Positions 1-64,000 of a stretch of DNA of 64,000 nt are shown piece by piece. Origin of the DNA: a virus; the IMG/VR virus record IMGVR_UViG_3300010391_001464, positions 26,145 to 90,144 of that record; one strand, written 5' to 3'. The notes below the pieces were generated by a model. It searched no databases, had not been told where the DNA came from, and saw only the letters and a list, made by a program, of their open reading frames with translations. The translations under genes were made by a program, and so were the position numbers. Every line of letters begins with the position of its first letter. Within the stretch, counting starts at the first letter, position 1.

Positions 1-321
1 GGAAAAGAAATCCAAATAATGATGGACTCAGATTTAAATTATATTTGGGATTCTGATCAACAAAAACCACATTTGTACCTAGCTACATTATTAAAAGAAA
101 TTTTAAACTCAATAAAATTTGATAAAGAAGTTAGAACTGTATATCATCAATTCATTAAAGAGTTTACTGGATCTGGTTGGCATGGAGGAGACCCACAAGG
201 TAAATATATTTTACCTAGTGGTGCTGTCCTAAAAGAGACAATTGTAGGAACTATGGATATTTCTAAAGATATTGATATTAGAGATACTTTATTGATTACT
301 GAATGGACTAAAGGAAGATAA
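1..321 (+). CDS. Unknown protein, C-terminal part (5' end outside window)
   Basis: The frame is open from the window edge to a TAA at 319-321. The first in-window ATG (19) has no Shine-Dalgarno sequence, so the gene probably starts upstream. About 100 residues are visible, rich in charged residues, with a Gly/Trp patch (SGWHGGDPQGKY) near the middle. No family recognised. It lies just upstream of the DFVTNSSSSS/radical SAM pair. Confidence 0.5.
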   Translation, partial: GKEIQIMMDSDLNYIWDSDQQKPHLYLATLLKEILNSIKFDKEVRTVYHQFIKEFTGSGWHGGDPQGKYILPSGAVLKETIVGTMDISKDIDIRDTLLITEWTKGR

Positions 322-356
322 AGATATAAAAACCATTAGTATGGAAAGGGGTATTT

Positions 357-695
357 ATGAAAATTAAAAGCGATTTTGTGACTAATAGTTCTAGTTCTTC
401 ATATATAGTATATATTCCTAAAAATGTAACATTTGATAAGTTAAAGATACAAGATAATATTGAAGGATCAAACTTGGCAAGTTTAGAAAAAGTTTATAAC
501 GAATTACTAAAATCTAAAAAGTTTAATGAATATGACAGTTCCGAAATATTTAGTACTCTTAGAACATTCTTATATAATAATAAGTTAATTGTGAGTTCAA
601 TAGATACGGGACCTGATTTTGGTTCTATTATATTGGTAGATTTAGAATCGATAAATAAAATAAATGAGAGGTTTTCTGATGATACGAATAGCTAA
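357..695 (+). CDS. DFVTNSSSSS-motif protein, radical SAM partner
   Basis: A 112-residue protein starting MKIKSDFVTNSSSSSYIVYIP. The same N-terminal block recurs in two proteins at the other end of the window (63166 and 63621), while the rest of each protein is unrelated, so the N-terminus behaves like a tag or leader. The start at 357 has a good AAGGGG ribosome site six bases upstream. Its end overlaps the start of the radical SAM gene (679), implying translational coupling. Function unknown; I infer that the N-terminal motif may be a recognition or modification site for the neighbouring radical SAM enzyme. Confidence 0.8.
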   Translation: MKIKSDFVTNSSSSSYIVYIPKNVTFDKLKIQDNIEGSNLASLEKVYNELLKSKKFNEYDSSEIFSTLRTFLYNNKLIVSSIDTGPDFGSIILVDLESINKINERFSDDTNS

Positions 696-1700
696 CTGGT
701 TATTGACAAGAAGATGTAATCTTAAATGTTCTTATTGTGCTATTGCAATGGATTATCCTAAAATGCCATTAGAATATCCTGAAATGGCTCATTATTCAAA
801 ATATGAAATGAGAACTGAAATAGTATTAGATTATTTAGAAAGACTTAAAGCTCATAATCCAAATATGTTTCATATTTTCTATGGTGGTGAACCGCTCTTA
901 AGAAAGATCTTCCTGAAATAATTAAGTTTTGTAATGATAAAGATATTCAATATACTATTATTACAAATAACTCAAATGCTATTCAACCCGCTTTAAATGA
1001 ATTAGTACAAAAAGTTGGAACTTTAAAAGGACTAACTTCTTCAGTTGATCCTATAATTATGAGGTCTGACTATTCCGATTTAGATAGATTAAAGAAAAGT
1101 AAGGCTGGATTTGAAAGATTAACTGAATGGAAGAAAAAAATAAATGACGTAGTTGCAGAAGTAACAGTGGATGAAGAAATGCTAGATGATTTAATACCAT
1201 TAGTATCAATGTTAACCGAAAATGGTATTAGTAGTTCTATAACATTTGTGGATATTTCAAAAAGTAAATATTATGATTTTTCAAATATAACAGATGAAAA
1301 AGTACTAGTCAATAAGAGTGAAAAAGTAAGGAATATTCTTAAAGAATTGGAAAATGATAAATATGACGTTCATATGGCTAAAGAGCTATTGCCTAGGATT
1401 TATGATATATTACCATCAAATCTAGATTGTGGACTTGATAAGAATGTGCATAATTTAACCATAGATGCTGATGGGTCTGTCAGATTATGCCTTAGAGTTA
1501 GAGGATGTAAAACATCTGACCATTATCTAGATGAATATATTAACTATGATGGAAATATAAATGATAATCTATTATATAATATTAGAGAAGATAAAAAAGA
1601 GTTTTGTCTTAGATGTAATTGGACATGTGGAATCATGACATCTTTAATTGAAGAAGGAAGTTCAAATTATAATAAGTTAGTACATTCTGATAGGAGATAA
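679..1700 (+). CDS. Radical SAM protein with SPASM-like cysteines (frame broken near 903)
   Basis: The N-terminus has the CxxxCxxC cluster motif (CNLKCSYC) and the GGEPLL SAM-binding motif. The frame then stops at 919-921, while the continuation (KDLPEIIKFCNDKD...) runs in the -1 frame to TAA at 1700. One extra A in AGAAAGAT (901-908) restores a protein of about 340 residues. The C-terminus has several Cys (CGLD, CLRVRGC, CLRCNWTC) in a SPASM-like arrangement for auxiliary Fe-S clusters. The start at 679 follows GAGAGG; ATG 664 is an alternative. It likely acts on the upstream DFVTNSSSSS protein, but the chemistry is unknown. The break is probably a sequencing indel; frameshifting or pseudogenisation are possible. 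Confidence 0.85.
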
Positions 1701-1705
1701 TTATT

Positions 1706-2035
1706 ATGGCTAATGTAATTAAAACTGCAGTTGAATTTTTGCAAAGAGTTAAAGAAGGAGATTTTGTTTTAATTAAGTTTGTTAAAAAAGATGGTACTGA
1801 TAGAATTATGAAGGCCACTTTAAATTTTTTAAAAATACCAAATGATAAAAAACCTAAGGGAGTAGATTTAGTAAAAATTTTAAAACTACTTCAAAATAGC
1901 AAAATGCTTAGAGTTTTTGATATAGAAAAAATGGACTGGAGAACTGTACCATTTGAATCAGTTGAATGGTTAAAAACCTTGGATAAACAAAGAAAAATAA
2001 CAACATATACTATCGAAAAAAGAATAAAGGAATAA
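1706..2035 (+). CDS. Small SH3-like phage protein (DUF2693-like)
   Basis: A 109-residue protein with the pattern FVKKDGTDRIMKATLNF ... RVFDIEKMDWRTVPFESV. This resembles small basic phage proteins with a short beta barrel (DUF2693-type; assigned from memory). Such proteins often bind nucleic acid, but no role is shown here. It starts six bases after the radical SAM stop, with GGAG overlapping that stop, so it is probably in the same transcript. Confidence 0.65.
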   Translation: MANVIKTAVEFLQRVKEGDFVLIKFVKKDGTDRIMKATLNFLKIPNDKKPKGVDLVKILKLLQNSKMLRVFDIEKMDWRTVPFESVEWLKTLDKQRKITTYTIEKRIKE

Positions 2036-2371
2036 TTGAAATTTATGAGAATAAAAAAGAATCTATCTCTCGCTATATTAGAAGTAGATACTAAAACAGG
2101 AAAACTTTGGTTAAATTCACCAGGATGTGTACTAAGAATTAGTGGAATAGAATTTATTAACAAATCTATAACAGATAAATTTTCTTTTATTGATATTATT
2201 GATAATAAAGCAGTATTAATAAAAGGAGAAGCATCATCTTATTTTGATGAAAACTTAAATGATTTTCTAATACAGTTAATTCAACTAATGCATTTAAATC
2301 TACAAGAAAAAACTAATATAATACAAAAACAATATTATAAAAAATTAATGAAAGTAATTAAAGAGTTTTAA
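2036..2371 (+). CDS. Unknown 111-residue protein
   Basis: The frame begins directly after the previous stop. TTG 2036 lies 4-5 bases after AAAGGA and is better spaced than ATG 2045. The N-terminal half looks beta-rich, followed by a helical lysine-rich tail. No conserved motif recognised. Confidence 0.6.
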   Translation: MKFMRIKKNLSLAILEVDTKTGKLWLNSPGCVLRISGIEFINKSITDKFSFIDIIDNKAVLIKGEASSYFDENLNDFLIQLIQLMHLNLQEKTNIIQKQYYKKLMKVIKEF

Positions 2372-2455
2372 GGAGTAAGATTAATAAAATATTATTTGTT
2401 TAAAATGTAGTAGAAGTGGTATTAGAATAACTTAAACCTCTTATTGGAGAAAGTA

Positions 2456-2818
2456 GTGACAATTCTAGATGAAATTTTAAAAGAAATAAAAGAACCTGAT
2501 ATTGATAATAAAATTAGACAAATATGTGATAGAATAGCAGAAGAAGAAAAAGTAAAACATAGCCTCCCACCTGAAGCACCAAAAGGCCCAAATATTTTTC
2601 TAGTTCTAGAAACTTTCCCAATTAGTAACTATGATAAAAATTATACATTTTTGACATTAGAACGAGAGTCGTACGGAAAATATATAATTGGAGTTTGGAA
2701 AGAAATTGAAATTGGAAAAGTTAGAAGAGTTAGAGTAATAGATATTAATGAAGACGACCCGAAAAGAATTATAAGAAAATATGCAGAGAAATACAAAGTT
2801 ATGACTATTAAAAAATAA
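2456..2818 (+). CDS. Unknown protein, 120 residues
   Basis: GTG 2456 is chosen because GGAG lies six bases upstream; TTG 2444 is in frame but includes that site. The N-terminus is a charged helix, the middle contains Pro-rich SLPPEAPKGPN, and the C-terminus is mixed. No family recognised. It is the last ordinary gene before the ubiquitin-like cassette. Confidence 0.55.
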   Translation: MTILDEILKEIKEPDIDNKIRQICDRIAEEEKVKHSLPPEAPKGPNIFLVLETFPISNYDKNYTFLTLERESYGKYIIGVWKEIEIGKVRRVRVIDINEDDPKRIIRKYAEKYKVMTIKK

Positions 2819-2834
2819 CTGAAAGGGTAAAAAT

Positions 2835-2906
2835 ATGTCCATTCCGAAACCTATAGAAAATAATACAAAAGAAGTAGAAATTAAAATTAAAAGAATAAAG
2901 ATATGA
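2835..2906 (+). CDS. 23-residue ORF coupled to the E2-like gene
   Basis: ATG 2835 follows GAAAGGG with six to seven bases spacing and encodes a basic 23-residue peptide. Its TGA overlaps the ATG of the 877-residue E2-like gene (ATGATG at 2903). That gene has only a weak ribosome site of its own, so this peptide may serve to deliver ribosomes to it. Real translation is inferred. Confidence 0.45.
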   Translation: MSIPKPIENNTKEVEIKIKRIKI

Positions 2907-5536
2907 TGAATTCAAATTCTATATTAATATCTCCCAATCAAGTAAGTATAGTATCAACTGATTTATTTTATACACATGTTGGAGAATCTAGTGTTGTTGA
3001 TCCAGTGGCTAGAACAGTAAAAAAAGTGATAAATAGTGAAGATTTTATACGTAAAGTTTCTTCTAGAATGTATCCAGACACATCTAGTAAACTTCTTCCG
3101 CCTAATTGTAGATATCATAAATCTCTACCAAATAATCGAAGTATAGTTGTTATAGAAGAACAACCTCAAATGAGAACTATTTTAACTAGTAATCAAGTTA
3201 GTAGAGATATTGAAGCTTTAAAGAAAACTGGAGCATGGGAACAATATGGATATAAGGGTCTTGAAAATACAAAATATGGTTTAGGGGATGGTTCATCATT
3301 TAAATTTACTTTATCTTTTCCATATATAGTATATATTATGTCATTTAATGGAAATGATTTATGCAATATGACTATATATTTCAGACTGTCTCCTATAACT
3401 ACATTGAATGATTATTTATTATTAGCCCCTTTACATAATATACCACAAGATCAAAGAATATGTTTAGGTTCATGGAGGGACTCCAAAACTATATCTGGTT
3501 CAGTATCCGAAGAAGTAGAAAAGGTAATAACTACTTTTTGGTCTGGAGTATTTAATATGGATTATACAAATAATTGTCTAAAATACTCAGACGTGTATGA
3601 ATTAAGCAACTATTTTGTATGGCAATATTTCTCAAAAACTAATCCAATGTTTATTTTTAAAGTTAAATGGCATCAATGGAATAGTAATTTAATTACTGAA
3701 GTAAAACGTCTTCAGAGTATTCTTGGAGTTGGTACTAATACTGTGCCGTTTAGTTTTCCAGCTCTATGTGATGTATTATTATCTCCTACATTAGTTGCTG
3801 AAGAGGAAAAATCTCCTGATGTAAAGTTTCCTCTTTTTGAAAATTTTGTGGAGTCAATACATCTAGGAAACGGAAGTCTCTCAATTGGAGATGACATTGT
3901 TTATCTAGGAAAAAAATATTATATAACAGACTTTTTGGGAAATGTTAATTACAGTAATAGTCCCAGTTATATAGTTTTTACAGATGAAGAAGGTAAAAAG
4001 GATTCACTTAAATTAGACAGTAATACTAAAACAGAATTAAATAGTGTATTTGCTACAACAAAAGAATCAAAAACTATTAAATTACCTGCTTGTGGAGTTA
4101 CTATAAATATTGGAGATATAGTAGAATTTACTGTAGATGAAACATTTAAAGGATATAGAAAAGTTGAAAATATCAGACTAGGTCTTGATAAGAGAAACCA
4201 TATTAGACTAGGGAATGACTATTATTTTGCAGATTCTTTAAAAGTAAAAATTCTTGACTTAAGTAAAGGTATTGAACTACCTAACGGAACTACTATTATA
4301 ATCGGCAATACATATTCATTTTTAGTAGATATAGGAACTTCATTACCAATTAAAAGAATTTTTGATGTAAAAGTTGAAGAATATATAGTACAAAGTGATA
4401 AATTAGCCATTAAAATAAGATACTTAGAAGGTGGAAGACTTGAAATTCATGATATCCATAATCTTTCCAATTTAGGAAATATTATTGATTTTTCTAAATT
4501 AGAAATAGTAGAATATAAAGAGAAAGTATTAAGACTTGGATTTAATTTACTAGACTTTAAAAAATCAATATTTGAAAAAGCATATATAGATACTAACAAT
4601 TTAGATTTATATGTTAAATATACTCGAGCAGCATCAGAAAATTATGGAACTTATCCGATACAACAATATTTAAGTCAAAACTTCCCTCCATCTATAAATG
4701 ATATATTAATCGAAAATAGACAAAGATTATTTATTCCTAGTTTTGAATTTAATATAGATTTTAAAATTGGAGATAATGTAGTAGTTGCTGATTGGTCTAA
4801 TCCTCAAGAAATATTAAAAGTAAGAACTATTCAAGGATTTACTTTCGATGAGTCAACATATCTTTTAAATATAATTGTTAATGATCCAATAACTAATACT
4901 TCAAAGGTAGTTCCTTATGTAAATCTAGATCTAAGATTAGTAAAAGTTGGAAGTGTTAGAAAAGTATCTATAAAGCAAAGTTCTTATGAGATAGGAGATC
5001 AAATAAGAGCAATGTCAAGAGGAATTGCAGATTTTCCAATGAAAGATACTGTTTCTATTGTAGCATTTTTAATTGATACTGGAATTGAACCAATGGTGTT
5101 ATGTTCAAATTTAGCAACTATATGGTTCAGTGATTTGAGGAAACATTTTGCTAAAGTTCCTGGTAAGAATATAACAATAGATCCATCTACATTTAAGAAG
5201 TTTACAACAAGTCCAGGAAATATGGTAATACTTGGAAGAGATAGTTCTTGTCCATGTTTTATATTAGAATATACAAAATCTCCACAAGATGTAGAAATTA
5301 TGGAACAAGAGAAATTATTTAGACCAAGACTTATTGATCCACAAAAAGGAGGTTCTGTTTGTAGTGCTGAAGGATCATTAACCTATCATTTACCATATGG
5401 AATTCCAATTCCAAGACTAAGCCAAGCAGAATATATGAGTAAAAAATTACAAAAATGTTATATGAATGCACATGGTAGTTATATAAAGAATAAAAATTCA
5501 CAATATGGAATAAGAGCTACTAAGTTTATGAATTAA
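2903..5536 (+). CDS. Large protein with N-terminal E2-like (PRTRC protein B-type) domain
   Basis: An 877-residue protein. Around residues 135-190 it has a beta-strand pattern and the motif APLHNIPQDQRICLGSW, matching the P-L-P-N-(I/V)-x-x-G-R-(V/I)-C-L-G signature around the catalytic cysteine of prokaryotic E2-like family D/PRTRC-B domains; the candidate cysteine is Cys187. The remaining ~650 residues look beta-rich, with repeated 'IxIGDxVxF' patches (SIGDDIVYLG, NIGDIVEFT, KIGDNVVVAD), and end in a Cys-containing region (SSCPCF). It is followed at eleven bases by the JAMM peptidase, then E1 and the Ub-like protein, which strongly supports the E2 reading. The long tail is not explained by known PRTRC-B proteins and may bind targets. 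No virion role is evident. Confidence 0.65.
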   Translation: MMNSNSILISPNQVSIVSTDLFYTHVGESSVVDPVARTVKKVINSEDFIRKVSSRMYPDTSSKLLPPNCRYHKSLPNNRSIVVIEEQPQMRTILTSNQVSRDIEALKKTGAWEQYGYKGLENTKYGLGDGSSFKFTLSFPYIVYIMSFNGNDLCNMTIYFRLSPITTLNDYLLLAPLHNIPQDQRICLGSWRDSKTISGSVSEEVEKVITTFWSGVFNMDYTNNCLKYSDVYELSNYFVWQYFSKTNPMFIFKVKWHQWNSNLITEVKRLQSILGVGTNTVPFSFPALCDVLLSPTLVAEEEKSPDVKFPLFENFVESIHLGNGSLSIGDDIVYLGKKYYITDFLGNVNYSNSPSYIVFTDEEGKKDSLKLDSNTKTELNSVFATTKESKTIKLPACGVTINIGDIVEFTVDETFKGYRKVENIRLGLDKRNHIRLGNDYYFADSLKVKILDLSKGIELPNGTTIIIGNTYSFLVDIGTSLPIKRIFDVKVEEYIVQSDKLAIKIRYLEGGRLEIHDIHNLSNLGNIIDFSKLEIVEYKEKVLRLGFNLLDFKKSIFEKAYIDTNNLDLYVKYTRAASENYGTYPIQQYLSQNFPPSINDILIENRQRLFIPSFEFNIDFKIGDNVVVADWSNPQEILKVRTIQGFTFDESTYLLNIIVNDPITNTSKVVPYVNLDLRLVKVGSVRKVSIKQSSYEIGDQIRAMSRGIADFPMKDTVSIVAFLIDTGIEPMVLCSNLATIWFSDLRKHFAKVPGKNITIDPSTFKKFTTSPGNMVILGRDSSCPCFILEYTKSPQDVEIMEQEKLFRPRLIDPQKGGSVCSAEGSLTYHLPYGIPIPRLSQAEYMSKKLQKCYMNAHGSYIKNKNSQYGIRATKFMN

Positions 5537-5546
5537 TGGAGGATTA

Positions 5547-6743
5547 ATGTTTAACGTACATATTAATGATGGATCTAAACCAATACCCAATGATGATATT
5601 TGTTATATTATTGGAAAAGATGGAATATATTTAAAGAAAAAATTAGGAATGGTTGAAAGTTGTACAAAAGTTGATAATATTTCAATATTAAATCCAGTAA
5701 ATATATATGGAAAGATACATCTTCCTAAAATACCATCTAAAGTATTTTGTAAAGTAGTCTCTTTCTTTAGAGCAGCATATGAGAAATATAAAGGTGAGTC
5801 AGCTATAGTTTTATATTTCAATGAAAAAAAGAATCAATATAAAATTGTAGTACCAGAACAAAAAGTTTCTGGTGTTGCAGTTGATTATGAAGTTGATACA
5901 GAACAGACTGTTCCTGGATATAAATTAGTAGGTACTATTCATAGTCATGCCAATTTTGGCGCTTTTCATTCAGGAACAGATCAAAATGATGAAAAGAATT
6001 TTGATGGACTTCATATAACTGTAGGAAATGTAGCCGAACCTGATGGGTCATTTTCTTTATCTACTTCTGTAGTTATAAATGCTTCAAGATTTATTGAAAA
6101 ATCTGAAGATTATTTAGAAGATGTTATTTCTACAGATGGCGAAAAGAAAACATTTGTTGTAGAAGGAAAAATATATGAATATATATCTCAGGCTAATAAA
6201 GATAGATTTATATTTAAAGATAATGTAAAAGATGAAGATTTTGAATTCAACCCAAAATGGATGGATAAGGTTGAAGCAAAGAAATATATTACATATTATA
6301 GTGCTGGAAATAGTTATACACCACATTGGCAAAATTGGTTCGATCATGATGATTATGATCGAATGATGCAATATAGAAAAGATGCTCCTTATCGATATAA
6401 AGGCAAATATTGTTATAAAAATGCTAATGGAAAACATAGTAAGAAAAACGGTAATAGGAGAAACGATAATATTATACAATTTCCTAATGAGAAGCATGAA
6501 GAAGATTTACAAATTAATATGTTTAAATTAAATGAAGCAGAAAGAAATACTCAAACTGATGTTCCATGTGAGAAATGCATCTATAAAGATTTAAAATTAG
6601 ATATTATAATTGATGAAATAGATGAACAAGCTGAAGAATTAAAAGAGGAAAAAGATGAGTTAAGACAATATGTTAGACAAATGTATCCAGATTTACCAGA
6701 TAATGAGGTAGATAAAGTAATGGAGGGTATGCATTTTGAATAA
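5547..6743 (+). CDS. JAB/JAMM metallopeptidase (PRTRC-A-like)
   Basis: A 398-residue protein with a complete JAMM zinc motif: His132-Ser-His134, seven residues, Ser142, two residues, Asp145 (HSHANFGAFHSGTD); Glu84 is a candidate general base. JAMM enzymes remove or mature ubiquitin-like proteins. Residues after ~200 are low-complexity, rich in Tyr/Lys/Asn, ending in an acidic coiled-coil-like helix. The start has GGAGG four bases upstream; the 3' end overlaps the E1 gene by eight bases. Predicted substrate: the Ub-like protein at 7551, whose last residue after Gly is Cys and would need trimming. Confidence 0.85.
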   Translation: MFNVHINDGSKPIPNDDICYIIGKDGIYLKKKLGMVESCTKVDNISILNPVNIYGKIHLPKIPSKVFCKVVSFFRAAYEKYKGESAIVLYFNEKKNQYKIVVPEQKVSGVAVDYEVDTEQTVPGYKLVGTIHSHANFGAFHSGTDQNDEKNFDGLHITVGNVAEPDGSFSLSTSVVINASRFIEKSEDYLEDVISTDGEKKTFVVEGKIYEYISQANKDRFIFKDNVKDEDFEFNPKWMDKVEAKKYITYYSAGNSYTPHWQNWFDHDDYDRMMQYRKDAPYRYKGKYCYKNANGKHSKKNGNRRNDNIIQFPNEKHEEDLQINMFKLNEAERNTQTDVPCEKCIYKDLKLDIIIDEIDEQAEELKEEKDELRQYVRQMYPDLPDNEVDKVMEGMHFE

Positions 6744-7434
6744 TATTAAAATAGTAGGTTTGGGTGGTATTGGGTCTGTACTAATAGAATCTATTTCAAG
6801 ATTTTTAAACTATTCCATTCAATCACAAGATCCTATATATATAACTTTAATAGATGGAGATGTTTTTGAATCAAAAAATTATGAAAGACAAATCTTTCAT
6901 ATGTTAGGTAATAAGGCCGAAGTTAAAACTAAAGAACTTCAAATGAAATTTGATAGAGTAAATTTTAAGGCCATAAATTCTTTTGTTAATTCAGAAAATA
7001 TTTCAAGTATAATTTCGAACGGTGATATATTGTTTTTATGTGTTGATAATCATAAGACAAGAAAATGTGTATCAGATTTCTGTAAAACTTTAGAAAATGT
7101 TACTTTAATAAGTGGTGGTAATGAAATTACAGATGGTAATGTTCAAGTCTTTATAAGAAGGGAGGGAAAAGATTTAACTTCATCACTAACTGATTATCAT
7201 CCTGAGATAGAAAATCCTACAGATAAATCTCCAGATGAAATGAGTTGTGAAGAATTAAGTAAATCAGCACCACAACTATTTTTTACTAATCTAACTGTAG
7301 CAACTATTATGTGTTGGACATTTTTTAACTTTGTAGCAAATAATAAAGTCACAACATATTCAGAAATATATTTTGATATTAAAACAATGAGCACGTTACC
7401 AAAATTTAGAAAAGTGAAACAAAAAGCAGCTTAA
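6736..7434 (+). CDS. ThiF/E1-like adenylating enzyme
   Basis: A 232-residue Rossmann protein: nucleotide loop GLGGIG (8-13), Asp40 with downstream Asn48 and Arg51 (DGDVFESKNYERQ), and Asp104 (VDNHKTR). Together these form the E1-superfamily ATP/Mg site used to adenylate the C-terminus of ubiquitin-like proteins. Cys171 in MSCEELSKSAPQ is placed like the thioester cysteine of short E1s. TTG 6736 is used, with GGAGGG eight bases upstream, overlapping the JAMM stop. Short single-domain E1s of this type occur in PRTRC cassettes. Confidence 0.85.
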   Translation: MNNIKIVGLGGIGSVLIESISRFLNYSIQSQDPIYITLIDGDVFESKNYERQIFHMLGNKAEVKTKELQMKFDRVNFKAINSFVNSENISSIISNGDILFLCVDNHKTRKCVSDFCKTLENVTLISGGNEITDGNVQVFIRREGKDLTSSLTDYHPEIENPTDKSPDEMSCEELSKSAPQLFFTNLTVATIMCWTFFNFVANNKVTTYSEIYFDIKTMSTLPKFRKVKQKAA

Positions 7435-7470
7435 ATAAACTTTTTAAATTCAAACAGTCCTTATTTTAAA

Positions 7471-7516
7471 ATGATAATTATTATGTTTATTTTCTTAAAA
7501 GATTCCTAATTATCAT
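7471..7516 (+). promoter_or_regulatory. Inverted repeat in the leader of the Ub-like gene
   Basis: ATGATAATTA (7471-7480) is perfectly repeated as TAATTATCAT (7507-7516), giving a 10-bp stem with a 26-base loop. It ends 34 bases before the Ub-like ATG and does not include its AGGAGA site. It could be a transcript-end stabiliser, an operator or a weak terminator after the E1 gene; there is no T-tract. Confidence 0.45.
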
Positions 7517-7550
7517 AAACCTTTATAAACAAAAAATTAGGAGATATAGA

Positions 7551-8111
7551 ATGGATAGTAAGTATACCTATGAGAATCTTGAAGTAATGACAGTTGCAGA
7601 ATTAAAGGGAATTGTAAAGGAACTTGGTGTTACTGGTTATAGTAAGTCCACAAAATATGATATTATTGATATGATTCTTTCAGAACAGGGAGTAGAAGTA
7701 ACTCAAGAAAATTTAGCAGAGAAGACTATTGCAGAGTTAAAAGACATTGCAAGAAATCTTGATATGAAGGTTGAGAAGGGTGTTACCAAGGCAGATTTAT
7801 TAAACAGAATTCTTGCAGTAGATGCAGGCGGTAAGGATGAAGTACATGCATTCGGTGGTAACATAGAAGCAGCACATAATATGGTTCAGGGTGGTCCTGC
7901 AACTATTACCGTATCATGTGGTGCTTCTGGTGGTAAATTTCCTGTTATCGGAAAGACAGTTAATGCAGTTGCAGATTTCTTAAAAGAAATCCTCAACATT
8001 GATCCGACCGCAACAGCCATGGTTAACGGCGAGTCAGTCAAAGGAAACTTTGTACTCGGTGAGGGTGACAACGTCGAATTTGTAAAGCAAGCTGGATCAA
8101 AAGGCTGCTAA
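7551..8111 (+). CDS. Ubiquitin-like (beta-grasp) protein with SAP/Rho-N-like repeats
   Basis: A 186-residue protein. Residues ~10-46 and ~55-90 are two helix-turn-helix repeats of the SAP/Rho-N type (VAELKGIVKELG; IAELKDIARNLD), known in nucleic-acid-binding proteins. Residues ~115-182 fit a beta-grasp fold (TITVSCGASGGKFPVI, helix, AMVNGESVKGNFVLGEGDNVEFV) similar to ThiS/MoaD and PRTRC-C Ub-like domains. The C-terminus is AGSKGC, so maturation at the last Gly would remove one Cys. Codon use is less AT-biased than in neighbouring genes, the ribosome site is strong and a terminator follows, all suggesting high expression. The Ub-like role is inferred from fold and neighbours. Confidence 0.75.
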   Translation: MDSKYTYENLEVMTVAELKGIVKELGVTGYSKSTKYDIIDMILSEQGVEVTQENLAEKTIAELKDIARNLDMKVEKGVTKADLLNRILAVDAGGKDEVHAFGGNIEAAHNMVQGGPATITVSCGASGGKFPVIGKTVNAVADFLKEILNIDPTATAMVNGESVKGNFVLGEGDNVEFVKQAGSKGC

Positions 8112-8122
8112 TTAAATAAAAA

Positions 8123-8161
8123 TCCGAGGATTTAAAAATAGTACAAATCCTCGGGTTTTTT
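8123..8161 (+). terminator. Rho-independent terminator after the Ub-like gene
   Basis: CCGAGGATTT (8124-8133) pairs with AAATCCTCGG (8146-8155), followed by GTTTTTT. It is a GC-rich stem in an AT-rich background and closes the transcript of the Ub-like gene. Confidence 0.9.
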
Positions 8162-8281
8162 AATTGAAAAATTAAAAAAATAATTTAAAATAATACAAAA
8201 ATATGCTTCAAAATATAAAATAAATTCGGAATCTAACTGTTTTAATAAGAACATAATAAATGATATGGAGGTGCAAAAATT

Positions 8282-9223
8282 TTGCATCAAGATATAGAAA
8301 GAATAAAAACTGTAAATGAGTTCTTAGAAAAAACTTCTACAACTACATATATTACTATATGTGTTATAGGGATAGGAACTCTAGGTGGATTTCTTTCTAG
8401 ATGCATCTCTGACCTGGAAGAAGTAACTGAATTATGCATAATTGATTATGATATTATAGAAGAAAAGAATTTAATAAATTCAATATACACATATGAAGAT
8501 CTGGGGCAGTATAAAGTAGATGCATTAGAAAGAATAATTAAAAGAGAGAATAAGAATATAAATATAACAAAAATAAACGAGAGATATATTGAAAGTAAAA
8601 CGATTCTACCGAAGAAATATGATTTAGTTTTAGATTGTAGAGATTTTACTTATGACAGACTAAAAGAAATATCTGCTCGATTATATATTACATCAAGATA
8701 TCTTATTATCGATTGTAGAAAAAATGTAACATATGATACTCATACAGAAGGAAAGTATTTATCTTTTTTAAGTAAAAATGATTTAAGATATGCAAGCGTT
8801 GAAGCAACAATGTTGATTATTAAAGGTGGTTTAAAGTTACTTATAGAAAATGAGTCAGTTATGTCAATTGAACTAGATCATCTAGATAGAAAAGTACATG
8901 ATGACATTTCAAAATCAAAAGAAGTAGATATTATATATGAGCCTCACCAAAATGAAAAAAGATTCGTTAATTTAAAAGAAGTATTTAATTTGATAATCGA
9001 ATATAATAAACTAAACGATTTAGTCATATGCTTGGGCAGTAAAAACGATTCCAATATAGATAAACTTGTTCAAAGGTCAAGTCTAAAAAGTTATCAAGAT
9101 GTTTTACAAGTTTTAATGCCGCTAGTTTCTCTTCCCTATACACATTCAAGCTATCTAATTAAATTACAGATAGTAGATAATAAATATTATATTGAATTAT
9201 TACCTGACACAGGAGCCGCGTAA
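8282..9223 (+). CDS. Second ThiF/E1-like protein
   Basis: 313 residues. Residues 26-35 (CVIGIGTLGG) form a Rossmann loop, followed by acidic Asp55/Asp57 and Asn63 (IIDYDIIEEKNL), as in E1/ThiF proteins, and DCRDFTYDR near residue 118. No clear catalytic cysteine is visible, and the C-terminal half is not recognised. TTG 8282 is used, with GGAGGTG about eight bases upstream. It starts a new unit after the terminator, in the same direction. It may be a regulatory or divergent E1 for the same system. Confidence 0.7.
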   Translation: MHQDIERIKTVNEFLEKTSTTTYITICVIGIGTLGGFLSRCISDLEEVTELCIIDYDIIEEKNLINSIYTYEDLGQYKVDALERIIKRENKNINITKINERYIESKTILPKKYDLVLDCRDFTYDRLKEISARLYITSRYLIIDCRKNVTYDTHTEGKYLSFLSKNDLRYASVEATMLIIKGGLKLLIENESVMSIELDHLDRKVHDDISKSKEVDIIYEPHQNEKRFVNLKEVFNLIIEYNKLNDLVICLGSKNDSNIDKLVQRSSLKSYQDVLQVLMPLVSLPYTHSSYLIKLQIVDNKYYIELLPDTGAA

Positions 9224-9910
9224 ATGATCCCATTCAAACACGAAAAAGTAGGAGACATTGAAAGCTTCAACTTTAATATAGAAATAGTTCCGGAATTTAT
9301 ACAATATCAAGGAAAGATTAAGAAAATTGTAAAAATACCAAATGACTATTTCAAGATTAGAGAGTTTAGAATTATAGTAAACAAAAATGTAGTTGAAGAT
9401 TTAATTATAATGAATGCATTTCATCCAAATGCAACTCCAAATCCTAATGAAGTAGGACTAAAATTTGGAGAAACACCACCTTATATTCAATTTTTCTGTC
9501 TTCCAGAAAATTTGAAGAATAAAGATATGGGAATAGATTTTAATATTGAGCATTATATAGAATATTTTATCCAAATGTTAAAAACATATAACTATGATTC
9601 ATCTTATTGGATAAGATGGAATGGATTTACTCTAATTGATTATGAACATGTGATAGATAAAGATGATAAAAAGTTAGAGAAAAAAGGTAAGAAGGAAAAT
9701 CTTAAGTCTGCTTTAAAAGACTTAGGTACTTATGTAATATCAGATACTACTAATGCAGCTAAAAAATCATTATCAGAAGTAGTTTCATCTGATAATTTTA
9801 GGTTTCCTAGAAGTTCTTTTGAACTGGAATTGAGGATGGATCAACTATTATTACAACTAGAAAGAAATTTAATATTAGCGTTGCAACGGAGATTAGATGG
9901 TAAACAATAA
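9224..9910 (+). CDS. Unknown protein next to the second E1-like gene
   Basis: 228 residues, directly after the ThiF-like stop. The first ~140 residues show a beta-rich alpha/beta pattern with FHPNATPNPNEVG and PPYIQFFCLPEN, loosely recalling the HPN...CL region of E2 folds, but spacing and sequence are not convincing. The C-terminal ~60 residues are helical. Membership of the conjugation cassette is inferred only from position. Confidence 0.55.
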   Translation: MIPFKHEKVGDIESFNFNIEIVPEFIQYQGKIKKIVKIPNDYFKIREFRIIVNKNVVEDLIIMNAFHPNATPNPNEVGLKFGETPPYIQFFCLPENLKNKDMGIDFNIEHYIEYFIQMLKTYNYDSSYWIRWNGFTLIDYEHVIDKDDKKLEKKGKKENLKSALKDLGTYVISDTTNAAKKSLSEVVSSDNFRFPRSSFELELRMDQLLLQLERNLILALQRRLDGKQ

Positions 9911-10091
9911 AGAAGATTCATTAGAAGTAGTTATAAGAAAAATGATTCATAAAGAATTAGAAATAGTTGAACGAGAAAAGGTTGACCAACTTGTAAAAGA
10001 ATTAATTCCTGAGTTAGATAAATTAATTTGTATTAAGGTTAAAGAACATCTAAAAGGAATTGCAGAATTTATATTAGAAAAGACTAAGTAA
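9897..10091 (+). CDS. Small helical protein
   Basis: 64 residues, strongly charged and probably a helical hairpin or coiled coil. It overlaps the previous gene by 14 bases and has GGAG five bases before ATG 9897. It is followed by the RNA polymerase beta' gene. No family recognised. Confidence 0.6.
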   Translation: MVNNKEDSLEVVIRKMIHKELEIVEREKVDQLVKELIPELDKLICIKVKEHLKGIAEFILEKTK

Positions 10092-10110
10092 TATATGGGG
10101 AGGTTTATGG

Positions 10111-12813
10111 ATGCCCAAATTTTTAAATTTTCATGAATTTTGTAAAGAGTTGCCAGAAATAACAAGTGTAAAAATTATAGATAAAAAAAATTTCCATTCA
10201 GAAGGTTTATTTTCTGAGCAGATCTTTGGACCATTAAATAATTATACATGTCAATGTGGTATTTATTACGGCTCATCAAAGGATGGTTATTTATGTCCTG
10301 AATGTAATGTACAAGTTGTAAATAGTGATGAGAGGAGAAGAAGATTTGCAAAAATTATACTTCCTATTCCAGTAGTAAATCCATTATTTTATGATATGTT
10401 AGTAGATATTGGAGATGGAGATTTAAAAGATATATTAGATGAAATTATGAAAAGTGATGTTAGTATTATGTATAAAGATAAAGATGTTTATTATGTTACG
10501 GAACAAGGAAAACAACCGGAAGGAGTAGAAACCTGGGAACGACTTGATGCAATATATGAAGTAGTAAGTAATATCTCAAATAAATTAGCTGAGAAAGGAA
10601 TCGAAGAGTGGAAAATAGTTAATAAAAATTTAGATAATCTAATAATAGATCAGATTATCGTGTTACCACCTGACTTACGGCCAGCAGCTAAGGGAATTGA
10701 GAGAAATAATCAAGTACTTGACCAAATTAATAGGTACTATGCTCAAATCCTTCATAAGAAGGAATCTATGAAGGATACAATTATTGATATTGAAAAAGAT
10801 AAGAAACTATATTATAGTTATTATAGGCAAATTCAAAAAGATGTGTCAGAACTATATAAACATATACTTGAAAAACTTTCTAAAAAAGAAGGACTAATTA
10901 GAGGAAATATTTTAGGGAAAAGAATTGATTTTTCAGGAAGAGCAGTTATTGTTCCTGACCCAACTCTTGACTTAGATTCATGTGTATTACCTTATCTTAT
11001 GTTTTTAGAATTATTTAAACTTCAAGTATCTAAACGATTAATATATAAAGGAAAGTTTAAACTTCTCAATAACGCAATTGATTTTGTTGATAAATGTATT
11101 GAATTAAAAACTACATCATTATTTAGAATATGTGAAGAAATTGCAAAAGATGAAGTATGTATTTTAAATAGACAACCATCTTTACATCGTTTAAGCATGA
11201 TAGGTTTTAATATAAAAATATCATTAGATGAAGTAATTAAAATTCATCCATTGGTATGTCCTGGATTTAATGCTGACTTTGACGGGGATCAAATGGCAGT
11301 ATATGTTCCTATTACTGAAGTCACTAAACAAGAAGTTAAAGATAAGCTTCTAATGTCAAAGAATTTAAATAATCCATCTGACAATAGTTTGAGTACTACT
11401 CCTAGCCAAGATATTATTTTAGGTCTTTATTCTTTATCTGCAAATTTATTTCCAGATTTACTGGAAATAGTTGAATTTAAAGGAAGAAAGATTACAGAAA
11501 GTAGAAAAATTGTAAATGAATGTTTTCCAGATGATTATCCAATAGTAGATGAAGAGTTAAAAAAATTAAATATTATAAAAATTTTGAATGATATTAAAGA
11601 CAGATATCCTGAATCAGTTATAAAGGAAGTATTAGATAAAACTAAATTAGTAGGTTTTAAATATTCTACATTGTTTGGTTCAACAATGGCATTAAATGAA
11701 TGTTACCTTAAAGATGCTGACAAATATAAACAAATTATTTATTCTGAACAAGCAATATCACAACAGTTGAATAGAGTTTCTTCTAATGAAACCAAAGACT
11801 TAATGAAAAAGAACTTTAATTATGCATATACAGTTGAATCTGGAGCTAGAGGAAGTTGGGATCAAGTTAGACAAATCATTTTAACTAGAGGATTTATATC
11901 TAACTTTAAAGGACAGATACTTCCAGTTCCAATTAAACATAGTTTAATAGATGGATTAAATCAAGAAGAATTTTTTCTATCAACATATGGTTGTAGAAAA
12001 GGACTTCTTGATGTAGCTTTAAATACTGGAATCTCAGGTTATTTATCTAGAAAATTAATATTTACTTGTTCAAATCTTCAGTTAGATGAAAACTTAAAAG
12101 ATTGTGGAACTACCGATACATTAAGTATTTTTGTAAAAGATGAAAAGAAAGCAAAAATGTTAATCGGTAGATGGTTTGTAATTAATAATAATTTAATTTT
12201 GATTACAAAGGCTAATTACGAATCTTTTGTAGGTCAAACTTTAAATTTAAGAAGTCCAATATTATGTAAAAGCCCAAAAGTATGTACTACTTGCTATGGA
12301 GATTTATATAAATCTTTACATAGTAAATTTGTAGGAGTTATATCAGCTCAGTCTTTAGGTGAATGTAATACTCAACTCGTTCTCCGCACGTTTCACACGA
12401 GTGGAGTTGCATCTGTAAAAGATAAGATAAATAATAAAGATATGATCCAACAAGATATTATTGGAGATTTATCTTCAGTGTCTAAAATGCTTCATAATTT
12501 TCAAGGAAAAAATTATACAGATTTAGTTAGTAAGCTTTTTGAGGTATATAATAATAGTAGAAAAATTCATCATGTTCATTTTGAAGTATTGGTTGCACAA
12601 TTGATGTGGAATAATCTCCATAAGTGGAGATTATTAGAAGATAGAGATAAAAAAGAAATACAATTTTACTCAGTTCAAACTGTGCCAGCAAAAGAAAGTT
12701 GGTTGTTAGGTTTAGCATTTAGCAACCCAAAGAAAAATATCCTTAGTGGTATTCTTTATCCTGGAAACTATACTGGAGTAATGGATAAAATTCTATGTGG
12801 AGAAAAGATATAG
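10111..12813 (+). CDS. Phage multisubunit RNA polymerase, beta'-like subunit
   Basis: 900 residues. The N-terminus has the bacterial-type zinc ribbon context (FGPLNNYTCQCG ... CPEC) and RRRR..KIILPIPVV. The catalytic NADFDGD triad motif is intact at 387-393. Downstream are the bridge-helix/trigger-loop region (GLNQEEFFLSTYGCRKGLLDVALNT) and the C-terminal SLGECNTQLVLRTFHTSG motif. It is much shorter than bacterial beta' (~1400) but is a single chain, unlike the split subunits of phiKZ-like phages. GGGGAGG lies before ATG 10111. Ends with TAG one base before the homing endonuclease ATG. It transcribes phage genes together with the beta subunit at 13833. Confidence 0.95.
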   Translation: MPKFLNFHEFCKELPEITSVKIIDKKNFHSEGLFSEQIFGPLNNYTCQCGIYYGSSKDGYLCPECNVQVVNSDERRRRFAKIILPIPVVNPLFYDMLVDIGDGDLKDILDEIMKSDVSIMYKDKDVYYVTEQGKQPEGVETWERLDAIYEVVSNISNKLAEKGIEEWKIVNKNLDNLIIDQIIVLPPDLRPAAKGIERNNQVLDQINRYYAQILHKKESMKDTIIDIEKDKKLYYSYYRQIQKDVSELYKHILEKLSKKEGLIRGNILGKRIDFSGRAVIVPDPTLDLDSCVLPYLMFLELFKLQVSKRLIYKGKFKLLNNAIDFVDKCIELKTTSLFRICEEIAKDEVCILNRQPSLHRLSMIGFNIKISLDEVIKIHPLVCPGFNADFDGDQMAVYVPITEVTKQEVKDKLLMSKNLNNPSDNSLSTTPSQDIILGLYSLSANLFPDLLEIVEFKGRKITESRKIVNECFPDDYPIVDEELKKLNIIKILNDIKDRYPESVIKEVLDKTKLVGFKYSTLFGSTMALNECYLKDADKYKQIIYSEQAISQQLNRVSSNETKDLMKKNFNYAYTVESGARGSWDQVRQIILTRGFISNFKGQILPVPIKHSLIDGLNQEEFFLSTYGCRKGLLDVALNTGISGYLSRKLIFTCSNLQLDENLKDCGTTDTLSIFVKDEKKAKMLIGRWFVINNNLILITKANYESFVGQTLNLRSPILCKSPKVCTTCYGDLYKSLHSKFVGVISAQSLGECNTQLVLRTFHTSGVASVKDKINNKDMIQQDIIGDLSSVSKMLHNFQGKNYTDLVSKLFEVYNNSRKIHHVHFEVLVAQLMWNNLHKWRLLEDRDKKEIQFYSVQTVPAKESWLLGLAFSNPKKNILSGILYPGNYTGVMDKILCGEKI

Positions 12814-12814
12814 G

Positions 12815-13828
12815 ATGTACTTTTGCGATTATGGTTGTGGTAATGAAGCAATAATTACGTTCAAAAATGGAAAAAAGTGTTGCCAAGAAAAATATTCAAA
12901 ATGTCCCGGGTTACGAAAAAAATATAGTAACCCGGGATCTAAAAATCCAAGATTTGGTAAGCATTGGTCTGAGGAATGGAAAAAAAATCATTCTGAAAAA
13001 TTAGTAGGAAGAAAGATTAAAAGAACTTTTATTCCTATAAAATTAGAAGAAGACAAAAATATCTTATGTGATTTTTGTAATAAAAGACTAGCTAAGTATA
13101 AATTAAATAATGGAAAAAATTGTTGTGAAGAACATCAAAGTAAATGTCCAGAAATAAGAGTTAAAATAGGAAAAAAAATAAAAGGAAAAATGGTTGGTAT
13201 AAATCATCCATTTTTTGGAAAAACTCACACAGATGAAGTTAAACAATTACAATCTATTAGAGTAAAAGGAAATAAATATAATTTAAATACATTAAATAAG
13301 ATAAATAAAAAGTATCCATTTTTTTCAGAGATTGAAAATACAAAAGAGATAAATGGAAGTTTAATAGTAAAATGTAAACATTGTAAAAAATGGTTTGAAC
13401 CTACAAGATCTCAGTTATATGAAAGAATTTATGCTATAAAAAATAAAGGGACTATTCATGATACAGGAAATTCATATTTTTACTGTTCTTCTGAATGTAA
13501 ACTAGAGTGTGTATATTATTACAGAAAAAAAGATCCTGACATTCTAAGAGAATATGAAAGATATAAACAAAATGTATTAAAATATACTAATAGAAATATA
13601 AAATTTAACTTTGATAAAATCGAAAATTCAAGTAAAAAAATAAATGGAGATAACTTAGAACTGGATCATAAATTTTCAATATATTCAGGTTTTATAAATA
13701 ATATTGATCCAAAAATAATTGGTCATTGGAAAAATTTAAAATATATAAAAAAAGTAGAAAATAGAAAGAAAAGAGAATCTTGTTCTATAACTATTGAAGA
13801 AGTTCTTTCATATTCACAGGAGGTTTAA
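12815..13828 (+). CDS. HNH-type homing endonuclease between RNA polymerase genes
   Basis: About 337 residues. Repeated zinc-knuckle units (CDYGCGNEA, CDFCNKRLA), NUMOD3-like patches (NPRFGKHWSEEWKKNHSEKL; HPFFGKTHTDEVKQL) and a C-terminal HNH-like LELDHKFSIYSGF ... HWKNLKYIKKVENRKK. ATG 12815 is chosen because GGAGAAAAGATAGG precedes it; the frame is open to 12797. It sits precisely between the beta' stop and the beta start, typical of a free-standing homing endonuclease beside an essential gene. Confidence 0.85.
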   Translation: MYFCDYGCGNEAIITFKNGKKCCQEKYSKCPGLRKKYSNPGSKNPRFGKHWSEEWKKNHSEKLVGRKIKRTFIPIKLEEDKNILCDFCNKRLAKYKLNNGKNCCEEHQSKCPEIRVKIGKKIKGKMVGINHPFFGKTHTDEVKQLQSIRVKGNKYNLNTLNKINKKYPFFSEIENTKEINGSLIVKCKHCKKWFEPTRSQLYERIYAIKNKGTIHDTGNSYFYCSSECKLECVYYYRKKDPDILREYERYKQNVLKYTNRNIKFNFDKIENSSKKINGDNLELDHKFSIYSGFINNIDPKIIGHWKNLKYIKKVENRKKRESCSITIEEVLSYSQEV

Positions 13829-13832
13829 AATA

Positions 13833-16800
13833 TTGAATATTATTAATCCTAATTTTAAAGTTAATGAAGATAAAAATATTTTTAATATTAGACAAAAGGA
13901 ATTTGATAACTTAGAACCTTTAATAAGACAAACTATTTCTCCAGTAGAGGAACTTGGTTTTACTGTTAAAGAATTTGGAATCAGAGAAAGTAGATATACT
14001 GCAGGAGATCTAAGTAAAACTTTAAAACAAAATATAGTTATTAAACTTGAGAAAAATAGTACTGATATAGATATAACTTTAGCAATGCCAACATTGGTTG
14101 ATAAAAATTATATAGTTATAGGTGGAAGAAAAAAAATTCCTCAATTTCAATTATTTGATGTTCCAGTTATAACAAGAGGAAAAAGTACTAAAATAAGAAC
14201 GAATGTTGCTACAATTATAGTAGAAGAGGAAAAAAATCCACCATTTATTAGCGTAACTGTATTAAGTAAAAAAGTTCCACTTTCTCTTATTATTTTTGCT
14301 AAATATTCTAAACAAGAAATTATTGATAGATTTAAATTAGTGGACCTTGATGAGGAGTCATTAAAAAGAGATAATTATTATGAAAAATTATTATATGATT
14401 TAAAGAAAACATATATTGAAGCAATAAATTCTGAAATGACTCAAGATGATTTTATTAAAGCTCTCGGTGAGTACTACTCAAAATATAATGCTAAAGTAAA
14501 AGGTGAAGATGTCATATATGCTTTAGATATTATGTTAAAAGTAGATATTATGACCGCTAGATTTTTTAAATCTAAAAATATCATAGATGAAATAATTGAA
14601 GTAATAAAATTAGGTGAGATTGATGATCTAGATTATAGAAATAAAAGAATTAGATGTTTTGAGTATATAGTATTAGCAAAAGTTTCAAAAATTATATTCG
14701 ACCTTTGTACATCAAATAGATCGCTAAAACAACCAAAATTTAATGTAAATTCTACTCAAATTTTAACTGAATGTAACGTGTCTGATATAGTTCAGTTTGA
14801 TTTTTCTATTAATCCTATAGAGGAATTAACTAAACTATCTAGAGTAAGTTTAGTAGGCCCAGGTGGTTTTGATAAACAAAATATTCCGGAGCATCTAAGG
14901 GATGTAGCTCCTACAATGTTTGGAAGAATATGTCCAGTTGATACTCCAGATAGAGAAAATTGTGGAGTTCAGCATAATTTATTACCAAATGTTGATTTAG
15001 ACGAAAATCTTAAATTTACAGATAAAATCCTAGATAAACAACCAATATCTATTCCAGTAGCAATGGTTCCATTCCTAGAACATGATGATCAAACCAGACT
15101 TCAAATGTCTTCTTCACAAATGAGACAGGCAATTATGTTAAAGGATTTTGACCAAGCATTAGTACAATCTGGAATAGAAGGAATATATACTGATCAAACT
15201 CAGTTTTTAAAACGTGCTAAAAAAGATGGAGAAATATTATATGTAGATAATAAATATATAATAGTTGTTTATGATGATAAAGAAGTTGAAATATTTGATA
15301 TATCATATAGAAAAATTTATGTAGGAAATATGGACATATTCAAAGTCTATATAAAACAAGGAGACAAAGTAAAGCGAGGTGATATATTAGCTGAAAGTAA
15401 TTATTGCCATGATGGAAGGATACAATTTGGAAAGAATTTATTAACAGGTGTAATGATTCATTATGGTTATAATTATGAAGACGGTATAGTAATATCAGAT
15501 AGATTAGTAAAGGATGGAATTCTTACTTCTCCTCATTTTGTAGATTTATCATTTAATATCCCAACTAATAAGGTTTTATTAACTCTTGATTCTAAGAAGT
15601 ATAAACCCTTGCCAGAAATAGGCGAAGAGATAAAAAATGGTAATCCCTACGCAATAATAAAAGAAATGCCAACAGATAACATGGTTGATTATTATACTGT
15701 GTTCGAAGAATCAAATCCATTATTAACTAAAAATGACACGATTGTAACTGAAGCAAACATATTTATTAATGAATGGAATGAGAATATTCCAGAATTTAAT
15801 CATTGGGTTAAAGATGTAATTAAAAAGCAAAATAGAGAAGAAGAACAATTTCAAGGAATTCTTAATGAATATTTACCGAAAGACTCAGCTACTAAATTTA
15901 TAAAAGATAATGATTTAGATAAATTTTCATCAGTTGGTAAATATAAAATAAAGAATGAAAAAATAAATGGTATTCATGTAGAAATGTATGGAATATTCTT
16001 TAGGCCTATAAAGGTCGGAGATAAAATTGGAAATAGACATGGTAATAAAGGTATAATTTCAAATATAGTACCACATGATAAAATGCCAAAGTTAGAGGAT
16101 GGTAGACATCTTGATATTTGTATAAATCCACTTGGTATTATATCTAGAATGAATATTGGTCAATTATTTGAATTACATTTAACAATGTCTATTAATGATT
16201 TAAAGAAAAATCTTTTAGTAATGTTGAACAGTAGTTCAAATACTAAACAGATTGATATGAAAAAATATTTAATAGAATATATTAAGATTTTAGATAATAC
16301 TGTTGGTAATTGGTATTCTTGTCAGTTCATATCTCAAATTCCAAAAGTTATAGATGAAAACTTTATAAATAATTTATTTATAGTTCAACCACCGTTTGAA
16401 TCAACTCCAATACAAAAGATTGAAGAGGCATTAAAATTTACAGGTACTAATTTTACTTATAATTTACATGATCCTATTTCTAATCATAATTTCTTAAATA
16501 AAATAGCAGTAGGTTATATGTATTTCTTCAGAATGGTACATATAGCTGAAAACAGACTAGCGGCTAGAGGTATTGCATCTTACGCTAGAAGAACTCTTCA
16601 ACCATTAGCAGGAAGAAAAAACCGTGGTGGACAAAGATGTGGAGAAATGGAAACTGCATGTTTAATTGCGCATGATGCCCCACATAATTTATATGAATTT
16701 CAGACTACTAAATCTGACTGTATAGATTTAAAAAATAAATATATTCGAGAACAAATAGAAACAGATTTAGTTAAAGAAGAAAAAGAGATTGATTCTGTAT

Positions 16801-16862
16801 CAGAGTCAGTTAAATTACTGAATGCATACCTCACTGTAATAGGTGTAGATCGTAAAAACTAA
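13833..16862 (+). CDS. Phage multisubunit RNA polymerase, beta-like subunit
   Basis: About 1009 residues from TTG 13833, which lies nine bases after AGGAGG. Motifs of the beta family: GRICPVDTPDRENCGVQHNL (fork-loop region), HYGYNYEDGIVISDRL, and GDKIGNRHGNKG at 729-740, with SRMNIGQLFELHL following. The C-terminus has GGQRCGEMETACLIAHDAPHNLYE. It is a single-chain beta shorter than the bacterial protein and pairs with beta' at 10111. The gene order beta'-beta is reversed relative to bacterial rpoBC. No alpha or sigma homologue is seen in the window. Confidence 0.95.
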   Translation: MNIINPNFKVNEDKNIFNIRQKEFDNLEPLIRQTISPVEELGFTVKEFGIRESRYTAGDLSKTLKQNIVIKLEKNSTDIDITLAMPTLVDKNYIVIGGRKKIPQFQLFDVPVITRGKSTKIRTNVATIIVEEEKNPPFISVTVLSKKVPLSLIIFAKYSKQEIIDRFKLVDLDEESLKRDNYYEKLLYDLKKTYIEAINSEMTQDDFIKALGEYYSKYNAKVKGEDVIYALDIMLKVDIMTARFFKSKNIIDEIIEVIKLGEIDDLDYRNKRIRCFEYIVLAKVSKIIFDLCTSNRSLKQPKFNVNSTQILTECNVSDIVQFDFSINPIEELTKLSRVSLVGPGGFDKQNIPEHLRDVAPTMFGRICPVDTPDRENCGVQHNLLPNVDLDENLKFTDKILDKQPISIPVAMVPFLEHDDQTRLQMSSSQMRQAIMLKDFDQALVQSGIEGIYTDQTQFLKRAKKDGEILYVDNKYIIVVYDDKEVEIFDISYRKIYVGNMDIFKVYIKQGDKVKRGDILAESNYCHDGRIQFGKNLLTGVMIHYGYNYEDGIVISDRLVKDGILTSPHFVDLSFNIPTNKVLLTLDSKKYKPLPEIGEEIKNGNPYAIIKEMPTDNMVDYYTVFEESNPLLTKNDTIVTEANIFINEWNENIPEFNHWVKDVIKKQNREEEQFQGILNEYLPKDSATKFIKDNDLDKFSSVGKYKIKNEKINGIHVEMYGIFFRPIKVGDKIGNRHGNKGIISNIVPHDKMPKLEDGRHLDICINPLGIISRMNIGQLFELHLTMSINDLKKNLLVMLNSSSNTKQIDMKKYLIEYIKILDNTVGNWYSCQFISQIPKVIDENFINNLFIVQPPFESTPIQKIEEALKFTGTNFTYNLHDPISNHNFLNKIAVGYMYFFRMVHIAENRLAARGIASYARRTLQPLAGRKNRGGQRCGEMETACLIAHDAPHNLYEFQTTKSDCIDLKNKYIREQIETDLVKEEKEIDSVSESVKLLNAYLTVIGVDRKN

Positions 16863-16871
16863 CTAAAAGAA

Positions 16872-16891
16872 GGGATATATTTATATATCCC
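16872..16891 (+). promoter_or_regulatory. Hairpin before the 16907 gene
   Basis: GGGATATAT (16872-16880) pairs with ATATATCCC (16883-16891). No T-tract follows; AGGGAG and an ATG come directly after. It may stabilise the 5' end of a processed mRNA or attenuate. A similar GAAGGGATAT...ATATCCCATAA element occurs at 62147-62167. Confidence 0.5.
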
Positions 16892-16906
16892 ATAAGGGAG
16901 AAACAA

Positions 16907-17203
16907 ATGACTACTGTAACAATCGTAACATTAACTATCGAACAAGTAAAAGCTTATTTTGAAGGAAAGGGTCTAAATGTTGAAGATCCTGGAACCACTA
17001 ATCTAACTTATAACAAGATGTTAGTTATAGAAAAAGATGCTGAAGCAACATATGGCAAAGAATTTTCAAAGTTCGTACGTAGTATCTGGGACAAAACCAC
17101 AAAAGAGTCAGCAACAGGAAAGCGTAAATTTTGGAATTACTTTCCAAAGTACAAGTCATGGAATGATTTGACAACTGCCTATACTGCCTCTATAAAGAAG
17201 TAA
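16907..17203 (+). CDS. Small basic protein, probably abundant
   Basis: 98 residues (N-terminus TTVTIVTLTIEQVKAYFEG), Lys- and Trp-containing, one domain. Codon use has more AAG and C-ending codons than its neighbours, like the Ub-like gene, which suggests strong expression. AGGGAG lies before the ATG. It follows the RNA polymerase beta gene and is followed by a structured RNA and terminator. No family recognised. Confidence 0.65.
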   Translation: MTTVTIVTLTIEQVKAYFEGKGLNVEDPGTTNLTYNKMLVIEKDAEATYGKEFSKFVRSIWDKTTKESATGKRKFWNYFPKYKSWNDLTTAYTASIKK

Positions 17204-17346
17204 GCTTAGATAAAAGTGGAGTTGGTTAACCCTGCCATATAATAGGGAGTGGTAAACACTTTTTCTAAACTACAGTTGGTGGAAACTTTAAAAGCCATAT
17301 AGGATTTTTTAAATTGGTAGGGACCATGGTTGGAGGGGACTCTATA
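17204..17346 (+). ncRNA. Candidate structured RNA / 3' UTR with internal repeats
   Basis: About 140 bases without an ORF, between the 16907 gene and a terminator. Two related segments are visible: AGTTGGTTAACCC...GCCATATAATAGG (17218-17246) and AGTTGGTGGAAAC...GCCATATAGG (17274-17303). Short pairings such as CCCT/AGGG and AGTT/AACT can form. It is less AT-rich than most intergenic DNA. It could be a small RNA released from the mRNA or a 3' stability element. Confidence 0.45.
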
Positions 17347-17375
17347 AAATCTATTCATTAGAATAGATTTTTTTT
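17347..17375 (+). terminator. Rho-independent terminator
   Basis: AATCTATTC (17348-17356), loop ATTA, GAATAGATT (17361-17369), then a run of T. It ends the transcript that carries the 16907 gene and the candidate structured RNA. Confidence 0.85.
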
Positions 17376-17433
17376 AGTCAAAAAAAGTTTTAAAAAAATA
17401 TCTAGTACACGTTTTTAATTTTAATTGAAACAA

Positions 17434-17453
17434 ATTCCTATATATATTAATTT
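17434..17453 (+). promoter_or_regulatory. Candidate phage promoter, CTATATATATTAAT copy 1
   Basis: Contains the 14-mer CTATATATATTAAT, which also occurs at 39537-39550, 62052-62065 and, on the minus strand, near 45608-45621. All copies are intergenic and upstream of the first gene of a unit. This copy lies just after a terminator and upstream of a mini-ORF with a strong ribosome site. Promoter function is inferred from position and recurrence. Confidence 0.6.
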
Positions 17454-17471
17454 CTAAGGAGGAAGTTTATT

Positions 17472-17504
17472 ATGACCAAACACTAGCTTATTCGTCCGCC
17501 GTAA
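17472..17504 (+). CDS. Leader mini-ORF MTKH-TAG-LIRPP-TAA
   Basis: A very strong ribosome site, TAAGGAGG (17455-17462), precedes ATG 17472 at nine bases. The frame reads Met-Thr-Lys-His, then TAG at 17484-17486, then Leu-Ile-Arg-Pro-Pro and TAA at 17502-17504. Without amber suppression the product is four residues; with it, ten. The TAA abuts a hairpin that hides the next gene's ribosome site. It resembles both attenuation leaders and the lambda bar minigenes that release peptidyl-tRNA; a Pth2-like gene lies 450 bases downstream. Regulatory role inferred. Confidence 0.5.
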
Positions 17505-17557
17505 AGTAATCTCTTTTATGTAGTATTATTAATTAAAAAACTAAAAAGGAGATTACT
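17505..17557 (+). promoter_or_regulatory. Hairpin sequestering the ribosome site of the 17561 gene
   Basis: AGTAATCTC (17505-17513) is the exact complement of GAGATTACT (17549-17557), and TTTT/AAAA extends the stem across a bulged G. The 3' arm contains the AAGGAG ribosome site of the gene starting at 17561. The 5' arm begins directly after the mini-ORF TAA, so a ribosome stopped there would open the hairpin. Confidence 0.7.
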
Positions 17558-17560
17558 AAA

Positions 17561-17974
17561 ATGAATACGATTCAAAACACACCAAAAGAACTATTCAAAT
17601 CAAAAGAACAATATCTACAGTTCATTCAAGCATGGAAAAAAGCATATAAAGAAAATAAACAATCTTTAACTTTAAAGCAACATATGTTGTACGCAATGTT
17701 CAGAAATAAAGATTGGAGAAAATGTTGTACTCCATGTACTAATAAAAATAAAATTAATAATGGTCAAAAACCAAATCAAACCACATTTACTGCATTTTTT
17801 GAATTAAGAAGAAATTATAGAAGTTTATGTGTTTTTGGTGAAAATGTTACGAATGAAATGTACGATAATTTAATTTCAAAATATCTTCCTGACCCAAAAG
17901 AGTTTAATTTAGGCGATTCAATTCCAAATTCCCCATATAAGGTTATAAATGAAACTGTTTGTTCTGGTTCGTAA
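17561..17974 (+). CDS. Conserved phage protein of unknown function
   Basis: 137 residues, basic, with one Cys-containing patch (WRKCCTPCTNKNK). The KELFKSKEQYLQFIQAWKKAY start and the YAMFRNKDWRK segment feel familiar from other large myophages, but I know no function. Its AAGGAG site is buried in a hairpin, so translation is probably controlled by the leader mini-ORF. It overlaps the Pth2-like gene by 26 bases. Confidence 0.7.
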   Translation: MNTIQNTPKELFKSKEQYLQFIQAWKKAYKENKQSLTLKQHMLYAMFRNKDWRKCCTPCTNKNKINNGQKPNQTTFTAFFELRRNYRSLCVFGENVTNEMYDNLISKYLPDPKEFNLGDSIPNSPYKVINETVCSGS

Positions 17975-18245
17975 GGACCTTAGTAAAAATCAACAAGCAG
18001 TTCAAGCTGGACATGTAGTAGCTCAATATCTATTACATGTCCAGAATCATTCATGGACTAACGGAACATTAATCTATCTCGGAGTTGATAATAAAGAAGA
18101 GCTAGAGATATGGGGAGATAAATTAGACATGCAAGGATTAAACTGGGTTGGATTTAAAGAACCTGATTTGAATAATGAAATGACTGCATTAAGTATTGCT
18201 TCAGATGAAAATCCTTTCAAAAGATTAAAACTAATGGAATTATAA
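17949..18245 (+). CDS. Pth2-like peptidyl-tRNA hydrolase
   Basis: 98 residues: KLFVLVRKDLSKNQQAVQAGHVVAQYLL, then W.NGTLIYLGV, EELEIWGDKL and FKEPDLNNEMTALSIA. This matches the order of strands and helices in the Pth2 fold (K-x-V/L-V-R-x-D-L ... Q-x-x-H), which releases peptides from peptidyl-tRNA in the cytoplasm. It is slightly shorter than cellular Pth2 (~115). Its neighbours, an amber mini-ORF and a suppressor tRNA, fit a role in recycling prematurely dropped tRNAs. Confidence 0.75.
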   Translation: MKLFVLVRKDLSKNQQAVQAGHVVAQYLLHVQNHSWTNGTLIYLGVDNKEELEIWGDKLDMQGLNWVGFKEPDLNNEMTALSIASDENPFKRLKLMEL

Positions 18246-18344
18246 ACATGGGATTGATGTAATAACCAAGACAGTACGAAGAGGATAGACATATAACACA
18301 CCATCATTCTCTTAACGACAATCGGGTAAATCAGTCCCATGTTA
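18246..18344 (+). ncRNA. Candidate structured RNA with long closing stem
   Basis: AACATGGGATTGAT, beginning at the stop of the Pth2 gene (~18244), pairs over 14 bp (one T-G) with ATCAGTCCCATGTT (18331-18344). Inside, AAGAGGAT can pair with ATCATTCTCTT. The ~100-base element ends 14 bases before the suppressor tRNA. It carries no ORF. It could be a small RNA or a tRNA-processing or terminator-like structure. Confidence 0.5.
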
Positions 18345-18358
18345 TTAAAAAAGTAAAC

Positions 18359-18430
18359 ACCTCATTAGCTCAGCGGTAGAGCGATGGTCCCTAAAACCAA
18401 ATGTCACGGGTTCAAATCCTGTATGAGGTA
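18359..18430 (+). tRNA. tRNA with anticodon CTA (amber suppressor)
   Basis: A full cloverleaf: acceptor ACCTCAT/ATGAGGT (7 bp perfect), D stem GCTC/GAGC, anticodon stem ATGGT/ACCAA (first pair mismatched), loop CCCTAAA, T stem ACGGG/CCTGT with loop TTCAAAT, discriminator A. The seven-base loop puts CTA at positions 34-36, which reads UAG. Position 33 is C instead of the near-universal T, so it may be a sequence error or a weak suppressor. No CCA is encoded, unlike the other tRNAs here; the phage CCA-adding enzyme at 28366 could supply it. Amino acid not deducible. Confidence 0.8.
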
Positions 18431-18464
18431 TTTAATATTAACCACTAACCAATAAGGACAAAAC

Positions 18465-19211
18465 ATGAAGAGGATTTTCGGAACTATCATCTTATTAGTT
18501 TTAGTAGCATCTAGTGCTTTCGCATATCGTCCCTTTTACACAGAAGATGCTGAGATTGTAGGTGATAAAGTATTTCAAAATGAATTCAGTATCGATCAAA
18601 TAGAATGGAAGTCAGAAGACACAGACACAATTATTACTGACATTGTTTATTACGGAATAAATAAGAATATTCATGTTGCTGCTGGCATCCCTTATTCCAA
18701 ACATAAGATCTATAAAGGAGACTCATTCAAAGGATATGGAGATTTTTTCCTTGTCGGAAAATATATTGTTATAAGAGATAAGAATGATATGGCAAGGATT
18801 GCTATCAAAGCTACCGGAAAATGGAATAATGGTAGTTATGATAAATATGTTGGTTTTGGAGATAAGGAATATGCAGGTATTCTTTGTTTTACTCAACCAA
18901 TATCTGAAAAGATACTTGTCCATGCTCAAAGTGGATATACAGTCGTAACTGACAGAAAAAATCCCGACTATAAGAATTATTGGTTATATGCTGTCGGTAC
19001 TGACCTTACCATAACAAAGAAAGGTCATTTAATTGCAGAATTAATCGCCAATAAAAATTTAATCTCAACTCTTCAACAGCAGAGGTTCATAAATGTTGGA
19101 GGATATTATATTATTAATAATTACTGGAATTTTGACTTAACTTATCGTAATGGATTAACTGATACAGCTCAAGATCATGGTTTTGGTGTTGGCCTTGTAT
19201 TTCATTATTAA
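18465..19211 (+). CDS. Outer-membrane beta-barrel-like protein
   Basis: 248 residues with a clear Sec signal peptide (KRIFGTIILLVLVASSAFA, cleavage before YRPF). The mature part has alternating beta strands, GYGDFFLVGKY and a C-terminal strand ending in the aromatic residues FHY, typical of outer-membrane barrels. It resembles the 'MetA-pathway of phenol degradation' transporter-like family (PF13557-type; from memory). Codon use is less AT-rich than surrounding phage genes, suggesting transfer from a Gram-negative bacterium. First gene of the envelope/transport cassette. Confidence 0.7.
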   Translation: MKRIFGTIILLVLVASSAFAYRPFYTEDAEIVGDKVFQNEFSIDQIEWKSEDTDTIITDIVYYGINKNIHVAAGIPYSKHKIYKGDSFKGYGDFFLVGKYIVIRDKNDMARIAIKATGKWNNGSYDKYVGFGDKEYAGILCFTQPISEKILVHAQSGYTVVTDRKNPDYKNYWLYAVGTDLTITKKGHLIAELIANKNLISTLQQQRFINVGGYYIINNYWNFDLTYRNGLTDTAQDHGFGVGLVFHY

Positions 19212-19226
19212 AAAATTTGAGGAAAT

Positions 19227-19600
19227 ATGAAACCTATCAAAAATATAACTAAATGTGGAGCAATATGTATGGATAAGACCAAATAATAAGATTACCAAGA
19301 GGACTCCCTGTTTTATATATAGTTGCTTGGCCATTCGATTTTTTATATACTATATATAAGAAAGAATTTAAAAGATATGGGATCAGTTATACAGAAGATG
19401 ACACTAAGTTTTATATTAAAGGATTTGTTTCTGGAGATACTCATGAGAAAGGACTTAGTATTGTAGCACTCGACAATGAGAAATGCTGTCTTTTGTATTA
19501 TCGAGATGAAAAAGCTGAAATAATACGAAAAACTGCAAGGCTCGGATGGTACAGAAGAAATGAAATTATGGATGCTGGTATTGCAAATTGTCCCTACTAA
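19227..19600 (+). CDS. Small envelope-cassette protein, frame broken at 19281
   Basis: ATG 19227 follows TGAGGAAAT and encodes MKPIKNITKCGAICMDKTK, then stops. Adding one A in the AAA run at 19281-19283 continues as IIRLPRGLPVLYIVAWPFDFLYTIYKKEF... to TAA at 19600. The joined protein is about 125 residues with one hydrophobic segment and a basic C-terminus. Unknown function; probably membrane-associated. The break matches the missing-base pattern seen throughout the window. Confidence 0.55.
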
Positions 19601-19621
19601 ATTATTAAGATAGGAGTAAAT

Positions 19622-20242
19622 ATGTCTACGAGTACACCTACTACACCAGAAGTAAAAAAGAAAGGGATCTTCAATAGGGCCCTTGATATTTTAGTTCCGC
19701 CAATTGAAGAAAAACCTTCAGTACAACCTCAAACACAGAGTGTTGTATCTGAGGTAAAAAGTATAAAATCTCCCAAAATTGACCAGGATATGTACGCATC
19801 TATCATGGAAGCATTGAAGGGAAGAGGGAGAGTTTTTCATGAATTTATGGGGAAGTCAGAGGAAATGAAAACCTTCGTTCCTGACGAGCCGGCGAGAATA
19901 AAAGCAACATCTATTGCGATGTCAGTTTCTAAGGAAGCTCTTTCATCTGCCATTAATGAGATCAGAACTGGTCTTACTGTTGAGAAAAATGGGTTTAGTA
20001 TTGAAATTGAAAAAGCTTTAAAAGATAATTCACTCATTACAAACAATATCAACAGCATAGAGAAACAAATATCAGATCTTCAAGAAAAACTTGTTAGTCT
20101 TACAGAAAAGAAAACAAGTATGGCAACAGAACTTCAGGAGAAAATTCAAAAAGTTGAATCAATAAAAGAAATTTTTGAAGCAACTCTTGCAGCAATTACA
20201 TCTGAGATCGATGCAATGGAATCAAAAATAAACTTCATATAA
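19622..20242 (+). CDS. Coiled-coil protein of the envelope cassette
   Basis: 206 residues. N-terminal ~50 residues are Pro/Thr-rich and disordered-looking; residues ~140-206 form a long coiled coil (NNINSIEKQISDLQEKL...). No transmembrane segment. AGGAG precedes the ATG. Eleven bases separate it from the PspA-like gene, so the two proteins are probably made together and may interact by coiled coils. Confidence 0.65.
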   Translation: MSTSTPTTPEVKKKGIFNRALDILVPPIEEKPSVQPQTQSVVSEVKSIKSPKIDQDMYASIMEALKGRGRVFHEFMGKSEEMKTFVPDEPARIKATSIAMSVSKEALSSAINEIRTGLTVEKNGFSIEIEKALKDNSLITNNINSIEKQISDLQEKLVSLTEKKTSMATELQEKIQKVESIKEIFEATLAAITSEIDAMESKINFI

Positions 20243-20252
20243 GGGGGCAACC

Positions 20253-21272
20253 ATGGATATAGGTGATAAATCAAAATCATTTTGGGAACGTCCGGAGGGA
20301 ACAACTGGAATGATAACATTAGCACTTCTAGGAATAGGCGGTGCTATTCTGTTAAGTACTGTTCTTCCCTTCATCATATCTCTTTTACAGAATACTATAT
20401 ATGCAGCTTTCCTTTTTACGATCCTTGCAGCTATTGTATTTCTGGTAACAAATAAGAAGATAAGAACTATAGTATCTTATATGTTCAAATCAATCATGAG
20501 GTCAATGACAAATGTTTTTATTACAATTGACCCTATCGGAATATTAAAGAATTATATTTCCGATCTTGAAAGTAGTCTTGTAGACATGGATGAACAGAAT
20601 GCAATAGTGAAAGGACAAATAAGAGCTCTAGACATAGAAATAAATAATAATGAGTCTAAGAGACAAAAGTCCCTAAATATCGCAAAGGTTGCAAATGAAC
20701 AGGGACAAAAACTTGCTGTTACTCTTGAAGGAAGAAAGGCCGGAAGACTTAAAGAAACAAATTTAACATATCAAGGGCTCAGAACCAAGTTTGAGCTCTT
20801 ATATCGTACATTAATAAAAATGTACGAAAGATCTGACTTTCTTCTACAAGATATGAAGTCAGAAGTAGAAGTAAAAGAAAAAGAATATAATATAGTTAAA
20901 GCATCCTATTCTGCCTATAGGTCGGCAGTAAAGATAGTCAATGGTGATAAGGATGCAAGAGAACTTTTCGAACAGACCATGGAATATTTGGCTGAAGACT
21001 ATGGAAAGAAGCTCGGAGAAATTGAACACTTTATGGAAACCAGTCAAAAATTTGTAGCTTCAGTTGATATTCAAAATGGAATATATGAAGCAGATGCTCT
21101 GAAGAATCTGGAAACATGGGAAAAAGACATGGATAATATTCTTCTTCCGGGCCCAGAAAAAAGAGAACTGATCGAAATGTCAAACGATATCAGTCATCCC
21201 CTTGTTTTTGAAAAAGAAAAAGTACCAGTTGCTGCAAGAAAGAAATCTGGAAATAAATATCTGGATGTTTAA
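20253..21272 (+). CDS. PspA/IM30-like membrane-anchored coiled-coil protein
   Basis: 339 residues. Residues ~18-66 contain two hydrophobic segments (MITLALLGIGGAILLSTVLP; FLFTILAAIVFLV), followed by a long helical region with PspA-like features (DPIGILKNYISDLESSL, repeated heptads to ~270). PspA family proteins protect or remodel the inner membrane; the N-terminal anchor differs from soluble PspA. The last residues overlap the upstream open frame of the binding-protein gene. Family assignment is by pattern only. Confidence 0.55.
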   Translation: MDIGDKSKSFWERPEGTTGMITLALLGIGGAILLSTVLPFIISLLQNTIYAAFLFTILAAIVFLVTNKKIRTIVSYMFKSIMRSMTNVFITIDPIGILKNYISDLESSLVDMDEQNAIVKGQIRALDIEINNNESKRQKSLNIAKVANEQGQKLAVTLEGRKAGRLKETNLTYQGLRTKFELLYRTLIKMYERSDFLLQDMKSEVEVKEKEYNIVKASYSAYRSAVKIVNGDKDARELFEQTMEYLAEDYGKKLGEIEHFMETSQKFVASVDIQNGIYEADALKNLETWEKDMDNILLPGPEKRELIEMSNDISHPLVFEKEKVPVAARKKSGNKYLDV

Positions 21273-21300
21273 AAATCAATCGGAAAAGGAGAACATCTAC

Positions 21301-22842
21301 ATGCAAGGAAGACGTATGGGTCCAGCACTAAAAGGAATAATTATTTTCGCAGTTGCAGCAGCACTTTTCTTCGGATTCGTAAAGTACAAACATATGATCA
21401 TACCCGAAGGAAGACAAACAAAATCAATTCTTTCTGATGACACCAAAAAGGCGGTCAAGGACGGGACCAAGGTTTACAGTATATGTGTTGTTACTTGGCC
21501 CGGATATGCAGGAGCCCAGTTATTTAACAATGGATTCTCTGCAAACAAGGATTCTGAGTATTACAAAAAGTATGGGATCATGGTTGATTTCAAGATTATA
21601 GATGACCTTAAACCCAGTCGGGATGCTTTCATTGATGGTAAATGTGATCTTCTATGGATGACATTTGACTCAATGTCCCCAGAAGCAGATTCCTTAGCTA
21701 AAGTTGGGGCAGAAGCTGTATGGGGGGCTGATAAGAGCAGAGGTGGAGATGTTGTTGTTGTTACACATGACATCAAAACTATAAATGATCTGGCCGGTCA
21801 GCCAGTAGCTTTTGCCCAAGCATCACCATCAAACTCATATCTTTTGATTCTTTTGAAAGCGGCTGGAAAGGAATGGAGTTTTATAAAACCAGTTGCTGTC
21901 GACTCGGCTATCACTGCAGCAAAATATTTCCAAGATGGGAAAGTAAAGGCTGCAATCGTATGGTCTCCAGACGATGAAACATGTGTAAGTAAGGTTCCGG
22001 GTGCAAGAAAATTTGCATCTACAAAGACCCATACAGATGTGATAAGCGATGGATTTTGGGCCAAGAAGGAAAATGTTGAAGCCAACTTCAATGACTTCGT
22101 CAATATCTATCGTGGATGGATGATTGGAAATGCTAGAATAAATTCTTCTTCTGAGCAAAAGATTAAAGCTGCTAAGATTTTATCTTCTGGATTAAATATA
22201 TCAGAAGGAGATGCAATGAATGCCTTGGATAAGGTGAGGCTTCTAACTCATGGTGATAATATAAATCTATTTGGAATGAATTCCTCGTTTACAGGTATAA
22301 CTGCAGACGACCTTTATTCCAATACTGCAAGGATTTATGAAGCCATTGGTTATGCCTCAAATTCTCCTTCATGGCGAACTGTAAGTACTAATAAGATCAT
22401 TGCGGCTGCTAGTGACCTTACGTCAGAACCAGGTCAGAATGCAGAAGGTCAAATGAAATTTACCGCTGCATCTCCAAGTCTCCTAAATGAACCGGTTATC
22501 GCAAGTCAAGCTGTAAGTATTACCTTCAACACAGGTTCATCTGAAATTGATGACAATGGAAAAGTTATCCTTCAGATAGCAGTTGGTGAAACTCTCCGGA
22601 AACTATCTTGATCAAGGGTAAAAATTGAAGGACATACTGATAACATCGGAGATCCAGCAAGCAACAGACGTCTATCAAAAAGAAGGGCAGAGTCCGTTGT
22701 TGGATATCTCGTATCTAAATATAACTTCGATCGAAACAGATTTATTGTTGATGGGAAGGGACAAGAACATCCCATTATGACAAATGAAACAGAAGAAGGT
22801 CGAAGAACAAACAGAAGAACTGAAATTGCAATTTTGAATTAA
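21301..22842 (+). CDS. NMT1/SsuA-like substrate-binding protein fused to OmpA domain (in-frame TGA)
   Basis: ATG 21301 has AAAGGAGA upstream. Residues ~10-27 are a membrane anchor (ALKGIIIFAVAAALFFGF). Residues ~50-330 match periplasmic binding proteins for nitrate/sulfonate/thiamine-precursor transporters (VVTWPGYAGAQL, DLLWMTFDSM). The C-terminus is an OmpA/MotB peptidoglycan-binding domain (ITFNTGSSEID ... VKIEGHTDN ... NRRLSKRRAESV ... GKGQEHP ... GRRTNRRTEI). The frame is interrupted by TGA at 22609-22611 (usual residue there would be Gly-like), with the same frame continuing to TAA 22842. The protein would tie an ABC transporter to the cell wall. Nonsense mutation, sequence error or readthrough are all possible. 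Confidence 0.85.
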
Positions 22843-22849
22843 ACTTCAA

Positions 22850-22946
22850 GTGGAGATGTATTATTAAATAATATTTGTTCGATAGTGTAAATCCTAGATT
22901 GCTTGTTGCAATAGGTATATCGATAAATCTGATAATACATCTCCAC
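22850..22946 (+). ncRNA. Long hairpin RNA before the ABC permease
   Basis: GTGGAGATGTATTAT (22850-22864) is perfectly repeated inverted as ATAATACATCTCCAC (22932-22946). Nested pairings inside: TCGATA with TATCGA, and CCTA-ATTGC with GCAAT-AGG around a TTGTT loop. The ~97-base element lies 13 bases before the permease ribosome site. No T-tract, no ORF. Candidate cis-regulatory RNA, processing site or separating element between the binding-protein and permease genes. Confidence 0.6.
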
Positions 22947-22966
22947 AATTTCTTTAAAGGAGAACT

Positions 22967-23770
22967 ATGAATTATTCTTCTCTGTTTGAATTGAGAGGAT
23001 TTGTACAAGAACGAGATAAAAAAATTTTAAGCATTATTGGAACGATGGGTGTTATATTTATATGGCAATTAATTGTAACAATATTTAATATAAATGAGGC
23101 AACATTACCTTCACCGATTAAAGTAATGTACTCATTTAAGGAGTTGCATTTTGAAGATGCATTGATAAGAAATGCATTATATTCATTAAAATTGAACCTT
23201 CTTGGTATGACATATGCAGTTTTATTTGCATTACCCTTAGGGTTTTTAATTGGACTATTTCCAATATTTAAACATCTTACTGAAAAACAAATAGCAGTGT
23301 TTAGATATTTACCATTGACATTACTTATAGGTGTTTTTATACATGCTTTTGGATTTTATGATATGATGAAGATGAGTTTTTTAGCAGTTGGTATTTTCGT
23401 TTATCTTCTACCTACTGTTGTACTTCGAGTAAGTGAAGTAGATGAAGTATATGTACAAACTGTTAAAACTCTAGGTGCGTCAAAATGGCAAACGATAAAG
23501 ACTATTTTTGTCCCAGGAGTCTTATCAAAAACCTTTGATGACATAATAGTCTTAGCACCAATATCCTGGACATATATTATCATTGCTGAAATGATGAATA
23601 ATACAGGTGGTTTAGGAGCTCTAGCATATCTTGCTGGACGACAATCAAGGGCAGATAAAGCATTTGCAATCCTTGTAACTGTCTTTATAATAGGAATGAT
23701 TCTAGATAAAGGATTTTCCTATCTAGATAAAATTTTCTTTAAATTCAAATATGTAAAGAAGGGGGATTGA
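22967..23770 (+). CDS. ABC transporter permease (nitrate/sulfonate/taurine type)
   Basis: 267 residues with about six transmembrane segments and the inner-membrane permease coupling region (EVYVQTVKTLGASKWQTIKTIFVPGVLSK: E-A-A-x3-G motif variant). It belongs to the SsuC/TauC/NrtB-like family by overall pattern (TLPSPIKVMYSF at the N-terminus, GGLGALAYLAGRQSRADKAFAILV near the end). GGAG before ATG. More AT-rich than the binding-protein gene. Ends in TGA immediately followed by TAA in frame. Confidence 0.85.
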   Translation: MNYSSLFELRGFVQERDKKILSIIGTMGVIFIWQLIVTIFNINEATLPSPIKVMYSFKELHFEDALIRNALYSLKLNLLGMTYAVLFALPLGFLIGLFPIFKHLTEKQIAVFRYLPLTLLIGVFIHAFGFYDMMKMSFLAVGIFVYLLPTVVLRVSEVDEVYVQTVKTLGASKWQTIKTIFVPGVLSKTFDDIIVLAPISWTYIIIAEMMNNTGGLGALAYLAGRQSRADKAFAILVTVFIIGMILDKGFSYLDKIFFKFKYVKKGD

Positions 23771-23774
23771 TAAA

Positions 23775-24575
23775 ATGAGTGTAGAATTTAAAAATACATC
23801 CCTTCCAGATATTATTGAGTTGAGAAATATAAATCAGTCATATGGTGACAAAGTAATTATAAAAGATTTTAATTTATTAGTTGAAGATAAACCAAATATG
23901 GGGCAATTTGAAGTAATTCTAGGCGAATCTGGATGTGGAAAGTCTACTATTTTAAGATATATCGCAGGACTACAAAAACCTACTTCAGGTGAAGTTTTTA
24001 TTCATGCAAAACCAAGAACTAATGAACCGATAAGTATGGTATTCCAAAGATACTCTTCAATTCCGTGGTTATCAGTCCTTCAAAATGTAATACTTCCCTT
24101 AGATATTAGAAATGAGGGAGATAAAAAGGAAAGAGAACAAAAAGCAAGAGAAATGATAAAAACGGTTGATCTAGAAGGGCATGAAGATAAATATGCAGTT
24201 TATCCTCTCCTTTCTGGTGGACAACTTCAGAGAGTAGCTATTGCTAGAAGTTTGATTTCCAATCCTGAAATTTTATTAATGGATGAGCCTTTTGGGGCTC
24301 TTGATAATAATACAAGAAATAAGATGCAGGTAATGTTAGCAAAATTATGGGAGAAGTACCAATCAACTATAATCTTTGTTACCCATGATATACGCGAAGC
24401 AGTATTTTTGGCAGATAATATCTACATAATGAAGTCAAATCCCGCATATATTGAAAAACTAATTCATATTGATTTACCTTTAGTAAGAGATAGATATACT
24501 AAGAATGAAAAGAAGTTCTTAGATCTCGTAGATTATGTTGAGAATGCTCTACTAAATATCAATGTGAAAAAATAA
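23775..24575 (+). CDS. ABC transporter ATPase (SsuB/TauB/NrtD type)
   Basis: 266 residues with all ATPase motifs: Walker A GESGCGKST (50-58), Q-loop VFQRYSSIPW (~89), signature LSGGQLQ (146-152), Walker B ILLMDEPF (166-173), H-loop His204 (VTHDIREAV). Starts four bases after the permease stop. With the permease and the anchored binding protein it makes a complete importer, or a transporter-derived envelope device, in the host inner membrane. Confidence 0.9.
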   Translation: MSVEFKNTSLPDIIELRNINQSYGDKVIIKDFNLLVEDKPNMGQFEVILGESGCGKSTILRYIAGLQKPTSGEVFIHAKPRTNEPISMVFQRYSSIPWLSVLQNVILPLDIRNEGDKKEREQKAREMIKTVDLEGHEDKYAVYPLLSGGQLQRVAIARSLISNPEILLMDEPFGALDNNTRNKMQVMLAKLWEKYQSTIIFVTHDIREAVFLADNIYIMKSNPAYIEKLIHIDLPLVRDRYTKNEKKFLDLVDYVENALLNINVKK

Positions 24576-24618
24576 GTTTGATTCTTAAAAAGTCAGAATA
24601 AATAATATAAAAGTCGGG

Positions 24619-24652
24619 GGCATTAATAGAAGACCTGTGAATCTTCAATGCC
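24619..24652 (+). promoter_or_regulatory. Hairpin before the 24678 gene
   Basis: GGCATT (24619-24624) pairs with AATGCC (24647-24652), and GAAGA (24629-24633) with TCTTC (24642-24646), loop CCTGTGAA. The sequence TCGGGGGC just before it recurs near 25382-25389, before another structured element. It may be the 3' end of the ABC transcript or a processing site. Confidence 0.45.
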
Positions 24653-24677
24653 TTTGAATTTTGGAGAAATTATAGAG

Positions 24678-24857
24678 ATGAAAGAAAATGGAATATGGAC
24701 TCCAGAAGTAGAAAATGGAAAAATATTTATAGAAAGTTCTGACTTCTCTCATGATGTAAGATTATATATCGATGGTGATTTTAAAGACATAAAACAAAAG
24801 ATGAAATATGCAACTGAACTTGCAGTAAGATTAAATTTTGTGAATTTAATAAAGTAG
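24678..24857 (+). CDS. Small unknown protein
   Basis: 59 residues from ATG 24678, which follows GGAG at about 11 bases; ATG 24648 is inside the hairpin stem and is less likely. Sequence KENGIWTPEVENGKIF... suggests a small beta protein. Ends with TAG. It precedes the tRNA-Gln. Confidence 0.55.
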   Translation: MKENGIWTPEVENGKIFIESSDFSHDVRLYIDGDFKDIKQKMKYATELAVRLNFVNLIK

Positions 24858-24889
24858 AAAAAGTCTTAAACCTTATAAAATATAGAAAT

Positions 24890-24963
24890 TCGGGAGTCAT
24901 CTAGTGGTAGGATGTAGTCCTTTGAAGACTGTCACGGTCGTTCGACCCGACCCTCTCGAACCA
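24890..24963 (+). tRNA. tRNA-Gln (TTG)
   Basis: Acceptor TCGGGAG/CTCTCGA (one G-T pair), starting T1-A72 as is usual for bacterial tRNA-Gln. Anticodon loop CTTTGAA gives anticodon TTG (reads CAA). T arm TCGTTCGACCCGA; CCA is encoded (24961-24963). Confidence 0.92.
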
Positions 24964-24996
24964 TTTAAAAAATAATTTAACATATGAGAGAAAAAA

Positions 24997-25203
24997 GTGA
25001 AAAATAATATTACATTTATTCAGTGGTTTAAATCCTCCGGTATTTATATATCTATTATTTCATTAATAGTTTTAATCTACATGGGAATATTTTTAAGATT
25101 TGGATTTTATATGGTATATGAATTTCAATATAAAAAATATGTTCAAGAAGAAATCAAAGGAATGATTAATAAGGAGTGTTTAACGAATGATCATAAATAT
25201 TAG
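24997..25203 (+). CDS. Small single-pass membrane protein
   Basis: 68 residues from GTG 24997 (GAGAG upstream). Residues ~14-40 form one hydrophobic segment (GIYISIISLIVLIYMGIFL), followed by a basic tail, so it is likely an inner-membrane protein. It overlaps the next gene by 17 bases. Function unknown. Confidence 0.6.
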   Translation: MKNNITFIQWFKSSGIYISIISLIVLIYMGIFLRFGFYMVYEFQYKKYVQEEIKGMINKECLTNDHKY

Positions 25204-25372
25204 TTGCAAAATATGTAAAAAAAGAGTACAAATTGATTCAACAGAGTATATATTAAAAACAGATGACTTCGGTAAATGTCCTGATTGTACAGGATTAAAA
25301 AAGATCATTCAACCAAAATTAGAAGACAAACATGAATGTAATATCTGTACAGATTATTGCACATGTAAATAA
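25187..25372 (+). CDS. Small zinc-ribbon protein
   Basis: 61 residues with CKICKK, CPDC, CNICTDYCTC: at least two CxxC pairs, consistent with a zinc ribbon. Translationally coupled to the membrane protein upstream. Function unknown. Confidence 0.6.
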   Translation: MIINISCKICKKRVQIDSTEYILKTDDFGKCPDCTGLKKIIQPKLEDKHECNICTDYCTCK

Positions 25373-25390
25373 AGTTATCGCTCGGGGGCT

Positions 25391-25494
25391 AATGAATGGT
25401 GGTCATTAAAGGGCATTCCAGGTGATGTAAGACCATATGGGCCATGCTACAGATATTAAATCGTGGACTTGACTGCCATTCATTTTCTTTACTA
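25391..25494 (+). ncRNA. Candidate structured RNA in the tRNA region
   Basis: A ~104-base element without an ORF. AATGAATGG (25391-25399) pairs perfectly with CCATTCATT (25486-25494). Inside, GGTC (25401-25404) pairs with GACC (25431-25434) and CCATG (25442-25446) with CGTGG (25472-25476), giving a three-way arrangement. It does not fit a tRNA cloverleaf. It sits between tRNA-Gln and a truncated tRNA. Confidence 0.55.
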
Positions 25495-25533
25495 AACTTT
25501 TGAGTATTGTTTTAATAGTAATCATTAATATAA

Positions 25534-25564
25534 GCCCTTATAATTCAACTGGTAGAATAGCTGA
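25534..25564 (+). pseudogene. 5' half of a tRNA gene
   Basis: GCCCTTA, T8-A9, D stem ATTC/GAAT with loop AACTGGTA, then the start of an anticodon stem. No matching 3' half (TAAGGGC acceptor strand) was found nearby; instead a homing endonuclease begins about 40 bases on. Probably a tRNA gene cut by endonuclease invasion; a split or intron-bearing tRNA is less likely. Confidence 0.6.
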
Positions 25565-25601
25565 TCTCTTTCTATATAGAACATATATAGAAAGAGGTTA
25601 G
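25561..25601 (+). promoter_or_regulatory. Hairpin sequestering the endonuclease ribosome site
   Basis: CTCTTTCTATAT (25566-25577) pairs perfectly with ATATAGAAAGAG (25585-25596), extended by CTGAT/GTTAG with wobbles to 17 bp. The GAGG ribosome site (25594-25597) lies in the 3' arm, six bases before ATG 25604. T4 homing endonuclease genes are known to be silenced in early transcripts by similar hairpins. Confidence 0.75.
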
Positions 25602-25603
25602 TA

Positions 25604-26277
25604 ATGTTTTGTAAATTTTGCAATAAAGAATGTAAAAACAATAATTCGATTATAAATCATGAAAGATTATGCAAATTAAATTCTAATAGACATATAAGTT
25701 CATTTATAGAATATAATAAAAAAGTAAAGAATTTAGAAGTAATAAAATTAAATACTAATGGTGCTACAAAAGCAAAAAATTTAGGAAAAGTATTTATAAT
25801 ATCTAATAAAACTAGAGAAAAAATTAGAATTAAAAGTTTAGGAAGAAAACATTCAGAAAAGTTTAAGACTAACCAAAGATTTAATGCTTTTAAAAATAAA
25901 TTAGGTGGGCACACTTCTAAAAAAGTCTTTATTATAAAAAAGAACATGGAGATATAGTATATTTACATTCAAGTTATGAATTAATAGTCGCTAAAGAACT
26001 TGATTATTATCATATAGAATGGACTAGACCTGATCCTTTAATTTGGACAGATAATGTAAAACATAGATATTATCCAGATTTTTATTTACCTGAATTTAAT
26101 ATATATTTAGATACAAAGAATGATTACTTGATAGAAAAAGATAAATATAAAATAGATAAAGTTATAAAAGAGAATAATATCAAATTATTTATAATAGATA
26201 AAAATAATCTATCATGGCTTAAAATAAAAAATATAATTTGCCCGCTAAGCATTAATGGTGATGCAGAGGTTTTGTAA
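25604..26277 (+). CDS. Homing endonuclease beside tRNA genes (frame broken near 25930)
   Basis: The N-terminal part has a zinc finger (CKFCNKECKNN...H...C) and a NUMOD3-like segment (TREKIRIKSLGRKHSEKFK). One T missing in CTTTATT (~25927-25932) breaks the frame. The continuation has the PDDEXK-like core SSYELIVAKELDYYHIEW...HRYYPDFYLPEFNIYLDTKN, common in phage homing endonucleases. The last codons read into tRNA-Thr (26240-26277). Ribosome site hidden in a hairpin. Confidence 0.75.
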
Positions 26278-26314
26278 ACCTCAGAACTCGGTTCGATACC
26301 GGGAGTGGGCTCCA
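26240..26314 (+). tRNA. tRNA-Thr (TGT)
   Basis: Acceptor GCCCGCT/AGTGGGC, anticodon stem GAGGT/ACCTC around loop TTTGTAA (anticodon TGT), T arm TCGGTTCGATACCGGGA, CCA encoded (26312-26314). The upstream endonuclease reading frame ends inside it. Confidence 0.92.
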
Positions 26315-26396
26315 TTTTAGGAGAAAAAGAAAGATGAGATATAATTATTATAAATGGTACTTCCATTAAGTAATTTTGCTTAATAGGAGGTACATA

Positions 26397-26702
26397 ATGA
26401 AATTTTATACTTATAATTATTATAAAGGGGATAGATTTAAAATGTATTATAATTTTAGATCTGACTCAGTTCCAGGAATACATAAAAGAAGAAGATGGTT
26501 CAAAATTTATTATCATTGCCATATTGATTGCATGAATGAAAAAAGAAGATGGACTGATGATTTTAAGTTAATAAAAGAGTACCATATAAAATTCAGAATT
26601 AAAAGATCTATATCAAATCTTCCAGATACTTGGGATGATATTCCTAAAGGTAGAACAACTAAAGGTTGGAAAAGATCAAGAAAACAAAAACAATGGATGT
26701 AA
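26397..26702 (+). CDS. Small basic Tyr/Lys/Trp-rich protein
   Basis: 101 residues from ATG 26397 (AGGAGG seven bases upstream; the frame is open to 26376). Very basic, rich in Tyr, Arg and Trp. No recognised domain; could bind nucleic acid. Confidence 0.6.
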   Translation: MKFYTYNYYKGDRFKMYYNFRSDSVPGIHKRRRWFKIYYHCHIDCMNEKRRWTDDFKLIKEYHIKFRIKRSISNLPDTWDDIPKGRTTKGWKRSRKQKQWM

Positions 26703-26729
26703 TTTGGTGAATATAAATGGAGGAATAAA

Positions 26730-27206
26730 ATGAAAACCAAAGAAGAATTATTATCTGATTTAAAAAAGAAATATAAAGAATATGATGATAAATTTTCTAT
26801 ACTATCTAGAGAAAGTAGAACTATAGAACAAGAAATAGAAAAATTAAGTTCTGATATAATTTTAGAGAATAAATATCTATCTAAAGAATCTTGGACTCTA
26901 TCTATCGGAAGAAGTAAAAAAGATTTTTATTTAACTAGTCATTTGAAAAATAGAAAGAATTTTCATGAAATATTAAAACTATCAAGTGGACCATATCATC
27001 ATTCAATTTCAATTAATGAAGTTACATTATCATTTAATGACAATGATGTATATTTATATTTTAAATCTTCAAAACAAGGATTAGAATTTATAAAAGAACA
27101 AGGTATAAAACCAAATATAACAACACTCAAAAAAGATTTTGATGAATTAGAATCATCATTAATTAGTATTAAAACTATTCTGGAGATGTTTAGTGAAAAC
27201 AATTAA
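26730..27206 (+). CDS. Unknown protein with N-terminal coiled coil
   Basis: 158 residues. Residues 1-45 form a coiled coil (KTKEELLSDLKKKYKEYDDK), followed by a mixed alpha/beta part and a C-terminal helix. GGAGG before ATG. A strong terminator hairpin follows. Confidence 0.6.
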   Translation: MKTKEELLSDLKKKYKEYDDKFSILSRESRTIEQEIEKLSSDIILENKYLSKESWTLSIGRSKKDFYLTSHLKNRKNFHEILKLSSGPYHHSISINEVTLSFNDNDVYLYFKSSKQGLEFIKEQGIKPNITTLKKDFDELESSLISIKTILEMFSENN

Positions 27207-27214
27207 CGAATAAG

Positions 27215-27257
27215 TTCCTTTGAGTATTATAATACTCAAAGGAATTATTTTTTTTGA
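27215..27257 (+). terminator. Perfect hairpin plus T-tract
   Basis: TTCCTTTGAGTATT (27215-27228) pairs perfectly with AATACTCAAAGGAA (27231-27244), followed by TTATTTTTTTTG. It is a strong intrinsic terminator, but the AAAGGA in its 3' arm is also the only plausible ribosome site for the NADAR gene, so it may act as a translation switch. Confidence 0.75.
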
Positions 27258-27660
27258 TGGTGAGTATAGATTTTTATCAAATTTCTATATATGTGAAGTA
27301 CCATTTGAAGGGAATATTTATTCTTCTTCCGAACATGCATATCAAGCTGCAAAAAGTTTAGATGTTGAAATTAGAGAACAAATTAGACTTTTAAAAACTC
27401 CAGGTGAGTCTAAAAAGTTCGGCGGAAAAATTAAAATAAGACCTAACTGGAATCAAATTAAATTCAATAAAATGTATGAAATAGTTTTAAATAAATTCTA
27501 TAATAATAAAGAATTAAAAAAATTATTACTAGAAACTGGAGATGCAGAATTAATTGAAGGAAATTACTGGAATGATACTTTTTGGGGTATATGTAATGGA
27601 GTAGGAGAAAATAACTTAGGAAAGATTCTTATGGCAGTAAGAGAATTATTGAAAGGTTAG
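27220..27660 (+). CDS. NADAR-family protein (YbiA-like)
   Basis: The protein from residue ~13 reads FFDGEYRFLSNFY ... SSSEHAYQAAKSLD ... TPGESKKFGG ... RPNWNQIKFNKMYEIVLNKF ... LLLETGDAELIEGNYWNDTFWGICNGVGENNLGKILMAVRELL: a complete NADAR (NAD/ADP-ribose) domain. Known NADARs hydrolyse N-glycosidic bonds, including removing ADP-ribose from guanine in DNA, and so can counter DarT-type defence. The only in-frame start is TTG 27220 inside the hairpin, so the true start is uncertain. Confidence 0.85.
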   Translation: MSIIILKGIIFFDGEYRFLSNFYICEVPFEGNIYSSSEHAYQAAKSLDVEIREQIRLLKTPGESKKFGGKIKIRPNWNQIKFNKMYEIVLNKFYNNKELKKLLLETGDAELIEGNYWNDTFWGICNGVGENNLGKILMAVRELLKG

Positions 27661-27661
27661 T

Positions 27662-28216
27662 ATGAGTAATTCGTATTATACAGGCGATGAACATTATAAT
27701 CATAAAAATATTATAAAATATTGTAATCGTTCATTTAAGAATATAGAAGAGATGAATGAAACTATGATTGAGAATAATAATAAAGTTGTCAAATATGGTG
27801 ACAAGGTTTATCATGTAGGGGATTTTTGCTTTGGTTTAGGTAAAGATATAGTTGATAGATTAAATGGACAACATTATTTAATAATTGGAAGTCATGATAG
27901 AAATAATCAAAAAATATATGGTACTATGGTTATAATTGGAGAAGTATATGAGGTTAAAATAAATAATACTTTTATTTTTCTTAATCATTATGCTCAAAGA
28001 GTTTGGCCAAAATCTCACTATGGTTCATGGCATTTATTCGGTCATTCACATGGTAACTTGCCTTCATATGGTAAATCATTTGATGTTGGTGTTGATTCAC
28101 ATAATTTTACACCATGGTCATATAGTGAGATTAAAGAAAGAATGGACTCTATAGAAGTATCTGAATATAAAATATTCGAATCAAGATGGGATAGACCTAT
28201 TAAATCAAAAGAATAA
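27662..28216 (+). CDS. Calcineurin-like metallophosphoesterase
   Basis: 184 residues: YYTGDEHYNHKNI (GDxH-like), VYHVGDFCFG (GD), IIGSHDRN (GNHD variant) and FGHSHGNLP (GHxH). This is the metal-binding set of single-domain phosphoesterases (YfcE-like). Substrate unknown; the adjacent NADAR gene suggests nucleotide or ADP-ribose-related phosphate, but that is inference. One base separates it from the NADAR stop. Confidence 0.85.
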   Translation: MSNSYYTGDEHYNHKNIIKYCNRSFKNIEEMNETMIENNNKVVKYGDKVYHVGDFCFGLGKDIVDRLNGQHYLIIGSHDRNNQKIYGTMVIIGEVYEVKINNTFIFLNHYAQRVWPKSHYGSWHLFGHSHGNLPSYGKSFDVGVDSHNFTPWSYSEIKERMDSIEVSEYKIFESRWDRPIKSKE

Positions 28217-28365
28217 GGTTAAAATAAAATGTTTAGAAAATATGAAAAACATTTAGAATTATTGTTCCAAGTATAGATATTAAAGGAAAATTATTTTTAT
28301 CAAAGGAAGAAGATAATAATTGGACATATAAAAAATTAATAAAAATAAGTTACTTGGAGAATAAC

Positions 28366-29691
28366 GTGGAAAAAGTAATACAAATAGCTAAAGAAATAAA
28401 AAAGAATAATGGTTATTGTTATATAAATGGAGGATATGTAAGAGATAAAGTTTTAGGATATCCTTCTAAAGATATTGACGTTGAAGTTTATAAGTTAAAT
28501 CCACAGATTCTTTTCAATATTCTTTCTAAATTTGGAACACCAAAATTAGGAGGTAAAAGTTTTGGAGTATTCAAATTAGATGAATATGATTTTAGTCTTC
28601 CAAGAAGAGAGAAAAAGATAGGGTCCAAACATACGGATTTTGATGTAGAATGTGATAAAAATATGACTCCAGAAGAAGCATGTATAAGAAGAGATCTAAC
28701 AATAAATGCGTTATTAATGGATCCCTTTACAAATTCTATTTACGATTATTATGGTGGTCTTGACGATATAAAAAATAAAATTATTAGACATGTGTCTAAT
28801 AAATTTTCTGAAGATCCTTTAAGAGTAATAAGAGTTGCAAGATTCAGTTCAAGATTTGAATTTGAAATTTATAAAGAAACTAAACTATTATGTGAGTCTC
28901 TATTATGTGAATTAAAATATTTACCAAAAGAAAGATTTTTTACTGAGTTTGAAAGTATTTTATTAAAGAGCAAAAATCCTTCTATTGCATTTAATTTCTT
29001 ATCTTCAATTGGTATAATAGAATCTTATTATCCTGAATTAGATGTATTAAAATATATTGAGCAGGGAGAAAAATATCATCCTGAAGGATCTGTATGGAAC
29101 CATGTTTTAATGGCATTAGACCAAATACCTTTAGAGGAAAGAACATTAACAACAATGTTAGCAATTCTATGTCATGATATGGGAAAAGCAATAGTGAAGC
29201 AAGAAGATAAAGGTGATGGTCATATCTCATTTAAATATCATGCAGATGATGGTGTTTATCCAGCTGAAAAGTTTTTAAAAAGTATAACTAATGAAACTCA
29301 GTTAATAAATAATGTTTTAAATTTAGTAAAACATCATATGAGGCCATATGATTTAAAGAAACAAATTAATAAAAATAACATAAGAAGACTTGCATTAACT
29401 GTTGATATTCCTTCATTAATGATAGTACATAAAGCAGATAAATTAAGAAGAGGTTATCAAGAATTAGATTTAGACTATATTCAGAAGATGATAAAAGTAT
29501 ATAATGAAATAAAAGATGAAGTTAAACCTTTAATTCAAGGAAGACATTTAATTGAATTAGGTTTAGAACCAGGAAACTATTTTGGCCCGATCTTAAAACA
29601 AATATTTGAGTTACAAATAAATGGTGAATTCTCAAATATTGAAGATCGAATTAAATTAGCGAAAGAGAGAAATATAATATGTCTAAAATGA
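28366..29691 (+). CDS. CCA-adding tRNA nucleotidyltransferase with HD domain
   Basis: About 441 residues. Head motifs GGYVRDKVLG...DIDVEVY (catalytic DxD), RRDLTINALL and GGLDDIKNKIIRHV; a later HD phosphohydrolase domain (HPEGSVWNHVLMAL ... CHDMGKA ... VKHHMRPYD). It repairs or completes tRNA 3' ends. GTG 28366 has GGAG six bases upstream. Adding one A in GAAAAACA (~28243-28248) would join an upstream ATG (28230, 'MFRKYEK') and ~45 more residues, so the real N-terminus may be longer. The phage suppressor tRNA lacks encoded CCA and is a likely client. Confidence 0.9.
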   Translation: MEKVIQIAKEIKKNNGYCYINGGYVRDKVLGYPSKDIDVEVYKLNPQILFNILSKFGTPKLGGKSFGVFKLDEYDFSLPRREKKIGSKHTDFDVECDKNMTPEEACIRRDLTINALLMDPFTNSIYDYYGGLDDIKNKIIRHVSNKFSEDPLRVIRVARFSSRFEFEIYKETKLLCESLLCELKYLPKERFFTEFESILLKSKNPSIAFNFLSSIGIIESYYPELDVLKYIEQGEKYHPEGSVWNHVLMALDQIPLEERTLTTMLAILCHDMGKAIVKQEDKGDGHISFKYHADDGVYPAEKFLKSITNETQLINNVLNLVKHHMRPYDLKKQINKNNIRRLALTVDIPSLMIVHKADKLRRGYQELDLDYIQKMIKVYNEIKDEVKPLIQGRHLIELGLEPGNYFGPILKQIFELQINGEFSNIEDRIKLAKERNIICLK

Positions 29692-30113
29692 TATTAAGAG
29701 AAATGTATCAAGGTTGTTATAAGATGTGGAATTGGTTAGCAAAAAATCCTAAACATGATAAATCTGAATATCTTAATATTATTGGTATTTGTAGACCAAT
29801 TCTTAAAAATAATTGTTATGCCTGTGAATATGTTAAACAACGATATAGAGGAGTTAGATCTAGTGGATGTAGAAGATGTCCTTTAAAAAGTTTATGGGTA
29901 TCTAGAAGATCTTTAATAGATGATTATGGTAATAAAGTTAATTCATATTTTTGTGAAGATATAGAAGGGTCACCTTATGAAATTTGGGTTAATAATAATA
30001 GTTTTTATAGAAAAAGTAGTGCCAGAAAAATTGCAAGTTATTGTAAATTAAAACTAAAACAACTTGATAAGAAAAATGAAAGAAGACATGCAAAAAATAA
30101 AAGTAAGGTGTAA
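29679..30113 (+). CDS. Small Cys-rich basic protein
   Basis: 144 residues, overlapping the CCA enzyme by 13 bases. Cys pattern NNCYACEYVKQR...SGCRRCPLKSLW suggests a zinc site. A short protein at 43296 shares the NPCNLC/REL(M)Y feel. Function unknown. Confidence 0.55.
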   Translation: MSKMILREMYQGCYKMWNWLAKNPKHDKSEYLNIIGICRPILKNNCYACEYVKQRYRGVRSSGCRRCPLKSLWVSRRSLIDDYGNKVNSYFCEDIEGSPYEIWVNNNSFYRKSSARKIASYCKLKLKQLDKKNERRHAKNKSKV

Positions 30114-30264
30114 ATGGGAATTTAACCATTTTAATAATTGTAATATTTGTTTATTTCAATTTGATTTTAAACATAAATATGTTAAATGTAATGAAGTTTT
30201 TGAAGTCGACTGGACATCTTTTTTAATTAATAAACATTTATTTACTGAAATAGGAGATAGGTAA
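30064..30264 (+). CDS. Small Cys-containing protein
   Basis: Up to 66 residues, overlapping the previous gene by 50 bases if TTG 30064 is used; ATG 30076 or 30088 are alternatives. CKWEFNHFNNCNICLFQ and VKC give four Cys. Function unknown. Confidence 0.45.
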   Translation: MIRKMKEDMQKIKVRCKWEFNHFNNCNICLFQFDFKHKYVKCNEVFEVDWTSFLINKHLFTEIGDR

Positions 30265-30266
30265 AA

Positions 30267-30545
30267 ATGAAAGTAAAAATTGAAACTGTAATAGATATTC
30301 CAGATAAAGTTTTATTAAAAGAAAGTGAATTTGCCTCAGCAGTTCAATTAATTTTTGATGATATTACTAACTATATAACATGTAGTCATTTACAAGATGC
30401 AATTATTTGGTGTTCTAAAGCTAAAACTGGAAGTCCAGAAGAAAATAAAAATTCTACTGAATATAGTATATATAAACATCACGAATGGTGGGGCAAAACA
30501 TGTGGAGAACTTGATTGGAAATATAAAGAGATTAAAAAGGAATAA
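30267..30545 (+). CDS. Unknown 92-residue protein
   Basis: Begins two bases after the previous stop; ATAGGAGATAGG precedes. A mixed alpha/beta protein with a Trp-rich C-terminus (HHEWWGKTCGELDWKYKE). No family recognised. Confidence 0.55.
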   Translation: MKVKIETVIDIPDKVLLKESEFASAVQLIFDDITNYITCSHLQDAIIWCSKAKTGSPEENKNSTEYSIYKHHEWWGKTCGELDWKYKEIKKE

Positions 30546-31498
30546 TGAATAACTACGAAGAAAATAAAATACTAGAAGTAGTAACTGGTTCTAATTTATA
30601 TGGAACCAACACTCCTTCTTCCGATAAAGATTATGTAGATGTTATGATAGGAGATATAAATACTTATCTAGGACTTGAAAAAGTTAAAGAGGTAGACCTA
30701 TCAATAAAATCAAAAGACGAAAATGGAGAAAATAATAAAAATGCAGTAGATAGGAAATTATATGAGTTAAGAAATTTTATAGGATTAGCTATGCAAAATA
30801 ATCCCAATTTAATAGAAATATTATTTGTAAATAAAGAGAATATAGTTTCTATAAATGACTTTGGAAATCGTCTTTTAGAAAATAAACATTTATTTCCATG
30901 GAAGGGCGCAAAACAAAAATTTTTAGGATATGCATTTAGTCAAAAGCATCATATGATAATAAGAACTGAGAGCTTTTTTGAATTAAATGCTGCATTTAAT
31001 TATATATCTGAGAATCTACATTCGTTCCATGAAATATTTGGTAACAAACTATTAGCAGAATTTAGAGATAAAAATTTACCATTTTTAAATTTTACTAAAG
31101 GAACTTCATGTTCAATAGGAGACTTAAGTTTTGACATATCGAGAAAAATGAAAGATGTTGTTAAGATATTAAATGATAGAATAAGTAAAGCAACTAATAG
31201 AGCTGGACTAATGGAAAAGTATGGATATGATACTAAATTTGCTTCCCATTTAGTCCGGCTTTTATTAGAAGGGAAAGAACTTTTACTAACTGGAGAAATA
31301 AAATTTCCATTAAGTTATAGAAATTTTTTATTAGAGATAAAACAAGGTAAATATTCTATAAAACATGTATTGGATCTTGCAGATAGTATAGAATCTGAAT
31401 TTGAAGAAATAACAAATAAAAGTAAACTTCCTTCAAAACCAAAATATGATGAAATAAATAATCTTTTAATTGATATGGTTAAAGAGTCATTATTCTAA
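30545..31498 (+). CDS. RlaP/YcgL-like nucleotidyltransferase
   Basis: 317 residues. N-terminal nucleotidyltransferase motif TGSNLYGTNTPSSDKDYVDVM (G-S-x-x-Y-G...S-D-x-D), later YGYDTKFASHLVRLLLEGKELLLTGEIKFPL as in RlaP/COG3541-type proteins, which are often linked to RNA ligases and RNA repair. With CCA-adding enzyme and Pth2 it suggests tRNA maintenance. Overlaps the previous stop by one base. Confidence 0.8.
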   Translation: MNNYEENKILEVVTGSNLYGTNTPSSDKDYVDVMIGDINTYLGLEKVKEVDLSIKSKDENGENNKNAVDRKLYELRNFIGLAMQNNPNLIEILFVNKENIVSINDFGNRLLENKHLFPWKGAKQKFLGYAFSQKHHMIIRTESFFELNAAFNYISENLHSFHEIFGNKLLAEFRDKNLPFLNFTKGTSCSIGDLSFDISRKMKDVVKILNDRISKATNRAGLMEKYGYDTKFASHLVRLLLEGKELLLTGEIKFPLSYRNFLLEIKQGKYSIKHVLDLADSIESEFEEITNKSKLPSKPKYDEINNLLIDMVKESLF

Positions 31499-31511
31499 GG
31501 AATAATAATTA

Positions 31512-31754
31512 ATGAATAGCTTCAAGTATTTTAAAAATTCAGAGTGTAAATTCTTTCCATGCCATCATATGTGTGGAGATTTTTATAACTGTCTTTTCTG
31601 TTTTTGTCCAATTTACAAATTCAAATGTAAAGGTAATTATAAATTAAAAGATGGAATAAAAGATTGCTCTAATTGTATTTTACCACATGAAGAAACTGGA
31701 TGGGATTATGTAGTTAATTTTTTAAAAAAACATCATTTCGAAAGAAAGGAGTGA
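31512..31754 (+). CDS. Cysteine-rich small-domain protein (PF04071-like)
   Basis: 80 residues: KFFPCHHMCGDFYNCLFCFCPIY ... CKG ... DCSNCILPHEE. This Cys/His order matches the PF04071 'cysteine-rich small domain'. Probably binds zinc; role unknown. Confidence 0.75.
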   Translation: MNSFKYFKNSECKFFPCHHMCGDFYNCLFCFCPIYKFKCKGNYKLKDGIKDCSNCILPHEETGWDYVVNFLKKHHFERKE

Positions 31755-31764
31755 GATCCTATTA

Positions 31765-32262
31765 ATGGAGTCGGTAGTATTATTAAATCAAGATTTTTCT
31801 TTTATACAAGTTATTAATTGGCAACGAGCACTTCGGTTACTTATAAAAAAGAAAGTTGAAGTAATTGAATATACAGATAAAGTTGTAAAAAATGAAGAAA
31901 GAACATTTGTTATAACTTTACCCAGAATTTTAAAACTTATTTATTATGTTAAGAATTTCTACAAGAAGAAAGTAAAATTCAACAGAAAAAATATGCTTCT
32001 TAGAGATAATTATGAATGTGCTTATTGTGGAACTACCGGCAACAAAAATAATAAGCTCACTATGGATCATATAATTCCTAAGTCAAAAGGTGGTAAAAGT
32101 ACTTTTGAAAATACAGTTACTTGTTGTACCTCATGTAATAGTAAAAAGAAGAATAGAACTCCTGAAGAATCAGGAATGGTTTTAATAAAGAAAGCATATG
32201 AACCAACACGTTATGATTTATTTAAAGACCAAATCTCTAATATAATTGCAAGATTTTTATAA
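31765..32262 (+). CDS. HNH endonuclease
   Basis: 165 residues with the bacterial-type HNH domain: YECAYCGTTG ... LTMDHIIPKSKGG ... NTVTCCTSCNSKK, preceded by VVLLNQDFSFIQVINWQRALRLL. Free-standing, probably a homing or packaging-related nuclease; surrounding small genes favour a selfish role. Confidence 0.85.
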   Translation: MESVVLLNQDFSFIQVINWQRALRLLIKKKVEVIEYTDKVVKNEERTFVITLPRILKLIYYVKNFYKKKVKFNRKNMLLRDNYECAYCGTTGNKNNKLTMDHIIPKSKGGKSTFENTVTCCTSCNSKKKNRTPEESGMVLIKKAYEPTRYDLFKDQISNIIARFL

Positions 32263-32270
32263 GGAGAAGT

Positions 32271-32468
32271 ATGTTACAAAGACTAAAACAAATTTTTAGA
32301 AACTCATTTACATTTCACAATCAATGGACATCAGTGTGGTTAAAACAAATAATATGGTTTAATATTAATTTTAGTACAGAATCACATAGATCTGTAATCA
32401 ATCTTAAAATTATAAGTTTTGAATTATATCTTTGCGGTTTTGGTATTATTATTGATATCTTCATATGA
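32271..32468 (+). CDS. Small hydrophobic protein
   Basis: 65 residues, aromatic-rich with a hydrophobic C-terminus (LYLCGFGIIIDIFI) that could insert in a membrane. AAGGAG upstream. Function unknown. Confidence 0.5.
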   Translation: MLQRLKQIFRNSFTFHNQWTSVWLKQIIWFNINFSTESHRSVINLKIISFELYLCGFGIIIDIFI

Positions 32469-32477
32469 GGATAATAA

Positions 32478-32768
32478 ATGAACGAAAAAGAAAAACACAT
32501 CGTAGGGATGTTATTATTACTTCAAGCTCATTCTGACCCAAATTCAGACTTTACAAAAAATGGCTTTTGTTGTGTAGGTTATGATTCATCACATAAAATT
32601 ATAAGTCCAACTATATATGAAGTTCCAACTTCAATATTATTTTCTATAGTAAAAGTAGGAGATATATTAGAAAAAATTAAAAATGATGACTCTATAGAAT
32701 TTCTAGATGTTGCTATCACTGGAAAAAGAATAGTTCCAGTACTTAAAGATAAAAATCTTAAGGATTAA
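32478..32768 (+). CDS. Unknown protein, paralogue of 32779
   Basis: 96 residues: MLLLLQAHSDPNSDF...GFCCVGYDSSHK...PTSILFSIVKVGDILEKIKNDDSIEFLDVAITGKRIVPV. It aligns by eye with the next gene along most of its length, so the two are a tandem duplication. Function unknown. Confidence 0.6.
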   Translation: MNEKEKHIVGMLLLLQAHSDPNSDFTKNGFCCVGYDSSHKIISPTIYEVPTSILFSIVKVGDILEKIKNDDSIEFLDVAITGKRIVPVLKDKNLKD

Positions 32769-32778
32769 CTAGGAAAAA

Positions 32779-33049
32779 ATGAATGACTTAGAAAAAGATT
32801 TATGTAAAAAAAATGCTTTCTCTTCAAGGATATCTAGAACCAACAAGAGCAGGATATTGCTTTGTAGTTTTTGATGATAAACATCTAGAACCAACTAGTA
32901 TTCTTAATGATTCAATACATATATTAAATATAGAAACTATGGAATTAGGAAAAATTATTGACATTATTAATGAAGATAAAGTTAAATTAGTAGATTTTAC
33001 GGTAATACATAAATTTATTTGTCCAGTATTCGATAGAGTACTTGTATAG
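32779..33049 (+). CDS. Paralogue of 32478 (frame broken at A8 run)
   Basis: ATG 32779 reads MNDLEKDLCKK, then leaves frame at an eight-A run (32806-32813). One more A gives KKMLSLQGYLEPTRAGYCFVVFDDKH...PTSI...DFTVIHKFICPV, matching the 32478 product. Ends with TAG nine bases before tRNA-Ala. Confidence 0.6.
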
Positions 33050-33057
33050 ATTAAAAT

Positions 33058-33131
33058 GGGGCCATAGTTTAGAGGGAAAACAACACGTTTGCACCGTGTA
33101 GTCCAGAGTTCAAGTCTCTGTGGTTCCACCA
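33058..33131 (+). tRNA. tRNA-Ala (TGC)
   Basis: Acceptor GGGGCCA/TGGTTCC (two G-T pairs), D stem GTTT/AAAC, anticodon stem ACACG/CGTGT with loop TTTGCAC (anticodon TGC), T arm CAGAG-TTCAAGT-CTCTG, CCA encoded (33129-33131). Confidence 0.92.
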
Positions 33132-33201
33132 GTCTATTATAATCCTCCACCATTAATAGAGTGAATTATTAAAACTCTACCATAGAGGTTAATATATAAA
33201 A

Positions 33202-33570
33202 ATGAAAGTGATTATCGCAGGAACTAGAACATTTAATGATTATAAACTTCTTAAATCAAATTTAGATATATTTAAAAATCATATTGAAATATATCATAAA
33301 GATAAACTACCTATCATAATAATTTCAGGTAGTGCTAGAGGAGCTGATTCTCTAGGTAAAAGATATGCTATAGAAAATAATTTACAAGTTAAAGAATATC
33401 CAGCAGATTGGGATAAATATGGTAAATCTGCTGGATATCGTAGAAATGAAGAAATGGGAAAGATAGCAGATGTTCTTATATGTTTTTGGGATGGAAGGTC
33501 TAAAGGAACATTACACATGTTAAATATAATGAAGAAATTAAAAAAAGAGTGGAAGATTATTTATTTTTAA
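33202..33570 (+). CDS. YspA/cpYpsA-type SLOG-domain protein
   Basis: 122 residues: KVIIAGTRTFNDYKLL, ISGSARGADSLGKRYAIENN, EYPADWDKYGKSAGYRRNEEMGKIADVLICFWDG. These are the hallmark segments of DUF2493/YspA SLOG proteins, which are thought to bind nucleotide or ADP-ribose-like ligands. Together with NADAR it hints at handling of NAD-derived signals, possibly against host defence (inference). Confidence 0.85.
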   Translation: MKVIIAGTRTFNDYKLLKSNLDIFKNHIEIYHKDKLPIIIISGSARGADSLGKRYAIENNLQVKEYPADWDKYGKSAGYRRNEEMGKIADVLICFWDGRSKGTLHMLNIMKKLKKEWKIIYF

Positions 33571-33580
33571 GGAATTTAAA

Positions 33581-33769
33581 ATGACTGAAAAAGCAAGTCT
33601 AAAAGTATTTTTTACTATCCTAGGAGTTGACCAAATAAAAACATCAGTAACATATGAAGGAATAACTAAAGAACGTATAACCAATAAACAAAAAAGAGTT
33701 TATGAAACTATGAATTTAATAAAAGAAATAATAATAGAAAAACATGGTCCGGACAGTTTTAAAGGATAA
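33581..33769 (+). CDS. Unknown 62-residue protein
   Basis: Small Lys-rich helical protein, ten bases after the SLOG gene with AAGGAAT upstream. No motif recognised. Confidence 0.5.
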   Translation: MTEKASLKVFFTILGVDQIKTSVTYEGITKERITNKQKRVYETMNLIKEIIIEKHGPDSFKG

Positions 33770-33853
33770 TTATAAAATTAGTTTGTTTCTTATTTAAAAA
33801 ATAAGAACAAAATTATAAATAAAATAATCAATGTATAATAAGGAGATTTAAAA

Positions 33854-34072
33854 ATGGTAAGGCTTCAAGATTCAATTCATTTTCCTAAATATATTAGGAC
33901 TAATGAAAAATGTAGTATTGTAGAAAAGGGACATAGATGTGAAAATAAAGCTGAAATAGAAATGATAGTTGATGGAGATAAAATTTCTACAATAGTAAAA
34001 TTCTGTGATACTCATGCTAAACTTTATGATGAACAATCTTATAATGAGTTAAAGTATAGAGATGAATCTTAA
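33854..34072 (+). CDS. Small Cys/His protein
   Basis: 72 residues with KCSIVEKGHRCENKAE ... KFCDTHAKLY: a likely zinc-binding knuckle. AAGGAG before ATG. Function unknown. Upstream 33770-33853 holds a short AT-rich inverted repeat (TTGTTTCTTATTT/AAATAAGAACAA near 33782-33811), possibly a terminator. Confidence 0.55.
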   Translation: MVRLQDSIHFPKYIRTNEKCSIVEKGHRCENKAEIEMIVDGDKISTIVKFCDTHAKLYDEQSYNELKYRDES

Positions 34073-34085
34073 TAACGGAGGAAAT

Positions 34086-34325
34086 ATGTTAATATGTGAA
34101 TGTGGAAATTCTACTAAATTTTATGAAAGAATTGTGACCGTATATAAGGTTGATGAGGTGGGAACTAGGCATCTTAGAGAAGGACAAGTTACTAGACAAT
34201 ATTTTTGTGCTAATTGTATAAATATGAAGGAGGTATTTAAAAGTGAAAAATCCATATGTGGGACTTACTCATATACTACCAACATGGGAGTGGCTCCTAA
34301 AGTTGTGGAAAAAGATTCTGTGTAA
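34086..34325 (+). CDS. Zinc-ribbon protein
   Basis: 80 residues from ATG 34086 (CGGAGG upstream): CECGNSTKFYER ... YFCANCIN, a CxC...CxxC ribbon. Its 3' part overlaps the next gene by 83 bases, which is long for this genome; a missing base could have extended the frame. Confidence 0.5.
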   Translation: MLICECGNSTKFYERIVTVYKVDEVGTRHLREGQVTRQYFCANCINMKEVFKSEKSICGTYSYTTNMGVAPKVVEKDSV

Positions 34326-34440
34326 AAGAGGATGGCATTTATTTGATGAAGTATATTCACCACCTAATCATTATCTTTCATGTGATGCTTGTGACCTAGA
34401 TGTACATATTGAAAAAATAGAGGAGCATAAAAATGATTAG
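34243..34440 (+). CDS. Small protein with CxxC
   Basis: 65 residues from GTG 34243, with AAGGAGG about nine bases upstream. WHLFDEVYSPPNHYLSCDACDLDVH near the C-terminus. Overlaps the next gene by eight bases. Function unknown. Confidence 0.5.
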   Translation: MKNPYVGLTHILPTWEWLLKLWKKILCKRGWHLFDEVYSPPNHYLSCDACDLDVHIEKIEEHKND

Positions 34441-34723
34441 AAAAAAGTGTCCAGTTTGTAATAACAATATTGTTTTTGATTTTGTAGTTCCTACTAAACA
34501 TTTCTATATTAGTGAAGTTGGTGAAATCAAGAGGGAAGAGTCCAGTATATGGATGGAAAATGCACGTTCACATTGTATTACACAATGTGATTCTCCAGGA
34601 CTAGAATTTTATTGTAATCTAGACAAAGATCATAATATTGATACTCTGGAAATTATTGAATGGATGGATCAAGTTGAAATTGAATTTAGAGAAAAGAAAT
34701 GTTTAGATTTAATAGGAGAATAA
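34433..34723 (+). CDS. Zinc-ribbon-like protein
   Basis: 96 residues starting RKKCPVCNNNIVFDF, a CxxC knuckle, followed by an acidic domain with two more Cys. Coupled to the gene upstream. Function unknown. Confidence 0.55.
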   Translation: MIRKKCPVCNNNIVFDFVVPTKHFYISEVGEIKREESSIWMENARSHCITQCDSPGLEFYCNLDKDHNIDTLEIIEWMDQVEIEFREKKCLDLIGE

Positions 34724-34724
34724 A

Positions 34725-35036
34725 TTGTCCTTCATATATAATATTTTAATTGGATTAGGTATTATTTTAGGAATTTATATTTATGTAGTTTTAGTACTTA
34801 AAAACTTTAGAAGATTAGAACGTATTATAGGTTGTAATTATTACAGTGATTATTTTGAAATCCTAGAATTAAAACATAAAACTATAATAGTTTTATGTTT
34901 TATCCCTTGTTCACTTAATATCTTACAACAAACAGAAAGATTTATAAAAAGATTTATAGAACATTTTAATTTTACTAAAAAATATATAGAATATGACAAT
35001 TCGCTTGAAAAAATTATAGATAATGTAAGGAAATAG
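34725..35036 (+). CDS. Membrane protein, tandem paralogue A
   Basis: 103 residues from TTG 34725 (GGAG upstream). Two hydrophobic segments (~5-25 and ~57-75) and a C-terminal KYIEYDNSLEKIIDNVRK that matches the next protein's KEYIAYDKSIEKIIDKSRE. A tandem duplicate pair of unknown function, probably in the inner membrane. Confidence 0.6.
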   Translation: MSFIYNILIGLGIILGIYIYVVLVLKNFRRLERIIGCNYYSDYFEILELKHKTIIVLCFIPCSLNILQQTERFIKRFIEHFNFTKKYIEYDNSLEKIIDNVRK

Positions 35037-35044
35037 GAGAAGTA

Positions 35045-35350
35045 ATGGATATTAAACTAATATTATTAGTAATATTTGGGTTCTCTCTTTTGGGATTTGC
35101 ATATGTTATGACTGTATTATTAAATTTTAGTTTTATAAAAGATTCATACATAAGTAAAACTAAACTATTTAAATATATAAAATTAAAAAATATAACTATA
35201 GTAATAATAGCTTTTATACCTTTTTCTATAAACTTTATTTTTCTCTTAGAACATTTATATAAGAAACTTAAAGAAGCTATAAAATTTCTGAAAGAATATA
35301 TTGCTTATGATAAATCGATCGAAAAGATTATAGATAAATCTAGAGAATAG
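35045..35350 (+). CDS. Membrane protein, tandem paralogue B
   Basis: 101 residues with the same two-segment plan as the gene at 34725 and the shared C-terminal motif. AGGAGAAG before ATG. Function unknown. Confidence 0.6.
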   Translation: MDIKLILLVIFGFSLLGFAYVMTVLLNFSFIKDSYISKTKLFKYIKLKNITIVIIAFIPFSINFIFLLEHLYKKLKEAIKFLKEYIAYDKSIEKIIDKSRE

Positions 35351-35363
35351 AGGTAATGAATAA

Positions 35364-36221
35364 GTGGTAAAAGAAAATCTACCTGATGTTCAAGAAACTA
35401 AACCGAAGATTCAAATACCAATTAATCAAGTTGGTGTAGAAAATGTAGAAGTTCCTTTCATGCTACAAACTAAAAATGGTCCTTTTCATGAGCTTACTGC
35501 AAAGACATCAATTCGTACTAATTTAGGTTCAAATAAAAAAGGAATATCAATGTCAAGGCTAATATTAACATTAAGACCTTTTTTAATGAAACCTTTAAAA
35601 CACTTCTTAATTAATGATATTCTAACACAATTAAAAACAAATTTAGGAACAGATGATAGTTTCATCAAATTTGAATTTAAACTTCCCCTGATTAAAAAAT
35701 CACCAAAGTCAGAAAATGAATTTCCTTTATATTATAATTGTCAATTTGAAGGAAAATTAGTAAATGATAAATTCTCATTTTATCAGGCAGTTAAAGTTCA
35801 ATATGCATCTTATTGTCCATGTTCTGCAGAATTGTCAAAAGATTTATTAAATAAGGGTTACTCATCTCAAGGATTTCCTCATGCTCAAAGATCATATGCA
35901 ACTGTAGCAATTGAACCAGTAAAAGATAAATATATATGGTTAGAAGATATTATTGAACTAGTTGAAAAGTCTATTGCTACAATTCCATATCCAATTATTA
36001 AAAGAATAGATGAACAAGAAATAGCTCGAATTGCGTCTGAAAATCCTATTTTCGTTGAAGATGCTATTCGACAAATATCTAGCAGTTTAAATTCAAAAAG
36101 TGAAATATATGATTGGATTATAAAATGTTCTCACGAAGAGTCTATACATACTCATGAAGCTATTGCTATATCATATAAAGGAATAAAAGAAGGATTTAAC
36201 GATAGATCTTTTATAATATAG
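35364..36221 (+). CDS. folE2: GTP cyclohydrolase FolE2 (type IB)
   Basis: 285 residues from GTG 35364: LPDVQETKPKIQIPINQVGVENVEVP at the N-terminus, SYCPCSAELS (catalytic Cys region) and GFPHAQRSYATVAIEP later, then the EESIHTHEAIA segment. These are family hallmarks. The enzyme makes 7,8-dihydroneopterin triphosphate from GTP, the first step to folate and to preQ0/7-deazaguanines. In phages such genes usually serve DNA or tRNA deazaguanine modification; partner genes (queD, queE, queC) are not in this window. Confidence 0.9.
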   Translation: MVKENLPDVQETKPKIQIPINQVGVENVEVPFMLQTKNGPFHELTAKTSIRTNLGSNKKGISMSRLILTLRPFLMKPLKHFLINDILTQLKTNLGTDDSFIKFEFKLPLIKKSPKSENEFPLYYNCQFEGKLVNDKFSFYQAVKVQYASYCPCSAELSKDLLNKGYSSQGFPHAQRSYATVAIEPVKDKYIWLEDIIELVEKSIATIPYPIIKRIDEQEIARIASENPIFVEDAIRQISSSLNSKSEIYDWIIKCSHEESIHTHEAIAISYKGIKEGFNDRSFII

Positions 36222-36241
36222 TAAAGATAGGAATTTATAAG

Positions 36242-36580
36242 ATGGAATATGAAAAAACTGAAGACACGCCAGGAGATCTAATATTATCTATCACACAAGA
36301 ACTTTATAGTTCTGATATATCTATAATTATTAAAAATTTAAATAATAAACCTATTATAAAAATAGTAAAAAATCGAATGGGAAATAATATTTCTTATACT
36401 AATGGAAAAGAATTTATACCATTTGCAGCTTGGTTATTAGCTATAATGAGAGACAAAAAAAGTGGTATAAAATTTTTTGAAGAAGCTACAGTTAAAGATA
36501 TTCAAGAAAAGATAGAAGAATTAATGAGACCTTATATGGATGAAAAGATGGATGTACCTGACATACCTGGAGGTATATAA
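36242..36580 (+). CDS. Unknown protein, related to 36586
   Basis: 112 residues. IIIKNLNNKPIIKIVKNRM ... AAWLLAIMRDKKSGIKFFEEATVKDIQEKIEELM shows the same plan as the next gene (LVAMRPDRTKIRLFEDGIKEEVKNEIKKLM). Function unknown. Confidence 0.55.
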   Translation: MEYEKTEDTPGDLILSITQELYSSDISIIIKNLNNKPIIKIVKNRMGNNISYTNGKEFIPFAAWLLAIMRDKKSGIKFFEEATVKDIQEKIEELMRPYMDEKMDVPDIPGGI

Positions 36581-36585
36581 TAGAA

Positions 36586-36873
36586 ATGAAATTTCCAAAA
36601 ATCCCATTTGATAGAAAAGATATATTTGAATCAGATTTAAATTTTTCTTGTAGTATAGATGAACATATTGAAAAACCTATAATACTTGTTGGAACGAATA
36701 GATATCTTATAATAGATAGTATAAAAAATTTAAATGATACAATAGATCTAGTTACTCATATGTTAGTAGCAATGAGGCCAGATAGGACAAAAATAAGATT
36801 ATTTGAAGATGGTATTAAAGAAGAAGTAAAGAATGAAATAAAAAAACTAATGAAAAATATACGGAGGAAATAA
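36586..36873 (+). CDS. Unknown protein, related to 36242
   Basis: 95 residues, likely paralogue of the previous gene by its C-terminal helix pattern. Its last base is shared with the next gene's ATG (TAATG). Function unknown. Confidence 0.55.
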   Translation: MKFPKIPFDRKDIFESDLNFSCSIDEHIEKPIILVGTNRYLIIDSIKNLNDTIDLVTHMLVAMRPDRTKIRLFEDGIKEEVKNEIKKLMKNIRRK

Positions 36874-37997
36874 TGACAAAGCCTAAGGAAGTCGCAAAAT
36901 CTCTGAAGGAGATTTTAGTAAATAATGATATGAAAATAATTCTTGACAAATCATCTAATATAGAACCTATTATAGAAAAAGTAATTGATTGGTGGTCTTA
37001 TGATTTATACTCAAGGAGACCTGGTCCAGCATATACAGATGATAATGTATTCCAAGGTACTGATTTAGATATGGCTGCATTTTTATATGCTTTATCTGAT
37101 AGAGGTGCTGCAATAAATATTCCATCATATGATAGAATGAGAAAATCTAGACTAAAAGAAGGACAAATTATAATCTCAAAAGAAAATAGACATGGTGAAA
37201 TTGTAGGCCTTACTGCTAATAAAGAAACATTTACTTTTTCTGTAAAAATTAAAGATATGAATGTTATGAAAAGTAATGGTTTTGGAGATTTTAGAAACTT
37301 TTCTCTAACAGATATGGATGGTTCATGGTATGAAGGATGGAAACAAATTCAATTTATTCCATCAGAAAAAGAAGATAATTTTTTGAATGAATTTAGAGTA
37401 AAAGCAAATCATAATACTGTAATGTTTAAGAATTTTATTCATCCCAATAGGTGGATTAGTTTTTTCGGTCAATATTATTTTATAACAAAAGCACTTATAA
37501 ATAGATTAGACGAAGAGTCAAAAGATTTAAATATTCAAATAAAAAGAATGTTAGAGAATGGGATTAATTACCCTCCTATAAGTGAAGAAGCTCAATCTAA
37601 ACCAGCATCAATTCCTCAAGAGAATGGAAAACGAATTAATGTTAAGGCATTTGAAGTTGAGATTGATGTTCCTAATAATAGTACTAAATTTCCAGTATAT
37701 TCAGATAGTCAGGAAAATTTAATATTAATTACTAGAAAAAGAAAAGATTATGTATATAAAATAATTCCTAAGTTACGTTTTGCAACTAGAGCAACAGAAT
37801 ATGCTTATTATTCAAATGGAGAAGGAAAATTTCCAACATGGTTAGAAAATGTAAAATGGGAAGCAGATTATATACAAAAAGGAAAAAGAAAAAAATGGGA
37901 TAGATTAGTTTTATTTCAACCTAGTGTCGGTGAAATAGGTGTTTCTATAAGAAAAAGAGACTATGATAAAGTTGAGGTAGTATCAGAAAATTATTAA
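36873..37997 (+). CDS. Unknown 374-residue protein
   Basis: N-terminal helical region, then KEGQIIISKENRHGEIVGLT, a small beta-barrel-like stretch, and a C-terminal beta-rich domain with many aromatic residues (FPTWLENVKWEADYIQKG). No catalytic motif recognised. GGAGG overlaps the previous gene. Confidence 0.6.
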   Translation: MTKPKEVAKSLKEILVNNDMKIILDKSSNIEPIIEKVIDWWSYDLYSRRPGPAYTDDNVFQGTDLDMAAFLYALSDRGAAINIPSYDRMRKSRLKEGQIIISKENRHGEIVGLTANKETFTFSVKIKDMNVMKSNGFGDFRNFSLTDMDGSWYEGWKQIQFIPSEKEDNFLNEFRVKANHNTVMFKNFIHPNRWISFFGQYYFITKALINRLDEESKDLNIQIKRMLENGINYPPISEEAQSKPASIPQENGKRINVKAFEVEIDVPNNSTKFPVYSDSQENLILITRKRKDYVYKIIPKLRFATRATEYAYYSNGEGKFPTWLENVKWEADYIQKGKRKKWDRLVLFQPSVGEIGVSIRKRDYDKVEVVSENY

Positions 37998-38012
37998 GGA
38001 GACATAGAGAAG

Positions 38013-38075
38013 ATGGATGAGATTTTATTTTGGATATTAATAGCTATTGCTCTTGCAGCTATAGTATCATCATAA
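38013..38075 (+). CDS. 20-residue membrane peptide
   Basis: ATG 38013 follows AAGGAG at ~11 bases; the sequence MDEILFWILIAIALAAIVSS is a single hydrophobic helix with an acidic N-terminus. Candidate small membrane regulator. Translation is inferred. Confidence 0.45.
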   Translation: MDEILFWILIAIALAAIVSS

Positions 38076-38086
38076 GTCGGAGGAAT

Positions 38087-38269
38087 ATGGATATAGATAA
38101 ATTAAAAAAAGTTTTAGATCAAAATTTTGGAGAACCATTCTTACCTAAAGGTAAGGTAGAAACTAGTATTAGAACTGTTGGAAGAAGAGATATTGAATTA
38201 GACAATAATTTAAATGTTGTAAGCTCAGGAACTTGTTTGATAGAGGATTATATAACAGTAGAGGAATAA
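38087..38269 (+). CDS. Small unknown protein
   Basis: 60 residues from ATG 38087, chosen because CGGAGG lies directly upstream; the frame is open to 38030. FLPKGKVETSIRTVGRRDIELD in the middle. Function unknown. Confidence 0.55.
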   Translation: MDIDKLKKVLDQNFGEPFLPKGKVETSIRTVGRRDIELDNNLNVVSSGTCLIEDYITVEE

Positions 38270-38275
38270 TGAAAA

Positions 38276-39208
38276 TTGAATTATAAAGAATACGGATATG
38301 GTGTTGGTAGTACTGCAGGAAAATATCTTAGAAATGAATTATTAAAAATACAAGAATATAAATGTGCTATTTGTGATGAAAAATTTAAAACAAAAAGAAC
38401 TACAAATATGGATCATAATCATAAAACAAATGATATAAGAGGATTATTATGTAATAATTGCAATTCAATTTTAGGTTTTTCTAAAGAAAATATAGAAATT
38501 CTACAAAAATCAATTAAATATTTAAATAAACAATATAATCATAATGAAAAAATTAAGAATTTAATTGGTTCAAAAAGAAATATTTATAAAATAAATTTAT
38601 GGTTAAAACAAGAAAATAGTTGTGCTATTTGTGAAATTAAATATCAAGAATTAGATAAAACTATTCATCTAGATCATAATCATGAAGATGGTATCATAAG
38701 AGGTATGTTGTGTCAATATTGTAATTGGATTTTAGGACATTGTAATGATAATATAAAAATACTTAATGAATCTATTAAATATCTTGAAAATAATGGATTA
38801 AAAAATATTATAAAAATAATTGAACCTAATATTAAATTAATAAAGGAAAAAACTTTTAAAGATAAATTCATTAAAATAGGACAGAAATTAAAATGGAGAA
38901 AGAAAAAACCATTTTCTGAAGAGACAAAAAGAAGAATGAGTGAATCAAGTAAAGGGAAAAAGAAAAACCCGACATCTGAAGAAACAAAATTAAAAATAAG
39001 TAAATCAACTAAAGGAAAAAATAAGAAGCCATTTTCAGATGATCATAAAAAACATTTAAGTGAATCAAATAAAGGAAAAAGATTAGGAACAAGAAAACCA
39101 ATGTCAATAGAAGCAAAAATAAATATGAAAAAAGGACAAAAAAGAAGACGTGATATAGAAAAAATGGAGAATCTAAATGAAAATAGAAACTATAATGGAA
39201 CTATATGA
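38276..39208 (+). CDS. Tandem endonuclease VII-fold homing endonuclease with NUMOD3 repeats
   Basis: 310 residues. Two copies of the T4 endonuclease VII / HNH core: CAICDEKFKTKRTTNMDHNHKTNDIRGLLCNNCNSILG and CAICEIKYQELDKTIHLDHNHEDGIIRGMLCQYCNWILG. Then three to four NUMOD3-type DNA-binding repeats (KPFSEETKRRMSESSKGKK; NPTSEETKLKISKSTKGK; KPFSDDHKKHLSESNKGKR). A duplicated nuclease core in one chain is unusual. TTG 38276 start with GAGGAATA upstream. Overlaps the next gene by 32 bases. Confidence 0.85.
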   Translation: MNYKEYGYGVGSTAGKYLRNELLKIQEYKCAICDEKFKTKRTTNMDHNHKTNDIRGLLCNNCNSILGFSKENIEILQKSIKYLNKQYNHNEKIKNLIGSKRNIYKINLWLKQENSCAICEIKYQELDKTIHLDHNHEDGIIRGMLCQYCNWILGHCNDNIKILNESIKYLENNGLKNIIKIIEPNIKLIKEKTFKDKFIKIGQKLKWRKKKPFSEETKRRMSESSKGKKKNPTSEETKLKISKSTKGKNKKPFSDDHKKHLSESNKGKRLGTRKPMSIEAKINMKKGQKRRRDIEKMENLNENRNYNGTI

Positions 39209-39533
39209 AAAAGAGCGTTTATATCAAGAAAAAGTATTTGGAGATTATGAAAATAATCCGGCTTTAAATGTTGCGTCATTTCTTAATTTTATAGAGATGT
39301 ATTTAGAAAAAGCAAAAAAATCATATGCCGAGCCATGGACTCATTATGAAAAGTTTCCTGAATGGTTTACTACATGTAAAGAACATAGTACCCAAGATAT
39401 GGCACCAGTAAAAACATATGAGTACCTAATAAAAATAATGGTCCTAGCTGGTGCAGCATTAGAAGCATATTCGGAATTAGATCCTGATTTTTGGCGAGAA
39501 GATAATAAACCAAAAGAAAAATGGACTAGGTAG
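39177..39533 (+). CDS. Conserved phage helical protein
   Basis: 118 residues, all-helical: ERLYQEKVFGDYENNPALNVASFLNFIEMYLEKAKKSY and YEYLIKIMVLAGAALEAYSEL. This pattern is familiar from many large phages (some MazG-like in appearance), but I cannot name a function. Ends with TAG; a promoter-like motif follows at once. Confidence 0.65.
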   Translation: MKIETIMELYEKERLYQEKVFGDYENNPALNVASFLNFIEMYLEKAKKSYAEPWTHYEKFPEWFTTCKEHSTQDMAPVKTYEYLIKIMVLAGAALEAYSELDPDFWREDNKPKEKWTR

Positions 39534-39552
39534 TTTCTATATATATTAATTA
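39534..39552 (+). promoter_or_regulatory. Candidate phage promoter, CTATATATATTAAT copy 2
   Basis: TTCTATATATATTAATTAG directly after the 39533 stop and ~32 bases before the next ATG. The same 14-mer is found at three other unit starts. Confidence 0.6.
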
Positions 39553-39584
39553 GAAATAAAGAATTTTGGTTCGGAGGTTATTCT

Positions 39585-40328
39585 ATGAAAGGAAATCTTT
39601 CAGAGGTTTTAAAAAGAAAAGAAGTTATACAAGAAAAACCAAGAGAAGATGAATTAGATATTCCTGATAAAACTACTCCAGTTGAAGCAACTAGTAGTTC
39701 AGTTATCGAAGAAGAAAAAAGAAGTATAGATATTGGGTTTACAAATCTTTCATCCTGGTTTATAGAAAATGTTAAGAATTTTCCAAATATAAAACAAGTA
39801 AAAGTAAGCATCCAAGGAATAGATCCCAATAAGACTTTAATATATTCAGAACCAGAACCTACTCCTACTGATCCAAACAACAGGAAACTGCAAGTTATTT
39901 ATAATGCAATTGATACTCCAGTTTTAAATATACCTGGACAATTATTTGAGACTTATTTTTCTGGATTTAGAGTAATTCATGAAGAAAAAAATGGTATGTT
40001 ATTAAAAGCATATATTGTTAAAACTGGAATGTATATTACTCATTGTATTATAGTAGATGGATTACCAATACCAGTAAAGATTGAAAAAGTCAAAAAGAAA
40101 TCTAAAGGTATAGGACTTTTGAAAGTAGATATTAAAAATATACAGGATAAATTCGACAAGATCGTAGATTTAGAAAATATTCAATTACAATATAAACAAA
40201 TTCAAAAACATATAAAGGATTTAAAAACAATAAAAGATGTAACTATATGGATGCTCCAAAGGCAAAAAGATATATCGGACATAAATCATCATCTTAAGCT
40301 TGACGAGCTTATAATCTCATTATTTTAA
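39585..40328 (+). CDS. Unknown 247-residue protein
   Basis: Residues 1-60 are acidic and disordered-looking; ~65-170 beta-rich (KQVKVSIQGIDPNKTLIYSE ... IIVDGLPIPVKI); the C-terminal ~60 helical. TCGGAGG before ATG. First gene after a candidate promoter and bounded by a palindromic terminator, so probably a single-gene unit. Confidence 0.6.
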   Translation: MKGNLSEVLKRKEVIQEKPREDELDIPDKTTPVEATSSSVIEEEKRSIDIGFTNLSSWFIENVKNFPNIKQVKVSIQGIDPNKTLIYSEPEPTPTDPNNRKLQVIYNAIDTPVLNIPGQLFETYFSGFRVIHEEKNGMLLKAYIVKTGMYITHCIIVDGLPIPVKIEKVKKKSKGIGLLKVDIKNIQDKFDKIVDLENIQLQYKQIQKHIKDLKTIKDVTIWMLQRQKDISDINHHLKLDELIISLF

Positions 40329-40335
40329 ATTAGAA

Positions 40336-40359
40336 GGGAGAGATATTAATATCTCTCCC
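40336..40359 (+). terminator. Perfect 24-base palindrome after the 39585 gene
   Basis: GGGAGAGATATT/AATATCTCTCCC, a perfect 12+12 inverted repeat followed by CTTAATTAA. The T-tract is weak, so it may be a terminator or an RNA processing/stability hairpin. Confidence 0.6.
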
Positions 40360-40377
40360 CTTAATTAAGAAGGTTTA

Positions 40378-40542
40378 ATGAAAAATATTTATTTTTATAA
40401 TGTAAAAATGGGAAGATGTAAACTAGAAGAAAATTTCAAAATATGTCCAAAATGTAAAGGATTTGGGGTTAGAGAATATTATATTACTTTTGATATAATT
40501 AGGCCGCCAGTTTGTGCTTCATGTGATGGAAAGGAATTTTAG
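40378..40542 (+). CDS. Small DnaJ-type zinc-finger protein
   Basis: 54 residues: CPKCKGFGVREYY ... PPVCASCDGKEF, i.e. two CxxCxG repeats as in the DnaJ Cys-rich region. AAGAAGG before ATG 40378; TAG stop. Possibly a small chaperone cofactor or anti-host factor; unknown. Confidence 0.6.
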   Translation: MKNIYFYNVKMGRCKLEENFKICPKCKGFGVREYYITFDIIRPPVCASCDGKEF

Positions 40543-40575
40543 ACTGGATACAATCATTAATAATGAGAGAATAAA

Positions 40576-41187
40576 ATGAATATAAATCATACTTGTAATC
40601 TTTTTCTAAGAGATATTTATTCATATGATATTGTTTCATGCCATTATACTATCTTAGAAAATTTAGGTATTGATCTATCAAATATTCCAAAAGATGAAAA
40701 AGAATTTAGGAATATTAAAATCGGTTTGTTAATGAAAGATAACCCAAAACTCATTCATATACTAAGGTCAATAACTAATTCAACTATAAGTGAATATATT
40801 TTAAGAAATGAACTAAAAGATAATGAAATTATATTAAGACAATATGATGGTATAATAACTACTAAACCATTAAATGAAACTACTGAAAGATATATGTCAT
40901 TAGAACTCAGATGTATTATTCAACATATGATAATATCTATAGATAGAAATATGTATTTAGCATTTGATGGCAGTAAAGAAATAATAAAGGGTGTACCAAA
41001 TACATATGAAAAAATAGAGGAAGTTTATTCAAAAATTTTACATATAAATTTTTTAAATAAAACTGGAATATTTTTATCTATGCAAAAAATAAAGAATAAA
41101 ATTATAATGTCTGAAGATCCATTATTATTTGCTATTCCTATAAATAATGATCAAAATATAGTATATTTAAAAAATATGGAGAAGTAA
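40576..41187 (+). CDS. Unknown 203-residue protein
   Basis: Segments YSYDIVSCHYTILENLG and ILRQYDGIITTKP recall the two acidic motifs of polymerase palm domains, but the protein is short and other polymerase motifs are missing, so this is only a hint. GAGAG before ATG. Confidence 0.55.
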   Translation: MNINHTCNLFLRDIYSYDIVSCHYTILENLGIDLSNIPKDEKEFRNIKIGLLMKDNPKLIHILRSITNSTISEYILRNELKDNEIILRQYDGIITTKPLNETTERYMSLELRCIIQHMIISIDRNMYLAFDGSKEIIKGVPNTYEKIEEVYSKILHINFLNKTGIFLSMQKIKNKIIMSEDPLLFAIPINNDQNIVYLKNMEK

Positions 41188-41201
41188 AAATATCAAGTGG
41201 A

Positions 41202-41303
41202 ATGGTGAAAGTTATGGACATAAACGATATAGATAGAGTAAAGTATTTTGATTTTTATATAAAACCATTTTTTAAAAGTATAGTAAAAGAGTTTTTGAAG
41301 TAA
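41202..41303 (+). CDS. 33-residue ORF
   Basis: ATG 41202 (or 41214) to TAA 41303. Charged, helical (INDIDRVKYFDFYIKPFFK). Placed tightly between two genes. Translation uncertain. Confidence 0.35.
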   Translation: MVKVMDINDIDRVKYFDFYIKPFFKSIVKEFLK

Positions 41304-41312
41304 GAGGATTAA

Positions 41313-41684
41313 ATGATATTAATAAAATATGATGATTTTTTAAAATTAAGAGAGGAAATAGCTGATAATGGTTTATATGGAGTAGTTATATTTGACGTGA
41401 CTATAAAAAATATTACAGAAAAATTAGATACTTCTATATCTATGATAGAAAAATATATAAATGAATGTTATCCAGATAGAAACCTTGAAGTATCTGATAT
41501 ATATAGATCTGTTCATAAAGTAAAAAGTAGCTTAGGAAGGACTGATTTAATTATAATTGCAAAACCTGATGATTTAGCAATTAATATCATATTAAATTCT
41601 TTTGAAGGTCAACTTAAATTACATACTAAATTTTTTAATAAAGATGAATTTTATAATAGTTTTTTTAGTAATATGTATAAATAA
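41313..41684 (+). CDS. Unknown 123-residue protein
   Basis: Alpha/beta protein with VVIFDVTIKNIT and DLIIIAKPDDLAINIIL. AGAGGA before ATG. No family recognised. Confidence 0.55.
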   Translation: MILIKYDDFLKLREEIADNGLYGVVIFDVTIKNITEKLDTSISMIEKYINECYPDRNLEVSDIYRSVHKVKSSLGRTDLIIIAKPDDLAINIILNSFEGQLKLHTKFFNKDEFYNSFFSNMYK

Positions 41685-41722
41685 AATTTTAAAGAAAGGT
41701 CAATAAAAAAGAAAGGTTAAAT

Positions 41723-42358
41723 ATGATTGTAGGAAAAACTATTTTAAATTTAGGTGCAGGAAAAAATCTACTTAAGACGAATGACTATCCAGACGGAACT
41801 ATATTTCAAGTAAATGTAGATTCAATTTATGCAAATGAAGAAGTTGAACATATAATTAATATTGAAAAAAAACATAGAAGTTTTGATTTAGATTCTAAAA
41901 TTTATAATAATTTAGGGAGTGTTATATTATATTCTAATTTAGATATATTTGAATTTTTAAATAAATATAAGGTTAGATTTAATTATATTATAATGCATAG
42001 ATTTCTAGAACATGTTTCAAGAAGTAATTTACAATATTTTTTATATCTTTTATCAACAGTTGTAAATTCTGGAGGAATAGTAGATATTATTGTTCCTGAT
42101 AATCATATTCTTTCGAGAAGACTGTTAGTAGAAGAACCCAATTCAAAAGATTGGGATGTTGAAGATACAATTCTTACAACTGAAATAGTAAATGAACCGA
42201 ATATGCCTCATGCTTCTATTTGGACGGTACCTAGGGCTTATAAATATATAGAATTAGAAGGGAGATTTAAGATATATAAAACTGAAACTCCATATATATT
42301 TGATGGTCGAAATATTTATAGGAGAGTATTGGCAATAAGAGAAGATAAAATAAAATAG
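41723..42358 (+). CDS. Methyltransferase-like protein
   Basis: 211 residues. TILNLGAGKNLLKT is a class I SAM-binding motif I; DSIYANEE, a possible acidic motif II; FNYIIMHRFLEHVSRSNLQYFLYLLSTVVNSGGIVDIIVPD resembles the motif IV-post-I region of class I methyltransferases. Substrate unknown. AGAAAGG before ATG; TAG stop. Confidence 0.65.
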   Translation: MIVGKTILNLGAGKNLLKTNDYPDGTIFQVNVDSIYANEEVEHIINIEKKHRSFDLDSKIYNNLGSVILYSNLDIFEFLNKYKVRFNYIIMHRFLEHVSRSNLQYFLYLLSTVVNSGGIVDIIVPDNHILSRRLLVEEPNSKDWDVEDTILTTEIVNEPNMPHASIWTVPRAYKYIELEGRFKIYKTETPYIFDGRNIYRRVLAIREDKIK

Positions 42359-42395
42359 GAACTCTTATGAGAAAAAAGAAAAGAGGAGATTTAAT

Positions 42396-43309
42396 ATGTC
42401 TTTTAAAGATAGACATTTAGAAATGGGACTTGTAGAAGTCCTAGAAGGCACTTATCAATATTCTGATAAGTATAGTCAAGTTCAGTATAAAGAGCTAGAA
42501 ACTAAAGAAGATCATTTATCGATCCCTGCTCTTGGAGTTTTTACTGCTAAACCAGAAAGTGAAATAGTAAACAGTGTTACAACATGGAGATTTTGCGGTA
42601 TAGTATCAGATGATTATAAATTTACTGGTAATGAAAAAGAAATTAATCTATTAAGAAATTCTATAGGAGATGCATTATTTAAAGAATCTTCTTTTGTTAA
42701 TCTACCAGCAAGAACTCAAATAAGATGTGAACTAGTTATTTCTAATAATAATAGTATTAGAAATGTTGGAGACATTTATCCACAAGTAGTTTTAGAAAAT
42801 AACTATAATGGAAAAAAGAAAATAAAAATTTCATTTGGTTTAATGATTGAAGATGGATCAAGAAGTATCTTAAGTTTCTCATTCAAAAATAAACTTATAA
42901 CATTAAGTCAGATACATATCAATTCATCAAAAACTAGATCTAGTGAAGTAGGTAGTTATGTTCAAATTTTTAACCAAAATGTATCTCAATTAATTTCTGA
43001 GAATTATAATAAAAGATTAACAGAAGTTGATATATTTAATACTCTAGATTTAATCGAAAGGATTGGTAAAAGAAAAAGAGAATCTGTTTCAGCTATTTTA
43101 ACTGAGATGAAAAGTGAAAATAAAAATCCAGTTACTTCTTGGGAGTTATTTTAGCTATTTCTAAATATTCTACATTAGAAAAAAATTTAAATATAAAGAC
43201 ATATCTTGAAGATGCTGCTGAAAGAGTATTAGTAGTTCCGGCCCAAATGATTAATATGGTAAAAAAGTTAGAGTTAATGCATGGAGTAGGAATTGTTGAT
43301 ATCAAATAA
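42396..43309 (+). CDS. DUF932-like phage protein (frame broken at 43149)
   Basis: The main frame (252 residues) has ALGVFTAKPES, CELVISNNNSIRNVGDIYPQVVLENNYNGKKKIKISFGL, similar in outline to DUF932 phage/plasmid proteins. It stops at TAG 43152-43154, and one more T in TTTT (43149-43152) continues it as LAISKYSTLEKNLNIKTYLEDAAERVLVVPAQMINMVKKLELMHGVGIVDIK to 43309. Joined length ~304. Possibly a single-strand DNA-related protein; uncertain. Confidence 0.6.
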
Positions 43310-43445
43310 TAATTTTTCTCTTAGAACAATGGTAAGAGAATTATATAGAATTAATCCATGTAATTTATGTTTAGTTAAATCAGTATATAGTAAAGGTTGT
43401 GACGAAATTAAATATTTGCTATTAAAAAAATTAATGAAAGAATAA
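43296..43445 (+). CDS. Small Cys-containing protein
   Basis: 49 residues from TTG 43296 (GGAGTAGGA upstream) or 39 from ATG 43329: MVRELYRINPCNLCLVKSVYSKGC. It overlaps the end of the DUF932-like gene and precedes a strong terminator. Confidence 0.5.
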   Translation: MISNNNFSLRTMVRELYRINPCNLCLVKSVYSKGCDEIKYLLLKKLMKE

Positions 43446-43450
43446 AAAAA

Positions 43451-43478
43451 GAGAGAATATATATTCTCTCTTTTTTTT
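43451..43478 (+). terminator. Rho-independent terminator
   Basis: GAGAGAATAT/ATATTCTCTC perfect hairpin followed by eight T. It separates the accessory region from the virion genes. Confidence 0.92.
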
Positions 43479-43521
43479 GTTTCTAATATATTAGAACAAA
43501 AATAAAAAGGAGAACTTAATA

Positions 43522-44793
43522 ATGCCTGATAGTTTTGACAGTAGGTATAGTACTTCAAGATCATATAATTTTAAAGTTACTATTGGTAATCTGGACTATT
43601 CTGGAGATTTAACAAATCTTAAAATTATATCATCTATATCTAGACCTTATCAAGTATTTGAATTAACCTTTTTATTAGATCCTACTGACGTTATTATTGC
43701 AGACAAAGATGGAAACGGATTATTTGGTCAGAAAACTATTAATCTATCTACAATACTAATAGGACAAGATGAAGTTGAAAAAGAAAGTATAGATTATGAG
43801 TTAGTTTGTATAGGAGTTTTACAAACTAAACTCCCAATTAGACCATTATTTGGAGAAGATAAAAAGGGTACTGAAAAAGAGAGAGCTGCTTATAGGTTTA
43901 CAGGAGTTCCTAAAGAAGCATTCAAAACAATGAATACATTTGTAAATAAAACATATTTTGGAAAAAATATGAAAGAAATTCTTACAGATTTATTAGAGAA
44001 TATTGCTGGACTAAGTAAAGATAATTATTATTTTGATGAAGAATATATTAACTCAAATACATTTGAACAAGTCATTTTACCTCCTACTACTTTAAATAAT
44101 ACTTTAAAATATTTAGATGAAACATTTGGTATTTATAGTGGTCCACTTTGTTATTTTTGTGACTTTGAAAATATAACATATATATTAAATTTAGCCACAT
44201 GGGTAAATCTATCTCCTGCTTTCACTATATATCATTTAGCAACAGACTCAGATGAATCAGTTGATCTGCAAAAAAAGACATTAGATGGAGAACATTTTAT
44301 ATCATATTCCCCTATAAGAAGTGATTATGCGGGAAATACCAAATTTGCAGTTCTTTCTAAAAATCCTACTTTTATATTAAAACCTTCTGATGATTTATAT
44401 TTGAAAGTCGAAAAGGATCTAACAAATATATGTTCAAAAAATGGAATAATATATAAATCAGATTATATTTTTTTAGATCCAACTGTAGAACAAAGAAAAA
44501 GATATTTTACTGAATTTACTGGGTATGAAAAAGATGATACAATGGTAATTTCTTATCTTAGTTCTGAAATAGCAAATCTTACATATACATCTGTTGATCT
44601 TTCTGGGAATTTACCATTAGATAAATTATTTGATGTTGGAAATTCTGTTAAACTAGAAACTCAGACAGTTCAATATCAGGGAGTATCAGGAAATTATATA
44701 TTACATTCAACTGAAATAAGTTTTATTAAAAAAGCAGAATGGGATTCTTTAGCAACAGTTAATTTAATCAGAACTAATAAATTAATAAATTAA
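43522..44793 (+). CDS. Baseplate hub-like tail protein
   Basis: 423 residues, beta-rich. The order YNFKVTIGNLDYSGDLTNLKI ... IYELV...AYRFTGVPKEAFKTMNTFVNKTYFGKNMKEILTDLLENI ... LPPTTLNNTLKYLDETFG resembles gp27/gpD-type tail hub proteins (beta-barrel domains with an 'IL..L' helix). Family placement is by pattern, not firm. First virion gene after a strong terminator; AAGGAG before ATG. Confidence 0.55.
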   Translation: MPDSFDSRYSTSRSYNFKVTIGNLDYSGDLTNLKIISSISRPYQVFELTFLLDPTDVIIADKDGNGLFGQKTINLSTILIGQDEVEKESIDYELVCIGVLQTKLPIRPLFGEDKKGTEKERAAYRFTGVPKEAFKTMNTFVNKTYFGKNMKEILTDLLENIAGLSKDNYYFDEEYINSNTFEQVILPPTTLNNTLKYLDETFGIYSGPLCYFCDFENITYILNLATWVNLSPAFTIYHLATDSDESVDLQKKTLDGEHFISYSPIRSDYAGNTKFAVLSKNPTFILKPSDDLYLKVEKDLTNICSKNGIIYKSDYIFLDPTVEQRKRYFTEFTGYEKDDTMVISYLSSEIANLTYTSVDLSGNLPLDKLFDVGNSVKLETQTVQYQGVSGNYILHSTEISFIKKAEWDSLATVNLIRTNKLIN

Positions 44794-45059
44794 TAGAAAC
44801 AAAAAAATTAGAACAATAAACTGAGCGCTGACTCATTAGAGTCACACGCTCTAATAATATAAAAAAGGTGAGTCTTTTTTACTACAAAAATCATTCTCTA
44901 TGGTCGTTACTTTGTTTATAGCATCACCTCCTCTTTTTGTATTCTGAAAAGACAATGATGTTCGAGCTCTGGAGTTTGTTATATATTTCTGTTCGCTAAC
45001 CTCCAATGGTAGCAATTGCAACCCCCCTTCCTTTCTGGTAGATTTTCTACGGTCCTATG
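44794..45059. other. Intergenic region with hairpins between convergent genes
   Basis: Between the rightward hub-like gene and the leftward zinc protein. GAGCG-C-TGACTC (44823-44834) pairs with GAGTCA-CA-CGCTC (44839-44851); AAAAAAGGTGAGTCTTTTTT follows. These could be a bidirectional terminator. On the minus strand AGAGGAGGTGATGC near 44925 looks like a ribosome site, but the ORF it leads to is ATG-CTA-TAA with too short spacing. A 29-codon minus ORF (44899 to ~44813) is possible but unsupported. Confidence 0.5.
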
Positions 45060-45503
45060 TTATACAACAATACAGAGGTCATAGATCCAGTCTAGTTGAA
45101 TATCATTGTTGGGTTTTTTCCTAAATTTCTTTCTAGTATTAAATTTAGATTTTTTCTGCAACTCAATTTCCGACTCCAAAAAATGCAGTAATTCGATTCT
45201 TCTAGAGTCCATCGGATTTCCTCCGACATAGTTCTTTCGTCCCTGACGGATTTTACTTCTCTTTCCAATTTGAATAGATCCCTTGTAAGCTACCAACTGC
45301 TTACATAGAAGACATTCCCCAAATGAGAAAGTTCTACTAATCGCTTCTGTGAATAGGAGCTGAACTGGTGACTTTTTACATGCTGGGCAAATATTTTCAG
45401 TTCCTACTTCCCATGATGTATGTGTAAAGATAATGTGTAATTTTTTTAAATCATCTTTAACATGACCACATTCAGCTATTTTATACATTAGTTTCCCACT
45501 CAT
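45060..45503 (-). CDS. Zinc-finger protein, leftward
   Basis: 147 residues with four zinc-type pairs: AECGHVKDD, CPACKKSP, CLLCKQL, and a basic C-terminus (KFNTRKKFRKK). It could be a transcription or packaging regulator. GGAGG lies upstream in the leader (minus strand), preceded by a copy of the promoter motif. It is the only leftward gene in this stretch. Confidence 0.65.
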   Translation of the reverse strand: MSGKLMYKIAECGHVKDDLKKLHIIFTHTSWEVGTENICPACKKSPVQLLFTEAISRTFSFGECLLCKQLVAYKGSIQIGKRSKIRQGRKNYVGGNPMDSRRIELLHFLESEIELQKKSKFNTRKKFRKKPNNDIQLDWIYDLCIVV

Positions 45504-45605
45504 AATTTTAATATATTACCACCTCCAATATAAAAAATTGAACTTTGGCATACTCCTTTCTTTTTCTAGATTTTATACCATATTAAAACGACTTCCTCTA
45601 CTTAG

Positions 45606-45624
45606 TTATTAATATATATAGATT
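45606..45624 (-). promoter_or_regulatory. Candidate phage promoter, CTATATATATTAAT copy 3 (minus strand)
   Basis: Reverse complement reads AATCTATATATATTAATAAC, containing the same 14-mer as the plus-strand copies. It is ~100 bases upstream of the leftward zinc-finger gene, so motif orientation agrees with transcription. Confidence 0.6.
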
Positions 45625-45693
45625 TTAGAAAGAAACAATAATAAAAACTGGTAGAACAAATAATAAATTTAATTAAATTTAGGAGTTAAATTC

Positions 45694-47357
45694 ATGTCAA
45701 ATGTATTAAAAGCGAAGACTGAGAAATATTTAGAAGAATTTTTAAGATGTAAAAATTACTTCTCTTATTTTTGTAGTAGGTATATTTATATCGAACTTCC
45801 AGGTGGAGATGTTCCGTTAATACCATATAATAAACAAACAGAACTTATTGAAGCTATAAATAGAGACCATTTTATCTTAGTTTTAAAATCTAGACAGATA
45901 GGAATATCTACTATAATACAAGCTTACTCCACATGGTTAACTATATTTAATGACAATGCTGTAATAGGTATTATATCAAAAGATGGTCCTGAGGCTACAA
46001 GTTTTGCTAGAAATATAGCAAACATGATAGATAAGCTTCCTACATGGATGAAACCTCCTGGTGGGTCGGCTGGTCCAGGATATAGAAAAAGGAGTGAACA
46101 AAGTTTTATTCTAACAAATGGTAGTAAGTGCTATGCTGCTACAGTAAACCCGAAAGCTCCAGCTAAGACTCTAAGAGGTAAATCAATAACATTTTTAATT
46201 ATAGATGAAGCCGCATTTATTGAACATTTAGATGAAGCATGGACTAGTATGATTCCATCACTTTCAACTAATCAAATGCATGCTAAAAAACAAAATGTTC
46301 CTTATGGAATCTTAGTACTTTCAACACCAAATAAAACAGTCGGTGTTGGATCCTGGTTTTTTAAAAAATATAAAGATTCTATAGCTGGAACAGAGATATT
46401 AAAACATTTTATTATCCATTGGAAAAAAATTCCTGAGTTAGCAAATGATCCAGATTGGTATAAAAGACAATGTCAATTATTTGATAATGATCCAAGAAAG
46501 ATTCAACAAGAATTAGAATTAAAATTTGTCGCAACATCTGGAACATTTTTTGATGAAAGAATATGTACTATATTACAAGAAAATACAACAGAACCTATTG
46601 AAAAAGTAAAAATATTTAATGGAGAAATATGGAAATTTGCAGAACCTATTTTCAACAGGTATTATCTAATAGGAGTAGATACAGCAACTGAATATGGTGG
46701 TGATAGGTCTGCTATAACTATATGGGACTTTCATACTCTTGAACAAGTATGGGAATATCAAGGTAAATGTGAAATTAAAAACTTTATTAAAATAGTTGAT
46801 TTTGCTGTATCATCTTATCCTGGTTTATGTATTATTGAAAGAAATAGCTATGGAGAACAGGTTGCTAAACATGTAAGAGATTCTGAATTTGCACATATGT
46901 TATATAAAGAGAAGACTGGTAAAGATGGAAGTATATTAAAACCAGGTATTGGAACTACATTAAAGACAAGACCGCTTATAATAGAATCATTACATAATTA
47001 TGTAACTCAATTTCCAGAATGTATTAAATCTAAACGTCTTGTATTAGAGTTAATAGGATTAGTTGAAAAACATAATGGAAGAGTCGAAGCCGAAACTGGA
47101 TCTACTGACGACTTAGTTTTAGTGCTGCCATATCTTTTTATGTAAGAAAATATGATGCTCCATTAGTATTAAGTCAACCAGAAGAATTTAGTAGTAGTTT
47201 TAAAGATATTATTAATATGAATGATGATATGAAAAGAGTTATAAATATGGGAGAAGGGGGCTCTTTAATAATGAAACAATTAAAAGATCATTCAAATAAA
47301 AATATTGAAAAACAAGTATATATAGATATGTTTTCTGCAATATATAACAGGAAGTAG
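45694..47357 (+). CDS. Terminase large subunit (frame broken at 47117)
   Basis: T4 gp17-like packaging ATPase-nuclease. Walker A-type loop SRQIGIST (66-73), Walker B FLIIDEAAF (~170), coupling motif LSTPN, and nuclease YLIGVDTATEYGGDRSAITIWD. The ORF stops at 47143-47145 after STDDLVLVLPYLFM; one more T in GTTTTA (47117-47120) restores ...FSAAISFYVRKYDAPLV... and a C-terminus ending with TAG at 47357 (~554 residues). AGGAG before ATG. The break in an essential gene argues for sequence error. Confidence 0.9.
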
Positions 47358-47373
47358 AGAGGATAGCTTATAC

Positions 47374-48271
47374 ATGGATGAAAAATATTTAAAGGAGTTA
47401 TTTGCATTACCAATAGGATTAAAGAAAGCAATAACTATAGACGATGAAGTATTATATACATCTGATAATTTAAAAGAAAAATTAAAAGTTGCTCTAGTTA
47501 AAGCTGATTTAACTAAATCTTCATCTATATCTATATCTAAAATGATAGAAAAAGATATGATAGTACCTTGTTTTTATAATAAAAAATTATAGATTTAATA
47601 AAATTTAAAATTTATGAAAAAAATGGTCCTAAAAAATTTGCATATGGTTTTTATTCTTTAAATACTAGAAAAATTATTCTTATTTTAGATAATATATATC
47701 ATTTGGATATGTATCAAATAATTGGATTGGTCTTTTAGTTATACATGAATTAATGCATAAAGCATGTCATGAATTAGGATCTAAATTTTTTAGTATTTTT
47801 AAAACAGAATTATTAGAATATTATATTAATGTTTTTTCCACTTTTTTTAATATAGAAAAAAATAAAGACTTTATAGAAAAAACTGAAGGTATTTATAATT
47901 TTTTATGTAAGTTAGAAATGTCAAAAAAAGAATATTCTTTAAAACAAGTAGTAGATAAATACACTAATTATTTTAATTCTATATCACAATACAGTAAGTT
48001 CAAAAGTACAACTACTAAAAATAAAATAGATTTATATAACACAGCTTTAATAACATTTTTTAAAGATCCAATAAAGTATAGAAATTCATCAATTTTTAAT
48101 GAATTTAAAGATGCTCTTAATAGTGGTTATAGTACTATTATATCTGGGAGTCCTGATTTAAATACTTTACATATACAAGAAGCATTTGTACCATCTGAAG
48201 TTATTTCTATTATATCTGAACATATAAAATCTGATAAATTTGATAAAGTTATTAAAATGATAAGTAAATAA
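47374..48271 (+). CDS. Putative HExxH protein in the virion cluster (two frame breaks)
   Basis: Three reading-frame pieces join if one A is added at 47581-47586 and one T at 47702-47704. The joined ~300-residue protein has VIHELMHKACHELG, an HExxH zinc-protease signature, about residue 125, and a helical C-terminal half. Position between terminase and tape measure suggests a virion or assembly protein, possibly a protease or cell-wall enzyme. The zinc reading is plausible but not proven. Confidence 0.55.
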
Positions 48272-48283
48272 AGGAGTTAAAAT

Positions 48284-51200
48284 ATGGCTGGAGAAGATTT
48301 TGATATTATGGATGAAGGAGTAGGTGAGATCAATCCAAATAATGTAAGCAGTGTAACCTCTAAACTAACTCAAGTAGAACTTAAAGCTAGAAAACAAATA
48401 TTAGCACATAAAAGATTAGCTAACGATCAAGCTGGTACTATTTCTGCATTTAGAGTTGCAATAGATCAGTTAAATAAATTAATGGTCCAAATTGGTCAAT
48501 CTTCAAGAAATATGGCGGTTAGTACAGCAAGATTTACTAGAGATAGCATGAGAGATTTTAGACAAACTATGAGTCAGGAATTTAATGTAAATAAACCTAA
48601 TCTAGTAGTATGTCAATATCTAAAGTAATGGGTCCAATAGTAGGATTTGTTGCTGCTAAATTTGTAGAATCTGGTGTCGTTCAAAATGCACTAAATAAAG
48701 TTAAACAAAAAATGGGCGATACTTTTGAAAATTTAAAAGAGAGATATAAAGAAAGAAAAGAGAATAAAAGAAGAAATATTGAAAGATTGATTGAAGAAGG
48801 GAATAAGGGCAAAGTTCCGAGATTAGCAGCAGGCGGTATAATTAAAAGAGATACTTTTGCTAGAGTACATAGTGGAGAAGCTGTAGTACCAGTTAATAAA
48901 CTTATAGCACCTTTAGAAAAAATCGCCAACTCATTTAGTGGTTCTGTTAAAGAAAAGAAAAAAGGAATGTTTGGAGATATAGGAGCTTCTGTTACAGGAA
49001 GCTATAAAGGATCTATATTCCAAAAAATGTTAGCAAATCTACAAGATATTAGAACTGGAATAGTAGGTCAAATGGGTACATTTAGAATTGTATTACATAA
49101 AATGTACATTGAAAATCCAATCTTTAGAAATGCTATTCGAGCTATAAGATTAGTAAATTTTGCATTTACCGCTCATAAAAAACTAATAGGATGGCTTTAC
49201 AGACCTAGAGGTGGATATATAAAAGACCTTCCTAAAAAGGGATCACCTCCAGAGCAAACTGCAGCAATATTAGGTTTAATGTATACTGGATTCATGACTA
49301 AATATGATCAAATTTTATTTTATTTAAAAACAATGTCTGGTGGAGCGAAAGCTCCAAAGCTAAAGGTTTAAAGGATTCAATTTATAATAGGATTAAGAAA
49401 GCAAAAGAAGTAGAAGGTTTAATGAATAAATTTAAGGTTATGTCTGGGTATAAATCAAATGTTAAAGAAGATATTAATAAACTTCAAAAAACAATGTTTT
49501 CTGTTTTTTCAGGGTTTATACCTAAACTTACAAAAGATCATATGGATAAAACTATATCTAAAAGATTTAATATAAATAAGAGTGTTAGAGAAAAACTGAA
49601 TGTTACTGTTCCTAAAAATTTAATTAAAGAAAAATTAAAATTACCTAGCAGATTTGATCTAGTTTCTAATTTAAGAAAAATGGATACTAGTTTAAAAGAA
49701 AAAAGAAATAAAAGAATTGAAGAAAGAAATTTATTAAAGGAACAAAAAAGAATAGAAAAGTCTAAAAAGAGGGAAGAAACTATAAATGCTATAAAAACTG
49801 GTACTATAATTAGTCTTTTAAAAAAGAGAAAAGAAGAAAAAAATTCTAAAGGTATATTAAATAAAACAGCTGGAGGGGTAAAATCATGGTTTGAAGAAAA
49901 AGCTAGAAAAAGAGAAGTAGAAAAAAGACAGAAACAAGTAAGTGAGTCTTTAATTAACGAAAGTAACTTATATAGAAAACAAATGGAAACAAGATTTAAA
50001 AGAGAAGAAATAGAAAGAAAGTTTAAAAGTTTTATAAGAGGAGAATATTTTAGAGACTGGAAAAATAGAACTAAGATATGGTGGAATAATAGAAGTAAAA
50101 CAGGAGATAGAAAAACATTAGCTCAAAAAATTAAATCTATATGGGAAAATAAAAAATTCAAGAAGAAACAAATTAGCTTATTAGAACGTGCTGCAAACGG
50201 AATTGAATCTATAAGAAATGATACTAAAAAAGGATTCATTAAAAAACTATTTTCTTATATTATGTTGGCCGGCGGTTTGTTAATTAGAGGAATTGCTAAG
50301 ATATTTACAACAGGTATTTGGAAGAGTATTACAGTTTTATTACCTATGTTAATAAAAGGATTTTTATTTAAGTATAAATTAATTCTTTCAGTAGGTAAAA
50401 AAATATTAGGTATAATACCATCATTTTTAAAATTTGCAAGACCGGCAATTGCTTTCTTATCTAAATTATTCTTAAGATTTGCAGGTGGTGCAGCTGGAGC
50501 GGCCTTATTAGGAATAGATGCCTTTAAGGGAACAAAAAAATCTAAAGAATGGGGTGTTTCAAAATCAATGGCTGGAATAGCTGGAGCTTTAGGTGGAACA
50601 AAGGGTTCATTTACTTCTGCAGGAGCTCTAGCCGGTGTGGCAAAAGGAGCTGCAATAGGAACTTTATTTGGACCAGGAGTCGGTACTGCAATAGGTGCAT
50701 TAATAGGTGGTTTATTAGGATTTATAGGCGGAGAAAAAATAGCTAAAGGTATGGATTGGTTATGGAGAAAAATTGGAAGAGTTGTAAGTTTTATAACTAA
50801 AGTTATTACATGGCCAATTAAAGCTTTATGGATCATTGGTAAAAAGTTTATTTCAAATATTAGTTTAGTATTTGGTGGTGTATTAAAGAATTTATGGAAA
50901 GTAACAAAGGATATATCTTCTATTATATGGACTATATTAAAACTCCCATTTAAAGCATTATGGTTTGTAGTAAAAGATTTAACATCTAATATATGGAAAA
51001 TGGTATCATCAATTTTTAAAGGTGATGTTGATAAGTTAAGCGAATCTATTTTAGATTTAATAGGATTTCCATTTAGAATGATCTTTAAATTAGGCGATGT
51101 AGTAATATCAAAAGTAAAATCATTATGGAAAGATAAAAATCCAGTAATAACTTCAATTAATAAAATTTGGAGAATTCTTACATTTATACCAATAACTATC

Positions 51201-51653
51201 ACATCTATAGTATCGGGAATTGTAAAATGGATTATGGAATCTGCTGTAGATTTATTACCTTCATCAATAGGAAATAGGATAAAAAATACGTCAGTTTTTA
51301 AAGATTCTATTTCATTTCTAGAAAGTTTAGCAAAAGGAAGTTTTGCAACAGAAATAATACATCCAACTTTAACATCTAATGATGTTGCTAATATGGAAAC
51401 AACAAAAAGTCTAACTATCGCTAAAGCTCAAGTTGGTGAAACCGCAAAACAAAATCAATCAGCCGCAGCTGCTATAAAAGAAACAAATGAAAAGCTTGCT
51501 GGCGCAATTGTAAATAGTACTATTATAATAAATAATTTTTTAGCTAATGTATCATCTACTGTAAGTAGTTCTATGGGCGGCGGTGGAGGAGGAGGATTTG
51601 AAAGACATAGGGACGAAGGAACATTAGATGTAGCTTCTGGAAAGATAAAGTAA
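48284..51653 (+). CDS. Tail tape-measure protein (two frame breaks)
   Basis: Three ORFs join if one A is added near 48599 and one at 49356-49358, giving ~1120 residues. Features: PRLAAGGIIKRDTFARVHSGEAVVPVN, a motif typical of tape-measure proteins; long Lys/Arg/Glu-rich helical stretches (~49.4-50.2 kb); a hydrophobic Gly/Ala-rich block (FAGGAAGAALLG ... GAAIGTLFGPGVGTAIGALIGGLLGFIGG) and several amphipathic segments; a Gly-run before the C-terminus. It sets tail length and may form the DNA channel in the host membrane. Confidence 0.8.
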
Positions 51654-51666
51654 AGGAGATATAAAT

Positions 51667-52854
51667 ATGATAGAGATACCAGAAATTATAGGGTTGCCGC
51701 CAAGTACATATGTAAGTGATGCTTTAATGGAAAATACATTTCCAGTTTTAGAAATAACTCCAGGAGTTCCATCTGGATCAAATAATCTTACATCATTTTC
51801 TTTTAAAGAAGATATAGATCAATATTTAAATATATTAAATTCATATGGTTTTAATAATAGTAGTGCATTAGAAGGATATTTAAAGATTGCTTTTATACCA
51901 GATAATTTCCCAACAGATACATTTTCTAATGAATATTCAGAAAATTTTCTTCAAAAAATGGGAGAAGTAGCATCTGATAGTATTGGTCAAATAGCTCAAA
52001 TGACTGGAAATAAAACTGCAACTGGAACAGCTCGTAGTTTTGCTAAAACATTGAGAGAGTCTGGTGTTGCTGGTGGTGATACAATAGGTAGTTTAGTGGA
52101 AGACTCTATAACTCAAATTGAAAATATGGAGAAAAATCTAAGTAGTAAAAAAGGTGCAGCTGGAGCACTCGGTGCTATAGGTAGTATGGCTAATAAACTT
52201 TTGGCTGGTGCTAGGATAGATTTCCCACAATTATGGAAGAATAGTTCTTATAGTCCATCATATTCTTTTACAGTAAGATTATATAATCCTAATCCTTCAA
52301 ATGATGAATCTACCGCCAAATTTATAGTTGGTCCATTAGCATCTATATTATTATTAGCATTACCTCATGCTGTAGATGCTGGTCTATACAGTTGGCCATT
52401 TATACATAAAATATCATGTCCTGGTCTTTTTATTTTAAATCCATGTTATGTAAATAGTATAAACATAATCAAAGGAGGAGATCAACAACAAGTAGCATGG
52501 AATCAAAGATTGTCAATAGTAGATATTAGAATTGATTTTTCTAGTTTATTTAATACAATGGTAGTAGAGAAGAACCCACAAACATCAAATCTTGGAAAGA
52601 GTAGACCCACATTAAAAACCTATTTAGATTCTCTAACTGACTACAGAACTATATGGGATATATATGAACCACCAAATGCATCATCTGAGGTAATAGAAAA
52701 TATTAAGTCTATAAATCCTTTAGGTGATATATTTAGTAAACCAGGTACATTAAGTACTCCACCTGATTATGTAAGTAAACCTTCTCCTAGAATATCAGAT
52801 ACTGAACAGGAGAACTTTGTTGAGTTAAAGAGTAAGCAACCTTCTATAGCTTAG
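51667..52854 (+). CDS. Baseplate/tube-associated structural protein
   Basis: 395 residues. A C-terminal domain with NSSYSPSYSFTVRLYNPNPS and HAVDAGLYSWPFIHKISCPGLFILNPCYV resembles tube-baseplate proteins of T4-like phages (gp48/gp54 context; from memory). A central Ala/Gly-rich part (KGAAGALGAIGSMANKLLAG) looks amphipathic. It follows the tape measure by 13 bases. It converges with the leftward gene ending at 52851 (4-base overlap). Confidence 0.55.
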   Translation: MIEIPEIIGLPPSTYVSDALMENTFPVLEITPGVPSGSNNLTSFSFKEDIDQYLNILNSYGFNNSSALEGYLKIAFIPDNFPTDTFSNEYSENFLQKMGEVASDSIGQIAQMTGNKTATGTARSFAKTLRESGVAGGDTIGSLVEDSITQIENMEKNLSSKKGAAGALGAIGSMANKLLAGARIDFPQLWKNSSYSPSYSFTVRLYNPNPSNDESTAKFIVGPLASILLLALPHAVDAGLYSWPFIHKISCPGLFILNPCYVNSINIIKGGDQQQVAWNQRLSIVDIRIDFSSLFNTMVVEKNPQTSNLGKSRPTLKTYLDSLTDYRTIWDIYEPPNASSEVIENIKSINPLGDIFSKPGTLSTPPDYVSKPSPRISDTEQENFVELKSKQPSIA

Positions 52855-53948
52855 CAAATAGTATTTCTCATTACCATTGTAATATAATAAGCTAAAAATA
52901 ATTTGCTTAGATATTGAGTTTGACTAGTTTGAGATTCAAACTTTCTTTTAAGGTAAGATTCAACTAATACTAAATCTAATAACATTTCAACTTGTTGTTT
53001 GAAATAAATATGTGAATTACTTCTTTTAGTAGCCATAAGTTTCTGAACTGACATAAAAAATTCTTTGCCACATATTGATTTTACTTCAGTTAAAGATTTT
53101 AAATATAGTTCTAAAATAATTCTAATATTTTCAGAATATTTTAAATTAGATATATTTTTAACTACAATATCAGAAAAGTCTCTACTAACCTTAGTTACTA
53201 ATTTAGACTCAGCTAGTGCTTTAGAATCTATAATTTTATATACTGTTATTTTTTTAACAGTATCATTTACTACTTTAGAAGTTTGACTTGATAATTGTAT
53301 CTCTATTCCTTCTTCAGTTTCATATGGTATTTTTACTGTAAGACCTTTCTCTGCGGCTTCATAATATAAATAACTAAAACTTCTAATACTTTGTACGTGT
53401 CTATGCCTACATTCTTGAATAAACTTCCCAATTTTAAATGGATCTGCATCACGAATTGTTTCAGTATGTTTTCTAATCATTTCAGTTGCCATATAATATA
53501 TAGCATTACTTATAGTTTTATGAACTGAATATAAATGATTTTTTCCTAAATGTTCTAAAGTATATTTAAAATAATCTTTATTACAATATTGAATTTGTCT
53601 GATCATAGAATTAGTATAGGTTCTTATATTATAATATATCATTGTATAATTAAAACCGATTTTATCTCTTTTATCTAAAAAATAACGCATGATAAAAATT
53701 AATAGATTAGTTATAGGATCTATTATAAGTTTATTTTTTTTCTCGTCTCCAGTATAAAATCTTTTCACAAATTCTTTAACATCAGACTCAGTTAAACCAG
53801 TATATCTTAAAAGTTCATAATAGTTTTTCTTTAGAGGTGGATAATAACAGGGTTCTGAAAGACGTGTTAGTTCTTCAGCTGTAGTTTGGGTTATTTATCT
53901 TTTTAGTTCATCATGATTTACTTTAGAAGTTTTTAATAGAATATCCAT
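52851..53948 (-). CDS. Unknown virion-region protein, in-frame TAA at 53895-53897
   Basis: The intact frame begins at GTG 53768 (305 residues), but the same frame is open further upstream to ATG 53948 apart from one TAA at 53895-53897. The upstream part (TAEELTRLSEPCYYPPLKKNYYELLRYTGLTESDVKEFVKR) looks like real protein, so the full product is probably ~365 residues, mostly helical, with CRHRH near the middle. Mutation or sequence error; start at 53768 cannot be excluded. Function unknown. Confidence 0.6.
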
Positions 53949-53957
53949 AGTCACCAA

Positions 53958-56543
53958 TTATTGAAAGATTTTTACAGTAATATCATCTTCTGTGAAATAA
54001 ATATATTCTGGTCCATATTTTAATAACTCAGTTTGGGTTAGATTTTTAAGTTCAAAATTAAAATAAATATCAGATTCTGGCTTTATAACTCTACAATGTT
54101 TTACTCCTAAAATTTCTTGTACTGTTCTTATAATCTCTGATTTATATAATGAAATGCTTATACCAAATCTTTCTCCAAACTCACTCAATAAAGTTGATTT
54201 AATATTGTTAGATAATTCAACAAATGATATTGTATATAATGGATCTTTAAAAACATGTATTTCTAATTTTAAAGGAATAGTATATTCTGGAAATCTCCAT
54301 CCTATATCATTATATATATATTTTTTATCTTCATTTTCTACATATACTATATCATTGGAAGACGGTGAAGTAAATATCCATTGTGAATTAGTTCCATCCG
54401 AATAATATTCTGTAAAGTTTCCAATTTTTCCTATCCAAGAACTATCTCCTCCAGTTTCATTTCCATTTACTATATACCTATCTCCTATTTCAGGTAATTC
54501 TGGAACTGTACTTTGTGAAATACTTTTTACCGGAAGTCTTGATACTAAATTATATTTCATATTTTCTAATATACCTGTAGTATTAGAAAATTTTAGATTA
54601 ATGAAATCAGTAGTCATTTTATATCCAGAAAATTTAGCAGATGTTAATAGATTTTGTAAAACTACACTTTCAAATTCTACTTTATTTATAGAATCATAAT
54701 ATGATTTTTTAATAGCTGGAACATCATACAATGTAACAGATGTATCGTCATTTACTAAAGCAGTAGACACCATAAAATCATCTAATACTTGTCTAAATGT
54801 TAAAGTAGATGAATATACACCAATCGGAACTGGAGATCCTTCTGGATTTGGGTTTGGTGCATAAAGATAGAATATAAATTTTTGACTACCATCAGGTATT
54901 TTCTCATATGGATCAATAATAGTAGTAAATGTATTACTTGTAGAATCTAATTCCATATTATACTTTGCTCCATTTTTTAATATTTCAAGAACACATGTAG
55001 CTGAAGTTGAATCTGATTCTGGAGACACATAATGGAGCTCAAATTTTACTGCTGAAGTTGAATCTAAACTAACTGTTAATTGATCTACTATAAAATCGAA
55101 TGAAGTACCATAGTTAGTTTCTAATGCAGGTAAAACTTCGATAGTAGATAATACATATTGATATGTAGCAAATTGACTTATCTCGTCAATATATAGATTA
55201 AAAATATTAATATAATCTTCTCCTTCAAAGTTTATAATTTCATCTCTTGGTATTTTACCAATACCACCTTCTATAATTGTTGGAACTGTAAAATATATGT
55301 TTCTAGTAGGTACTATATCATTATTATATAATAATGTTGTAAATAATTCAATTTCATTATTCTTAACATCAGATCTTTTTAATATAGGTAATGAGTTTTG
55401 TCCTATTGGAGAATTTTCAATAATCCTGTTAGCATTTATAAAATCATATTCACTTACTAATCTTTTTAATGACACAATATTAGCGATAGAACTTCTTCTA
55501 ATTTCATCTAATGATTCCTCATCTTCTCCTCCAGTTGCAAGAGATGGGTTGGTCACTGTATATTCAGCTATTCTTGTAACTCCATTATCATTAACATATA
55601 TTCTATCACCTTTAACTATAGATCCAGAAATTATATTACCTTCTGTTCCTAATGTTTCCCAAATTTTAACAACTGCAGTTCCACCAGATGGAGGTTGCAT
55701 ACCTATAATACCATTTCCAAAATAAAGTCTTCTACCATTTGTTGTTCTTCTAGATACATATCCATAATCTTCTGGACCCATTAAAAACAATGTTGAAAAT
55801 TCTGTATATATAGTTTTAGTATTATTTGTAGGATCCTTTATAGATACTTCCATAACAGAAACTTTTCCATTTAAAGGAATATCTAATGTTATGAATTGTA
55901 AATCTTGCAGGTCAGATTCTAATTGGTATTCTTGTTCAATTGGTATTACTTGTTTTACTGGAATAATAAAACTGAAAAATTTATTATTACCAACAGTTGA
56001 AATTTTTACAGGTAAGTTATAAGTATTTATAAAATTATCACCTACTTTAGTTATAGAGGCTGTTACTGTAGTATTATTTATTACAATAACATCAACTGTA
56101 TAATCAGTTGTAAAACCAATACTTTCTAGAGTATAAAATGTAAATGGGGTAGAACTAGGGTCACTATTAACTATATCTCTAGGCGGTATACTAAAATATA
56201 TAGTATCTGAATTTGAGAAAGTCAAAGGAAATGTTAATATAACATCAGTAGTTGAATATTTTGATTCTTTAGGTTTATATACAATATATGCGCTGAGGTT
56301 TAAAATATTTTCTGGAAGTTGAGCCTCTGTCATAAAAAATTCTTTACTTGTAGATAACTGATAGAATAAAAGGTTACTAGTTAGACTTGAAAACACATTT
56401 ATTATAAAAGATAGAAAAGAAGATTTAGATAACTCTACATTTTCTAACTCAAGATATGATTCAGCATAATCTATAATTTGTTGTCTAATTTGATCTCTAG
56501 AAAGATAAATTTGATTTGATATAATATTATTTGTCATAACCAT
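53958..56543 (-). CDS. Baseplate wedge protein gp6-like (baseplate J family)
   Basis: 861 residues. The N-terminus (YAESYLELENVELSKSSFLSFIINVFSSLTSNLLFYQLSTSKEFFMTEAQLPENILNLSAYIVYKP) is characteristic of T4 gp6: a helical start, the 'T-E-A-x-L-P-E-N' stretch, then beta domains and GDRIYVNDNGVTRIAEYTV...ATGGEDEESLDEIRRSS. The C-terminal domain (LEIHVFKDPLYTISFVEL) fits gp6 too. ATG 56537 is better spaced from AAAGGGATGG than 56543. Forms the wedge of the baseplate. Confidence 0.85.
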   Translation of the reverse strand: MVMTNNIISNQIYLSRDQIRQQIIDYAESYLELENVELSKSSFLSFIINVFSSLTSNLLFYQLSTSKEFFMTEAQLPENILNLSAYIVYKPKESKYSTTDVILTFPLTFSNSDTIYFSIPPRDIVNSDPSSTPFTFYTLESIGFTTDYTVDVIVINNTTVTASITKVGDNFINTYNLPVKISTVGNNKFFSFIIPVKQVIPIEQEYQLESDLQDLQFITLDIPLNGKVSVMEVSIKDPTNNTKTIYTEFSTLFLMGPEDYGYVSRRTTNGRRLYFGNGIIGMQPPSGGTAVVKIWETLGTEGNIISGSIVKGDRIYVNDNGVTRIAEYTVTNPSLATGGEDEESLDEIRRSSIANIVSLKRLVSEYDFINANRIIENSPIGQNSLPILKRSDVKNNEIELFTTLLYNNDIVPTRNIYFTVPTIIEGGIGKIPRDEIINFEGEDYINIFNLYIDEISQFATYQYVLSTIEVLPALETNYGTSFDFIVDQLTVSLDSTSAVKFELHYVSPESDSTSATCVLEILKNGAKYNMELDSTSNTFTTIIDPYEKIPDGSQKFIFYLYAPNPNPEGSPVPIGVYSSTLTFRQVLDDFMVSTALVNDDTSVTLYDVPAIKKSYYDSINKVEFESVVLQNLLTSAKFSGYKMTTDFINLKFSNTTGILENMKYNLVSRLPVKSISQSTVPELPEIGDRYIVNGNETGGDSSWIGKIGNFTEYYSDGTNSQWIFTSPSSNDIVYVENEDKKYIYNDIGWRFPEYTIPLKLEIHVFKDPLYTISFVELSNNIKSTLLSEFGERFGISISLYKSEIIRTVQEILGVKHCRVIKPESDIYFNFELKNLTQTELLKYGPEYIYFTEDDITVKIFQ

Positions 56544-56548
56544 CCCTT

Positions 56549-57189
56549 TTAAAAAAAGTAATATCCAGAATTTTGATCTATTTTAGATTTTAAAGATATT
56601 CTTAAATTTTCATTTTTTATTAACATCCTAGTTAAAGATTGAGAATCATCAATAGTATGAATCTTTTTATCATAGTCAAAAAATGTATAAGTATTTATAG
56701 TTTGAACTTCAACCTCATCTATTGTTCTGCTCTGTTCTGTATTAATTTTTAACTTCCAAACCTTTTATCTGAATTAGTTGAAATCTCAGCACCGCTTACT
56801 GTATATATAGGATATGTAGTACTATCATTTAGGTATGATTGTTCTAATTTTATAATATCATTTGTTAACGGTATATAACCATAACTAGATGGAATAACTA
56901 TACTACTTTCATTTTCTTTAATAAGGCCAGTTTCAGTTCCGTCAAATGAAGTATTTATATCTTCTATAAAATATATAGGAAGTAATAATATTTTATTCCA
57001 TTTTATTCCAGATAATGATCCTATCTTTTCATATGCCCCACCCATTAAGTTTTCATTATCCCAAACTGTTTCATTTTGATCTACATGATAATAGGTACTC
57101 AAAAATGCCACAGTATCTTTACTATAAATATCATAAACTAATCTCTGATATTCTTGTATATAATCATATATTCTAGTAAATTTTTGCAT
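56549..57189 (-). CDS. Baseplate wedge gp53-like protein (frame broken at 56758)
   Basis: The first part (146 residues; YDYIQEYQRLVYDIYSKDTVAFLSTYYHVDQNETVWDNENLMGGAYEKIG) fits gp53-type wedge proteins. It stops after DKRFGS; one more base in the AAA run (56758-56760 on plus) continues as FWKLKINTEQSRTIDEVEVQTINTYTFFDYDKK... to a stop at 56549-56551. Joined length ~213. Located between gp25-like and gp6-like genes, as in T4-like phages. Confidence 0.65.
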
Positions 57190-57190
57190 T

Positions 57191-57619
57191 TTATCCTGTT
57201 AAATTAATTAATGTATTTTCTAATATACTTGTTTTTAGAGTTGCAGGTTCTCCTCTATAATTAACATCTATTGTTACATTAAATCCTTTTTTATTAGTTA
57301 AAAATTTTATACTTATATTAGTAATTTTGGCCCTATCATCATAAGTCATTAAACATCTTTCAATCTCATTTTTAATTTTATTCATTGTTCTATTGTCTGC
57401 TGGCTGGAAAACTAATTTATGCAAATCTGAACCAAGTTCTGGATCATGGTCATAAGTACCCTTTGGTATATTTAAAAGTATATTCCAAGAATTTAATACA
57501 ACTTCTATACCACTTATTCTTTCAAGGTCTCCAGAAGAGACTATTCTTGGTTTGTAATCATTATCTTTACTTTTTGATCCAACAATATGTTTATTAAACT
57601 TATCTAACAAATTTGCCAT
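57191..57619 (-). CDS. Baseplate wedge gp25-like protein
   Basis: 142 residues: SGIEVVLNSWNILLNIPKGTYDHDPELGSDLHKLVFQPADNRTMNKIKNEIERCLMTYDDRAKI, matching the GPW/gp25 lysozyme-like family that initiates sheath assembly. Overlap-free spacing of one base to the gp53-like gene. Confidence 0.9.
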   Translation of the reverse strand: MANLLDKFNKHIVGSKSKDNDYKPRIVSSGDLERISGIEVVLNSWNILLNIPKGTYDHDPELGSDLHKLVFQPADNRTMNKIKNEIERCLMTYDDRAKITNISIKFLTNKKGFNVTIDVNYRGEPATLKTSILENTLINLTG

Positions 57620-57631
57620 ATTTAATAATCC

Positions 57632-57883
57632 TTATTTAAAATTAACCTTAGGTAATTTAAAATCTTTCCCATTATTAGTAGCCTCTTCAATATTCTTTTG
57701 CTTCTTCTCTTCTAAATCTACTTTCCATTTTATATAATCATACATTTTTTTAACAGGCATATTCATAACTTGATCATATGATTGTCTGCTCAATTCCATG
57801 CAAACAAAAATACTTTCATTCAATGATTTTTTATACTCGTCGTAAAAATTAGATTGAAAGCACGTTTCGAAAAAAGCTCTCAA
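57632..57883 (-). CDS. Small tail protein, possibly fused in +1 frame to the gp26/51-like gene
   Basis: 83 residues, helical. The only start is TTG 57883 without a clear ribosome site, and the frame overlaps the end of the upstream gene by 35 bases. Reading ...VESFF and then ETCFQSNFYDEYKKS... needs a +1 shift at a six-T run (AGC TTT TTT CGA). This could be a programmed shift or an over-long T run; the other breaks in this window are missing bases, not extra ones. Confidence 0.5.
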   Translation of the reverse strand: MRAFFETCFQSNFYDEYKKSLNESIFVCMELSRQSYDQVMNMPVKKMYDYIKWKVDLEEKKQKNIEEATNNGKDFKLPKVNFK

Positions 57884-58628
57884 CTAAATCTATATTAGTA
57901 ACCTCAGAGAATCCACATTTTGGACATTCTGCTTTCATTTTTAATTCTATTCCATACTTCCCAAAGTTCTCCAAATATACCTTATGAATCTCTTTCCTAT
58001 CCCTAGGTAATAGTTGTAAATATCCTTCCAGTATTTCGTTTCTCTGCTCGTATGAGATAGGTTTTTTCTGTTGAGCATCATCTTGTTCAAATTTTAAAAT
58101 TATTAATGATTCAGTTGAAGCATCAGTCAACCCAGCAACTTCTTTAGTCAACTTAATCTCATCTTCTAATGTTGGTTGTTTTATATAAGCAGTAACTCCC
58201 TTAGTGACAGGCAATGGAAGTGGTATAACTCTTTCTAGAATACTAGAATCTCCTGGATATTCATTATAATTAAAAGTATCAGATGCTTTTACTGTTACTG
58301 GATGTTTATTACCACAAGAAGTACATGTTATATCATAATTTCTTATATCATCATATGTAATATGATATAAACCATATAACAACGCATCACGATCTTTAAT
58401 TGTAACATTTTTTAGAAATGAATTATAATCTTTGCAGGTGTCTGGTTTTTTTACTATACATTCGTAAATACAAGTATTGAGATGATCTAATATTTTACCT
58501 GGTGTAACTAAACTTCCTTTTAATTTTTCTTCCTCTTGTACTGTTAACGAACGAACTGTAAAAGATTTTTTTGTCTGTGGGGTTATTACTTCATACTCTG
58601 GAAACTTTATATTAAATCCTGTAAACAT
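57849..58628 (-). CDS. Baseplate assembly protein (T4 gp26/gp51-like)
   Basis: 259 residues with a zinc-ribbon-like pair (DITCTSCGNKHPV ... KAECPKCGFSEV) and RSLTVQEEEKLKGSLVTPGKILDHLNTCIYECIV. Resembles the PF12322 T4 baseplate-protein family (from memory). Position next to gp25- and gp19-like genes agrees. Confidence 0.65.
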   Translation of the reverse strand: MFTGFNIKFPEYEVITPQTKKSFTVRSLTVQEEEKLKGSLVTPGKILDHLNTCIYECIVKKPDTCKDYNSFLKNVTIKDRDALLYGLYHITYDDIRNYDITCTSCGNKHPVTVKASDTFNYNEYPGDSSILERVIPLPLPVTKGVTAYIKQPTLEDEIKLTKEVAGLTDASTESLIILKFEQDDAQQKKPISYEQRNEILEGYLQLLPRDRKEIHKVYLENFGKYGIELKMKAECPKCGFSEVTNIDLVESFFRNVLSI

Positions 58629-58652
58629 TTATACCTCCTTTAAACTATTCGA

Positions 58653-59282
58653 TTAAATGATTTTATTCAATTTTTTCTTTAACTCTATAATTTTTAAATT
58701 TAATTTGTTATTACATTTATTTGGATTTTTAGTTTTCTTGCAATATTCTTTAAGTTTTTGAATTTGTATTATTCTCTTTAAAATTAATTGTTTTTTTATT
58801 AATCTTATACATTTGTCTTTTTGTTTATATTGTACTTCACCTAATTTATTACATTTTTTTGCTTCTTTAGTAAAATTATTTCTATATATTTTCCAAGTTC
58901 CGAATAATATCAAAGAAACTAATTCTGTACCTGGTATTGGTGCTACCATAAAACCAACTATAGATGCTTTTTGATATGAAGGCATCTTTTTTATAATATT
59001 TATTAGATCTTTAAATTCATATATTCCTCTTTTATATAGATCCATAAAAGGACTGTTCATTATTTTTGATACTTTTTTAATAATATTAAATGCTTTATTA
59101 GTTATTCCTTCTTTTAATATAATATTAATATCTTTTAATAAATCTTTATATTTTTCTTCTATGGGAAAAGAATTAGAAAAAAAATTTTCATTTATAAAAC
59201 TCTTCAGACTAAGAAGATTTTTCTCGCTTAGATTTTTTCTAAATATAGAAAATTTTTCTCCTGTTTTCTTACCAATTTCCAT
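58653..59282 (-). CDS. Lys-rich virion-region protein with one hydrophobic segment
   Basis: 209 residues, very basic. A hydrophobic stretch KASIVGFMVAPIPGTELVSLILFGTW (~105-130) is followed by a Cys/Lys-rich helical tail. It may be an assembly or head/tail junction factor; not recognised. Starts directly after the next leftward gene's stop region. Confidence 0.55.
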   Translation of the reverse strand: MEIGKKTGEKFSIFRKNLSEKNLLSLKSFINENFFSNSFPIEEKYKDLLKDINIILKEGITNKAFNIIKKVSKIMNSPFMDLYKRGIYEFKDLINIIKKMPSYQKASIVGFMVAPIPGTELVSLILFGTWKIYRNNFTKEAKKCNKLGEVQYKQKDKCIRLIKKQLILKRIIQIQKLKEYCKKTKNPNKCNNKLNLKIIELKKKLNKII

Positions 59283-59284
59283 TT

Positions 59285-59569
59285 TTATTTCTTTCCTTTA
59301 ATATTTATTAAAGACACTACTTCTTTTATAAATTTTTCTTCTGCTACTGGTGCCCATTCACTTTTCTTAAATTTCCATTCCACTACTTTCTTTTCTTTTT
59401 CATTTAAATTTCTTATCTTTCCAGACAAAAGTAAAAACATTAGTTGATGTTTACTTGCTTCTTTTTGAATAAAATTTAACATTGATTTCTTAGAAGACTT
59501 AGGTAATTTAGATTCCGTTACTATAAGTCCACTCATTAATTGTAAAGAACTCTTATTAATATTAGACAT
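59285..59569 (-). CDS. Small helical virion-region protein
   Basis: 94 residues, helical and basic (QKEASKHQLMFLLLSGKIRNLNEKEKK). Located between tail tube and the 58653 gene. GGAG-type site before ATG on the minus strand. Function unknown. Confidence 0.55.
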   Translation of the reverse strand: MSNINKSSLQLMSGLIVTESKLPKSSKKSMLNFIQKEASKHQLMFLLLSGKIRNLNEKEKKVVEWKFKKSEWAPVAEEKFIKEVVSLINIKGKK

Positions 59570-59583
59570 ATTATTCTCCTCTA

Positions 59584-60306
59584 TTAAATACCACTTGGAT
59601 TATAGCCTTGAATAGTTGATCTTGATGTGCTATTTATCATATCCATATATGTTTTACATTTATTTCTTACCCATGGCTCATGCCATACAGTATCCACATT
59701 AAATTCAATTTCAATATCTAATTTACCTACTGTTTCTATATCAGAATTAAATAAATCTTGTGGATCTTTATTTGGGAACATTCCATCATAAGCTGCATAA
59801 TATTCAACAGTTTTTGCATCAGGTGTTGTTGTCCAGTAATACATAAGACCAGCATAAGTTTTCTTTGTGTATCCATCTCCCTGATCACCATCAGTTAGAT
59901 CTGTAACACCTGTTCTATAGTCTCTGATAAGTTTGAACCATCCATGAAATATATCGAAAATTGGAGTTTTATTAAATTCTACAAATTTTATTGTTACTGA
60001 ATTTTGATAATCGATATTTCCAGGAACTGCCCATTTTACTCCACCTAAACCTGTAAATTCTACTTTATTTAAAGTTCCTCCTGGAGGTGTAACACTCATA
60101 CATGAAGCTGCTAATGTATATTGAATTTCAGTCTTACTAGAAAGGCCTGAGTTTCCAGTTGATACATAATTTAATAAACCATCTGGAAGATAATCGAACC
60201 AAATAAAGTGATAACCAGTAATATATGGGTCAGCAACTCCTACTGTAGTACCACCAAATTTTCTTGTTAATATATTTTCTTGAACCCTTTTAAATGAATT
60301 TTTCAT
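59584..60306 (-). CDS. Tail tube protein gp19-like
   Basis: 240 residues. GYHFIWFDYLPDGLLNYV ... TPPGGTLNKVEFTGLGGVKWAVPGNIDYQNSVTIKFVEFNKTPIFDIFHGWFKLIRD is the typical tail-tube arrangement (lipocalin-like beta sandwich; target loop and 'GG..W..P...Y..SVTI.F.E'). C-terminus ends IEFNVDTVWHEPW. Forms the inner tube beneath the sheath. Confidence 0.8.
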   Translation of the reverse strand: MKNSFKRVQENILTRKFGGTTVGVADPYITGYHFIWFDYLPDGLLNYVSTGNSGLSSKTEIQYTLAASCMSVTPPGGTLNKVEFTGLGGVKWAVPGNIDYQNSVTIKFVEFNKTPIFDIFHGWFKLIRDYRTGVTDLTDGDQGDGYTKKTYAGLMYYWTTTPDAKTVEYYAAYDGMFPNKDPQDLFNSDIETVGKLDIEIEFNVDTVWHEPWVRNKCKTYMDMINSTSRSTIQGYNPSGI

Positions 60307-60318
60307 TGAAACTCCTCC

Positions 60319-61792
60319 TTAATTATTTACCATAGTAAATTTTAAATTACCACAATCCCAGATTCTTTGATACCCTTGTTCTTTTCTTAAAATATATTCA
60401 GGAATATCCTTTGCTTCATCTGGAAGTTTTCTTAAATTAAATCTATGTATTCTATTATATCCTTTTATATACCAATAATTTGGCTTAGTAATATGGTCTA
60501 ATTCAAAATCTAATTTATAATATACATTTCCTTGACTCCACCTTCTATCAGCATAACTGAATATTTGTTTCCATTTATAATTTCTTTTAAAATATTCCAA
60601 AAGCTTTCCAGCAATACCGATAACTCTATAATTAAAATCAATACAAAATCTATTTAATTCCCAAATATCTTCTTCTGATTTTGATCCTTTTGAAATATTT
60701 CCATGGCTGAAAGTCATTATTGATATTAAAATATCATTATAAAATGCTCCTAATTTAATATTAGAACTATCTATTCCCTGTAAATGAAATTTCTCAAGAA
60801 AATTATTTTTGGTTTTAGAATCTATTTCTTTAATTGTACAGTTTCTTGCATATATAATTTTTGATTTATTTTTGTTTAAAATCTGTTCTATACGTTTTTT
60901 AACTATAGATTTTTTAAATAACCATTCATCTTCAAAAATATGAATAAGTCTAATATTTTTATCTTTACATAAATTAGTTTTATTTACATGATAATTAATA
61001 TCTAGTTTATCGTCAGAATGCCAATATAGCCCATCAAATTCTATAGCAACATTATAATCAGGTAAAAATATATCTAGTTCTTTTGGACCAATAATTTTCT
61101 TAGTTTTATAAACCACCTTTTCTATATTTATTTCATTCAAAAATTCTTTTAACTCAATTTCAAATCTAGAAGTTCCATTATTAGTTGGATAGCAGTTAGG
61201 ACACCTTTTACCACACTGAACATAATTCCATATTGTGTTAAATGATGTTTTACATATTTACAAGTAAATGTATATTCTAAATGAGCACCATTATATTCTG
61301 GATCTATTTCTAAATTTTCATTTTTTAAAATTATTTTTACAACTTTTTCTCTTTGATATTTATATCTACTTTCTACTGCTTTAATATTAACTTCTTTTAA
61401 CTTCATCATATTATCAGTTTTATATTTTTTGATAATATTATTTTTAAATTCTTCACTTCCATAACTAAAAGGAACATCAACACCATATTTTTGTTTATTA
61501 GTCTTTTTTCTTTTTTCTTTAGCTATATTTAATTTTTCATCAGTTAATGATATTTTAAATTTTTCTATTCTATCAAGGCTATTATTTGAGCACTTTAAAC
61601 TACAATATTTCTGATATCCTAACGATATATTTTTAAATTTTGTTTCGTTTCCACAAAAACTACAATATTTTTCATTTTCATTCTTTAAAAAAAATTATCA
61701 TAGTAAAATTTACTACTAATATTATGATTTAAAAGATGTTGAGATAAAGACTTTAATGAAACTAGTTCCTTTTTACAAATTTCACAATTCAC
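60319..61792 (-). CDS. Homing endonuclease beside the tail tube gene (two frame breaks)
   Basis: GTG 61792 (AGAGG upstream) starts a zinc-finger N-terminus (NCEICKKELVSLKSLSQHLLNH ... CSFCGNETKFK). One more T at the A8/T8 run (61687-61694) and one at 61240-61242 join the pieces to QCGKRCPNCYPTNNGTSRFEIELKEFLNEI ... GPKELDIFLPDYNVAIEFDGLYWHSD and a GNAT-like end. The core is the Vsr/PDDEXK-type nuclease (E-F-D-G-L-Y-W-H-S) common in phage homing enzymes. Confidence 0.8.
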
Positions 61793-61797
61793 TTAAT

Positions 61798-61968
61798 TTA
61801 CCTCTTATCATGTTTTTTTATTAATTTGTTCTTCTTTTTATCTGTTACAACAATTCCATTTTTTTCTGCATCAAGTAAAGTTCTCTTTCTTGTATGTAAA
61901 GAATCAATCGGAAATATAGACTCTACTTTTTGTTGAATTTGTTCTAAATACTTTTCTATTTTTTTCAT
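61798..61968 (-). CDS. Small leftward protein
   Basis: 56 residues from ATG 61968 (GAGG upstream) to TAA 61798-61800. Basic, helical (KKIEKYLEQIQQKVESIFPIDSLHTRKRTLLDAEK). It lies just upstream of the endonuclease and is the first gene of the leftward virion unit. Confidence 0.55.
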   Translation of the reverse strand: MKKIEKYLEQIQQKVESIFPIDSLHTRKRTLLDAEKNGIVVTDKKKNKLIKKHDKR

Positions 61969-62049
61969 ATTGATTGAACCTCACGAGATAGTCAAATTTT
62001 TAATTTGTTCTAAAGTTTGTTATAAATGAGAATTATTATATTAGTTAAT

Positions 62050-62067
62050 TTCTATATATATTAATTT
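62050..62067 (+). promoter_or_regulatory. Candidate phage promoter, CTATATATATTAAT copy 4
   Basis: TTCTATATATATTAATTT, sharing the 14-mer with copies at 17 and 39.5 kb on the same strand. It lies ~120 bases upstream of the radical SAM gene, in the divergent region. Confidence 0.6.
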
Positions 62068-62148
62068 TTGAAAAGAATTAAATTATTTAAATTAACTTAT
62101 TTTTTATTGGAAAACTTTATGAAAATTTTTCTTGATTTTAGAATAGAA

Positions 62149-62163
62149 GGGATATTATATCCC
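62149..62163 (+). promoter_or_regulatory. Hairpin in the radical SAM leader
   Basis: GGGATATTATATCCC, stem GGGATA/TATCCC with loop TTA, in the same GAAGGGATAT...ATATCCCATAA context as the element at 16872. Possibly a 5' stability element or attenuator. Confidence 0.4.
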
Positions 62164-62221
62164 ATAAATATATATAGAAAGGGAATATGATAAAAAAAAT
62201 AAAATCTGAAAATATGTAATC

Positions 62222-63169
62222 ATGTTTAACTCTGAGTCTGGAGTAGAAATATTAACTGGTATTAACGGAAATCCAGATCCGTTTGTTTTAGATATGCCAA
62301 ATATGATTGATATTGGAGTTATGGGGCATTGTAAAAATAAATGCCCTATGTGTTATCAGGGAGATAAAGATCAACCTAATATGACTTTTGAGAATTATAA
62401 GAAATTAATGAATGAAGTAAAAGATGTAGTTAATCAAGTTGCTTTAGGTGGACGTGGTGATCCTAATCATCATGAAAATTTTAAAGAAATATTAGAATAT
62501 ACGAGAAAATCAAATATAGTTCCAAATTATACAACTTCTGGAATAGATATTACTGATAATCAAGTAGAAACTTCAAAAATGGCTGGGGCAGTAGCTGTCT
62601 CTGATTATCAAAAAGATTTTACATACATTTCTATTGATAAGTTAATAAGAGCAGGTATAAAAACAAATATTCATACAATATTTTCAAACCAAAATGCTCA
62701 AAGATGTATTGATATGATTAATGGAGTTGATGTATGGAATGGAAGAGTGGATTTAAATAAATTAAATGCCGTTGTATTTTTGTTATTTAAACCTCAAGGA
62801 AAAGGTAAATCACTTCTATCTTGGATTCCGTCAGTGGACCAGATTAGAAGGTTCTCAGACGCGATCAAGGATCCCAAGTGTAAATTTAAAATTGGCATGG
62901 ACAGTTGTACTGTTTGTAAACTAAAACAAATAGGACGAGAGTTCTCCAAAGTAGAGGAAATGATGTTAGATACTTGTGAAGCAGGAAGAATGTCAAGTTA
63001 TATAACACCAGATATGAAATTTATGCCTTGTAGTTTTTGTAATCATGAAAAAGAAGGAATATCAATTCTAGAAAATGATATTAAAAAAGTGTGGGAGGAA
63101 GGGCATTCATTTAAAAACGTTAGAGAAATTTTACTAAATAAACCAATGAGTTGTCCATATTTTTTATGA
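62222..63169 (+). CDS. Radical SAM protein paired with DFVTNSSS proteins
   Basis: 315 residues. CxxxCxxC motif CKNKCPMC (Cys37, 41, 44), GGRGDPNHH in place of GGEP, and a C-terminal Cys set (CTVCK, CEAGRMSSYITPDMKFMPCSFC, CPYF) typical of SPASM/twitch auxiliary clusters. ATG 62222 has no ribosome site; one more T at ATGTAATC (62215) would allow ATG 62187 (GAAAGG upstream), adding ~12 residues. Its TGA overlaps ATG 63166 of a DFVTNSSS protein, a second linked pair like 357/679. Confidence 0.85.
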   Translation: MFNSESGVEILTGINGNPDPFVLDMPNMIDIGVMGHCKNKCPMCYQGDKDQPNMTFENYKKLMNEVKDVVNQVALGGRGDPNHHENFKEILEYTRKSNIVPNYTTSGIDITDNQVETSKMAGAVAVSDYQKDFTYISIDKLIRAGIKTNIHTIFSNQNAQRCIDMINGVDVWNGRVDLNKLNAVVFLLFKPQGKGKSLLSWIPSVDQIRRFSDAIKDPKCKFKIGMDSCTVCKLKQIGREFSKVEEMMLDTCEAGRMSSYITPDMKFMPCSFCNHEKEGISILENDIKKVWEEGHSFKNVREILLNKPMSCPYFL

Positions 63170-63624
63170 GAATTAAAACTGACTTTGTAACAAATAGTTC
63201 TTCCACATCATTTATTATTGATGATGGAAGAACTATTATCCAGGTTGCATTTGAGATTTTAGATATTATAGAAAAAAAATGTTTAGATGATAAGTATACA
63301 GAGTGGTATAAAACTGAAGATGGTAAAGCTAGAATAGATGGTGATTTTTCTAGAGTTCTAAATGCAAAAAAACAAATTAAATATTTAAAATATTTTAGAG
63401 ATATAAATATCTTTATTCCATTTACTACTTATATATCGACTTTTATCTATAAAGAATTTTGTACTTTTTCAAAAATACGAGTAGATACTTCTGATCATCA
63501 TAATTGGAATAGTATAAATTATAAGTACTTTCTTGAAATGGATAAATGTTATGACATAGGTCATGATTTAAAATTTATAAATATTGAAGATCGTACAATT
63601 AATTCGAGAGATAAATCTATATGA
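63166..63624 (+). CDS. DFVTNSSS-motif protein A
   Basis: 152 residues from ATG 63166 (chosen over upstream TTG 63151 because it overlaps the radical SAM stop, ATGA). Starts RIKTDFVTNSSSTSFI, then an unrelated body (DDGRTIIQVAFEILDIIEKK ...). Overlaps the next gene's ATG by four bases. Predicted partner or substrate of the radical SAM enzyme. Confidence 0.8.
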   Translation: MRIKTDFVTNSSSTSFIIDDGRTIIQVAFEILDIIEKKCLDDKYTEWYKTEDGKARIDGDFSRVLNAKKQIKYLKYFRDINIFIPFTTYISTFIYKEFCTFSKIRVDTSDHHNWNSINYKYFLEMDKCYDIGHDLKFINIEDRTINSRDKSI

Positions 63625-64000
63625 GACTAAAAATTGATTTTGTAACTAACTCAAGTTCGAGTAGTTTTATAATGATAGGTGTTAAAAATAATGAAATCAT
63701 AGAAAAATATATAGAAAGAATTTTATGGTCAAAACCAGGAAAAAAACTAGATTTTTATAATAGAGATAATTATTTAAATGACTATAATGAGATTTTTGAA
63801 GAAATAGATCATTCAATTTATCAAGTAGGAACATTTTATCATTTTTTTGAGAATGAAGAATATTATGCTTATAAAAACCCAGGTTTTTTAGGGCTTGATT
63901 TAGAAGAAATGTTAAGAAGAAATTTAAATTTTACAGAAATGAAAGCAGAAGTCATTAAAAAATTCAATGATGTTGAAATAGCAGTTGATGAAAAACAAAT
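63621..64000 (+). CDS. DFVTNSSS-motif protein B (3' end outside window)
   Basis: ATG 63621 overlaps the previous TGA. N-terminus RLKIDFVTNSSSSSFIMIGV, then a new body (NNEIIEKYIERILWSKPGKK ...). The frame is open to the window end (~126 residues seen). A third copy of the motif. Confidence 0.75.
   Translation, partial: MRLKIDFVTNSSSSSFIMIGVKNNEIIEKYIERILWSKPGKKLDFYNRDNYLNDYNEIFEEIDHSIYQVGTFYHFFENEEYYAYKNPGFLGLDLEEMLRRNLNFTEMKAEVIKKFNDVEIAVDEKQ

Follow-up and report, generated by a model that had tools for sequence, protein, structure and literature searches.

A radical SAM enzyme encoded beside proteins that share an N-terminal tag, in a large uncultured phage and in bacterial STAND operons

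We examined the right-hand end of a 64,000-nucleotide stretch of DNA (hereafter ‘the window’) that forms the final part of the 90,144-base IMG/VR record IMGVR_UViG_3300010391_001464 (positions 26,145–90,144) and belongs to a large uncultured phage. The sequence and its translation bear out a preliminary description of this region, which had reported a radical SAM gene with a GGRGDP motif at positions 62222–64000, followed by two motif proteins with ATGA overlaps (Table 1). The ATG of tagged protein 1 overlaps the TGA of the enzyme gene (termed type B), and the ATG of tagged protein 2 overlaps the stop codon of tagged protein 1. The type B enzyme matches the radical SAM profile PF04055 with 33.9 bits (E 4.5e-8; cut-off 29.5), placing it in that superfamily, and carries the characteristic CX3CX2C motif. 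Its relatives have an N-terminus that is longer by 15–50 residues. Residues matching those N-termini are encoded in another frame directly upstream of the ATG at 62222 (window 62187–62232), and a small 5′ indel may hide the true start of the gene. The tail family of tagged protein 1 (the family defined by the sequence behind the tag) comprises six viral proteins.

Table 1. Features of the two radical SAM loci (window positions; record positions where stated)
Feature	Position	Strand	Basis
Radical SAM enzyme, type B (GGRGDP), 315 aa	62222..63169	+	PF04055 match; alignment of 52 relatives; AlphaFold2
CX3CX2C motif (CKNKCPMC), SAM-binding 4Fe-4S cluster	62330..62353	+	Translation
GGRGDP motif, radical SAM core	62447..62464	+	Sequence
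Tagged protein 1, starts MRIKTDFVTNSSSTSFI, 152 aa from ATG	63166..63624	+	ORF translation
N-terminal tag of tagged protein 1, residues 1–18	63166..63219	+	Conservation profile over 243 non-redundant proteins
Tagged protein 2, starts MRLKIDFVTNSSSSSFI, at least 126 aa, runs past record end	63621..64000	+	ORF translation
N-terminal tag of tagged protein 2, residues 1–18	63621..63674	+	Conservation profile
Fourth of four consecutive tagged proteins (left locus), starts MKIKSDFVTNSSSSSYI, 112 aa	357..695	+	ORF translation
Radical SAM enzyme, type D (GGEP; left locus), frameshifted near GGEP, one TAA inside	679..1700 (record 26823–27844)	+	Sequence

The preliminary description had proposed that motif proteins be counted beyond both ends of the window, and that chance adjacency would be indicated if the genome held no more of them and no linkage were seen elsewhere. 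The whole record encodes six, all on the plus strand: the two described above and four at a left locus, three of which lie outside the window (record 24800–26465). The right end of the window coincides with the end of the record. A reversed-pattern control found no tagged protein in the whole record, and strong linkage is found elsewhere, as set out below; neither sign of chance adjacency therefore applies.

The left locus contains a second radical SAM enzyme, termed type D, and the impression that the two enzymes are not close paralogues was correct. Within the superfamily the two are unrelated: the best BLASTP match has an E value of 1.6, and the left enzyme is absent from the profile matches of families A, B and C (the clades defined below). 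Its relatives are open reading frames in most of 38 related regions, and the frameshift may reflect a sequencing error, an assembly error or a broken gene. A pattern scan for viral relatives of the type D enzyme found none; PF04055 found some in sampled relatives. By eye, its place in the phage lineage is conserved, between a gene for an SbcC-like ATPase and a small conserved gene, and it is a conserved gene of the lineage with or without tagged proteins upstream. The two-locus layout is seen again in relatives. In records no shorter than 100 kb, the tag or a near variant of it was present in 13 of 13 with type B versus 2 of 6 without it; because type B predicts the tag in this way, it is likelier than type D to be the tag enzyme. 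Type D is disfavoured for the principal role because many relatives conserve its gene in the absence of tagged proteins; it may act on another substrate or share the tagged ones. The earlier argument that the association arises twice in one genome, and that this strengthens the linkage, therefore holds in part: the left association is real but weaker, and the main strength lies in the recurrence of the B, C and A families across phages and bacteria.

Several other features of the window and its relatives were observed. Tag variants MKFRASEVTNSSSTSF and MKYKVSEVTNSSSTSF adjoin type D in relatives (L276:1164–1691 and L277:3211–4370), and a related phage record of 207,111 bases (G046, which holds locus L254) has 16 radical SAM matches. 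Inspection by eye of window positions ~5547–9223 (record 31691–35367) showed adjacent genes for a JAB-like protein, a pair of ThiF/E1-like proteins and a small protein that resembles ubiquitin and ends in GC; together they may form a ubiquitin-like cassette of the phage.

The tag, M-K-x-[K/R]-x-D-F-V-T-N-S-S-S-x-S-[F/Y], spans 18 residues at the extreme N-terminus of some 240 non-redundant proteins, with the full consensus M-K-I-[KR]-x-D-F-V-T-N-S-S-S-[ST]-S-[FY]-[IV]-[IV]. The proteins were collected from viral contigs found by a DNA pattern, viral contigs found by the enzyme alone, and bacterial and archaeal genomes found by the tag pattern, giving 306 distinct proteins that reduce to 243 at 60% identity. 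Aspartate occupies residue 6 in 233 of the 243. The invariance of T-N-S-S is imposed in part by the search pattern itself, and relatives with SEVTNSSS and DHVTNSSS exist. In the profile of all 243 proteins, information content is at background beyond about 18 residues. The tails behind the tag fall into 52 components, some short chance ORFs among them, and hence into about 50 sequence families; mean column identity across 43 family representatives is 10%, with conservation confined to the tag. Judged from these alignments, the tag is a modular tail borne by many different proteins, which range from 80 to 500 amino acids in length (mostly 90–250). A Pfam search of the 43 tail representatives returned single weak matches only, and the tagged proteins of the window match no named family in Pfam, NCBIfam or PADLOC and have only weak, unnamed matches in PHROGs. 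One family of 18 tagged phage proteins contains zinc-ribbon-like cysteine pairs (CxxC ... CPIC; members include L016:504–1076, L022:2008–2583 and L103:11072–11626).

That the tag always stands at a gene start, and that genes within arrays are closely packed, would also suit a translational or nucleic-acid signal (a start region or a recombination site) for which the peptide meaning is incidental. However, AGY and TCN serine codons, two families that lie two base changes apart, are mixed at each motif serine, and third positions are free throughout. Because of this mixing, selection acts on the peptide and not on the DNA; a DNA-level signal is rejected by codon use, and we regard that reading as scarcely credible.

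The linkage between enzyme and tag was evident from whichever side it was approached. With the enzyme as the only query, 34 loci with enough downstream DNA were obtained, and in 24 of them a tagged gene follows on the same strand no more than 2.5 kb to the 3′ side, often as the next gene; no antisense tagged gene was found in the 34, and ten had no recognisable tagged protein nearby. Viral stretches that were fetched by the tag and also encode the enzyme have 190 tagged genes, of which 189 are on the enzyme strand and 185 are 3′ of the enzyme. The median gap between tagged genes in viral stretches was 5 bases, and arrays reached eight genes. A sample independent of both features, consisting of 50 relatives picked by an RNA polymerase subunit, contained a radical SAM gene in 42 records and the tag in 29, the latter divided as 29 of the 42 with the enzyme and none of the 8 without it (Fisher p 3.8e-4, which is only a guide, as the records are mutually related fragments). 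Approximately 117 tag matches were obtained in these 50 related records, versus no control matches. When the tag was the only query for cellular stretches, 23 of the 27 retrieved also contained the enzyme. The sampled relatives, the enzyme-fetched loci and the counts of strand and order lead us to reject chance adjacency of enzyme and tag.

A tree of 82 enzymes, built by a quick method, resolved a bacterial clade (A), a phage clade that includes the window enzyme (B) and a second phage clade (C), with the enzymes of RB16-like, T4-like phages far outside; the phage and bacterial enzymes form neighbouring clades. Tag residue 4 follows these divisions, being lysine in 18 of 18 proteins encoded beside clade A enzymes and 76 of 79 beside clade B, and arginine in 83 of 84 beside clade C. 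Counted by locus, the ratio of lysine to arginine is 18:0 for clade A, 39:0 for clade B and 1:21 for clade C (39:0 versus 1:21, p 2e-15). Members of three tail families are encoded next to enzymes of different clades, and residue 4 matches the local enzyme in 60 of 60 such proteins of known clade. The strongest argument for recognition of the tag by the enzyme is this co-variation, and we consider such recognition well supported by the sequence comparisons. The clades are monophyletic, so the change from lysine to arginine could stem from few evolutionary events, yet several tail families changed together.

These observations bear on an alternative in which another partner reads the tag as a signal for sorting or assembly, for instance into the virion or a compartment, while the enzyme is merely co-resident in an accessory operon. 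A predicted disordered tag on unrelated domains would fit such a signal, as would phage records in which the fragment encodes the tag and lacks type B; all of those records except G013, however, are fragments of less than 90 kb. Moreover, the tag always lies beside the enzyme in bacterial STAND operons and on alphaproteobacterial plasmids, where there are no phage structural genes, and within tail families residue 4 follows the enzyme clade. We consider a sorting signal unlikely.

In an alignment of 52 relatives, the first and last cysteines of CX3CX2C, the next tyrosine, and G76, G77 and G79 are invariant. Clade C enzymes have an unusual spacing of the first-cluster cysteines (CX7CX6C or CxCX3CX3C), with CX3CX2C not kept; this non-canonical spacing, within an otherwise well conserved family, is seen at L103:7190–8266, L098, L044, L045, L105 and L160. 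Two Firmicutes genomes encode clade C enzymes together with tagged proteins of 475–507 amino acids that have a hydrophobic stretch directly after the tag (L160:2752–4275, L166:5669–7096) and that differ from the small STAND-linked ones. Clade B enzymes have four conserved C-terminal cysteines in a twitch-like arrangement (C229, C252, C270 and C311 in the window enzyme), and those of clades A and C have more, in a SPASM-like arrangement. The window enzyme, with its four C-terminal cysteines, gives no match to the seven-cysteine SPASM domain model TIGR04085, for which the bacterial relatives L149 and L154 score 32.4 and 25.4 against a cut-off of 27. The window enzyme reaches the cut-off of no curated maturase family.

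An AlphaFold2 model of the window enzyme (mean pLDDT 94.7) has SuiB as its closest Foldseek neighbour, followed by SkfB, viperin, PqqE and anSME (4k37, E 9e-9), and the best fold and profile matches taken together are peptide-modifying SPASM enzymes (SuiB, SkfB, MftC, WgkB and PqqE). The presence of viperin structures among the best Foldseek matches, and weak matches to pVip models (E 1.6e-4 for the window enzyme and 1.2e-11 for one bacterial enzyme), could point instead to a viperin-like or other small-molecule radical SAM enzyme whose product is antiviral or metabolic, with the tagged proteins acting as regulators that bind it. We judge this very unlikely: the window enzyme scores 13 bits against a cut-off of 180 for the NCBIfam viperin family, the top matches are to peptide-modifying enzymes, the auxiliary-cluster cysteines are invariant, and many unrelated tagged proteins per enzyme suit substrates more than regulators.

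The known SPASM/twitch peptide maturases (SuiB, SkfB, PqqE, MftC, PapB and WgkB) likewise combine a radical SAM core with C-terminal auxiliary-cluster cysteines, and in their systems, too, the enzyme gene lies beside substrates that share an N-terminal recognition stretch. Whereas those substrates are short precursor peptides, here they would be proteins of 80–500 amino acids from about 50 unrelated families bearing one short tag, and the clade C first-cluster spacings are a further difference. The phage and bacterial loci thus resemble RiPP systems in having a shared N-terminal sequence, co-varying with the enzyme, in the putative substrates encoded beside it; a short precursor peptide with leader and core is not seen, the tails being diverse and the one that was modelled being folded. 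The formylglycine-generating enzyme anSME acts on a serine or cysteine that lies within a short motif of its folded target protein. It differs from the window enzyme, its fold neighbour, in target motif and neighbourhood, and there is no sulfatase here.

A STAND ATPase gene lies upstream in 21 of the 27 cellular stretches found by the tag; most of the other stretches either look like viral contigs in archaeal bins or are truncated where the fetched sequence ends. In bacteria the genes usually run in the order STAND ATPase, a partner protein (~135 aa), the tagged protein (~138 aa) and the enzyme, and the same set is found on alphaproteobacterial plasmids. The partner is a homologue of the tagged protein, the alignment starting immediately behind the tag (hhalign probability 97.5, E 6e-12), and on this comparison is probably the fold of the tagged protein without its tail. 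In a model of the bacterial tagged protein built with 17 sequences, residues 1–9, the most conserved, are disordered (pLDDT <50) and precede a confident fold; a conserved, disordered N-terminus fits a recognition tail. A Foldseek search with this model gave no match.

The STAND proteins of these operons resemble those of the AVAST systems Avs1 and Avs2, with which they share an Avs2-like ATPase and a variable N-terminal effector. Avs2 models matched 12 of 12 STAND proteins tested (E 1.5e-11 to 1e-27); with the NCBIfam Avs2 model for a full Avs2-type protein the score was 46.6 bits, far under the cut-off of 1000. The N-termini are trypsin-like, TIR-like or SMEK; a passage of PMC10810196 lists SMEK with nuclease domains associated with short Argonautes. 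By eye, some of the bacterial tag operons also have the upstream metallo-beta-lactamase-like gene of Avs1. They differ from Avs systems in the length of the complete STAND ORFs (730–934 aa, versus ~1,400–1,570 positions in the Avs2 models) and in the addition of three genes, for the partner, the tagged protein and the radical SAM enzyme; the STAND system is absent from the window phage. Neighbours of the operons include AbiE, AbiH, AbiL, PglX/type IIG, type II methyltransferase and GajA/PtuA-like genes. Because of the STAND ATPase and these known defence genes nearby, we infer an anti-phage role for the tag–enzyme–STAND operon.

One phage tagged protein, in L051, is homologous to the bacterial STAND-linked tagged protein (E 2.2e-9), and this single case hints at mimicry. 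Together with the neighbouring positions of the phage and bacterial enzymes in the tree, it raises the possibility that the phage loci act on the bacterial STAND system as decoys or inhibitors, by resembling its tagged subunit, an idea compatible with modification of the tag by the enzyme. We consider it doubtful as a general account, since L051 is the sole clear homologue among about 300 tagged proteins and no phage homologue of the bacterial partner protein was found.

We also compared the system with other radical SAM genes of phages and conflict systems. In the T4-like pseudotevenviruses (RB16, KP15 and GAP161; phrog_7293) the radical SAM protein is homologous over 97% of its length at 28–29% identity, with matches in 173 named phage records, but no tagged protein lies beside its gene and these enzymes form the outgroup of the tree; a single regex match to the tag in RB16 was discarded as a chance ORF of 47 amino acids. 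For FtsH ternary conflict systems (vWA-MoxR-FtsH), a passage of PMC7159879 predicts that a radical SAM enzyme acts on the product of a neighbouring gene. That passage describes no tag, and we noticed no FtsH or vWA gene at the loci studied here. The tag was absent from the 50,697 named phage records searched and was present in only 7 plasmid records, and may for that reason have been missed previously. Neither the tag nor its link to the enzyme is named in any curated family of Pfam, NCBIfam or PADLOC or in any paper that we found: ‘VTNSSS’ or ‘FVTNSS’ appeared in one unrelated paper only, and literature searches joining radical SAM with Avs or with phage RiPPs returned nothing relevant.

With the tag, its linkage to the enzyme, the constraint at the protein level, the co-variation with enzyme clade and the STAND operon computed, we think it likely that the enzyme is a SPASM/twitch maturase that recognises and modifies the shared tail, that the diverse sequences behind the tail carry function, and that bacterial STAND systems and phages both make use of this arrangement. 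The maturase would bind the tail via M-K-x-[K/R]-x-D-F, with residue 4 as the specificity position, and would alter a residue most likely within the invariant T-N-S-S-S; the altered tail might then serve in docking, sensing or cross-linking. The remainder of each substrate would be a different small domain carrying the function. In bacteria the modified protein would probably serve the STAND machine as subunit or regulator, and phages of several lineages, which carry the enzyme with arrays of tagged proteins, would probably use them in host takeover or counter-defence.

A radical SAM maturase with tagged substrates is a known kind of system; its distribution here is unexpected. Enzyme and tag probably constitute a protein-modification system, not described before, on which phages and bacteria both draw in their conflict. 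More tentatively, it may represent a general protein-tagging chemistry, in which one enzyme family modifies a universal 18-residue tail on dozens of unrelated proteins, bacteria building a STAND immune sensor with it and phages arming arrays of effectors directed at that machinery; we offer this as a possibility and place less confidence in it than in modification of the tail itself. From the finding we would expect a class of radical SAM protein modification not seen before, with a specificity code at residue 4; it would also give about 50 families of unknown proteins a shared context at once, and it points to an apparent undescribed STAND immune operon with a tagged protein as a core part.
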